Of a DNA stretch of 33,691 nt, positions 1 to 33,691 are shown piece after piece. The notes beneath the pieces were generated by a model. That model was not told where the DNA came from, searched no databases, and saw nothing but the letters and a program-made list of their open reading frames with translations. The stretch is from a bacterium. GTDB lineage: Bacteria; Actinomycetota; Acidimicrobiia; Acidimicrobiales; CATQHL01. The DNA lies in the NCBI GenBank assembly GCA_026708055.1, contig JAPOVS010000044.1:1-33691 (forward strand), in the 5' to 3' direction. A program made the translations under genes and the position numbers. How positions within the stretch are numbered: position 1 is the stretch's first letter; every line of letters starts with the position of its first letter.

Positions 1-206
1 TCGGGGACGACGAAGGCGGTGTTGGGCTGGGGGCGGTAGTAGAGGTTGCGCTCGGAGCACACGAAGCAGTCCGGGTGCCCGGCGAAGTGGTCTCTGAGGG
101 CGATGTAGGTCTGGATGCGGACCTGCCAGTGCAGCCCGGACTCGGCCATCTCAGGGACCGTCTCGGGGTACGCCACCGCCGGATCCACCTCGGCCAGGAC
201 GCTCAT
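1..206 (-). CDS. Uma2-family endonuclease-like protein, N-terminal part
   Basis: Only the first 68 codons are inside the window; the gene continues past base 1. The ATG at 206 is preceded by a good ribosome site (AGGGGAG, about 6 nt upstream). The visible protein begins MSVLAEVDPAVAYPE and contains PEMAESGLHWQVRIQTYIAL, RDHFAGHPDCFV and NLYYRPQ, ending near AFVVPD. This is the N-terminal layout of the Uma2/DUF820 family, a PD-(D/E)XK-nuclease-fold group common in actinobacteria and cyanobacteria whose biological role is unclear. The catalytic residues lie beyond the window, so activity cannot be judged. The assignment rests on the recognised pattern of an early P-E-T, a helix ending in an H-F, and a YY followed by a VxPD-type strand. 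Confidence 0.72.
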   Translation of the reverse strand, partial: MSVLAEVDPAVAYPETVPEMAESGLHWQVRIQTYIALRDHFAGHPDCFVCSERNLYYRPQPNTAFVVP

Positions 207-502
207 GCTCGCTCCCCTTCCGCCGCTTCGCCTCGGGGTGCCAGGCTAGCCCGGCCCGCCCGCCGCCGCGCGTGTTCATTGCCATGAAGAGGTATTACAA
301 CCATTGATAACATTGAAATAGGATGAAAATATCTCTAAGCATTCAGTCCATCGTGGTGCAGGCACGAAGCGGCAAGGGGCGCGTCCGGGGCCGGGTCGGC
401 CCGGCGGCAGGCGGTTATGGTGTCCGGCGGCGGGATACCCGGTTCATGGGGTGCGCGGGCGGTCGCAGCGGCCTGTAGGGCCGTGACAGAGAGATCGGAG
501 GC

Positions 503-556
503 CGCGAGGGCGCGCAGCGGAAAAGATCGGGTGCCCCGCGAGGGCGCGCAGCGGAA
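503..556. repeat. 20-bp direct repeat, two copies
   Basis: CGCGAGGGCGCGCAGCGGAA is present exactly at 503-522 and again at 537-556, with 34 bp between starts. The repeat lies in non-coding DNA between two minus-strand genes. Its function is unknown; it could be a binding-site pair or a short slippage duplication. Confidence 0.8.
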
Positions 557-604
557 GTCGTTCTCGTGGAAGGCGTGCTGCAGTCAATCTTGCCGCATCG
601 CGCG

Positions 605-632
605 GAAGGGCGGGCCCGGAGGCCCGCCCTTC
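605..632 (-). terminator. Perfect GC-rich hairpin downstream of the betaine operon
   Basis: GAAGGGCGGGCC (605-616) pairs perfectly with GGCCCGCCCTTC (621-632) around a 4-nt loop. It lies 51 bp downstream of the stop codon of the minus-strand binding-protein gene. There is no T-run after the stem, which is common for GC-rich actinobacterial terminators, so transcription termination is inferred from position and stem strength. Confidence 0.6.
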
Positions 633-683
633 TCTCGGATTCTTCGGTTCAGTGTGGCGGGCTGCTGCCCGCCGGGTTCGGGC

Positions 684-2294
684 TCAGGAAGCGGCCTGGC
701 GGGCGGCCTGCAGCCACTCGTCCACCTGTGCCCGGTTGTTCTCGATCCACAGGGCGGCGTGATGGTTCACGTCTGCGGTCGTCTTCTCGCCGGCGTCATA
801 GCGCACGTTCTGCAGCGCCACGTCGACCACGGAGATCTTGACACTCTCGAAGAGCGACCGGGCCGCCGGATTGGCAGCCAGGAAGTCCGAGTTGGCGACG
901 ACCCTGATGTCGGCCGCGGGCCAGCCTGTGAAGCAGGGATCACCGGTGCAGAACTCCGGGCCGAGACTTGCGGGCGGCAGGTCGTTGAAGTCGAAGCCGT
1001 CGGTGGTGGAGCCGTCGAGCACGTTGTCGGCGGTGCCCACCGAGACCCAGATGGCGTTGTCGCCGGGGATCAACTGGGTGAGGTAGCCGCTGGGTGACCA
1101 CGAGTAGGCGATGAACGGCTTGCCGTCCTGGAGGTTGGCCACGGCGTTGGCGAACATGGCCTCGTAGCCCGCATGCACGGCCTCGAGGTTGTCCCAGCCG
1201 TTGAACTCGAAGGTCTGCGCGGCGATCTTGGCGCAGTTCCAGGCGTCGGGGCACGACCCGACCTGGATCACGCCGTCGCCGGGCGTGATGTCCGCGGCGT
1301 CGTAGAGTGCCACGAGTGCGGGATCGTCGTTGATCTGCCCCAGCGTCTGGATGCCGTGCTCCTCCGCGAGCGCCTTGTTGGTCAGGAAGCCCTCGAGCCC
1401 GGCTGCGGCCAGCGACACGCCGACCAACTCGATGTGGTCGCCGATCAGGGAGCCGTCGGAGAGCTCGTCGTCCCAGAAGTTCAGGTGGTTCGGGATCCAG
1501 CCGTTGACCCAGAAGTCCACCTCTCCCTCGGCGAGCGCCACGTGGAAGATGTCGTTGGCCAACTCGTTGTCGGCGGGTTCGCTGACGTCGTAGCCCAACT
1601 CCTCGAGCAACTGGTTGTAGATGGCCGCCTGCATGTAGCCCGTCGACCAGGTGGCACGCGCCTGCGTCACCGAGACGCCCGCACCCGGACTCATGAACGC
1701 CGCGGCCGCGGCCGCTTCGTCCGTTGCGGCCTGCAACTCGGCGGCTTCCTGCTGGGCCGAAGCGGCTTCGGCTTGCGCGGTGGCTGCCTCTTCCTGGGCG
1801 GCGGCGGCTTCGGCCTGGGCGGTGGCTGCCTCTTCCCGGGCGGCGGCGGCTTCGGCCTGGGCGGCGGTTGCCTCGTCCTGGGCGGCGGCTGCCTGTGCGC
1901 TCGCCGCCTCGGCGGCTGCCTGCGCGTCGGCCAGCGCCGCTTCGGCTTCGGCGATGGCGTCCGCGCTGCCCGAAGCCGTGGCTTGGGCCAACCCGGCGGC
2001 GGCCTGCGCCTCGGCGGCTGCAGCGGCTGCCGCGTCCGCCGCGGCCGACGCGGCCTCTGCCGTGGCTGAGGCCGCGGACGCTTCTGCCTCCGCTGCGCCT
2101 GCCCTGGCGTCCGCGGCGTCGGCACCGGCCTGCGCGCCCGACGCGGCGGCCATCGCGGCCGCTGCGTCGGAGGCCGCTGCTGACGCAGCGTCCTGGGCCG
2201 CGGTGTCCTCCGCGGCGCAAGCAGAGGCGATCAGCGCCAGCGCGCCGAGAAGCGCCAACACGCCTGCGACGCGTGTCTTTCTGTGCGTTCTCAT
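684..2294 (-). CDS. proX: Glycine betaine/proline-type ABC transporter substrate-binding lipoprotein
   Basis: Extracytoplasmic binding protein of an OpuA/ProU-type osmolyte importer, 536 residues. The ATG at 2294 is chosen because GGGGAGG lies 9 nt upstream and translation opens directly into a signal peptide with an LIASAC lipobox (Cys26); an in-frame start at 2357 would add 21 residues ahead of it. Residues 27-200 are an almost pure Ala/Glu/Gln stretch, probably a coiled coil or helical stalk, including three 14-residue units (147-188). The binding domain spans about 206-536, with the family's many aromatics (for example a WVNGWIPNHLNFW segment) suited to a cation-binding aromatic cage. Usual family members are about 300-340 residues, so the Ala-rich spacer is the main addition. 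It is the last gene of a three-gene operon, 79 bp after the permease. The substrate (betaine, proline, choline) is inferred from the family. Confidence 0.9.
   Translation of the reverse strand: MRTHRKTRVAGVLALLGALALIASACAAEDTAAQDAASAAASDAAAAMAAASGAQAGADAADARAGAAEAEASAASATAEAASAAADAAAAAAAEAQAAAGLAQATASGSADAIAEAEAALADAQAAAEAASAQAAAAQDEATAAQAEAAAAREEAATAQAEAAAAQEEAATAQAEAASAQQEAAELQAATDEAAAAAAFMSPGAGVSVTQARATWSTGYMQAAIYNQLLEELGYDVSEPADNELANDIFHVALAEGEVDFWVNGWIPNHLNFWDDELSDGSLIGDHIELVGVSLAAAGLEGFLTNKALAEEHGIQTLGQINDDPALVALYDAADITPGDGVIQVGSCPDAWNCAKIAAQTFEFNGWDNLEAVHAGYEAMFANAVANLQDGKPFIAYSWSPSGYLTQLIPGDNAIWVSVGTADNVLDGSTTDGFDFNDLPPASLGPEFCTGDPCFTGWPAADIRVVANSDFLAANPAARSLFESVKISVVDVALQNVRYDAGEKTTADVNHHAALWIENNRAQVDEWLQAARQAAS
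1731..1856 (-). repeat. Three tandem 42-bp units in the Ala-rich spacer
   Basis: Within the binding-protein gene, three consecutive 42-bp units encode AEAAAAREEAATAQ, AEAAAAQEEAATAQ and a diverged third unit. The heptad-like spacing of Ala and charged or Gln residues favours a continuous helix. The unit structure suggests growth by slippage or unequal crossover. Confidence 0.8.
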
Positions 2295-2373
2295 GGGAAT
2301 GAACCTCCCCGGGTGGTCCTTTGGTCGATTGAGCAGGTTAGAGACTCTAACCTGCACCCTGGCAAGACCGTAG

Positions 2374-4512
2374 TCAGCCGGCCGCCGCTTGTGTTCGCGC
2401 CCCCGCCAACTCGGCGTCGCGTGCCGGCTCCGCGTCGCTGGAATCCTCGTCGCCGATCTGCACGTACACCTCGGCGCGGCGGAATTCGCCCAGCACGGCG
2501 CGCGTCGTGGCCAGGAGCATCAGCCCGCCCATGAGGCACAGAAACGCGCCCGCCCCGCTGACCAGCTTCGCGTCGGCGACGCGCGTCAGGCTGCCGATCC
2601 AGTTGAAGGCGATCATCGTCACGCCGGTGGCGAAGCCGGCGGTGGCCGTGCTCCAGATCCACTTGCGCCGCTCGTCGTGGCCGAACAGTCCCGATGCCAG
2701 GAGCGCGCACACCACGCCCGCGGCGGCGACGATGAGCGCTAGGTAGCCGAACCGGGGCCCCCCGGACGTGAACCCGTCGGTGACGATCTTCTCGGTGCGC
2801 TGGGCCTCGTTGATCAGGGCGGTCATCTTGAGGGTCGCCTCGCTGGCGCTGGCTGGATCCTCCTCGGCCTGGCGCCTCAGTTCCTCGATCTCCGCGGCCA
2901 ATTCGGGGGAGATGACCGACTCGGCCCGTTCGTCGAAGGTCCAGCCCGAGAAGCCGGCGATGACCACGACGACCGCGGCGGCGGCGACCCCCACGATCCG
3001 GCCCGTGGCCACCGTCCTGACCAGGGGGCGCCGGGGGGTGAACGGGGCGACCCGCAGCCAGGCCGCGGCGCCGACGGTCGCCACGGCGGTTCCGATCAGC
3101 GCCAGCCAGACGCCGATGCCGTCGCTGTAGGCGGCGCTGGCGCCGTGCGGCGTGGCCCAGAGATAGGCGCCCGCCGAGACGAGCCCGCCGAGGGCGAACA
3201 CCAGGGCGCCGTCGGCGCCGAGCCAGCGTGCGCCCCGTCCGGGCCTCTGTAGCGTCACCAGCGCCGATGCCGCCACCAGCAGGCTGAAGGCCAGGACCGC
3301 ATAGCCGTAGACCGAGCCTCCCTCGGCCGCCAGGCCGTTGAAGCTCCGCCCGGCCAGGTCCAGGTCCACGAGGCGGCCGTACCCCGAGATCAGGCCGGAA
3401 TCGGAACCCCAGGTGAGGAACACCGAGACGACCCCGAGTGCCGCCCCCGCCAGAGCCAGCGTTGCGCCGCGGCGCTCGGCGCCCGCGGCCGGCGCAGGCT
3501 TGGCCTCGGTTGCCGCCACCGCGCCGATGGTGGCAGCGGTCGGGAGCAGGGCCTCGGGGTTGAGGCGATGTCGCCAGGCCTTGCGGATCCGGGTGAGCAG
3601 GTACTCCCCGTCGCTCTCCTCGGTCTGGGAGATGCGGTCCAGGACCACCGCCACGATGAACAGTGCCAGGCCCGAGGAGGCGGCCTGCGCCGTGTCGAGG
3701 TTCTGAACCGCCTGGAACACCGGACGCCCCAGACCCCCCGAGGCCATGATGGCGGCGATGCCGAGCATGGAGATCGACAGCAGCAGGGTCTGGTTGAGGC
3801 CCGTCATGATGGCGGGGCGGGCCAGCGGGAGCTGCACGTCGCGCAGCACACGTCCCTCCGAGGCCCCGTAGGCCCGGGCGGCCTCGACCACGTCGGAGGG
3901 CACCTGGCGGATGCCGAGGTTGGTGAGCCGGATGAGCGGCGGCAGGGCGAACACCATCGTCACCATCGTGGCCGGCTCGGCGCCGATGCCGAAGAAGAAG
4001 ATGATCGGCAGCATGTAGATGAACGGGTGCACCACCTGCATGGCGTCCAGCACCGGTCGCACGACGTTCCACGCACCGTCGAATCGACCGCAGAGGATGC
4101 CCAGCGGGATCCCGATGATGGCGCAGAGCGCAACGGCGACGATGATGATGCCGAGCGTGATCACCGTCTCCTTCCAGTACTCGGTGCCGAGAATGCCGCA
4201 CAGGGCGAGAGCCAGGGCGACCGAGACGCCCACCCGCAGGTTGCGTGTGAACCAGCCGATGACCAGGAACACCACGCACACGGCGATCCAGGGCATGTCG
4301 GCGATCTCCCACCAGGGATGGTGCGCCGGCCCGTTCACGAAGTTGCGGAACAGGAACGTGAACGGCCACTCGAAGACGTCCAGAACGGGGGCCAGGTTCT
4401 GGTCGATCCAGCTCACCATCTGGTTGATCCACGCTCCGAACGGGACGTCCCACTGGTCCAGAACGGCGTTGTCACCGACCCCCGGAGCTTCAGATTGCGC
4501 CAGGACGGTCAC
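2374..4512 (-). CDS. proW: Glycine betaine/proline-type ABC permease with a long C-terminal membrane extension
   Basis: Membrane channel subunit of the osmolyte importer, 712 residues. The GTG at 4512 is chosen because it overlaps the ATPase stop by 4 bp (GTGA), the typical coupled arrangement. A longer in-frame ORF to 4686 is only the antisense-like overlap with the ATPase gene. Residues about 70-300 form the standard ProW/OpuAB permease, with the EAA loop at about 209-230 (VEAARAYGASEG, then LPLARP). The family normally ends near 300-350 residues. Here a further 380 residues follow, with about seven more hydrophobic segments (from about 340) and a charged helical stretch with EIEELRRQAEEDP between them. 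The extension does not look like a second permease copy because no second EAA motif was seen. Its function is unknown; it could be sensory or a lipid-facing regulatory module. Confidence 0.88.
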   Translation of the reverse strand: MTVLAQSEAPGVGDNAVLDQWDVPFGAWINQMVSWIDQNLAPVLDVFEWPFTFLFRNFVNGPAHHPWWEIADMPWIAVCVVFLVIGWFTRNLRVGVSVALALALCGILGTEYWKETVITLGIIIVAVALCAIIGIPLGILCGRFDGAWNVVRPVLDAMQVVHPFIYMLPIIFFFGIGAEPATMVTMVFALPPLIRLTNLGIRQVPSDVVEAARAYGASEGRVLRDVQLPLARPAIMTGLNQTLLLSISMLGIAAIMASGGLGRPVFQAVQNLDTAQAASSGLALFIVAVVLDRISQTEESDGEYLLTRIRKAWRHRLNPEALLPTAATIGAVAATEAKPAPAAGAERRGATLALAGAALGVVSVFLTWGSDSGLISGYGRLVDLDLAGRSFNGLAAEGGSVYGYAVLAFSLLVAASALVTLQRPGRGARWLGADGALVFALGGLVSAGAYLWATPHGASAAYSDGIGVWLALIGTAVATVGAAAWLRVAPFTPRRPLVRTVATGRIVGVAAAAVVVVIAGFSGWTFDERAESVISPELAAEIEELRRQAEEDPASASEATLKMTALINEAQRTEKIVTDGFTSGGPRFGYLALIVAAAGVVCALLASGLFGHDERRKWIWSTATAGFATGVTMIAFNWIGSLTRVADAKLVSGAGAFLCLMGGLMLLATTRAVLGEFRRAEVYVQIGDEDSSDAEPARDAELAGARTQAAAG

Positions 4513-5738
4513 ATGTACACCTCGCGCTCGAACTTCTCCGAGAGGCTCTCCACGCGGCCCATCTCCTCCATGATGAGACGCGGGTCGAGGTTGCCCACGA
4601 GGGCGCCGGAGTCGTCGCAACACGCGATCGGCAGCCCCTTCCCTGCCAGGGCGTACACCTCGTTGAGGCTGCTCTCGTCGGAGCACGTGGCGAAGTCGGT
4701 CCGCAGCGCGGCGGCGACGTCGGATGCGCCCTCATTGGCGGCACGCACCGCGTCGGCGGCCGTCAGCACCGCTGTCGGCATACCGCGCTCGTTGACCACG
4801 AAGGCGCCCGCCCGGTCGCCGAGCGCCGCCAAGGCAGACGCCAGCGTGGTGCCGGCCGTCACCGGCGCGGGCTGGAGCATCACTTCGCGTACCAGGATCA
4901 CGCGACCCTGGTCCACGTCCTGCACGAACTCGGCGACGTAGCCCGTCGCCGGTTCGGTGAGAATCTCGGTGGGCGTGCCCACCTGCACGACGGCGCCGTC
5001 CTTCATGATGCACACCCGGTCGCCGATGCGCAGTGCCTCGTTCAGGTCGTGGGTTATGAAGAGGATCGTCTTGTGGAGTTCGCTCTGGATCTCCAGCATC
5101 TCGTCCTGCATCTGGCGGCGGATGAGGGGGTCCAGAGCGCTGAAGGCCTCGTCCATGAGCAGGATCTCGGGATCCGAGGCCAGGGCGCGGGCCAGGCCGA
5201 CCCGCTGCTGCATGCCGCCGGAGAGTTCTGAGGGCATGTTGTAGGCGTAGGGCCCGAGGCCCACCAGCGACAGCGCCCGCATGGACGCCTGGTTGCGCTC
5301 GTCCCGGCCGACGCCCTGCACCTTGAGCCCGTAACCCACGTTGTCGATGACGTTGCGGTGGGGGAAGAGAGCGAAGTGCTGGAACACCATGCCCATGTGC
5401 GTCCGCCGGAAGGCCTGCAACTCGGAACCCTCCAGGGCCTGCACGTCGGTGCCGGCGACGGTGATCGACCCTGCGGTGATGCCGATCAGCTTGTTGACGG
5501 TGCGCATGGCGGTGGACTTCCCGGAGCCCGAGAGCCCCATCACCACGAACACCTCGCCCTTGTGCACAGTGAAGGTGACGTTGTCGAGGCCCACCACGTG
5601 GCCGGTCTCGGCCTGCACTTCGTCCTTGGACATCCCCGACCGCAGCAGATCGAACGCCCGTCCGCCGGGCTGGGGTCCGAATATCTTGTAGACCCCGTCG
5701 AGGATGATTATTTCGTCGCCGTTCTGGGACATGCTCAT
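4509..5738 (-). CDS. proV: Glycine betaine/proline-type ABC transporter ATPase with CBS domains
   Basis: Cytoplasmic ATPase of the importer, 409 residues from the ATG at 5738. An in-frame GTG at 5777 would add 13 residues; neither has a strong ribosome site, so the start is uncertain. Numbered from 5738: Walker A GLSGSGKST at 68-76, signature LSGGMQQ at 172-178, Walker B ILLMDE at 192-197, and switch His230 in FITHD. The N-terminal helix before the ATPase core (YKIFGPQP... about 17-50) is typical of ProV/OpuAA rather than generic ABC ATPases. The C-terminal 130 residues resemble the paired CBS domains used for ionic-strength sensing in OpuA. It is first in the operon, divergent from ftsE, so the 5739-5937 gap should carry its promoter. 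Confidence 0.93.
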   Translation of the reverse strand: MSMSQNGDEIIILDGVYKIFGPQPGGRAFDLLRSGMSKDEVQAETGHVVGLDNVTFTVHKGEVFVVMGLSGSGKSTAMRTVNKLIGITAGSITVAGTDVQALEGSELQAFRRTHMGMVFQHFALFPHRNVIDNVGYGLKVQGVGRDERNQASMRALSLVGLGPYAYNMPSELSGGMQQRVGLARALASDPEILLMDEAFSALDPLIRRQMQDEMLEIQSELHKTILFITHDLNEALRIGDRVCIMKDGAVVQVGTPTEILTEPATGYVAEFVQDVDQGRVILVREVMLQPAPVTAGTTLASALAALGDRAGAFVVNERGMPTAVLTAADAVRAANEGASDVAAALRTDFATCSDESSLNEVYALAGKGLPIACCDDSGALVGNLDPRLIMEEMGRVESLSEKFEREVYM

Positions 5739-5802
5739 GAGTTCTGCGGCCCGCACCGGCGCGTCCGGGCCGGGCACGGCGGCATGCTAACCCAAGCGCT
5801 CT

Positions 5803-5822
5803 CACCGTGTCCCCGCACGGTG
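5803..5822. promoter_or_regulatory. Inverted repeat in the proV/ftsE divergent intergenic region
   Basis: CACCGTG and CACGGTG form a perfect 7-bp inverted repeat separated by 6 nt. It sits about 65 bp upstream of the proV start and 115 bp upstream of ftsE, where an operator for either promoter could lie. This is position-based inference; no regulator gene is adjacent. Confidence 0.35.
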
Positions 5823-5937
5823 GTTCCGCTGAGCCTTCGGGGCGCGGTGGTAGCGTGAACGGGCCGGCACACCCCCGGCGAAACAGCGGACGGAACGAGC
5901 GGAGATCGGTGGGCGGAGTGCAGCAGGCCGGCGTCTC

Positions 5938-6633
5938 ATGATCGAGTTGGATCAGGTCACCAAGATTTACAAGGGCGAGGTCCTGGCGCTGTACAGCGTC
6001 TCCTGCAAGGTCAGCAAGGGCGAGTTCGTCTTCCTGGTGGGCCCGTCGGGTTCGGGCAAGTCCACGTTCCTCAAGCTCCTGAACCGCCAGGAGACCGCCG
6101 ACCAGGGCTCGGTGTGGATCGCCGGCAAGGAGGTCGGCGCGCTGCCCCGGTCCAGCGTCCCGAAGCTGCGCCGGCTGGTGGGCTGCATCTTCCAGGACTT
6201 CAAGCTGCTGCCCAACAGGACCGTGTACGAGAACGTGGCGTTCGCGCTCGAGGTCACCGGGCGTTCCCGCCAGCAGGTCCGCACCCAGGTTCCGTCGCTG
6301 CTGGAGTTGGTGGGGCTCTCCAAGAAGACGCACAGCTATCCGCATGAACTCTCCGGCGGCGAGCAGCAGCGCGTCTCCATCGCCCGGGCGTTCGTGAATC
6401 GCCCGCCGATCCTCCTGGCCGACGAGCCGACCGGGAACCTCGACGGCGACACCTCCAACGGGATCATGCGCCTGCTCGCCGAGATCAACAAGCGGGGCAC
6501 CACCGTCGTGATGGCCACCCACGACCAGCACATCGTGAACGCGGCGCGCCGCCGCGTGCTGCGGTTGGACCGGGGCCGGCTCATCGGCGACGAGGCCCGG
6601 GGCCGCTACACCGCCCAGGGCCGCTACACCTAG
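5938..6633 (+). CDS. ftsE: Cell division ATP-binding protein FtsE
   Basis: ATPase partner of FtsX, which at the division site controls periplasmic peptidoglycan hydrolases. The protein is 231 residues, the usual size. Visible motifs are Walker [10 protein letters not shown] (35-43), Q-loop FQDFKLLPN (85-93), signature LSGGEQQR (138-145), Walker [13 protein letters not shown] (158-169) and His195. The [15 protein letters not shown] segment is characteristic of FtsE as opposed to LolD/MacB-type ATPases. The C-terminus carries a short duplicated [10 protein letters not shown] tail. It is followed by ftsX after a 9-bp gap, which confirms the identity. Many actinobacteria have prfB upstream and smpB downstream; neither is present here. 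Confidence 0.95.
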
Positions 6634-6642
6634 GAACGCACT

Positions 6643-7536
6643 TTGGCCATCTCCCTCGGCTACGTCTTCCGCGAGACGCGGGGCAACCTGCGCTGGAACG
6701 TCACCCTGTTCGCAGCCACGATCGTTGCCGTCTGGGTGTCGCTGACCCTGTTCGGCTCGTCGCTGTTGATCCGCGAGGGTGTCGAGCAGGCCACCGGGCG
6801 CTGGCGGGGCGGCATCGAGTTCATCGTGTTCATGAACGCCGATGCCAGCGAGGCCCAGCACGCCGCCATCCGGGGAGCCCTCGACGAGAACCCCGAGATC
6901 AGCGGCTACGACTACGTCGACCAGCAGGGCGCCTTCAACGAGTTCATCACCGAGTTCGCCGACCGTCCCGAGCTGATCGAGAACGTCACGCCGGAGATCC
7001 TGCCGCCCTCCTACCGGGTGAAACCCAGCGTCGGGGACGCGGATGTGATCGAGGCCCTGGCGGCGCAGTTCGACGCCCGGCCCGGTGTGCGGCAGGTGAC
7101 GCTGCCCGTAGAGGTGATCCGCACCCTCCAGCAGAACAGCCAGAAGGTCAGCGTGTTCGTGCTGATCATCGCCATCGTCGTGCTGCTGGCCGCGTTGATG
7201 CTGATCGCCAACACCATCCGCACCGCCATCTTCGCCCGCCGCCAGGACATCGAGGTGATGAAGCTCGTGGGTGCCTCCAACTGGTACGTGCGATTGCCCT
7301 TCATGGTGGAGGGCACCATCCAGGGGCTGATTGGCGGGGCGCTGGCGATCCCGATGCTGTTCCTCATGAACAACCTCATGGCCGGGTTCGTGCAGGACGA
7401 CTACCTGGAGCTGCTGCGCTCGCTGGTGGTCGACAGCGCCGTGGTGTGGAACACCTCGCTGCTCGTGACCGGGATCGGTGCGGCGGTGGGCGTGGTCGGC
7501 TCGCTGTTCGCCGTGGGGCGCTTCCTCGACGTCTAG
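6643..7536 (+). CDS. ftsX: Cell division protein FtsX
   Basis: Membrane partner of FtsE, 297 residues. It starts at TTG 6643, with AGGA (within the end of ftsE) about 7 nt upstream. One transmembrane helix lies near residues 22-45, followed by an extracytoplasmic domain of about 120 residues (the hydrolase-contact domain). Three further helices follow: one centred on VFVLIIAIVVLLAALML, one on GLIGGALAIPMLFLM and one at the C-terminus. The motif ARRQDIEVMKLVGASNWYVRLPFMVEG after TM2 (shown here only as a landmark, residues about 204-228) is the classic FtsX cytoplasmic loop. Co-transcription with ftsE is near certain. Confidence 0.95.
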   Translation: MAISLGYVFRETRGNLRWNVTLFAATIVAVWVSLTLFGSSLLIREGVEQATGRWRGGIEFIVFMNADASEAQHAAIRGALDENPEISGYDYVDQQGAFNEFITEFADRPELIENVTPEILPPSYRVKPSVGDADVIEALAAQFDARPGVRQVTLPVEVIRTLQQNSQKVSVFVLIIAIVVLLAALMLIANTIRTAIFARRQDIEVMKLVGASNWYVRLPFMVEGTIQGLIGGALAIPMLFLMNNLMAGFVQDDYLELLRSLVVDSAVVWNTSLLVTGIGAAVGVVGSLFAVGRFLDV

Positions 7537-7540
7537 GCGC

Positions 7541-7568
7541 GGCCGCCCGGTCGGGCCCGGTGGCGGCC
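7541..7568 (+). terminator. Possible terminator after ftsX
   Basis: GGCCGCC (7541-7547) can pair with GGCGGCC (7562-7568) just downstream of the ftsX stop, with extra GC pairing possible inside. No T-run follows. The call is based on position and stem only. Confidence 0.4.
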
Positions 7569-7619
7569 TTGGGGCTAACCTGCCGGTGATTCGGTCGCAG
7601 TCACGGAGGGAGGCCCCAA

Positions 7620-8708
7620 ATGGTGCAGAGCGTGCGAGGCGTGATCAGCCGGTCGAAGGGCGCGCCGGTCGAGATGGAGACGATCCTGGTGCCTGACCCG
7701 GGGCCCGGCGAGGCTCTCGTGGCGATCCAGGCTTGCGGGGTGTGTCACACCGATCTGCACTACCGCGAGGGCGCCATCAACGACGACTTCCCGTTCCTGC
7801 TGGGCCACGAGGCCGCCGGGATCGTCGAGGCGGTCGGGCCGGGCGTCGACGAGGTGGCGCCCGGCGACTTCGTGATCATCAACTGGCGGGCCGTCTGCGG
7901 GCAGTGCCGATCCTGTGCGCGCGGGCGCTCCCAGTACTGCTTCGCCACCCACAACGCCAGCCAGCCGATGACGCTCACCGACGGCACCAAGCTGTCGCCC
8001 GCATTGGGCATCGGGGCGTTCGTGGAGAAGACGCTCGTCGCCGCCGGACAGGCCACGAAGGTGTCGCCTGAGGCCAGCCCCGAGGCCGCCGGGCTGCTGG
8101 GCTGCGGCGTAATGGCCGGCCTGGGCGCGGCCATGAACACCGGCGGTGTGGGCCGGGGCGACTCGGTGGCCGTGTTCGGTTGCGGGGGCGTGGGCGACGC
8201 CGCCATCGAGGGCGCCCGCCTGGCGGGCGCCTCGACGATCATCGCGGTGGACATCGACGACCGCAAGCTGGAATGGGCACGCCAGTTCGGCGCCACGCAC
8301 ACGATCAACAGCCGCGAGACCGACCCGGTGGAGGGCATCAAGGCGCTCACCGGCGGCAACGGCGTGGACGTCGCCGTTGAGGCGATCGGCCTGCCGGAGA
8401 CCTACCGGCAGTGCTTCGAGGCTCGCGACCTCGCCGGCACCGTCGTGCTCGTGGGCGTGCCGAACCCCACCGCCACCATCGAGTTGCCGTTCATCGAGGT
8501 GTTCGGCCGGGGTGGGGCGCTGAAGTCGTCCTGGTACGGGGATTGCCTGCCGAGTCGCGACTTCCCGATGCTGATCGACCTCTACCTGCAGGGCCGGCTG
8601 AACCTGGACGGCTTCGTCAGCGAGACCATCGCCATCGACGAGGTGGAGGAGGCCTTCCACAAGATGGAGCGCGGCGAGGTGCTGCGGTCCGTCGTCGTCA
8701 TGGACTGA
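7620..8708 (+). CDS. mscR: S-(hydroxymethyl)mycothiol dehydrogenase
   Basis: Zinc-dependent medium-chain dehydrogenase, 362 residues. It oxidises the formaldehyde-mycothiol adduct (also nitrosomycothiol) with NAD, a formaldehyde and nitrosative-stress detoxification step. The ATG at 7620 is preceded by GGAGGGAGG. Catalytic zinc residues are in CGVCHTD (Cys42) and GHEAAG (His63). Structural zinc Cys residues are at 93, 96, 99 and 107. The nucleotide-binding glycine motif is [11 protein letters not shown]. The segments [41 protein letters not shown] and [10 protein letters not shown] are diagnostic of the mycothiol subgroup rather than the glutathione class III enzymes. Its presence implies that the host makes mycothiol. 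It stands alone between ftsX and the CoA-dependent cluster, 37 bp before the CoA-transferase. Confidence 0.93.
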
Positions 8709-8745
8709 GTCGCCCAAGCCTGAGAGACACCCGGCCCTTGCGACG

Positions 8746-9942
8746 GTGCGGATGAGTTCCCCGTCGCGGCCCCTCGAGGGAGTCCGGGTTCTTGAGTTGG
8801 GCGCACTCGTGGCGGCCCCCTACTGCGGGATGCTGCTCGCCGATCTGGGTGCCGACGTCATCAAGATCGAGCCGCCGGAGGGGGACATGGCGCGGCACTT
8901 CGCGCCGTTCGTGGCGGGGGAGAGCGCCTTCTTCATGTCCGTCAACCGCCGCAAGCGGAGTGTCGTCCTGGATCTCAAGCAACCCGAAGCGGTGTCCTGG
9001 GTGCATGAGCTGGTCAAGAGGACCGATGTGGTTCTGCACAACTACCGGACCGGCGTCGCCGAACGCATCGGCGTCGGCTACGAGGAGCTCGCCGCTCTCA
9101 ACGCCGGGCTGGTCTACTGCGCCATCTCAGGCTTCGGACCGACCGGTCCGATGGCGCACCGCCCCGCCATCGATCTGCTGTTCCAGGCCGAGTCCGGGAT
9201 GATGGCGATCACCGGCGAGCGGGACGGCTCGCCGGTGAAGGTCGGCACGAACGCCGCGGATGTCTACGCCGCCACCACGGCGGCGGCCTGCGTCAACGCC
9301 GCGTTGGCGAGCAGGGCCCGCAGCGGGCTCGGCGTGCGCGTCGACGTCTCGTTGAGGGACGCGTTCCTGGCGCTGCAGGCCTGTTGGTTCACGAGTTTCC
9401 TCGCCACCGGCGAGCAGTCCGAACGACTCGGTGCCGGGTCCCCGTTCACCGCCCCGACCGATGTCTTCCCGACGATGGACGATTGCATCGTCCTGGCTGT
9501 CGTCAACAGCAAGCACTGGCGGATCCTCTGCGGCGTTCTGGGCCTCGACCACCTCGTCGACGACCGCCGCTTCGGTGACAACGAGGCGCGGGTGGCGAAC
9601 GCCTCGGAGATCCGCGAGATCGTCTCGGAGGTGCTTGCCAGGCGCACGACGGAGCAGTGGATCGAGATGTTCGATGAAGCCGGGATTCCGGCGGGACGGG
9701 TTTACGACTACCGGCAGGTCGCCGCCGATGAGCAGATCCGTCACAATGCGATGGTGCTCGGTTTCGATCACCCGACTGCCGGCACGGTGATGACGCAGGG
9801 GGTTCCGTTCTGGCTGGACGGCGAGAAGAACCCGGATCCCGCACCGCCACCGACGCTCGGCCAGCACACGCGCGAGGTGCTGATCGAGTCGGGATGCTCG
9901 GCGGAGGTGGCCGACAATCTCGCCGGTGTTTGCAGGGCCTAG
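8746..9942 (+). CDS. CaiB/BaiF family III CoA-transferase
   Basis: Moves CoA between carboxylic acids through a mixed-anhydride mechanism. The protein has 398 residues from GTG 8746; an ATG two codons later (8752) is equally possible and no strong ribosome site separates them. Family features are the N-terminal PLEGVRVLELG, the CoA-binding region around LADLGADVIKIEPPEGD, and NRRKRSVVLDLK (about 67-78). The expected catalytic Asp is Asp172 in GTNAADVYAAT. The length is normal. It opens a plus-strand cluster, with the BadI-like gene 19 bp downstream, so it likely activates the acid or recycles CoA in that pathway. The exact substrate cannot be read from sequence. Confidence 0.88.
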   Translation: MRMSSPSRPLEGVRVLELGALVAAPYCGMLLADLGADVIKIEPPEGDMARHFAPFVAGESAFFMSVNRRKRSVVLDLKQPEAVSWVHELVKRTDVVLHNYRTGVAERIGVGYEELAALNAGLVYCAISGFGPTGPMAHRPAIDLLFQAESGMMAITGERDGSPVKVGTNAADVYAATTAAACVNAALASRARSGLGVRVDVSLRDAFLALQACWFTSFLATGEQSERLGAGSPFTAPTDVFPTMDDCIVLAVVNSKHWRILCGVLGLDHLVDDRRFGDNEARVANASEIREIVSEVLARRTTEQWIEMFDEAGIPAGRVYDYRQVAADEQIRHNAMVLGFDHPTAGTVMTQGVPFWLDGEKNPDPAPPPTLGQHTREVLIESGCSAEVADNLAGVCRA

Positions 9943-9961
9943 CGCAGAAGGAGCAATCGAG

Positions 9962-10756
9962 TTGACACAAGGTCAACTGCACGACGTTCTCTACGAAGTG
10001 GATGACGGGTTGGCGTGGATCACGATCAACCGGCCCGAGCGGCTCAACGCGTTTCGAGGGCGCACGATCGATGAACTCATCCACTGCTTCAAGCAGGCGT
10101 GGGGCGACCCCGCCGTCGGTGTCGTCGCGCTCACGGGTGCGGGCGAGCGGGCCTTCTGCGTCGGCGGGGACCAGAAGCAGCGTCTCGAGAGCGGCGACTA
10201 CGGGCCGAGCGAGTACGGCGTCTTCCAGGACGAGTACCTGCAACGCCTGATCCGGGACATCCCCAAGCCGGTGATCGCCGCGGTGAACGGGTACGCCATC
10301 GGTGGTGGCCAGGTACTGCACGTCGTGTGCGATCTGTCCATCGCGGCCGACCATGCCGTCTTCGGTCAGGCCGGGCCCCGGGTCGGCTCGTTCGACGCCG
10401 GGTTCGGAACGGCCTACCTGGCGCGCCACGTCGGCGTTCGTCGTGCCCGCGAGATCTGGTACCTGTGCCGGCGCTACAGCGCCGAGGTGATGCTCGAGTG
10501 GGGCCTCGTCAATGCGGTGGTGCCCATGTCCGAGCTGCGTGACGAGGTTCGCAGTTGGGCCGACGAGATGCTCGCCCTCTCTCCGGCGGCGCTCAAGTTC
10601 GTCAAGCACTCCTTCAACGCGGACACCGAGTCGATCGCGGGCATCTCGGCGGTCGCTTTCGACGGTCTGGCGGTGTTCGTGGACTCCGAGGAGGCTCAGG
10701 AGGGGGTCAGGGCCTTCAACGAGAAGCGCGATCCCGACTTCGGCCAGTTCCGTTGA
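9962..10756 (+). CDS. BadI-like ring-cleaving crotonase (2-ketocyclohexanecarboxyl-CoA hydrolase type)
   Basis: Crotonase-fold enzyme of 264 residues. The start is TTG 9962 because AGAAGGAG lies 8 nt upstream; a longer frame from 9926 would overlap the CoA-transferase. Oxyanion-hole segments are AFCVGGDQ (65-71) and GYAIGGGQVLH (110-120). The block GQAGPRVGSFDAGFGTAYLA (135-154) with Asp145, and REIWYLCRRYS after it, match the BadI/MenB subgroup. BadI opens an alicyclic 2-keto ring hydrolytically, while MenB closes one in menaquinone synthesis. The FRGRTIDELI and GGDQ segments and the catabolic neighbours favour BadI, and no men genes are nearby. An alternative is the EchA20-type hydrolase of steroid C/D-ring catabolism, which does similar chemistry. 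Confidence 0.82.
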   Translation: MTQGQLHDVLYEVDDGLAWITINRPERLNAFRGRTIDELIHCFKQAWGDPAVGVVALTGAGERAFCVGGDQKQRLESGDYGPSEYGVFQDEYLQRLIRDIPKPVIAAVNGYAIGGGQVLHVVCDLSIAADHAVFGQAGPRVGSFDAGFGTAYLARHVGVRRAREIWYLCRRYSAEVMLEWGLVNAVVPMSELRDEVRSWADEMLALSPAALKFVKHSFNADTESIAGISAVAFDGLAVFVDSEEAQEGVRAFNEKRDPDFGQFR

Positions 10757-10842
10757 GAGCCATCCAGATCCTCGGGCGGGCGGTGGCTGCCGAGTTGCCG
10801 ACGATCGGCCTGTCCGGCGAGGTTCGAGAGTCGGTGTGACGA

Positions 10843-12168
10843 GTGGTGCCGGACGTCTACGACGAGATCGAGGTGCTGCCACGCTCTCAACTCGAGGCGT
10901 TGCATCAGGAACTCTTCGCCGAACAGCTCGGCTACGTGATGGCGCACTCGGCGTTCTACCGGCGGAAGTTCGGCGCCACGGCCAAGAGCATCAGCTCGCT
11001 CGATCAACTGGTCGACCTGCCGTTCACCTCGAAGGACGAGGTGCGGGAGAGCCTTCTCGCACGGCCGCCGCTGGGCCTGCACGCGGCCGCGCCACTGGAG
11101 TCGGTCGTGCAGATCCAATCCTCGTCGGGCACGACCGGCATGCCGACCTTCGTCGGTGCGACCGCCGAGGACATCGAGACCTGGAACTCGATGGGTGCGC
11201 GGGTGTTCTACGCGAACGGGTTCCGGCCGCACGACTGGGTCATGCACGCCTACGCCATGGGTCGGGGTTTCGTGGGCGGGCTCGTGAACGTCGAGCACCT
11301 GCAGCACCTGGGCTGCTGCGTGATACCCCTGGGGGCGGAGGCCGGTACCGAGCGGCTGCTGCGCGCCATCGAGCACCTGCAGCCGGTGGCGATGTGCGGC
11401 ACACCGTCGATGGTGTTGCATCTCGGCGCCGCCGCGCCCGATGTCCTCGGCAAACCGGCGAGCGAGCTCTCGGTCCGGAAGATCTCCGTGGGTGGCGAGC
11501 CCGGCGCCGGCGAGCCCGCCATCCGTGCGCAGATGGAGGCGCTCTGGGCAGCCGACGTGCGCGACATGATGGGTGGCGCGGACTTCGGGAGCACGTACTG
11601 GGCGGAGTGCGACCGCAAGGACGGGATGCACCTCTGCTCGCAGGGTGCCCTGCACGTCGAGATCATCGATCCGGCGACGCTCGCGTCGCTCCCCATCGAG
11701 GAGGGCACGACCGGCGAGCTTGTCTACACCACGTTGGCTCGGCGTGCCACGCCGCTGATCCGCTACCGGATGGGCGACCTGGTGACGATCACGGCGCTGG
11801 GCTGCACGTGTGGCCGGACCGGCTATCGCATCAAGGCGCACGGCCGCACCGACGACATGCTGATCGTCCGCGGCGTCAACGTGTTCCCTGCGGCCATCAA
11901 GGAGGTGGTGGTGGCGATGCGGCCCCGAACCACGGGCTACTTGAAGATCGACATCGACTTCCCGGGCCACAGCACCCCTGACCCTCTGAGGCTGCGCGTC
12001 GAGGTGGCGGGGCGGAACATCGGCGCGTTCCCGATCCTGGCGGCCGAGATCGAGCAGCGGATCCAGAGCATGCTGTCGGTCAGGACGATCGTGTCCCTGG
12101 TGCCCGACGGTGCCATCGAGCGACCGGGAGTGCAGAAGGAGAAGCTGGTGGAGCGCGATGGCGGCTGA
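10843..12168 (+). CDS. Phenylacetate-CoA ligase family acyl-CoA ligase (PaaK-like)
   Basis: Adenylate-forming enzyme that activates an aromatic or cyclic acid to its CoA thioester, 441 residues from GTG 10843 (GTG 10846 is an alternative). Seen in the sequence: the P-loop-like SSSGTTGMPT at 93-102, an MMGGADFGSTYW region corresponding to the usual (Y/F)G(M/S)TE area, IRYRMGDLV, the GCTCGRTGYRI cysteine segment, and the hinge RTDDMLIVRGVNVFP, all typical of PaaK. The length matches PaaK (about 430-440). It lies 86 bp after the BadI-like gene and 15 bp before the SDR-like gene. The substrate is unlikely to be simply phenylacetate because no other paa genes are present; a cyclic acid feeding the BadI-like step is inferred. 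Confidence 0.87.
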   Translation: MVPDVYDEIEVLPRSQLEALHQELFAEQLGYVMAHSAFYRRKFGATAKSISSLDQLVDLPFTSKDEVRESLLARPPLGLHAAAPLESVVQIQSSSGTTGMPTFVGATAEDIETWNSMGARVFYANGFRPHDWVMHAYAMGRGFVGGLVNVEHLQHLGCCVIPLGAEAGTERLLRAIEHLQPVAMCGTPSMVLHLGAAAPDVLGKPASELSVRKISVGGEPGAGEPAIRAQMEALWAADVRDMMGGADFGSTYWAECDRKDGMHLCSQGALHVEIIDPATLASLPIEEGTTGELVYTTLARRATPLIRYRMGDLVTITALGCTCGRTGYRIKAHGRTDDMLIVRGVNVFPAAIKEVVVAMRPRTTGYLKIDIDFPGHSTPDPLRLRVEVAGRNIGAFPILAAEIEQRIQSMLSVRTIVSLVPDGAIERPGVQKEKLVERDGG

Positions 12169-12183
12169 GGGCGGGGGACCGGC

Positions 12184-12624
12184 ATGAGCGTTCTGCTGCT
12201 GGACGACTCGACCGGCTGGCTCGGCGAGATCCTGTCCGACGGCGCCTCCGAGGGAACCGTGCTCGCCGCCTGCGACCCGCCTGCTGACTGGTCCGCCGTG
12301 GAGGAGCGACTCGTCGACGCCTTCCACGCCGCACGCGAGTGCGTGGCGCAGGGGGCGCCGCTCGTCTACATCGTGCACTCCGAGGACCTGCGTGGCACGA
12401 GGTCGGCCCTGGCGAGCGCGCTCGCCACCGCACTGATCGGCTGCGCCAGGGCGGTGGCGTACGAATTCCAGCGTGATGGAGCCGCGGCGAACGTCGTGGC
12501 GCTGCCGACCGACGCGGATCGTCCGGGTGCGGCACGGGTCATCGGGAACCTGCTGGCGGACCCGGTGCTCACCGGCGAGCTGCTGGACCTCGGGAGCGCC
12601 AAGCTGGGAAAGCTCCAGCCGTGA
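12184..12624 (+). CDS. Short degenerate SDR-like protein, possible non-catalytic partner subunit
   Basis: 146 residues, starting at ATG 12184 with GGGGGA upstream. The C-terminal half follows the SDR pattern: a strand PLVYIVHS, a helix where YxxxK should be, ALIGCARAVAYEFQRDG, then a strand ANVVALP. The catalytic Tyr and Lys are absent and there is no TGxxxGxG nucleotide motif; most of the N-terminal Rossmann half is missing. The stop overlaps the start of the next gene, a complete SDR, by 4 bp (GTGA), implying coupled translation. A known precedent is BbsCD of benzylsuccinate oxidation, where a catalytic SDR pairs with an SDR-fold subunit lacking the active site. The function here is inferred, and a decayed gene is the alternative. 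Confidence 0.6.
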   Translation: MSVLLLDDSTGWLGEILSDGASEGTVLAACDPPADWSAVEERLVDAFHAARECVAQGAPLVYIVHSEDLRGTRSALASALATALIGCARAVAYEFQRDGAAANVVALPTDADRPGAARVIGNLLADPVLTGELLDLGSAKLGKLQP

Positions 12625-13322
12625 GCCTGTCCATCGTCACCGGCGCCGCTCGCGGGATCGGCCTCGAGATCGCCCGTCGCCTGGCGGCCGACGGCCATGC
12701 GCTTCTGCTCGTCGACGTCGCGCCGGCCGTGGAGGCCGCGGCGGCTGATCTCGGGGCCCGTTCGGCCTGCGCCGACGTGACGGAGCCGTCAGGCCTCGAG
12801 GCCATTGCCGCGATGGTCAAGGACGGGGGCGAGGCGGTTCGGTCGATCGTCAACAACGCCGGGATCACGCGTGATGCACGTCTCACGAAGATGGCCGAGT
12901 CGGACTTCCGCGCCGTGCTGCGGGTCAACCTCGGCGCTGCCTACGCGCTGGTCGATCGACTGCGCGGCGAACTGATCGACGGCAGTTCGATCGTCTCGAT
13001 GAGCTCCCGCGCCTACCTCGGCACCTTCGGGCAGATCAACTACGTCGCATCCAAGGCCGGATTGGTGGGCTTGACGCGTGCCCTGGCCCTTGAGTTCGCC
13101 CCCCGGACGCGGGTCAACGCCGTCGCCCCCGGCTTCACGGACACGGAGATGACGAGGGCGGTGCCCGAAGCCGTTCGGGACCGGATCGTGCCGGCGATAC
13201 CCATGAAGCGAGCCGGCGAGCCGCCCGAGATCGCAGAAGTCGTCGCCTTCCTCACGTCGCCGGCGGCCTCGTACGTCACCGGCCAGGTCGTGTTCGCCTG
13301 CGGCGGGCGCGGCATCGTGTGA
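12621..13322 (+). CDS. Short-chain dehydrogenase/reductase (FabG/BadH-like)
   Basis: NAD(P)-dependent alcohol/ketone oxidoreductase, 233 residues from GTG 12621. It has the nucleotide motif TGAARGIG (7-14), NNAGI, the catalytic Ser in SMSSRAYLG, the YVASK pair and the NAVAPGFTDTEM segment, so it appears fully active. It is slightly short for the family (about 245-260). In a cyclohexanecarboxylate-like pathway it would fill the BadH role, oxidising a 2-hydroxy ring acyl-CoA to the 2-keto form that the BadI-like enzyme then opens. That role is inferred from the cluster. The overlap with the degenerate SDR gene suggests a heteromeric enzyme. Confidence 0.88.
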   Translation: MSLSIVTGAARGIGLEIARRLAADGHALLLVDVAPAVEAAAADLGARSACADVTEPSGLEAIAAMVKDGGEAVRSIVNNAGITRDARLTKMAESDFRAVLRVNLGAAYALVDRLRGELIDGSSIVSMSSRAYLGTFGQINYVASKAGLVGLTRALALEFAPRTRVNAVAPGFTDTEMTRAVPEAVRDRIVPAIPMKRAGEPPEIAEVVAFLTSPAASYVTGQVVFACGGRGIV

Positions 13323-13420
13323 CTCCCGGGACGGCTCGATGACCCGGCAGGTCAACGACGTGTGCAGCGGGGCCGCAAAGTAGGGTGGCTCGAGGGATCA
13401 GGCGCACAGGGGGTGCAGGT

Positions 13421-14332
13421 ATGACCTCGATCGTTCGGTTCGTCGACTCGGATGCCGGGGTGGCTCGGCCTGGAGTGCTGGATGACGATGGGGTTCATCC
13501 GATCGAGAGTGTCGACACGCTCGCGGCGTTGCTGCACCACTCGGCGGCTGAGATTCGTGAGCAGATCGTGGCTGCGGCCGGGAATGCGCCGGTCGCGGGC
13601 GTGCCCCGGTTGTTGAGCCCGATCGACGGGGACACGCCGGTCTGGGGGGCCGGGGTCACCTACCGGGTCTCGCAGGAGGCCCGCATCGAGGAGAGCGGGG
13701 ACGAGGACGTCTACATCCGGGTCTACAACGCCGAGCGTCCCGAACTGTTCCTGAAGTGTGTCGCCCACGAGGTCGTCACCGACGGTGAGCCGGTCGGGCG
13801 GCGTCCGGACTCCGACAACGACACGCCCGAACCCGAGTTGGCCCTCATGATCAACGTCGACGGCGAGATCGTCGCCTACGGCGCGTGCAACGACATGTGC
13901 GCCCGGGCCATCGAGGGCGAGAACCCCCTCTACATCCCGCAGGCCAAGATCTTCGCCGCCTCCTGCGTGCTGGCGCCCACCATGCGCCCCTCCTGGGAGG
14001 TGCCCGACGCCTACGACCTCACGATCCGGCTGCGGCTCAGCCGCGGCGCCGACGTCCTGTTCCGCGGGTCCACCTCCACCTCGGAGCTGGCCCGCACGCT
14101 CGAGGAGTTGGTGGAGTGCCTGTTCTGCGCCACGGCGTTCCCCGACGGGGTGGTGCTGTCCACCGGCACCTGCCTGGTGCCGCCGCTGGAGTGCCCCAGC
14201 GAGGTGGGCGACATCATCGAGATCGCCATCGACGACATCGGCAGCATGCGCAACGTCGTCACCTCCACCGACGACATCAAGGGTTGGCTGCACCGCCGCC
14301 ACGCCGACCCGCTGACGCCGTACGAGGCCTGA
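13421..14332 (+). CDS. Fumarylacetoacetase-fold hydrolase/dehydratase
   Basis: 303 residues from ATG 13421, which has AGGGGG about 9 nt upstream; an earlier in-frame GTG at 13385 lacks one. Features are GAGVTYRVSQEARIEES (77-92), the metal-binding PEPEL (Glu137, Glu139) and GNDMCARAIEGENPLYIPQAK region with Asp158 (listed as a landmark, 156-176), and SCVLAPT. This is the FAH superfamily branch that includes 2-dehydro-3-deoxy-D-arabinonate dehydratase and related 2-keto acid enzymes, acting with Mg or Mn. It lies 98 bp after the SDR gene on the same strand, so it may belong to the cluster or be transcribed alone. The exact reaction is not determinable. Confidence 0.85.
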   Translation: MTSIVRFVDSDAGVARPGVLDDDGVHPIESVDTLAALLHHSAAEIREQIVAAAGNAPVAGVPRLLSPIDGDTPVWGAGVTYRVSQEARIEESGDEDVYIRVYNAERPELFLKCVAHEVVTDGEPVGRRPDSDNDTPEPELALMINVDGEIVAYGACNDMCARAIEGENPLYIPQAKIFAASCVLAPTMRPSWEVPDAYDLTIRLRLSRGADVLFRGSTSTSELARTLEELVECLFCATAFPDGVVLSTGTCLVPPLECPSEVGDIIEIAIDDIGSMRNVVTSTDDIKGWLHRRHADPLTPYEA

Positions 14333-14376
14333 GCGCGTCGGTCGCCGGACCGCGGCCCATCTGCGGGATCGGGTTC

Positions 14377-14972
14377 CTACGCGGCGGGCCTGACGAGGCC
14401 GAGTGGGCCCCAGCACTCGAAGTTGCCGTCGGTGGCGAGCGCGCACGTCTCGTTGTTGCCGGCGCTGATGGCGGTGTAGGTCCCGTCGGGGGCTTTGGCT
14501 TGGCCGCTTGAGTTGTTGCCCCAGCATTGGATGGTGCCGTCGGTGGTCAATGCGCAGGTGTAAACGTTGCCGGCGCTGACGGCGGTGTACCGCCTGCTGG
14601 CGGCGGTGATGGTTCCGGTCTGGCTGTCGTTGACCTGCAGGGGGCTGCTGTTGAGCCAGCGGCCGGCGGCGGCGCCGGTGGGGAAGAAGCGGGCGCGGGG
14701 GAGTTGTCGTTGCCCCCAGGCGTCGTTGCTGGTGGCGCGTTGTTGGACGCCGAACTCGACGCGGCCGTCGGCGAGTCTGCGCGCGGTGATGCGCACTTCG
14801 GTCGCGGCGTCTGGGGTTTCCTGGGCGGCGGCGGGTGCGGCGACCAGCGCGCCGGCGGCGATCGCCGACGCGAGCGCGAGCGCGGCCGCGGCGCCTAGCG
14901 CCTAAAACTCCGGGGGGGGGGGGCTGTCAGCGCGTCCGCGGTGCGCGGACGGCCGGTCGGTGCGAAGAACAT
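14377..14972 (-). pseudogene. Broken secreted RCC1-repeat protein gene
   Basis: A good start (ATG 14972 with GAGAGG upstream) opens MFFAPTGRPRTADALTAPPP but meets a stop after 25 codons. A second frame contains a hydrophobic Ala-rich signal peptide (ALGAAAALALASAIAAGAL, ending near AAAQ), a domain with RRLADGRVEFGVQQR and ARFFPTG, and two RCC1-like units (YTAVSAGNVYTCALTTDG... and YTAISAGNNETCALATDG...). The join is broken by a 12-C coding tract (14912-14923) and an exact 7-bp tandem duplication (14891-14904). Removing the duplication and one C restores one continuous frame. A GTG at 14796 could start a 139-residue protein without signal peptide. Two repeats are few for the family, so the 3' end may also be cut. 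Confidence 0.7.
14891..14904. repeat. Exact 7-bp tandem duplication next to a 12-G tract
   Basis: GCGCCTA is repeated exactly twice, 7 bp downstream (on the plus strand before) of a run of 12 G at 14912-14923. Both lie at the start of the RCC1-type gene on the minus strand and both disturb its frame. Confidence 0.85.
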
Positions 14973-15178
14973 ACTCACGCCTCTCTGGTGCAGTGTGCTG
15001 ATGGGCGACAGAGGGCGGACTCTGCACCGGTCGAGGCCGAGCCCGCGCCCGGCGCGGTACAGCGGCCGCCGAACAGGGCTCGCCGTGCCAGCGGCGGGAC
15101 CGGCCGAACTGGTGGAGCCGAAGCAGGAATACCCCGGTCCGCATCGGCGCACGGTGGTGAAGCGCCGCCCGCGCGCGA

Positions 15179-15895
15179 CTATGCGAACTGGCCGACGATG
15201 AGGGCCACGCCGCCGGCGAGGGCCACGGTCAGCACCGCAGGGCGGAACCAGGTGCGGTCGAGGAACGGCCGCACCAGCCGCGAGACGGCGAGGCCGATGA
15301 ACATTCCCGGGGCCAGGTAGCCGATCAGCTTGAGTTCGTGGAGACCGAAGTTGCCGCGCACCGCCAGCAAGGCGATGCCCGCGCCGCCGACCACACCGAT
15401 GTAGGCCGAAGAGGTCGAGCGCAGCACCGGCGGGCGCATCTCGCTGAAGCAGATCCCCAGGGGCGCACCGGGCAGCGCCGCGGCGATGGCTCCGAAACTG
15501 CACGTCAGCCCGCCGGCGACCTCGGTGCGGCGGGTCTGCCGCAGGCGGAATCCCGCCAGCAGGATCAGCGCCGAGCCGGCGACCAGAGCCCCGATCAGAA
15601 TTGTCCGGGTCGTCTCGGGCACGAGCTCCAGGACCGCGAAGCCGGCCGCCAGGCCGACCGGGAGTCCCCAGAGCGCGTGCTTCACCGCCCGCCAGTCGAT
15701 GTGCCTGCCCTCCACGATGATGTGCCGTATGCCGATGATCTGCCCCACGATGAGAAGCGGTCCGGGGATGAACGCGGGGTCGATGGCGACGAGGGCCGGG
15801 GCGGCCACCAGCGACAGCCCCACGCCCACAGAGCCCTGCACGATGGCGCCGCCCGCCACCGCGGCGATGGCGAGGACCAACTCGACGGCGCTCAA
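15179..15895 (-). CDS. TauE/SafE family membrane permease
   Basis: 238 residues with about seven hydrophobic segments. The N-terminal half contains GGAIVQGSVGVGLSLVAAP, and a second half has GAIAAALPGAPLGICF, the two glycine/proline-rich repeats of the TauE/SafE family. The family exports sulfite, sulfoacetate or other small organic anions, or takes up such compounds. TTG 15895 overlaps the Rieske gene stop by 4 bp (TTGA), so the two are translationally coupled. It is last in the molybdenum hydroxylase operon, suggesting it moves a substrate or product of that enzyme. The direction of transport and the substrate are unknown. Confidence 0.82.
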   Translation of the reverse strand: MSAVELVLAIAAVAGGAIVQGSVGVGLSLVAAPALVAIDPAFIPGPLLIVGQIIGIRHIIVEGRHIDWRAVKHALWGLPVGLAAGFAVLELVPETTRTILIGALVAGSALILLAGFRLRQTRRTEVAGGLTCSFGAIAAALPGAPLGICFSEMRPPVLRSTSSAYIGVVGGAGIALLAVRGNFGLHELKLIGYLAPGMFIGLAVSRLVRPFLDRTWFRPAVLTVALAGGVALIVGQFA

Positions 15896-16275
15896 GGGTC
15901 GCGCCTTGGGCGACGCCGCACCCGGATCTCCCCGGCCACCTCCTGGCAGGGATGGACCTCGATGTCACCCTTGCGGTCACGGCGGCCGTCGAGGTTCTCC
16001 TTCCAGCCGCTCCCGTCGGTGGCGAAGGTCCAGAAGTGCGTGAGGCAGACGATCTCCTCGCCGGCCACGGCCCCGGAGTCACCGAGGTGCGACCACTGGT
16101 GCGGGCAGCGTGCCTCCATCACGCACGGAACCCCGCTCTCGGTGCGCCACACCACCACGTCGGTGTCGTCGAGGATCGCCTCGACGACACCGCCGGGAGC
16201 AACCGCTCCGGCTGAGGTGATCGCCACCCAGTCGCCCGCGGCGGGGGGACCGGCGTCCGGGCCGGAGCCGTCCAA
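15892..16275 (-). CDS. Rieske [2Fe-2S] ferredoxin-like protein
   Basis: 127-residue soluble protein with one Rieske cluster site: CPH at the first half, then 17 residues, then CLTH (the CxH...CxxH pattern). GDWVAI near residue 14 and the strand-rich flanks match the small Rieske ferredoxins that feed electrons to or from oxygenases and hydroxylases. The start is TTG 16275; no better start is visible. It sits 27 bp after the molybdenum subunit and overlaps the TauE-like gene by 4 bp. It may therefore act as electron acceptor for the hydroxylase; that is inference, because such enzymes usually pass electrons through their own 2Fe-2S and FAD subunits. Confidence 0.85.
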   Translation of the reverse strand: MDGSGPDAGPPAAGDWVAITSAGAVAPGGVVEAILDDTDVVVWRTESGVPCVMEARCPHQWSHLGDSGAVAGEEIVCLTHFWTFATDGSGWKENLDGRRDRKGDIEVHPCQEVAGEIRVRRRPRRDP

Positions 16276-16302
16276 GATGCTTACCGGGTCACCCGCTGCT
16301 GT

Positions 16303-18723
16303 TCAGCTGTTGGCGGCGTCGACCATCCCGACAATGCGCTCGGGGGTGGCGGGTAGGCGGCGGATGCGGATGCCGAGGGCGTCGTCGATGGCGGCGCAGA
16401 TGGCGGAGGGTGCCATCATGCGTCCCGCCTCGCCGCCGCCCTTGATGCCGTAGGGGGTGTAGGGGCTGGGTGTCTCGTTGTGGCCCACCCGCAGCGTCGG
16501 CGAGTCCAGCGCGGAGGGGATGAGGTATTCGGCGAAGGAGGGTGTGCGCAGCACGCCGTCCTCGTCATAGAGGAACTCCTCGTACAGGGTGCTGCCGAGG
16601 CCCTGCACGGTGCCGCCGATGACCTGGCCGCCGACCGAGCGCGGGTTCACGACGGTGCCGCAGTCGTGCACGGCGGCGTAGTCCAGGAACTCCACGCGCC
16701 CCGTTTCGGGATCCACCTCCACAACCACGACGTGGCTGGCGTGGCCGACGAAGGGGTAGAAGACCCCCAGGTTGGTGCGCTCGGGGTTGGGCATGGTGGT
16801 GTAGGGGTGGTCCTGGACGTGGCTGGCCTCGAGGCCGGTTTCGATCTCCTCGGGCAGGGAGTGTTTGAACATGTGGGCGGCCAGGGCGATCTCGGCGAGC
16901 TCCTTGCGCTGGTCGGGGCTGCCGCGCACCGCGAAGCCGCCCTCCTCCCAGACGAGGTCGTCCTCGTTGGCCTCCAGCAGGTGGGCGGCGATCTTGGCGG
17001 CCTTGGCCCGGATGCTCTGGGACGCACCCTCCACCGCGCCGCCCACCATGATCGTGAAGCGGCTGCCGCCCGGCCCGGTGGCCGGCATGCCCTGATTCGA
17101 GCCGGCGTAGACCACCGAGACGTCCTCGGGCTTGATGCCCAACTCCTCGGCCACGAACTGCGCCACCATCGTCTCGGGGCTGTTGCCCCAGGAGGCGTTG
17201 GAGTACAGCGTGGCGGTCACCGCGCCCATGGCGTCCACCTTCAGGGTGACGCTCTCGGGGGCGCTGGTGACGGGGGCGGCGACCGGCTCGTCGAACCAGA
17301 ACCAGAATTCGGTGGCGCTGAACACGCTGCGCTCCTGGCAGGTGCACACGCCGATGCCGACGTGGCGGCCCTCGGCGCGCATCTCGGCCTGCCGCTTGCG
17401 CCAGCCCTTGTAGTCGGAGAGTTCCATGGTCTTGTTCAGCACGGCTTCGTAGTCGCCGCTGTCGTAGACGTTGCCGGTGGGGATGAAGTAGGGGAACTGG
17501 TCGGGCTGGATGAAGTTCATCCGCCTGATGTCCACCGGATCCATGCCCAACTCGAGGGCCATGAGATCCACCATGCGCTCCAGGATCCAGTTGCCCACCT
17601 CGGAGCCGAAGCCCCGGTAGGCGCCCTGCTGGCACTTGTTCGTGAGGACCGCGGTGAGGTCGTATCCGATGCTGCTCATGCGGTACGGGCCGACGGCCTG
17701 GGCGAGGGAGTTGCCGTGCTGGCCCACGCCGAACTGGATGTAGGCGCCGTAGTTGTCCACCACCTTGTAGCGGGTGCTCAGCAGCGTGCCGTCGGCCTTG
17801 GCGGCCAGCTCCACCTCGTAGTAGCGGTCCGAGCCGTGGTGGTCGCCGTTGGCGATGTTGTCCAGGCGGTCCTGCATGAACTTCACCGGCCGCCCGGTGA
17901 TGCGGGCCATCATCGCCGCGATGGTGGCGGTCTTGACCTCGAAGAACTTGGCCCCGAAGCTGCCGCCGGAGGGGTGGGGTTGCAGATCCAGCTTGTTGCT
18001 CGGCACCCGCAGGGTGTTGGCCAGCAGGAAGAGGAAATGCGTGAACGACATGGAATTCACGTGGATGGTCATCATCCCCGTGGCGGCGTCGTAGTCGGCG
18101 ACCGCCCCGACGGTCTCCAGCGGCTGGCCGCCTGAGCGCCCCCAGTGCAGGGTGTCCCGCACGATCACGTCCGCGGCGGCGAAGTCGCCGTCCACGTCAC
18201 CGAAGGTGAACTTGCGGTGGAACGGGATGTTGGAGCCCAGTGCCTCGTGGATGAGCGGCGCGTCCTCCTCCAGCGCTTCGAGCATGTCGGTGAGCGGCTC
18301 GAGCGGCTCGTAGGTCACCTCGATGAGTTCGGCGGCGTCCTCGGCGACGGCACGGGAGGTGGCGGCCACGACGGCCACGCCCTCGCCCATGTAGCGCACC
18401 TTGTCGACCGCCAGGCAGTACCAGGTGTGCTTGTCGGGCGAGGGCCCGAAGTCGGGCATGGGATTGACGTGGTCCGTGACGTTCTCGCTGGTGACGATGG
18501 CCACCACGCCCGGAACGGCTTCGGCGGCGGAGGTGTCGATGCTGAGGATCTTGGCGTGGGCCATGGTGCTGCGCGCCACGGCCACCTCCAGCATGTTCGG
18601 CACCTCGTAGTCGTCGATGTAGTTGCCGCGGCCGCGCAGGAACTTCGGGTCCTCGACCCGTGGGATCGACTTGCCGACCCACTCCAGGTGCTCGGGGTGC
18701 TGGCGAACCTTCGGGATGGTCAT
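16303..18723 (-). CDS. Molybdenum hydroxylase large subunit (xanthine dehydrogenase/CoxL family)
   Basis: Catalytic subunit holding molybdopterin cytosine dinucleotide, 806 residues. The ATG at 18723 is 1 nt after the small-subunit stop and has AGGAGG upstream; an in-frame start at 18741 would overlap. Seen: GKSIPRVEDPKFLRGRG at the N-terminus, the Mo-pocket GGSFGAKF (253-260), AYRGFGS at 368-374, and KGGGEAG with the catalytic Glu765. Form I CO dehydrogenase carries AYRCSFR at the second position, so this is not a true CO dehydrogenase. It belongs with the AYRGxG-type aldehyde, purine or N-heterocycle hydroxylases. Operon order is medium, small, large, as in cox-type loci. The substrate is unknown. 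Confidence 0.92.
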   Translation of the reverse strand: MTIPKVRQHPEHLEWVGKSIPRVEDPKFLRGRGNYIDDYEVPNMLEVAVARSTMAHAKILSIDTSAAEAVPGVVAIVTSENVTDHVNPMPDFGPSPDKHTWYCLAVDKVRYMGEGVAVVAATSRAVAEDAAELIEVTYEPLEPLTDMLEALEEDAPLIHEALGSNIPFHRKFTFGDVDGDFAAADVIVRDTLHWGRSGGQPLETVGAVADYDAATGMMTIHVNSMSFTHFLFLLANTLRVPSNKLDLQPHPSGGSFGAKFFEVKTATIAAMMARITGRPVKFMQDRLDNIANGDHHGSDRYYEVELAAKADGTLLSTRYKVVDNYGAYIQFGVGQHGNSLAQAVGPYRMSSIGYDLTAVLTNKCQQGAYRGFGSEVGNWILERMVDLMALELGMDPVDIRRMNFIQPDQFPYFIPTGNVYDSGDYEAVLNKTMELSDYKGWRKRQAEMRAEGRHVGIGVCTCQERSVFSATEFWFWFDEPVAAPVTSAPESVTLKVDAMGAVTATLYSNASWGNSPETMVAQFVAEELGIKPEDVSVVYAGSNQGMPATGPGGSRFTIMVGGAVEGASQSIRAKAAKIAAHLLEANEDDLVWEEGGFAVRGSPDQRKELAEIALAAHMFKHSLPEEIETGLEASHVQDHPYTTMPNPERTNLGVFYPFVGHASHVVVVEVDPETGRVEFLDYAAVHDCGTVVNPRSVGGQVIGGTVQGLGSTLYEEFLYDEDGVLRTPSFAEYLIPSALDSPTLRVGHNETPSPYTPYGIKGGGEAGRMMAPSAICAAIDDALGIRIRRLPATPERIVGMVDAANS

Positions 18724-18724
18724 G

Positions 18725-19207
18725 TCAGTCCTCCTCGGCACGCATCTCGGCCGCGGCGTCCAGCACCGCGTCGACGATGTACTGGTAACCGGTGCAGCGG
18801 CACATGTTGCTGGAGATGCCCTCGCGGGCCTCCTCGGCGCTCAGGTCGGGGTTGTTGTTGATCAATTCCAGGCTGCGCAGCAGCATCCCGGGTGTGCAGA
18901 ACCCGCACTGCAATCCTTGGTGGCGCCGGAACGCCTCCTGGAGGGGGTGCATCTCGGCGCCGGGGGCGAGGCTCTCGACGGTCTGGATGTCGGCGCCGTC
19001 CGCCTGCACCGCGAACATGATGCAGGACCGCACGCTGCGGCCGGCGATCAGCACCGTGCACGCCCCGCAGGCGCCCTGCTCGCAACCGATGTGTGTGCCC
19101 ACCAGACCCAGGTCGTGGCGCAGGAAGTCCGCCAGGCTGCGGCGCGCCTCCACGCCGGCCGACGTCGCCGTGCCGTTGATGGTCACAGTGATGTCGTGAG
19201 TGTTCAT
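18725..19207 (-). CDS. Molybdenum hydroxylase small subunit, 2x[2Fe-2S]
   Basis: 160-residue electron-transfer subunit. It carries a plant-ferredoxin-type cluster (CEQGACGACTV, Cys42/47/50, plus Cys62) and the second helical cluster (CGFCTPG, Cys101/104, and CRCTGY, Cys136/138). All eight ligands are present. The ATG at 19207 overlaps the FAD-subunit stop by 4 bp (ATGA). It passes electrons from the Mo centre to the FAD subunit. The length is normal (about 155-165). Confidence 0.96.
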   Translation of the reverse strand: MNTHDITVTINGTATSAGVEARRSLADFLRHDLGLVGTHIGCEQGACGACTVLIAGRSVRSCIMFAVQADGADIQTVESLAPGAEMHPLQEAFRRHQGLQCGFCTPGMLLRSLELINNNPDLSAEEAREGISSNMCRCTGYQYIVDAVLDAAAEMRAEED

Positions 19208-20076
19208 GCCTCACCTCCTGCCCGCTCGGCGGCCGCTGTGAGTGCCCGCCGGGTGAGAACCCGCGCCAGCTTCTTGCGATAGGCCCCCGAACCGAACGAG
19301 TCCGACAGGGGCTCGACACCCGAGGCGGCGGACTCCGCCGCGGCGGCGAACACATCCGCGTCCGGCTCCGCCCCCACCAGGATCGCCTCGGCCTCGGGCC
19401 GGCGCAGCGGCACTTCCGCCACCCCGCCCAACACCACCGAGGCCCGATCGATGGTGCCGCCGCTCGTGTGGACCAGCACTGCGGCGAGCGCGATCGGCCA
19501 ACTCTCCGCGGTCACGCTGAACTCCAAGAACCCGTGACCTGTGCCCGCCGGCCAGGCGTCCACCGTCACGGCGGTGACCAACTCGCCCTCCTCCAGGGCC
19601 GTCGTGAAGTAGCCCTCGAAGAAATCCTCCGAGGCGATCTCGCGGGTGCCGCCGGCGCCCTGAGCGGTGACGGTGCCGCCCTGCGCCTTGAACGCCGCGG
19701 GCAGCTCGGCGCTCGGATCGGCATGGGCGATGCTGCCCACCACCGTGCCCTGGTGGCGCACCGGCACCTGCCCGGCGTTGGCGATCGCGTCGGCCAGCAC
19801 CGGCGCCACCGCCAGCGTGTCGGCGTGCAACTCCACGGCCCGCTGGCGGGCGCCCGCACCCACGTGCAGGCCGCCGCCGTTGGCGCCGCAGCCGGCCAGA
19901 TCCGGCGCACGGGTGATGTCCACCAGGTGGCCCGGTGCCGCCAATCGCAGATTCATCAACGGGATCAGACTCTGACCCCCCGCCAGGATCCGGGCATCGA
20001 ACCCCAACTCACCCAACAGAGCGGCGGCCTCGGCGCCCGACGCCGCCCGGTGATACTCGAAAGGTGGCGACTTCAT
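19204..20076 (-). CDS. Molybdenum hydroxylase FAD-binding medium subunit
   Basis: 290 residues, ATG 20076 with GAGGGG upstream. FAD-binding motifs are AGGQSLIPLMNLR (about 32-44) and GTVVGSIAHADPSAELP (the TIGGSxAHADPAAE pattern). The usual CoxM-type C-terminal domain follows, with a VVLGGVAEVPLR segment. It is first in the operon; a perfect 7-bp inverted repeat lies just upstream and may control it. Confidence 0.94.
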   Translation of the reverse strand: MKSPPFEYHRAASGAEAAALLGELGFDARILAGGQSLIPLMNLRLAAPGHLVDITRAPDLAGCGANGGGLHVGAGARQRAVELHADTLAVAPVLADAIANAGQVPVRHQGTVVGSIAHADPSAELPAAFKAQGGTVTAQGAGGTREIASEDFFEGYFTTALEEGELVTAVTVDAWPAGTGHGFLEFSVTAESWPIALAAVLVHTSGGTIDRASVVLGGVAEVPLRRPEAEAILVGAEPDADVFAAAAESAASGVEPLSDSFGSGAYRKKLARVLTRRALTAAAERAGGEA

Positions 20077-20100
20077 AGGCCCCTCCTCGGAAACGCTGAT

Positions 20101-20117
20101 CAGGAACGTAGTTCCTG
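20101..20117. promoter_or_regulatory. Perfect inverted repeat upstream of the molybdenum hydroxylase operon
   Basis: CAGGAAC-GTA-GTTCCTG is a perfect 7-bp palindrome with a 3-nt centre, 24 bp before the ATG of the FAD subunit. Size and position suit a dimeric repressor operator overlapping the promoter or transcript start. No regulator gene is adjacent. Confidence 0.5.
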
Positions 20118-20472
20118 GGGGATGGGCATGCCATCTGCGCCGCCTCAGGCCGGCGGGTCTGCGACCTCCGCCAGATCGAGGGCGTTATCGATCAACCCGA
20201 GGACCCCGCGAGGTGGCGCTCCCGCATCCCGGCTGTCCCCCCAGGCCGGGATGCGGGGGCCGATCGGAGGCGAATCGGGCAGGAGACCTCGGCGCCGGAC
20301 ACCTCGCGTACCCTAGCCCAGCGCCGCCGGCGGCCTTCCGGAGCGCTAGAGGAGTCGCAGGTGCCGTGCCTTGGCGAGGGCCTCGATGCGGTTGCGGGCC
20401 GGCGGTTCTTGTGCCCGCTCGGCCGGCAGGTCGGGGAGCGTCGTCGTCGAGGTGCCTCCGGTGGCTCTCGTC
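20118..20472. other. Intergenic region between amidase and molybdenum hydroxylase operon
   Basis: No gene with a supported start was found. A minus-strand frame closing at 20346 ends in a protein-like tail (NRIEALAKARHLRLL) but has no start outside the amidase gene. A 13-bp perfect stem (20221-20257) is listed separately. Confidence 0.5.
20221..20257 (-). terminator. Strong 13-bp stem-loop
   Basis: CCCGCATCCCGGC (20221-20233) pairs perfectly with GCCGGGATGCGGG (20245-20257) across an 11-nt loop. It lies 216 bp past the amidase stop and upstream of the hydroxylase operon, so it could end the amidase transcript. It could also be a dispersed palindromic repeat. Confidence 0.45.
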
Positions 20473-22002
20473 TCAATGGCCCGGCGGGCTGGGGAACCCG
20501 CCGACCAGCGACTCGTAGGTCTTGGCCGCCGCCAGCGCGGTCGTCTCGTCCCAGTAGCGGGCCACGAAGCTCATCCCCACCGGGAGCCCGTCGCTGAGGC
20601 CCGCCGGCACGTTGACGACCGGGTGCCCGGTGACCGAGCACGGCAGGGTGTTCGGCACCATCTCCAGCGCCCTCGCCACGTAGTCGGCGATCGAGCAGTC
20701 CTCGGGGGGCAAGGCGGTGGGCATCATCGGAAGCGTCGGGTAGCAGAGCACATCGCAGCTCTCCAGAGCCCTGTCGTACGCCTCGTTGATCAGCGGACGC
20801 AGGTTCTGCGCCTTGGCGTAGCTGGACCCTCCGTGCAGGTTCAGCATGTACTGCCCGAACAGGGCCACGTACTTGACGGAGTGGGAGACCGCGTCGCCGT
20901 GGCGTCGCCAACCCGCCGCGAAAGCCTCCATGATCTCGGGGTTGTACCGGCCGCGGTGGTTCAGGCCGTAGCCGTTGCCGCGCAGCATCTGCCAGGCTCC
21001 TCCCTCGGTTGCGATCACGCTCCAGACCGCCGGTGCCCAGGCGTGCTCGGGAAGGGTTATCTCCCGCACCTCGGCGCCGGCCGTCTCCAGGCGTGCCAGA
21101 GCACCGCGCACCGTATCGTCCACCGCCGCGTCGCTGATCGGGTGGCCGAATCCTTCGGTCACCACGCCGATGCGCAGGCTCGCTGGCTCTCGGTCAAGTC
21201 CCGCGGTGTAGTCCACCCCCGACGGTGCCGACAATTGGCGTTGGTCCGCCCCGTCGGGTCCGGCAATGGCCGTCAGCAGCAGCGCCGCGTCATCGACGGT
21301 GCGAGCGACCGGTCCGAGATGGTCGAACGTGTACTCGATGGGGAAGGCCCCCGTATATGGCACGAGGCCGTAGCTGGCTTTGATCCCGACGATGCCCGAC
21401 CAGCAGCTGGGGATCCGCACCGAGCCCCCCTGGTCGCCGGCGATGGCCATGTCCACGTCGCCGGTTGCCACCAGCACGGCACTGCCGCACGACGAGCCGC
21501 CGGCGGAACGGGTGGGATCCCAGGGGTTGCGCACCGGGCCGGTGGCGGCGGTGTGGCTCCCGCCGGAGAAGCACAGGTCCTCGCAGACCGCCTTGCCGGC
21601 GATCTCGCCGCCCGCCTCCAGGATGCGCCGTACCACGCTGGCGTCGCTGCGGGGCACGAACCCCTCCAGGGTGGCCGAGCCGTTCATCATCGGCACGCCC
21701 GCCACGTCGACGTTGTCCTTGATGGCGATTCGCTTGCCTGCCAGGAGGCCCTCGTCGCGCTCGCGCACGGCGCAGCGCCGGTACCACGCACCGAGGGGGT
21801 TGTCGGCGGGCTCGGGTTGCCAGGAGTGGCGCTCGGGCACCGCCGGCGTCTGCTGCTGGTAGAGGTCCTCCACGGCGTCGTAGGCCGCCAGCGCGCCCAC
21901 CACCAGCTCCCGGTAGGCGGCCAGGTCGTCCTCGCTCGGCGACAATCCGAAGCCGGCGGCGATTGCCCCCAACTCGTCGGTGCTCGGAACCGGTACCCCC
22001 AT
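20473..22002 (-). CDS. Amidase-signature family amidase (nitrile-pathway type)
   Basis: Hydrolyses amides to acid and ammonia, 509 residues, ATG 22002. The Ser-cisSer-Lys triad is visible: Lys95 in IAIKDNV, cis-Ser171 in AGGSSCGSA and nucleophile Ser194 in GGSVRIPS. The N-terminal 80-residue helical domain plus LEGFVPRSDASVV, AVCEDLCFSGGSH and GLVPYTGAFPIE match the Rhodococcus-type enantioselective amidases that follow nitrile hydratase, rather than GatA. No nitrile hydratase genes are in the window, so the substrate is open. The gene stands alone. Its 5' end faces a sulfatase remnant on the other strand, with a REP-like palindrome between them. Confidence 0.93.
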   Translation of the reverse strand: MGVPVPSTDELGAIAAGFGLSPSEDDLAAYRELVVGALAAYDAVEDLYQQQTPAVPERHSWQPEPADNPLGAWYRRCAVRERDEGLLAGKRIAIKDNVDVAGVPMMNGSATLEGFVPRSDASVVRRILEAGGEIAGKAVCEDLCFSGGSHTAATGPVRNPWDPTRSAGGSSCGSAVLVATGDVDMAIAGDQGGSVRIPSCWSGIVGIKASYGLVPYTGAFPIEYTFDHLGPVARTVDDAALLLTAIAGPDGADQRQLSAPSGVDYTAGLDREPASLRIGVVTEGFGHPISDAAVDDTVRGALARLETAGAEVREITLPEHAWAPAVWSVIATEGGAWQMLRGNGYGLNHRGRYNPEIMEAFAAGWRRHGDAVSHSVKYVALFGQYMLNLHGGSSYAKAQNLRPLINEAYDRALESCDVLCYPTLPMMPTALPPEDCSIADYVARALEMVPNTLPCSVTGHPVVNVPAGLSDGLPVGMSFVARYWDETTALAAAKTYESLVGGFPSPPGH

Positions 22003-22130
22003 GGTGCCTCCTCGGCGAGACGTCGCTGCCCGTAACCTACGATGCCCCGCCGCGCGGGTGTTACCCGCGTTTGCAGGTGCTTGGCCCGGGGGCCCGGCGC
22101 GGCGAGGTTTCTATGAATCGGGCCGGCCAC

Positions 22131-22163
22131 CCCGTCATTCCGGCAGAGGCGGGAATCCGGGCC
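22131..22163. repeat. REP-like palindrome
   Basis: CCCGTCATTCCGGCAGAGGCGGGAATCCGGG has the ATTCC...GGGAAT arms seen in the widespread intergenic REP-type sequences of many bacteria (GTCATTCCCGC...GCGGGAATCC). Only one clear copy is in this window, so a family here is inferred from resemblance. Confidence 0.5.
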
Positions 22164-22220
22164 CGCACCCTCCGGCACGGCGACCGTCCGGCCGGCCCGG
22201 CCCGGTGTACTTTCGCGGCG

Positions 22221-22670
22221 ATGGGGCGACCCAACGTCCTCTTGGTGATGGCGGATCAGTTGGCGCCGCACTTCACCGGCACCTACGGCCACCCTTCGTG
22301 GCTGGGACGGCTGGTCGGGGCGCTGGGAGAGGTGGGCGAACTGGACCGCACCGTGGTCATCGCCACCAGCGACCACGGCGACATGCTCGGCGACCGGGGC
22401 ACCTGGTTCAAGATGTGCTTCTACGAGAGATCGGCACGGGTGCCGCTCGTGGTGGCCGGTCCTGACGTGGTCCACCGCACCGTCGGCAACGCCTGCTCGC
22501 TGCTGGACCTGTTCCCGACGCTGTTGGACATCGCCGGCGACGGGACCGAGCCGGCGGCACCGCTGGTGGGGCGCAGCCTCTGGCCCAGCGCCACCGGCGG
22601 GGAGGATCCCGTCGACGAGACCATCGGCGAGTACACCGCCGAGATGACGTCGCACCCCATCCACTCGACG
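22221..22670 (+). pseudogene. Choline-sulfatase-like gene with internal deletion and lost C-terminus
   Basis: ATG 22221 opens the normal sulfatase N-terminus (RPNVLLVMADQLAPHFTGTYGHP). The next residues are SWLGRLVGAL, which belong roughly 250 residues further on, just before the conserved TSDHGDMLGDRG and MCFYERSARVPLVVAGP segments. The CxPxR sequence that yields the formylglycine nucleophile and most metal ligands fall in the gap, so the product cannot be an active sulfatase. The frame is kept through the deletion. After GEYTAEMTSHPI the similarity stops and the frame runs into unrelated sequence before the convergent acyl-CoA synthetase gene. The DQLAP and KMCFYERSARVPL patterns point to the choline-sulfatase (BetC) branch, a betaine-precursor enzyme. 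Confidence 0.82.
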
Positions 22671-22704
22671 GCTCGACTGAGCCGGCGGCGCGGCTCCGAG
22701 ACGG

Positions 22705-24321
22705 TCAGCGGTTGCGCAGTTCGACGCGGCGGATCTTGCCCGAGACGGTCTTGGGCAACTCGGCGGTGAACTCGATACGGCGGGGGTACTTGTAGGGCGC
22801 GGTGGTGGCCTTGACGTGCTCCTGCAACTCGCCGGCCAGATCCTCGCCGGGCTCGAAGCCCGCCGCGAGCACGACGAACGCCTTGACGATCTGGCCCCGG
22901 ATCTCGTCGGGGACGCCGACCACCGCAGCTTCGGCGACGGCGGGATGCTCCAGCAGCGCCGACTCCACCTCGAAGGGGCCGATGCGGTAGGCGGAGGAGA
23001 GGATCACGTCGTCGGCCCGCCCCACGAACCAGAAGTAGCCGTCGGCGTCGCGGATCCCGCGATCACCGGTCACGTACCAGTCCCCTCGGTGCGCCTCGGC
23101 ATTGCGGTCCGGGTCCCGCCAGTACTCCTTGAACAGTCCGACCGGCCGGGTGGGTTCGACGCGCACGGCGATGTCGCCCTCGCTCCCGTCGGGCACCTCC
23201 GCCCCGGTCTCATCGATGACCGCCACGTCGAAGCCGGGCAGTGCGAGGCCCATCGAACCGGCCCGCACCGGTATGCCGGGAAGGTTCGCCACGACGGCCA
23301 CCGTCTCGGTCTGGCCGTAGCCGTCGTGTATCACCGTCCCGGTGGCCTCCTGCCACACCTTGATGACTTCGGGATTGAGTGGCTCGCCCGCAGACGTGCA
23401 GTGCCGCAGGCTCGAGAAGTCGTAGGCCGTCAGGTCCATCTGGGCGAAGGCCCGGTACAGGGTCGGCGGCACGCAGAACGTGCTGACCCCCTGCTCACCG
23501 ATGATGCGCAGCATCCGGTCGAGGTCGGGCTTGCCGACGACGTTCCACATCACGACCGCCGCGCCGATGCGCCACTGCCCGAACAACTTGCCCCAGGCCG
23601 CCTTGCCCCAGCCGGTGTCCGAGACGGTCCAGTGCACGTCCTCGGCGCGCAGGTCCTGCCAAAGACCAGCGGTGACGTCGTGGCCGATGCCGTAGGAGGC
23701 GTGCGTGTGCAGCACCATCTTGGGCAGCGACTCGGTGCCCGATGTGAAGTAGATGAGCATCGGATCGTCGGCTGCGGTGTCATGGACCGGGAGCGTGGCG
23801 ACGGCACCGGCGACGGCGGCGTCGAGGTCGACCCAGCCCGGCGAGGACTCGCCGACGAGCAGGCGCCGGGACGCTCCCGGACAGTCCGCAAGGGCCGCGT
23901 CGACGGCGATCAGCCCGGCGGTGTCGGTCACCACCGTGGTGGCCTCGGCCAGGTTGACCCGGTAGGCCACGTCCCGGGCGCTGAGCTGCATCGTTGCGGG
24001 CATCGGGACGGCGCCCAGATGCAGGCACCCCAGCAACACGTCGTACCACTGCACGATGCGCGGCAGCATCAGGAACACCCGATCCCCGGCGCCCACGCCC
24101 CGTTCGGCGAGCACCGCGGCGGTCGCCGTCACCCGCTCGGCGATCGTGGCGAAGTCGTAGCGCTCGGCAGTCAGCCCGTCCGGCTCCACGGCCACCAGGG
24201 CCAGACTCCGCGGGCGGGTCCGAGCCTGCGTGTGCAGCACGTCTGCCACGTAGTTGAAGCGGTCGGGCACGTCGAGGCGAAAGCTCCGCCGCAACTCCTC
24301 GTACTCGGCGCGTGTGGGCAT
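22705..24321 (-). CDS. Acyl-CoA synthetase, medium-chain (ACSM/acetyl-CoA synthetase-like)
   Basis: Adenylate-forming ligase, 538 residues from ATG 24321, which has AGGA 8 nt upstream; ATG 24330 is an alternative. ATP-binding motif YFTSGTESLPKMVLHTH, then DGYGQTET, GDWYVTGDRG, the hinge FVGRADDVILSSAYRIGPFE and the C-terminal catalytic Lys in PKTVSGKIRR are all present, so it appears intact and active. YFTSGTxxxPKMV and SAYRIGPFEVE are typical of medium-chain/ACSM-type enzymes, which act on short to medium straight or aromatic acids. It is the only intact gene between two deletion-scarred remnants. Confidence 0.92.
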   Translation of the reverse strand: MPTRAEYEELRRSFRLDVPDRFNYVADVLHTQARTRPRSLALVAVEPDGLTAERYDFATIAERVTATAAVLAERGVGAGDRVFLMLPRIVQWYDVLLGCLHLGAVPMPATMQLSARDVAYRVNLAEATTVVTDTAGLIAVDAALADCPGASRRLLVGESSPGWVDLDAAVAGAVATLPVHDTAADDPMLIYFTSGTESLPKMVLHTHASYGIGHDVTAGLWQDLRAEDVHWTVSDTGWGKAAWGKLFGQWRIGAAVVMWNVVGKPDLDRMLRIIGEQGVSTFCVPPTLYRAFAQMDLTAYDFSSLRHCTSAGEPLNPEVIKVWQEATGTVIHDGYGQTETVAVVANLPGIPVRAGSMGLALPGFDVAVIDETGAEVPDGSEGDIAVRVEPTRPVGLFKEYWRDPDRNAEAHRGDWYVTGDRGIRDADGYFWFVGRADDVILSSAYRIGPFEVESALLEHPAVAEAAVVGVPDEIRGQIVKAFVVLAAGFEPGEDLAGELQEHVKATTAPYKYPRRIEFTAELPKTVSGKIRRVELRNR

Positions 24322-24403
24322 GGGTTCCATCCTGTGGCCGGATCGCCGGGTCGGCAACAGTATGTGCCGCCGGTATCTGGCGTGGCGCTCCGGTGCGGCG
24401 GAC

Positions 24404-24724
24404 TCAGACGGGGAGGCCGAGTTCCCGGCTCATCACCAGGCGCTGGATCTCGCTGGTCCCCTCGCCGATCTCGAGGATCTTGGCGTCGCGGTAGTAGCGG
24501 CTCACCGAGGTCTCGTCGATGACCTCGGCGGTGCGTTCGGGGTCGTTCCAGTAGCCCTGCATCACCGAGTAGCCGCGGGTCAGCGTGGCGCCCTTCGGGA
24601 AGCCGGTCGTGCCGCTGGTGCACTGGATGTTGATGGGATCCTCGGCGCGCAGGCCGGCGGCTCGGCGGCGCATCTCTGCGGCGCTCACGCCGGCGGCCCG
24701 ATCCAGCAACTCGGCCCAGTCGCC
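24404..24724 (-). pseudogene. Mosaic remnant: acyl-CoA ligase core fused to acyl-CoA dehydrogenase C-terminus
   Basis: One open frame joins three pieces. 24578-24724 encodes a fatty-acid-CoA ligase middle section ending in the ATP motif (INIQCTSGTTGFPKGATLT). 24509-24577 continues with RGYSVMQGYWNDPERTAEVID, which in intact ligases lies about 200 residues further on. 24404-24508 then encodes SRYYRDAKILEIGEGTSEIQ and the terminal residues LVMSRELGLPV, the textbook C-terminus of acyl-CoA dehydrogenases. Upstream of 24724 the frame is open but unlike any ligase N-terminus. So at least one internal deletion and one gene-to-gene fusion occurred, all in frame. The product would lack every complete domain. 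Confidence 0.85.
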
Positions 24725-24839
24725 GATCCCCGTACGCGCGTTCGACCAGCCCGAGGTAGTACGCCGACACCCCCATTTGCAGGTTTCTGGGCTATCCGGT
24801 GGGGATACGGCCGAGGTGGGGGGTGCAGCCGTAGGCTGA

Positions 24840-25043
24840 CCTCTGGATCGGATCACCTCGGCCTTGGCGGATCTCGATGCTGCTGAGCGGCCGAGCGATC
24901 TTGACCTGCCCGGGTACAGGTTGCATCCGCTCAAGGGTGACCGACACGGATTGTGGAGCATCCACATTTCGAGCAATTGGCGGATCACCTTTCGGCTCGA
25001 CGGCGGTGACGCGTACGAAGTAGACCTTGTGGATTATCATTAG
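24840..25043 (+). pseudogene. higB: 5'-truncated HigB-type (RelE superfamily) toxin
   Basis: After an in-frame TGA at 24837, 67 codons read LDRITSALADLDAAERPSDL, then DLPGYRLHPLKGDRHGLWSI and HISSNWRITFRLDGGDAYEV, ending DLVDYH. This is the C-terminal two thirds of a HigB toxin of about 92 residues, including the LHPLKGD and NWRITF segments of the ribosome-dependent mRNA interferase fold. The first 25-30 residues and the start codon are missing; only a CTG or similar could start it. HigA follows 16 bp downstream, the standard toxin-first order. It is probably inactive because the N-terminal helix is lost. Confidence 0.85.
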
Positions 25044-25059
25044 TGTCGAGGAGCCGACC

Positions 25060-25380
25060 ATGACCATGAAGAATCCGCCCCATCCCGGCAGGAGCATCAG
25101 AGACAACTGCCTTAGAGACAACTGCCTTGTCCCTCTGGGTTTGACCGTCACGGAGGCGGCGAACGTCCTGGGGGTTGCCCGCCACACTCTCTCACGGGTG
25201 TTGAACGGACACGCCGCGATCTCGCCGGACATGGCAATCCGCCTGGAGAAGGCTGGATGGTCCAGCGCGGAGTTTTGGCTGCGACGCCAGACCACCTACG
25301 ACCTTGCGCAGGCCCGCAGACTCGAGGAACGGATACGCGTCGAGCCCTACCAGCCCATGGGCGCTGCGCAGGCAATCTGA
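25060..25380 (+). CDS. higA: HigA-family antitoxin (XRE-type DNA-binding)
   Basis: 106 residues from ATG 25060, with GAGGAG 7 nt upstream. The HPGR start, [35 protein letters not shown] helix-turn-helix (residues about 25-58, landmark only) and [19 protein letters not shown] are classic HigA. It normally binds HigB and represses the operon. A perfect 15-bp tandem duplication at 25099-25128 doubles RDNCL ahead of the helix-turn-helix, adding five residues absent from normal HigA. With a truncated toxin, this antitoxin is either orphaned or protects against a HigB elsewhere. Confidence 0.9.
25099..25128. repeat. 15-bp exact tandem duplication inside higA
   Basis: AGAGACAACTGCCTT occurs twice head to tail (25099-25113, 25114-25128). 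It is in frame and recent, since the copies are identical. Confidence 0.92.
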
Positions 25381-25731
25381 CGACGGTCTCCCGCGTCGAG
25401 GCGGACGAGGGCAAAGAATGGTGTGTGGAACTCACTATGGCGCGACAGCGGCGGCTGACAGGCGCAGCAGTGCGGTAGATCTGAGCGCCAGATTAGCCAC
25501 ACTCTGGCTTAGCTATTGGCCTTTTTGCATGGCGTATCTGAGGCGTCATCTGGACCCGCAGGATCTCCGCGAGGAGGTGATCCGCCGCCTCGCCCTCGCC
25601 GCCGGCAAGGACCGCCACTTCTCCCACCGCCACCACGGAATCCCCCCGGTCTGACGGGCAGCCTCTGTCGCAGGGAGCTGCCGGCCGGGGCCGCTTTGTC
25701 GATTTGTGTTGGCGCCTTGTAGAGTCGGGTC
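25381..25731. other. Intergenic region before the VapBC-like pair
   Basis: A possible 41-codon frame (25529-25654, starting MAYLRRHLDPQDL) has no clear ribosome site and covers the repeat copy at 25576-25645. A weak stem (GCCAGA/TCTGGC near 25490-25511) precedes a short T-run at 25522 and could terminate higA. Nothing else is supported. Confidence 0.4.
25576..25645. repeat. Imperfect repeat flanking the VapBC-like pair, copy 1
   Basis: GGTGATCCGCCGCC..CTCGCCGCCGGCAAGGACCGC..CTTC..C..ATCCC matches copy 2 at 26438-26498 over about 60 bp with several substitutions and one gap of about 9-12 bp. Both copies read the same way relative to the toxin-antitoxin pair between them. Confidence 0.6.
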
Positions 25732-25974
25732 ATGGCCGTGCACCGGTTCCGGGTGTCCGAACGGGGCCAGATGGCGCTGCCCGCGGAGGCTCGCCGACGC
25801 TGGAACCTCACCGCTGGTGGCACCGTGGAGATAGCCGATCTGGGCCCTGCTCTGGTCGTCGTCCCCGCTGGTGGGGACGGTTTGCGCAACCTGCTCAGGG
25901 CCTCCATAGACGAAGCGGGCGGCTATCCGTCTCTGGCCGCCCGGGTCGCAGTCGAAGAGCCCGAACTCCGGTGA
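25732..25974 (+). CDS. AbrB/MazE-type antitoxin (VapB-like)
   Basis: 80 residues, ATG 25732. The N-terminal half has the swapped-hairpin AbrB pattern (FRVSERGQMALPAEARRRW, then LTAGGTVEIADLG), which binds DNA. The C-terminal half (LRNLLRASIDEAGGYPSLAA) would wrap the toxin. The stop overlaps the GTG of the PIN-domain gene by 4 bp (GTGA), the usual antitoxin-toxin coupling. It likely represses its own operon. Confidence 0.85.
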   Translation: MAVHRFRVSERGQMALPAEARRRWNLTAGGTVEIADLGPALVVVPAGGDGLRNLLRASIDEAGGYPSLAARVAVEEPELR

Positions 25975-26414
25975 CCGGAACCGTCCTGATCGACGACCAC
26001 AACCTGCTGAGAGTGCTCCTGGGCGACGAGCCGGACGGGCTTCGCGCCGCGGGGAGCGGCATCGCCACCACCGGGCTGTGGTACCACCGGCTGTGCCGGG
26101 CGGTGGCCGACCGGACCGTCGCAGGCGCGATGTCGCGCCGCCTCGGCGGCTTGGACAAAGGGGTCGCTGCCGAGGTCACATCCTTGATAGTCGCACTTCC
26201 CTCTGACATCGAATTGTTGTCACTTCGGGCGCTCGGTTGGCCTATGGGGGAACTGGCATCCAGCGGAGTCCGCCTGAATCTGCTCTCGCTGGAGGCGCTG
26301 GCCGCCGCCCGGCATCTCGACGCCGAGATCTGCCTCGCCGCGGCGAACAACAACGGCCCGCTCATCGCCGCGGCCCGCACCGTGGGAGTCCCCCTCCGTC
26401 GCCTGCCGAACTGA
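25971..26414 (+). CDS. PIN-domain toxin-like protein (VapC-like)
   Basis: 147 residues from GTG 25971. It opens with the PIN-type LIDDHNLLRVLLGDEP (Asp8/Asp9), has a TTGLWYHRLCRAVADRTV segment and the second acidic region at HLDAEICLAAA (Asp117/Glu119). PIN nucleases usually have a further Asp just after this strand; here the position reads NNN (126-128). The acidic site may therefore be incomplete and the RNase activity weakened. Cognate antitoxin is directly upstream. It belongs to an actinobacterial VapC-like branch rather than the classic short VapC. Confidence 0.78.
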   Translation: MTGTVLIDDHNLLRVLLGDEPDGLRAAGSGIATTGLWYHRLCRAVADRTVAGAMSRRLGGLDKGVAAEVTSLIVALPSDIELLSLRALGWPMGELASSGVRLNLLSLEALAAARHLDAEICLAAANNNGPLIAAARTVGVPLRRLPN

Positions 26415-26437
26415 ACGCCGCGGGTCGCCGGCCCTCC

Positions 26438-26498
26438 GGTGATCCGCCGCCGGGACCTCGCCGCCGGCAGGGACCGCTGCTTCCACTACGCAATCCCG
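26438..26498. repeat. Imperfect repeat flanking the VapBC-like pair, copy 2
   Basis: Starts GGTGATCCGCCGCC, with CTCGCCGCCGGCAGGGACCGC in the middle, 24 bp after the toxin stop. See copy 1 at 25576. The remaining DNA to 26709 holds a 10-G run (26589-26598) and no supported gene. Confidence 0.6.
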
Positions 26499-26709
26499 CG
26501 GTCGGAGCGTCCGCTGGGCAGGGTCGGATCGCGCGCCGCGGCTGGGGAAAGAGATCGCCGTCAGGGCACCCGGGCAAACGCTTGACACGGGGGGGGGGCT
26601 ATCTTGCCCGCCGGTGTGGCTGACGCAACGGCGCTTCGGCCGAACCGCCGGCCGCGGCTCGCGGGCCCCTGCCGGCCGGTAGCAGTCGATGCGCAAGGAG
26701 CGGCAGGAA

Positions 26710-27009
26710 ATGGTTGGTGCAGGCATAGCGCTGTTTGTCTTGTGCTTCGGCGCGCTCGTCGACATCCATCGCCGCTCGTTCGCCTCGTGGGTGCACGCCG
26801 ACCGAAGGCGGAAGCATTGGCTCACGTGGAGTTACGGTCTCGCCTTCATCAATGTACTTCTGCTCTCAATGTCAGGGATTCTGCCGGCGCTGGGTGTCTT
26901 CGTGATCCTTTCCTGCATCATCTACCTGTGCTGCTATGCGGGCCTGCTGATTCCGTCGATGCGGAACGGGCAGAGCACCACCAGCGACTTTCGCCATCCA
27001 GACCATTAG
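26710..27009 (+). CDS. Small membrane protein of unknown function
   Basis: 99 residues from ATG 26710, with AAGGAG 9 nt upstream; an ATG at 26689 would add 7 residues. Three hydrophobic stretches: near the N-terminus (IALFVLCFGALVDI), LAFINVLLLSMSGILPALGV and FVILSCIIYLCCYAGLLI, with a basic loop (HADRRRKHW) between the first and second. The tail is polar. It is not recognised. The next gene starts 8 bp downstream, so they are probably co-transcribed. Confidence 0.65.
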   Translation: MVGAGIALFVLCFGALVDIHRRSFASWVHADRRRKHWLTWSYGLAFINVLLLSMSGILPALGVFVILSCIIYLCCYAGLLIPSMRNGQSTTSDFRHPDH

Positions 27010-27017
27010 GAGAAGCG

Positions 27018-27812
27018 GTGAAATCGTCCAAGGCCGATCAGGGCCAGTTGATCACGATACAGAAGTATCAGACATACAGCGGCTACGAGTCCCGGAATAT
27101 CGCCAGCGGAGACGATGAAGAAAGATCAGTTCTTGTCCGACCAAAACCGGATCGGGCCACACGGTCTATCCGTCTGGAACCCCAGGACGGTAAATCAGTC
27201 ATGCGCGGAGCCGCGAAGGGCTTGCAATGGCCGAGCGGGAATATCGCTGACGTCAAGATCGAGTTGGTTCTCACCGATCAACGGATTGCCTTCGCGATTC
27301 CGCGGTGCCCGAAGCCGTCAGCGCTTCAGCCAATGCTCACCCTCAAGTACATGCCCTTTGAGCCGTTCGAGTGGCTGTTCCGGTATGCGGCAGAGTCACG
27401 TCGGTACAACACCCAGATCGGGCTGGGACAACTCCATTACGACTGGATTACAGCTGTTGGATCGGCACACCAGATGCGTGGGCGGCGGCGACGCCCCGGC
27501 CGTCAGAAGAACGGAGACATCCTCCGCATCGGCTTCGATCCGGTCGTCGACGCAGGTGGAGAGATCCACGAGTCAGGTTCGGGGAGCGCCGATGTGCATG
27601 TGGAGTTGGCACCGGACCTGAGTGGCGAGATGCTGGCGTTGGAGCTGACCGCACGGGTCTGCCGCCACAGGCTTGCTGCCCTTGAGAGCAGCGACACCGA
27701 CAACGGCGTGGCCGAGACGATTGCCTCCACACTGAAAGAAGTGGAAGAGCGCATCGCCAGTTTCACAATGGGGGTCTCAAACCCGAACCTCTCCTATGAG
27801 ATTACGCGCTGA
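27018..27812 (+). CDS. Protein of unknown function, possible PH/GRAM-like module
   Basis: 264 residues from GTG 27018, with AGGAGA overlapping the spacer to the preceding gene. No signal peptide or membrane segment, so it is cytoplasmic. The VKIELVLTDQRIAFAI stretch (about residue 76-91) resembles the strand pair of bacterial PH/GRAM-like domains, but this is a weak hint. A basic patch (MRGRRRRPGRQKNGD) and a C-terminal helical region (VAETIASTLKEVEERIASF) are visible. Function is not known. Its base composition is lower in GC than the first 20 kb. Confidence 0.6.
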   Translation: MKSSKADQGQLITIQKYQTYSGYESRNIASGDDEERSVLVRPKPDRATRSIRLEPQDGKSVMRGAAKGLQWPSGNIADVKIELVLTDQRIAFAIPRCPKPSALQPMLTLKYMPFEPFEWLFRYAAESRRYNTQIGLGQLHYDWITAVGSAHQMRGRRRRPGRQKNGDILRIGFDPVVDAGGEIHESGSGSADVHVELAPDLSGEMLALELTARVCRHRLAALESSDTDNGVAETIASTLKEVEERIASFTMGVSNPNLSYEITR

Positions 27813-27887
27813 CTCTTCGCTCCGTGCTGGGGAGTTCAGGACGTCGTTCGCAGGATTCTCAGCTGTCTCAACTGTCAAGGGGAGACC

Positions 27888-28157
27888 ATGACATTCTATC
27901 AGGAATCGAGAAGGCCGGATCGCACTGCCAAAAGTGGTCCTATGTCCGGGTTTGTGCGCGGCGTGGTGCCGCAGTTAGGCACCACGTTCTTTGTGGCAGG
28001 ATTCACGCTGCTTCTATTGGCAGCGTTCGACACCCGTCTATTGCCAGGGTTCGACACCTACTACGTGGGCAGTCGGTTGTATGCGGGTCTGGTGTGCCTG
28101 GGCTTGGGTATTGCACTGCTCTACTACTATGCAAAAATCGCTGGCAGTCCCGAGTGA
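27888..28157 (+). CDS. Small membrane protein, MTFYQE type
   Basis: 89 residues, ATG 27888 with AAGGGGAGA upstream. Two hydrophobic helices (TTFFVAGFTLLLLAAF and LYAGLVCLGLGIALLYYY) separated by a short loop. The N-terminus MTFYQE is nearly the same as that of the next gene (MSFYQE), and both are two-helix proteins, so they look like diverged paralogues. Function unknown. Confidence 0.68.
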   Translation: MTFYQESRRPDRTAKSGPMSGFVRGVVPQLGTTFFVAGFTLLLLAAFDTRLLPGFDTYYVGSRLYAGLVCLGLGIALLYYYAKIAGSPE

Positions 28158-28220
28158 TTGTAGGCGAAGCCCGGTATCTGGCGCAGAGGGTATACAAACT
28201 CAATTTGAGAAGGGCTGGCA

Positions 28221-28508
28221 ATGAGTTTCTATCAGGAACTGGGCGAGGGAGAGCATTCGAAGTCTGATGAAGTGTTGAATTCATCCCGAGGATATCTAGC
28301 GCTGATAGTCGTGCCATTCCTGGCGGGATTCGCGTGCATATTCCTGACATTCCGGCTTCGCTTCTGTCACGTTGGCTTCCGTGACGGCGGAGTGGACAGT
28401 TGGTGTGATCCGATTAATACGCCTCTCCTTGTTGCAGGAATCGTCCTGATGGTGGTCCCCGTGGTGGTGCACATGTTCAGGGTGGCACTCACTAAGTCGA
28501 ACGAGTAG
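28221..28508 (+). CDS. Small membrane protein, MSFYQE type
   Basis: 95 residues, ATG 28221 with GAGAAGGG upstream. Two hydrophobic helices (ALIVVPFLAGFACIFLTF and LLVAGIVLMVVPVVVHMF), with a loop holding two Cys (FCHVGF, SWCDP) that could form a disulfide outside the membrane. It shares the N-terminal signature with the preceding gene. Followed 87 bp later by the large secreted protein. Function unknown. Confidence 0.68.
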   Translation: MSFYQELGEGEHSKSDEVLNSSRGYLALIVVPFLAGFACIFLTFRLRFCHVGFRDGGVDSWCDPINTPLLVAGIVLMVVPVVVHMFRVALTKSNE

Positions 28509-28595
28509 CAGCAGCTCGTTGGTATCGTGTCAGGCCATGAGTCGGAAGAACTGGCCGATGTTATTGGAGTGGACACAGGAAGAGCGGAGTGCGTC

Positions 28596-31500
28596 GTGAA
28601 AAATGGTCGTAAACTGTTCCGCAGGATTCCGAGGTTCGGTCGCTTAAACCTCGGCTGCGCGATCATCGTTATGGTCATTTGCACTGCCTTGGTGCCTGCG
28701 GCGGCGTCTTCGCCGGTGGTGGCGCAGGAGCAGACGTCGTGGTACGTGAACGACGACCCCAGCCTGTTCGGGCCGTCTGAGTATTGGTATTGGGGTGATC
28801 CCGGTCATGGTTACGGTTCGAACTATTACCGCTACACGTATGCCATAGGCGGTGCCAGGTCTGCGGACAATTGGGCGCGGTGGTCCATGGGGCCCCGGGT
28901 GGGCCTCCAGGAGATCCAGGTGTATGTGCCGAGCAATCACGCCACGGCGACGGTGTATTACAACATCACGATCGGGTCGCGGACGTTCAGGCGGTCCGTG
29001 GCGCAGGCCAGTATCTCGGGTTGGCACTCGCTGGGCAACTGGGACGCCGGTGGCGCCGACGTGGTCGTCGCGGTCTACGACAACGACGCCGGGCATCACA
29101 AGGACCGCCACGGCTTTGCGGCCAGCCGGATCGGTGTGGACGCTATCAGGATGCGCTGCGTGGCCCGCTGCTCCGCCAACCCGTCGCCTCCGTCGCCTCC
29201 GCCGCCGCAGCGGGACGTGACCATTGAGCTCGGCGCGGATCGGAGCGGGTGCGGTTACTCGCATCTTCCGTGCCGGTGGGTGGACGCCACCTTCGAGGGG
29301 TTCGCGTCGGGACGTTACCTGCTGGAGTGCTATTGGAGCACGTCGCGGGGCTCGTTGGGGAGTCGCACCGCGTCGCGGACGATCACCGTCTCGGGGCGTT
29401 CGGTCGACGAGCTGTGCTGGTTCAACGTGCAGCCGGGCCGCTACCTGACCCTGGTGGTGGACGGCGTCCGATCCAACACCATCCAGTTCTCCGGAACAAC
29501 CTCCCCGCCCCCGCCGCCCCCGCCGCCATCGTCGCTCGTTGTTGAGGTGCCGTCGGCTCCGAGTTTCTTGGCGGCTTCCGTCGGTGAGCGTAGGGCGGGT
29601 GTTTTGTGGTCACCGCCTGCTGACGACGGTGGCGCGCCGGTGACGCGGTATCGGGTGGAGTTGTATGAGGGCGGAACCCGCGTCGATCGCTTCTATGTCG
29701 CCTCCGGCGCAGTGGAGGTGTCGTTCGGCGGTCTCACGCCGGGCACGGCGTACACGGCCTACGTGCGGGCCGAGAACAGAGCCGGTTGGGGCGCTCGGGA
29801 CAGCACGACTTTCACGACGCTGGCGGATTCATCCCCGCCGCCCACCACCACGACGACAACGCAGCCGCCGGAGGCCCAGGCCACTCGCGCAATCCGCATC
29901 TCCCTGGGCGCGGATCGGAGCGGATGCGGGTATGAGCATCTTCCGTGCCGCTGGGTGGACGCCACCTTTGACAGGTTCGCGTCGGGACGTTACCTGCTGG
30001 AGTGCTACTGGAGCACGTCGCGGGGCTCGCTGGGGAATCGCACCGCGTCGCGGACGATCACCGTCTCGTCGCGCTCGGTCGACAATCTGTGCTGGTTCAA
30101 CGTGCAGCCGGGCCGCCATCTGACGATGGTTGTAGACGGCGTCCAATCCAACACCATCCAATTCGCAGGCACCCTTGGCCAGACCTCAGCCAGCCAAAAT
30201 AACGACCAGAACAACAATGACCTACCGCCGAGTATGGCAGATGTGGACGCCGGGTTAGCCACCGCCCTGCCAGCGCCGTCAGAGGCCACCGCGCCCTCCT
30301 CTCCCCGCAATCTGGAGATCGCGGTCATTGACTCCAATCGGGATGCCGACACGCTGAAGGATGACCTCATCGTGACGTGGGATTCTCCAGATAACAATGG
30401 AGGTGCAAGGGTCGCAGGCTATCGGATGACGATATCGCGCCCACCTATCTCGAACGGACCTGATGTACGACCCCATCCTTGGTCCACAAGTGGGCGACCG
30501 TCGTCACCGTATGAGTTTGCGGGACTCTCGTGTGCTGCCTATACGATTACCCTCGCAGCGGAGAATCGAGCCGGACGCGGGTCAATCTCACGGGCAACCG
30601 TGAGCACGGAATGCCCACCTCGCCCCGGATATCTGAATGATGATCCAGTGATCCGCGGTGGGGAGGCTTCTGGCTTGGGTCAGGGTACGATGGCCGGTTG
30701 GGTCATATACAAGCTAGGCGTGTTTACTGCGAACACCTATTTTCCTGATGAAGACAATCCCAACAATCCGAAGCCTGGCGACCACATCGGCACAAACGGT
30801 TTTCATGTAGTTCATATAGGCGATCGAAATCATTACGCCTACTGGACGTTCCGAGATGTTGATCCCGGCCGTTACGATGTTCAGGTGTTCGTTCCGGCTC
30901 ATCGCGATTGCACTGCCACTGCAGGAACCGCGCTTGGTGAGGTCGTCGAGTTCGTCGGAGGGATATTTGGTAGCGACTACGAGGCTGTCTGCAATTACCG
31001 TTTTCGTCCAGGGGTCAATGCCGAGTACAGGGTTTACGAGGATGTACTGGTGGATGCCGATGGGGACACCACGTTCCGAGGTCTGCAGTTCCATACTACG
31101 GTGGATCAGTCGCTAAAGTCAAGCGATACCGGGAGATGGGTAACACTCGGGTCGCTTGACGTAGCCTCTGCGATGAACCCGACGGTTCGTGTAGCGACAT
31201 TTGACTTAGATCATGTCGGGGATAGAGATTATCCTCATTCGACAACTTCCACAGGGGATGAGCGTTGGGAGCACCATCTAGCTGTAGACGCTGCCCGCTT
31301 GATCCCCGTTGACGCAGTCGTTGATTGGAGCAGCGACCAAAGGTATGTCGATGCTGTTGCGTGGTGCCAGAGTGATGTGATCTATCAGCTCGTTATCGAT
31401 CCGATCGTCGATCTGATTTTGGAGCACACGCTTGGAACGATCAAGGATACGATGATCGAGAGTGCAATAACCGGAGCTCTGGTTGGTGCCGCTGCGGGGC

Positions 31501-31889
31501 TTACGGCTGCCAGCGGTGGAATCGGAACACCGCTACTTGTAGGTACGGTAGGTGTGAAGATCGCCAGCGGAGCCAAATTTGTGGTCAAGGTAGTGACCAA
31601 GGTACAGAAGATTTGGGATCTATTCCGTCGCCTCGATGAGATCTTGGACAAGATTCGCCGAGTTCGCGATACAGCTGAAGTGTTTGCCGAAGTATTGGAT
31701 AACTTTGTATTGGACAACTTTAAATTAAGCGCAACAGGCGAAGACGGTCTCGATCATGAATTTGACCTAGGATCAATGTGCGAACAAGATGCGGTATGGG
31801 AGAACTACTATGGCGACAATAACTTCGGCGGTGAGGTGCAAAAATTCGTGCGAGAGAGATTCGAAGAGGCTGCTCGGCTCGTCGGTTGA
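28596..31889 (+). CDS. Large secreted multidomain protein: golvesin-like, fibronectin III and duplicated Cys-rich modules
   Basis: 1097 residues from GTG 28596 (GGAG 6 nt upstream); a longer frame opens at GTG 28527 but would bury the signal peptide (IIVMVICTALVPAAA, cleavage near residue 46). In order: golvesin-like domain (about 49-190), Cys-rich module A (212-298), Pro-rich linker, fibronectin III domain (about 317-408), Thr/Pro linker, module A' (437-523), second fibronectin III (565-673), second golvesin-like domain (677-905), and a C-terminal part with a Gly/Ala-rich hydrophobic hairpin (about 958-992) and a charged helix (KIWDLFRRLDEILDKIRR). Modules A and A' are near identical. Golvesin and fibronectin domains bind carbohydrate or protein surfaces, so an envelope role is inferred. 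The hydrophobic C-terminus could insert in a membrane, as in pre-toxin regions, but no toxin domain was recognised. Confidence 0.8.
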   Translation: MKNGRKLFRRIPRFGRLNLGCAIIVMVICTALVPAAASSPVVAQEQTSWYVNDDPSLFGPSEYWYWGDPGHGYGSNYYRYTYAIGGARSADNWARWSMGPRVGLQEIQVYVPSNHATATVYYNITIGSRTFRRSVAQASISGWHSLGNWDAGGADVVVAVYDNDAGHHKDRHGFAASRIGVDAIRMRCVARCSANPSPPSPPPPQRDVTIELGADRSGCGYSHLPCRWVDATFEGFASGRYLLECYWSTSRGSLGSRTASRTITVSGRSVDELCWFNVQPGRYLTLVVDGVRSNTIQFSGTTSPPPPPPPPSSLVVEVPSAPSFLAASVGERRAGVLWSPPADDGGAPVTRYRVELYEGGTRVDRFYVASGAVEVSFGGLTPGTAYTAYVRAENRAGWGARDSTTFTTLADSSPPPTTTTTTQPPEAQATRAIRISLGADRSGCGYEHLPCRWVDATFDRFASGRYLLECYWSTSRGSLGNRTASRTITVSSRSVDNLCWFNVQPGRHLTMVVDGVQSNTIQFAGTLGQTSASQNNDQNNNDLPPSMADVDAGLATALPAPSEATAPSSPRNLEIAVIDSNRDADTLKDDLIVTWDSPDNNGGARVAGYRMTISRPPISNGPDVRPHPWSTSGRPSSPYEFAGLSCAAYTITLAAENRAGRGSISRATVSTECPPRPGYLNDDPVIRGGEASGLGQGTMAGWVIYKLGVFTANTYFPDEDNPNNPKPGDHIGTNGFHVVHIGDRNHYAYWTFRDVDPGRYDVQVFVPAHRDCTATAGTALGEVVEFVGGIFGSDYEAVCNYRFRPGVNAEYRVYEDVLVDADGDTTFRGLQFHTTVDQSLKSSDTGRWVTLGSLDVASAMNPTVRVATFDLDHVGDRDYPHSTTSTGDERWEHHLAVDAARLIPVDAVVDWSSDQRYVDAVAWCQSDVIYQLVIDPIVDLILEHTLGTIKDTMIESAITGALVGAAAGLTAASGGIGTPLLVGTVGVKIASGAKFVVKVVTKVQKIWDLFRRLDEILDKIRRVRDTAEVFAEVLDNFVLDNFKLSATGEDGLDHEFDLGSMCEQDAVWENYYGDNNFGGEVQKFVRERFEEAARLVG
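29229..29490 (+). repeat. 262-bp internal duplication, copy A
   Basis: Matches 29904-30165 with no gaps (constant offset of 675 bp) and few substitutions. It encodes a module with four Cys (SGCGY, LPCRW, LECYW, ELCWF) and the phrase GRYLLECYWSTSRGSLG. Duplication of a whole module with conserved reading phase. Confidence 0.92.
29904..30165 (+). repeat. 262-bp internal duplication, copy A'
   Basis: Second copy of the module at 29229-29490. Differences include Tyr-Ser to Tyr-Glu and Asp-Glu-Leu to Asp-Asn-Leu. All four Cys are kept, so two disulfides per module are likely. Confidence 0.92.
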
Positions 31890-31984
31890 GCGAGTATTGC
31901 CGGTTCCTGACCCCCGGCGGCGAGCATGAGGGACCGCCAAGAGTCTAACGCATTCGCTGGTAACCGCTGGACACGGGAGGAATA

Positions 31985-33691
31985 GTGCGCGACACAGTAG
32001 GAGTTCGAAGCCGCTGGCTGCCGGTCATGACGCTGGCGTTGCTGGCGGCGGCGTGCGCCGGCGGTCCAAGCGAGCCCGGTCCAACCACGACGGCAGCGCC
32101 TCCGCCGAACACCATCGGCGATAGGGCATCGCCTGCCGCGGAGGAATCCATCCCCGAGCAGGCGAACAGCGAAGCCGCGTCGACTGAAAGGCGACAACCG
32201 GCGGAACCATCGCCCGCGGACACTGCGAGCGACGACGGGCCGGCCGCAGCACCGGTGCCCGTTCCCGGGCCGCCTCCGCCGCCCCCGGGCGCTGAGGACA
32301 CCACCGCGGCTCTGGTGTCCGACACTGCCGACGGAGAAACGGCTAGCACCAGGCAAGGCGCCGCCGGGAGATACACCGCCGTTTCTGCCGGCGGGGATCA
32401 TTCCTGCGCGGTGCGAATCGACGGTTCGGTCACCTGCTGGGGCTCCAACGACGACGGCCAGGCGGTCGCGCCGGCCGGGAGTTTCACCGCGGTGTCCGCC
32501 GGCGGCAGGCATTCGTGCGCCCTGCGGTCTGACGGTTCGGTCACCTGCTGGGGCTCCAACGACGACGGCCAGGCGGTCGCGCCGGCCGGGAGTTTCACCG
32601 CGGTGTCCGCCGGCGGGGATCATTCGTGCGCCCTGCGAGATGGCGGTTCGGTCACCTGCTGGGGCTCCAACTACCACGGCCAGGCCGACGACTCGCCAGC
32701 CGGGACCTTCAGCGCCGTGTCTGCCGGCGACGGGCATTCGTGCGCCCTGCGAATCGACGGTTCCGTCACCTGCTGGGGCGACAACTCCCAATACTGCGAG
32801 TCGGAGATCTGCTACGACGGCCCCGCCGACTCGCCCGCGGGTAGCTTCAGCGCCGTGTCTGCCGGCGACGGGCATTCGTGCGCGGTGCGAATCGACGGTG
32901 CCGTCACCTGCTGGGGCCGCAACGACGACGGTCAGGCCGAAGCGCCCGCGGCGAGCTACAGTGCCGTGTCTGCCGGCGACCGGCATTCGTGCGCCCTGCG
33001 CACTGACGGAGCCGTCATCTGCTGGGGCCTCAGCCACTACGGGCGGGCTGACTCGCGGGTTGACGCGCCCTCGGGGAGTTTCACCGCGGTGTCCGCCGGC
33101 TGGGATCATTCGTGCGCGCTGCGGTCTGACGGTTCGGTCACCTGCTGGGGCGACAACGACTACGGCCAGGCGGTCGCGCCGGCGGGGAGTTTCACCGCGG
33201 TGTCCGCCGGCGGCGGGCATTCGTGCGCGCTGCGGTCTGACGGTTCGGTCACCTGCTGGGGCGACAACGACGACGGCCAGGCGGTCGCGCCGGCGGGGAG
33301 TTTCACCGCGGTGTCCGCCGGCGACCAGGATTCCTGCGCCCTGCGCACTGACGGAGCCGCCACCTGCTGGGGCGACAGCCACTACTGGCACGTGGACGTG
33401 CCGGCGGAGAGTTTCATCGCGGTGTCCGCCGGCGGGGGGCATTCGTGCGCGCTGCGGTCTGACGGTTCGGTCACCTGCTGGGGCGACAACTACTACGGGC
33501 AGGCGGTCGCGCCCTCGGGGAGTTTCATCGCGGTGTCCGCCGGCTGGGGTCATTCGTGCGCGCTGGGGTCTGACGGTTCGGTCACCTGCTGGGGCTACGA
33601 CGACGGGCGGGCGGTCGCGTCGGCGGGGAGTTTCACCGCGGTGTCCGCCGGCGGGGGTCATTCGTGCGCGCTGGGGTCTGACGGTTCGGTC
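31985..33691 (+). CDS. RCC1-repeat lipoprotein, 3' end outside window
   Basis: Open from GTG 31985 (GGGAGG just upstream) to the window edge, 569 codons. Signal peptide with lipobox-like LLAAAC (Cys24), then a 105-residue Pro/Ala/Ser/Thr/Glu linker, then RCC1-like units of about 37 residues from 32372. Each unit has the form (F/Y)TAVSAG..HSCALR.DGSVTCWG.N..GQA, with two Cys. Twelve units are visible, the last cut by the edge. RCC1-like units form beta-propellers; seven blades make one, so more than one propeller is predicted. Anchored outside the cell by its lipid, it is probably an adhesion or binding surface. The same unit type occurs in the broken gene at 14377-14972. Confidence 0.85.
   Translation, partial: MRDTVGVRSRWLPVMTLALLAAACAGGPSEPGPTTTAAPPPNTIGDRASPAAEESIPEQANSEAASTERRQPAEPSPADTASDDGPAAAPVPVPGPPPPPPGAEDTTAALVSDTADGETASTRQGAAGRYTAVSAGGDHSCAVRIDGSVTCWGSNDDGQAVAPAGSFTAVSAGGRHSCALRSDGSVTCWGSNDDGQAVAPAGSFTAVSAGGDHSCALRDGGSVTCWGSNYHGQADDSPAGTFSAVSAGDGHSCALRIDGSVTCWGDNSQYCESEICYDGPADSPAGSFSAVSAGDGHSCAVRIDGAVTCWGRNDDGQAEAPAASYSAVSAGDRHSCALRTDGAVICWGLSHYGRADSRVDAPSGSFTAVSAGWDHSCALRSDGSVTCWGDNDYGQAVAPAGSFTAVSAGGGHSCALRSDGSVTCWGDNDDGQAVAPAGSFTAVSAGDQDSCALRTDGAATCWGDSHYWHVDVPAESFIAVSAGGGHSCALRSDGSVTCWGDNYYGQAVAPSGSFIAVSAGWGHSCALGSDGSVTCWGYDDGRAVASAGSFTAVSAGGGHSCALGSDGSV
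32372..33691 (+). repeat. Array of twelve RCC1-like repeats
   Basis: Tandem units of mostly 108-111 bp with near-identical blocks such as TTCACCGCGGTGTCCGCCGG and GACGGTTCGGTCACCTGCTG. A few units are longer through insertions between blades (CESEIC at about 32796). The high identity between neighbouring units points to recent duplication or gene conversion. The array reaches the end of the window. Confidence 0.9.

Follow-up and report, generated by a model that had tools for sequence, protein, structure and literature searches.

The window examined here, 33,691 nucleotides of DNA from an uncultured Acidimicrobiia bacterium, contains five co-directional genes on its minus strand, which a sequence-only reading had interpreted as an operon joining a molybdenum hydroxylase to a Rieske protein and a permease. 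All five open reading frames (ORFs) are present and their named domains score above the Pfam cut-offs. The first three carry the domains expected of the medium (M), small (S), and large (L) subunits of a xanthine oxidase-family molybdenum hydroxylase, in an M-S-L order that relatives share. The FAD-binding M subunit (19204 to 20076, 290 amino acids) contains FAD_binding_5 and CO_deh_flav_C (PF00941, 135.5 bits; PF03450, 72 bits), the S subunit with two [2Fe-2S] clusters (18725 to 19207, 160 amino acids) contains Fer2_2 and Fer2 (PF01799, 95.4 bits; PF00111, 34.4 bits), and the L subunit, which holds the Mo cofactor (16303 to 18741, 812 amino acids as called), contains MoCoBD_2, MoCoBD_1, and Ald_Xan_dh_C (PF20256, PF02738, PF01315). 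These are followed by a stand-alone Rieske [2Fe-2S] ferredoxin (15892 to 16275, 127 amino acids; PF00355, 47.8 bits) and a TauE/SafE-family permease (15179 to 15895, 238 amino acids; PF01925, 60.8 bits against a cut-off of 32.6). The genes had also been described as overlapping, which is correct for the M/S junction (ATGA) and the Rieske/TauE junction (TTGA), but not for L and Rieske, which are separated by a 27-base gap. The S/L junction reads TGA-C-ATG provided that L begins at an internal ATG, and its true start is probably the ATG at about 18723. Molybdenum hydroxylases as such are common in this organism, since its genome yields 17 MoCoBD_1 matches, of which 15 reach E < 1e-60.

The AYRGFGS-type loop attributed to the hydroxylase was indeed found, starting at residue 374 of L. 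The segment WGNSPET begins at residue 518, and a catalytic Glu lies in GGGEAG at residue 768, where it aligns with the GIGE, GMGE, GLGE, and GVGE motifs of solved relatives. The best solved match of L is the aerobic CO dehydrogenase CoxMSL (8uem, 1n5w; 448.4 bits), which has the same domain order. However, CO dehydrogenase is characterized by an AYxCSFR loop whose Cys binds Cu, and this loop is missing from the window L. Form I CoxL was thus ruled out, and the NCBIfam CO dehydrogenase models agree (506.9 and 483.7 bits against cut-offs of 950 and 991.15, respectively). Glyceraldehyde dehydrogenase, xanthine dehydrogenase, and 4-hydroxybenzoyl-CoA reductase were likewise rejected, as L, M, and S fall under the cut-off of all listed NCBIfam equivalog models. 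Judged from these domains and motifs, M-S-L is predicted to be an enzyme that probably hydroxylates its substrate with a Mo-pterin cofactor. A non-standard electron route had been suggested as well, but nothing was found to indicate one, and L, M, and S together hold every redox domain that is usual for such enzymes.

The phylogeny of the large subunit, which had been proposed as a check, placed L in a distinct branch with support of 100/100 for the nine branch sequences included in the tree; three short sequences (L011_0, L146_3, and L146_2) were left out and the remainder were trimmed to the matched stretch. Members of the branch read WGNS[PA]ET, while Q replaces the N in 32 of the 34 sequences compared. 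In the branch, Gln-Gln precedes the RG loop. A total of 21 alignment columns are invariant in the branch and differ in the 35 other aligned sequences wherever these have letters; that all 11 branch sequences match this signature follows from the construction of the test. By sequence, L is a separate, well-supported branch of its family. Among the matches listed, L identity is 80-100% within the window's family and ≤41% in the remainder of its order, yet reaches 68% in another class, with 52% and 51% found on Cupriavidus and Ancylobacter plasmids, respectively. The branch occurs in at least two actinobacterial classes as well as in Cupriavidus and Ancylobacter, and the resulting tree requires lateral transfer. 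More members may exist elsewhere, as the searches scored at most the best 10 candidates per genome within the order and at most the best two per genome more widely. Some members of this protein family add water to their substrates, and one could ask whether the WGNSPET branch performs chemistry of that kind rather than hydroxylation. The unusual residues of the cofactor segment and the 21 diagnostic columns would fit such an idea, as would neighbors that include cyclase-family, TPP, and SDR proteins. Nevertheless, the catalytic Glu is retained in 11/11 branch sequences, the [2Fe-2S] and FAD subunits that would be expected for an oxidation are also kept, and we regard other chemistry as highly improbable.

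The substrate is a matter of guesswork, with an aromatic or N-heteroaromatic ring being our tentative choice at well under even odds. The second-best solved relative of L, quinoline 2-oxidoreductase (QorMSL, 1t3q; 430.3 bits), similarly combines an AYRG-type loop with the catalytic Glu, although it reads GQGHET in place of GNSPET. The large subunit of 6-hydroxypseudooxynicotine dehydrogenase (7dqx; 387.9 bits) belongs to the same family, but differs in having an AYRAPG loop and GQGIET. The 6-hydroxypseudooxynicotine pathway employs a 2,6-dihydroxypyridine hydroxylase, and a relative of this enzyme adjoins the branch L in one genome (G215), where the monooxygenase neighboring L most resembles 2,6-dihydroxypyridine hydroxylase (2vou, 275 bits). 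No such gene was found beside L in G268, Cupriavidus, or Ancylobacter. A further parallel is the lumichrome catabolic cluster of Nocardioides simplex, which places a molybdenum hydroxylase, a Rieske system, and a TPP enzyme in one N-heterocycle pathway; in that cluster, however, the partner of the ferredoxin is a Rieske dioxygenase, and LumJ, the hydroxylase, is depicted as a 140-kDa protein (PMC12746152). Upstream of M in the window is an amidase gene (20473 to 22002, minus strand; NF005565, 682.3 bits against a cut-off of 545; solved homologue 3a1k, 564.3 bits), which adjoins the cluster in four of the six readable genomes of the genus and has no match in the five branch-L loci outside the family.

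A search for the same five-gene order had also been suggested, and its outcome was mixed. The order M-S-L-(L2)-Rieske-TauE is intact in all six readable genomes of the window's genus, in keeping with a single co-directional cluster; L2 is a second large subunit that some of these genomes carry between L and Rieske. The sister genus (G008), in contrast, has both L and Rieske, but 8.3 kb apart, and a TauE search with E up to 0.001 found nothing there; in addition, neither the Rieske nor the TauE protein of the window has a match (E up to 1e-8) near the branch L in five loci from four lineages outside the family. Thus, the claim that the Rieske and permease genes belong with the hydroxylase fails outside the genus: a dedicated hydroxylase-Rieske-permease operon was seen in 0/5 of these loci and is split in the sister genus. 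A literature search returned no paper joining a molybdenum hydroxylase, a Rieske protein, and TauE. The permease is 79-99% identical in five further genomes and was found at its present place only in the genus; its next-best relatives (51, 48, and 44% in G060, G077, and G032) had no recurring partner by eye among the listed neighboring ORFs, and no solved relative was found at E up to 1.

The Rieske ferredoxin has a different home. Its translation contains the ligands Cys57/His59 and Cys77/His80 (CxH...CxxH) within the PF00355 domain, and the nearest solved chain is the toluene 4-monooxygenase ferredoxin (1vm9, 4p1c), which is likewise a stand-alone Rieske domain with CxH...CxxH, but is a weak match (E 1.4e-5) and differs from the window protein in its setting, as the latter adjoins a molybdenum hydroxylase and its relatives are linked to ftsX. 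Outside the window's family, an orthologue lies immediately after ftsX in 21/21 loci (L015 to L035), an arrangement to which the present case draws attention, and a methyltransferase comes next in 20 of them; in the exception (L035), no methyltransferase match occurs in the 824 bases following the Rieske match. None of the stretches around these 21 loci contains a match to L, M, or S, which speaks against the proposed tie between Rieske and hydroxylase. In five further genomes (G013, G019, G061, G062, and G064), Rieske and ftsX are no more than about 5.5 kb apart and the stretch likewise yields no match to the hydroxylase, and G019, whose Rieske homologue is 46% identical, has no match to the L protein. 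For G059, ftsX was not found in the 13 kb surrounding Rieske. In the window, the ancestral neighbors ftsE (5938 to 6633; ABC_tran) and ftsX (6643 to 7536; PF18075, PF02687), both on the plus strand and supported by synteny, are about 8 kb from the Rieske gene, and G000 has a single Rieske match at E up to 0.001. From this conserved placement, the Rieske gene looks like an older resident of the ftsX locus rather than a part of the hydroxylase module. It should be noted that, among the genomes tested, the Rieske gene was not seen apart from molybdenum hydroxylases: a PF02738 search detected some hydroxylase in 22/22 Rieske-bearing genomes (those of the 21 loci and G008), so that what the comparison shows is a lack of physical linkage. 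Accordingly, it is possible that the ferredoxin acts with molybdenum hydroxylases in trans.

Alternatively, the ferredoxin may share only a transcript with the hydroxylase and work instead with an oxygenase whose gene lies elsewhere, with the methyltransferase linked to ftsX, or with a mycothiol-formaldehyde pathway. The toluene 4-monooxygenase ferredoxins as nearest solved chains and the methyltransferase adjoining Rieske in 20/21 loci would be consistent with this. In addition, mycothiol dehydrogenase shares a contig with Rieske, at a distance of up to about 7.5 kb, in 8 of the 13 genomes having a Rieske match >80 bits, although the window's family supplies six of the eight. In the window, S-(hydroxymethyl)mycothiol dehydrogenase (7620 to 8708, plus strand; TIGR03451, 664.7 bits against a cut-off of 512.9) is about 7 kb from the Rieske gene. 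Mycobacteria have a methyltransferase linked with mycothiol dehydrogenase, but among the places listed here the two genes are close together only in G060, and this link is not counted as support. We nonetheless consider such a role distinctly unlikely, as no oxygenase was present among the few neighbors scanned, and the window's family lacks the methyltransferase while Rieske stays (no strong match in nine family genomes; one partial match, E 7.5e-6, in G003).

Overall, we find it likely that M-S-L was acquired laterally and came to lie beside a resident Rieske gene, the five-gene unit being mostly a neighborhood effect. M-S-L would be a self-contained xanthine oxidase-family enzyme, gained as a catabolic module. 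Taking its oxygen from water, it may oxidize an aromatic or N-heteroaromatic substrate at a ring carbon, electrons presumably passing from Mo through both [2Fe-2S] clusters to FAD and then to an acceptor that is either soluble or a quinone. Within the window's family, the module would have been placed at the ftsE-ftsX locus upstream of the pre-existing Rieske gene, and stepwise accretion would then have added TauE and, in some species, the amidase and a CoA-dependent catabolic block. Rieske and TauE are now probably cotranscribed with M-S-L, yet would not be required for the enzyme.

The genus does keep L, Rieske, and TauE together in 6/6 readable genomes despite L2, as a co-opted partner would, and the intact order makes co-option possible. 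The resident Rieske could have become the electron acceptor of the hydroxylase, with TauE exporting an anionic product and all five genes forming a functional unit. The TTGA overlap, the short L-Rieske gap, the persistence of the order around L2, and the lack of a strong match to the old downstream methyltransferase would all suit this explanation, which we still judge unlikely given that in four other lineages neither Rieske nor TauE accompanies the hydroxylase, that G008 keeps L and Rieske apart with no TauE found, and that the usual redox domains are already present in L, M, and S. We give little credence to the specific proposal that one genus captured the widespread ftsX-linked Rieske to take up the electrons of a hydroxylase gained by lateral transfer; if true, it would represent a natural rewiring of a molybdenum hydroxylase, from a branch with an altered cofactor loop, towards ferredoxin chemistry.

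According to a sponge symbiont study, Actinobacteria among these symbionts encode about 12 CoxL-like (COG1529) proteins per genome, and more than half of such proteins in sponge symbionts have no known substrate (PMC8941161). If the window derives from a sponge symbiont, as we infer, the case would tell an M-S-L enzyme module apart from merely adjoining genes and provide a residue signature for recognizing this L branch elsewhere. With respect to the surroundings of the cluster, G001 has no ftsX match, while in G005 the ftsX contig ends within mycothiol dehydrogenase and the L contig ends within L. The variable catabolic block (8746 to 14332, plus strand) comprises a CoA-transferase III, a MenB/BadI-like crotonase, a PaaK-like ligase, an unassigned 146-amino acid ORF, an SDR, and an FAH-family protein. 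It differs stepwise among relatives, its content increasing from G008 to G007 and G004/G006, and from there to G002 and the window.

All five genes that the sequence-only reading had noted at 15179-20076 on the minus strand were confirmed in presence and position, with the named domains above the Pfam cut-offs: the FAD (M), 2x[2Fe-2S] (S), and Mo (L) subunits of an XO-family molybdenum hydroxylase, a Rieske ferredoxin, and a TauE-family permease. M and S share an ATGA, and Rieske and TauE a TTGA; if L begins at an internal ATG, a single base separates it from S, and 27 bases lie between L and the Rieske gene. The window's genome (G000; 3.9 Mb, 87 contigs) contains 17 MoCoBD_1 matches, 15 of them with E < 1e-60, and therefore one more molybdenum hydroxylase is in itself no surprise. 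At E up to 0.001, no Rieske other than the window's was matched in this genome.

Orthologous L (80-100% identity) was found in eight of the nine genomes compared from the window's family, G000 included. Six of these (G000, G002, G003, G004, G006, and G007) have M-S-L-(L2)-Rieske-TauE on a single contig, L2 being a second large subunit, while the G005 contig stops inside L and G001 (77% complete) yielded no match to either orthologous L or ftsX. The earlier view linked the Rieske and permease genes with the hydroxylase; they keep together with it in these six genomes of the genus, even around L2, but not beyond it: in the sister genus (G008), 8.3 kb separate M-S-L from Rieske and TauE had no match at E up to 0.001, and neither gene was matched at five loci outside the family. 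Four ORFs in the G008 gap lie on the same strand (encoding a TGT-domain protein, UvrD helicase, PD-(D/E)XK nuclease, and HTH-M78 protein), and the opposite strand carries at least one short ORF. As a side observation, this locus (L014) is split by two inserts (1714-8465 and 10938-14367), with those four genes on one side and a DNA methylase plus an 814-aa protein without a Pfam match on the other; these are possibly defence genes.

For L itself, the listed matches in 99 genomes of the same order outside the family reached at most 41% identity, but a draw of 396 phylum genomes gave 68% to a G215 gene and 50% to a G268 gene, both from one family of another class; no further full-length match >41% was found among those listed for the 39 genomes of G215's order. 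The best 25 of 797 matching plasmid records included Cupriavidus sp. P-10 and C. basilensis (51.9%) and Ancylobacter polymorphus (51.3%), the other 22 being <38%. In a tree of 41 rows, with the plasmid rows kept to the alignment, the nine rows of this branch grouped together (support 100/100) and the family's seven nested beside G215. Lateral transfer of L, in one direction or the other, is the simplest account. The cofactor segment of the branch reads WGNSPET (WGNSAET in G007). At the N position, 34 of the 35 other rows have letters, with Q in 32, G in one, and N in one (L146_2), and therefore asparagine alone is not diagnostic; W518 was seen in none of the other aligned rows. A total of 21 columns are invariant across the 11 branch rows and absent from the others, which comprise best-matching relatives and G000 paralogues rather than all molybdenum hydroxylases, and the catalytic Glu is retained in 11/11.

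Outside the family, the branch was examined at five loci. The G215 locus has a TetR-like gene (by eye), M-S-L, a VOC protein, an FAD monooxygenase (whose nearest solved structure, at 275 bits, is 2,6-dihydroxypyridine hydroxylase), a cyclase-family protein, a TPP enzyme, and an SDR, and the G268 locus has a TetR-like gene (by eye), a cyclase 70% identical to the G215 one, VOC, and M-S-L, with the G215 monooxygenase unmatched. M-S-L is accompanied by CoxG, XdhC, AMP-binding, and TPP proteins in Cupriavidus, where two plasmids with the same proteins were counted as one lineage, and by a cyclase, SDR, and CoxG in Ancylobacter. The window's Rieske and TauE had no match in these stretches of 19-30 kb, neither appears in the plasmid annotation, whose gene table is incomplete, and its amidase was matched at 0/5 loci. 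The identical Cupriavidus clusters (L165, Cupriavidus sp. P-10; L166, C. basilensis DSM 11853) lie on ~425 kb plasmids typed conjugative and have transposase genes at both flanks.

The Rieske gene has another home. Searching the genome collection with its protein gave 27 loci: L009-L013 from the genus and L014 from G008, which, judged by length, are identical to the contigs of G003, G002, G006, G004, G007, and G008 and thus not independent evidence, plus 21 others (L015-L035) labelled mostly Acidimicrobiales, Acidimicrobiaceae, Candidatus Microthrix, or Actinomycetota, with one Actinomyces sp., several being near relatives of each other. In all 21, ftsX directly precedes Rieske, and in 20 a methyltransferase with an Rv2258c-like domain directly follows (e.g., L018:9971-11434); L035 had no methyltransferase match within 824 bases after the Rieske match. 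Upstream is secA-prfB-ftsE wherever the contig extends that far, and L, M, and S were unmatched in every one of these stretches. Within the window's order, Rieske also lies ≤ about 5.5 kb from ftsX, on a stretch without a hydroxylase match, in G062, G064, G013, G019, and G061; ftsX was not found in 13 kb around the G059 Rieske. G064, where a dehydrogenase with 85% identity to the window's mycothiol dehydrogenase and then an MBL-fold protein separate ftsX from an inverted Rieske, looks like an intermediate arrangement. In mycobacteria, gene order links such a methyltransferase and mycothiol dehydrogenase. Since ftsX and Rieske are linked elsewhere, ftsE-ftsX (5938-7536) and mycothiol dehydrogenase (7620-8708; TIGR03451, 664.7 bits) are still present in the window, and G000 has a single Rieske match, we infer, as the plain reading, that Rieske was first at the locus and the other genes were added around it.

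The flanks differ among the genus species as well. An FAH-family gene is all that separates mycothiol dehydrogenase from TauE in G007; G004 and G006 have an SDR pair in addition, and in G002 and the window a CoA-transferase, crotonase, and PaaK-like ligase are present too. The window's 8746-14332 segment (CoA-transferase III, MenB/BadI-like crotonase, PaaK-like ligase, SDR, and FAH-family genes), which differs stepwise between species, looks like a CoA pathway for a ring compound. On the other flank, a response regulator and histidine kinase accompany the amidase in G002, G004, and G006; the window has the amidase (20473-22002) with the two regulators unmatched, and no amidase was seen there in G007 or G003 (no match in 17 kb upstream of M). 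G003, with an L about 100% identical to the window's, had FAH (window 13385-14332) and SDR unmatched in 2.8 kb after TauE and mycothiol dehydrogenase on a separate contig, differences for which rearrangement and assembly error are indistinguishable. L2, about 35% identical to L and on its own branch of the tree, separates L from Rieske in G002 and G004 (L010:7527-9905; L012:7548-9923), is in two pieces in G006 (residues 16-136 and 503-790; L011:6608-7786), and is absent at the locus in G000, G003, G007, and G008. Because L2 has no M and S of its own alongside and is fragmented in one genome, this suggests that two large subunits once used one common M-S pair for a time.

A non-standard electron route had also been proposed. 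Because L, M, and S hold the usual redox domains, an extra electron carrier would in principle not be needed. It is a fair rival, if an improbable one, that the resident Rieske, with TauE, was co-opted by the hydroxylase within the genus, since L, Rieske, and TauE stay together there, even around L2, the family shows no strong match to the former downstream methyltransferase, the Rieske/TauE overlap makes co-translation likely, and some molybdenum hydroxylase occurs in 22/22 tested genomes with Rieske. Oxygen derived from water is established for the molybdenum hydroxylase family, and water would likewise be expected as the oxygen source here. Some members of the family add water; in CODH, an active-site cysteine binds Cu. 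For the specific oxidised organic substrate suggested earlier, our tentative guess is an aromatic or N-heteroaromatic compound, because of the monooxygenase beside L in G215 (1/5 outside loci), the resemblance of L to quinoline oxidoreductase, and the presence next to M of an amidase similar to solved amidase 3a1k (564.3 bits). The nicotine pathway includes 2,6-dihydroxypyridine hydroxylase.

In the literature collection searched, no paper combined molybdenum hydroxylase, Rieske, and TauE. CoxL-like genes are described as abundant in sponge symbionts, more than half without a known substrate (PMC8941161), coxL, coxM, and coxS as present in one cultivated member of the sponge Acidimicrobiia (PMC12263773), and a molybdenum hydroxylase, TPP enzyme, and Rieske dioxygenase as taking part in lumichrome breakdown (PMC12746152). 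Elsewhere in the window, 28527-31889 is an ORF of 1120 aa with a fibronectin type III domain.

Follow-up and report, generated by a model that had tools for sequence, protein, structure and literature searches.

Four orphan genes ahead of a predicted surface-protein cassette in a putative gene-exchange hot spot of an Acidimicrobiales genome

The window analyzed here, a stretch of 33,691 nucleotides that makes up contig C44 of the Acidimicrobiales genome G000, carries four consecutive small genes, denoted P1 to P4, that are genuine, lineage-restricted genes and probably front an accessory surface-protein cassette within a genus-level gene-exchange hot spot located between the genes for an acyl-CoA carboxylase and PPK2. 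Surface-protein, toxin-antitoxin and orphan membrane genes appear to be exchanged at this site, where 3' ends of the carboxylase gene are left as footprints. The four orphan families could represent genes that arose or were acquired in the recent past, and the empty site of a relative offers a defined point of comparison.

The first of these genes, P1 (26689-27009), encodes a protein of 106 aa with three predicted transmembrane helices, as indicated by the hydrophobic segments found by hydropathy analysis at residues 6, 49 and 68; an alternative ATG start at 26710, preceded by AAGGAG, would yield a protein of 99 aa. P2 (27018-27812), which starts with GTG immediately downstream of an AGGAG motif, encodes a predicted soluble protein of 264 aa. 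P3 (27888-28157; 89 aa, starting with MTFYQE) and P4 (28221-28508; 95 aa, starting with MSFYQE) each encode a predicted two-helix hairpin. Judging by these topologies, P1, P3 and P4 are expected to reside in the cytoplasmic membrane and P2 in the cytoplasm. P1-P4 are real genes. All four reading frames are intact, lie on the plus strand and contain no frameshifts, each start is preceded by a purine-rich, RBS-like stretch, and the codon-position G+C content in every gene follows the order GC3 > GC1 > GC2, which is the pattern expected for real genes because the genome is GC-rich. The alternative that these small ORFs are spurious or are decaying remnants, similar to the fragments located directly upstream, could draw on the gene-fragment mosaic at 24404-25654 and on the lack of homologues in any search made, but is hardly probable given the intact, frameshift-free frames, the RBS-like sequence at each start, the codon-position composition and the coherent transmembrane topology. 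Downstream of P4, on the same strand, lie the gene for a large secreted protein (P5) and a gene for an RCC1-repeat lipoprotein. Thus, the claim of an earlier note that four genes for small two- and three-helix membrane proteins and one soluble protein are arranged in order ahead of a secreted protein and an RCC1 lipoprotein holds with respect to the ORFs, the predicted topologies and the co-directional, tightly packed layout.

The description of these genes in the same note as unrecognized was also borne out. No match of P1-P4 to Pfam or NCBIfam passed the curated cut-offs, nothing significant was found in PHROGs or PADLOC, and a comparison of P2 with PDB sequences yielded nothing above the cut-off. 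P1 has no homologue in 118 genomes (its own and 117 others), and no convincing homologues were detected for P2 in searches of 99 and 396 genomes of relatives or in a phylum-wide sample, for P3 in 198 genomes or for P4 in 99 genomes (the source genome included in each of these counts), bearing in mind that single-sequence searches can miss strongly diverged homologues of short membrane proteins. P2 also found no match in GTDB contigs, IMG/VR, plasmids or phages, and P3 and P4 found none in IMG/VR. Because there is no family match above the cut-offs and no homologue in 99-396 relatives, P1-P4 appear to be lineage-restricted orphan genes. A phage or plasmid origin was rejected, with P2 unmatched among phages and plasmids and P2-P5 unmatched in IMG/VR. 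The closest Pfam relative of P1 is below the membership threshold: P1 aligns over 70 residues, including a similar terminal helix, with DUF2516 (PF10724), a family of small membrane proteins of unknown function, but its score of 17.9 bits falls short of the 30.6 required, so that by Pfam's rule it is not a member; Claudin_2 likewise gave only a weak match under the cut-off. The stretch LVLTDQRIAF ... LHYDWI in P2 is reminiscent of bacterial PH-like domains. This likeness has no profile support, with no Pfam match even at an E value of 10, and the AlphaFold2 model of P2 (pLDDT 38) is too poor for a fold search. Four weak matches of P2 in relatives (E values of 0.001-0.01) were inspected and considered to be due to chance, being short, interrupted by stop codons or not reproduced as a single alignment; the weak matches of P3 and P4 in the same range of E values were attributed to chance solely on the basis of score, extent and stop codons.

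The genomic context of these genes can be traced through the AMP-ligase gene at 22705-24357, orthologues of which are present in five genomes of the genus. To the right of this gene, relatives encode an acyl-CoA carboxylase followed by PPK2 (the names of the carboxylase, PPK2 and the sulfatase mentioned below come from reading the sequences, not from a family search). The interval between the carboxylase and PPK2 genes differs from genome to genome: it is empty in G001, where it spans 63 bp, contains two RCC1 genes in G002 and a single RCC1 gene on the opposite strand in G004, in both cases without P1-P5, and holds a MazE/PIN pair, P1-P5 and an RCC1 gene in G000. The left edge of the site in the window is marked by a remnant of the carboxylase gene (25556-25654, plus strand) that corresponds to its last 99 bp and matches the 3' end of the carboxylase gene of G001, G002 and G004 with 90-95% identity. 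This remnant is followed by a MazE/AbrB-type antitoxin gene (25732-25974, plus strand; PF04014 and TIGR01439, both above the cut-off) and a candidate PIN-like toxin gene (25983-26414, plus strand) that has no library match and was paired with the antitoxin by its position and the look of its sequence only. Between this pair and P1, the carboxylase 3' end occurs once more, as a partial copy (26438-26483, plus strand; 87% identity over 46 nt), and an extra carboxylase 3' end is found also in G002, between its two RCC1 genes (L102, 15652-15713). Such extra 3' ends among the inserted genes of G000 and G002 look like marks left by repeated events of insertion or duplication at the end of the carboxylase gene. 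Because of the variable content of the carboxylase-PPK2 interval and the extra carboxylase 3' ends, the site is one of recurrent insertion or duplication, with P1-P5 as its cargo in G000.

The cargo also differs from its surroundings in composition, with a G+C content of 53-59% in P1-P4 and 53-60% in P1-P5 compared to ~69% in the flanks and 72% in the RCC1 gene. On the right, the site extends onto contig C74, where the end of the RCC1 gene is followed by a remnant of the start of PPK2, a sulfatase gene, an intact carboxylase gene and an intact PPK2 gene. In its variable content between two conserved genes, remnants at the edges, lower G+C, absence of homologues and nearby toxin-antitoxin genes, this locus is similar to integration hot spots and genomic islands with orphan cargo. 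It differs in that no integrase, transposase or tRNA was recognized at the site (recombinases being sought among the listed ORFs) and in that the repeated element is the 3' end of the acyl-CoA carboxylase gene. The most likely account is that P1-P4 are young, lineage-specific accessory cargo, such that lower-GC accessory surface genes would be lodged in a gene-exchange hot spot. Under this account, P1-P4 would be, at most, optional local helpers of this single cassette, e.g., membrane partners of P5.

Several other traces of rearrangement are present in this region. The stretch at 24404-25654 is a mosaic pieced together from fragments of the genes for an acyl-CoA dehydrogenase, the AMP ligase and the carboxylase, all of which are complete in relatives, and approximately 8 kb of the ancestral region has been deleted or eroded. 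This eroded stretch encodes a HigA-family antitoxin (25027-25380; TIGR02607) without an obvious toxin; a HigA-like sequence, recognized by eye and without a library match, also follows a P5-type gene in G007 (L044, 3899-4225). Truncated sulfatase-like pieces are located at 21963-22769 of the window, and a longer frame is found on C74 (L084, reverse complement of 1819-3669), a sign of duplication followed by decay.

P5 (28527-31889, plus strand) is a modular protein predicted to be secreted via the Sec pathway, and its translation probably starts at 28596 (VKNGRKLFRR..., a signal peptide) rather than at 28527. It consists of two golvesin-like domains, two Fn3 domains, two cysteine-containing repeats and a helical C-terminus. 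The pattern of the golvesin C-terminal domain (PF25275) is visible in the N-terminal domain of P5, which scores 18.8 bits where 31.6 are required, a likeness that concerns P5 and not P1-P4; the second golvesin-like domain was recognized by eye through the WYVNDDP/YLNDDP pattern. The gene further contains an internal direct repeat of 269 nt (29229-29497 and 29904-30172, 89% identical) that corresponds to the cysteine-containing module flanking an Fn3 domain. P5-type proteins are encoded also on two other contigs of G000 (C23 and C19) and in G007 (C93), G006 (C119) and G005 (C114); they are alike in the N-terminal and middle modules (~50-71% identity), and the match stops near residue 697. In G005, the golvesin-like domain forms part of one protein with an Amidase_3 peptidoglycan amidase (L046, 1-1905), in support of a wall or surface role of P5. 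Both P5 and the RCC1 lipoprotein are likely to be displayed on the surface. The next large gene at the same locus of G005 (2700-5483) combines RCC1 repeats with a C-terminal, metalloprotease-like HELAHV motif that was noticed by eye.

The distribution of similarity among the P5-type proteins, which share the N-terminal and middle modules up to about residue 697, together with the prediction that residues 954-1120 of P5 are helical and include a long hydrophobic stretch (a low-confidence model, pLDDT 54) and the presence of small membrane proteins next to P5, would be compatible with a toxin-immunity-like pair, in which the helical, hydrophobic P5 C-terminus would act on membranes, with the P3 and P4 hairpins protecting the producer. 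We consider such an arrangement very unlikely. Paralogues with similarly built helical C-termini, on C23 and in G007, are not adjacent to hairpin genes, immunity genes are usually located 3' of the toxin gene whereas P3 and P4 precede P5, no toxin family was matched above the cut-off, and the fold model of the P5 C-terminus, made with AlphaFold2, is of too low quality for a fold search.

The RCC1-repeat lipoprotein gene (31985-33691, plus strand) is cut by the end of the contig and continues in frame on C74, for a total of 829 aa; the join was deduced from a 29-nt exact overlap of the contig ends, which lies within a repeat, and from the reading frame being kept through the RCC1 repeats. The part within the window contains a lipobox and 12 RCC1_2 (PF13540) repeats that score far above the cut-off. 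This gene is one of many paralogues in the genome and is not specific to the P1-P4 locus. The RCC1 repeats are greatly expanded in G000, being encoded on contigs C18, C26, C35, C36, C38, C43 (two close together), C44, C74 and C76, that is, on eight contigs besides that of the window, among which C74 carries the remainder of the RCC1 gene that is truncated in the window. No paper joining RCC1 and Acidimicrobiia was found in the collection of papers searched.

The genes from P1 to RCC1 are separated by gaps of 8, 75, 63, 18 (or 87 with the P5 start at 28596) and 95 bp, no RNA families were found in an RNA family search, and a scan of this region identified terminator-like sites no more numerous than in shuffled sequence; the whole set probably is co-transcribed as one operon. 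This organization was the basis for the proposal that the genes form an accessory envelope system, and the membrane and envelope topologies, the tight co-directional layout and the lack of terminator-like sites above background do agree with it; a dedicated system is not supported, given the P5-type and RCC1 genes that are found elsewhere without P1-P4. An accessory system that co-evolved to serve the envelope or export, in which P1, P3 and P4 would assemble into a membrane complex and act with P2 in exporting, anchoring or regulating P5 and the RCC1 lipoprotein, would account for the gene order, the short gaps and common strand, the complementary topologies of the products and the absence of internal terminators above background. 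A loose parallel in layout exists in G005, where a gene for a four-helix protein (starting with MTAIQE) is located between the amidase/golvesin-like gene and the RCC1 gene, but this protein is not homologous to P1-P4. Moreover, no homologues of P1-P4 were found in the neighborhoods of the five other P5-type loci or of the RCC1 loci on the eight other contigs of G000. Because P5 has an ordinary Sec signal and the RCC1 protein a lipobox, the two need no special exporter. Altogether, a dedicated system of this kind is unlikely. Conservation of the gene order from 26710 to 33691, as envisaged in the earlier note, was not found: P1-P4 are absent from all relatives searched, with P5-type and RCC1 genes occurring without them, as judged at the family level from eight other genomes that are all draft assemblies, several of them incomplete. 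The account of P1-P4 as young cargo of the hot spot is preferred, although their tight, co-directional packing with the secreted genes could instead reflect real but young functional coupling.

The M(S/T)FYQE start common to P3 and P4 is a distinct feature of this locus. Twelve bases, TTCTATCAGGAA, are identical at the start of the two genes, and a repeat search showed that the 29-nt segments containing the RBS and the first six codons (27877-27905 for P3 and 28210-28238 for P4, both on the plus strand) are 79% identical. The pattern RTG-NNN-FYQE occurs at two sites only, these two, 333 bp apart, in the entire 3.9-Mb genome. Across the order, 297 further genomes contain only two sites that match a slightly narrower pattern, with A fixed after the start codon, compared to three for the reversed control pattern. 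Residues 3-6 are identical in three of the 15,225 gene pairs of this genome, and the expectation is ~4e-5 per random pair, so a common start by chance is unlikely. Once the initial six residues are set aside, the two proteins show no significant similarity, the score of their alignment being reached by 400 of 2000 shuffles, or 610 of 2000 when the segments are preserved. Their topology is the same, with helices starting near residues 26 and 60 in P3 and 22 and 61 in P4, and the loops and tails are alike. It could be imagined that the M(S/T)FYQE motif is a cytoplasmic docking tag on two dissimilar hairpins that is read by P2, and that P1-P4 are a new, recently assembled membrane module controlling the surface display of P5 and RCC1; we would give such a scheme very little credence. 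The simplest reading is that the common start comes from a duplication, probably either of the RBS and the first six codons or, very long ago, of the whole gene.
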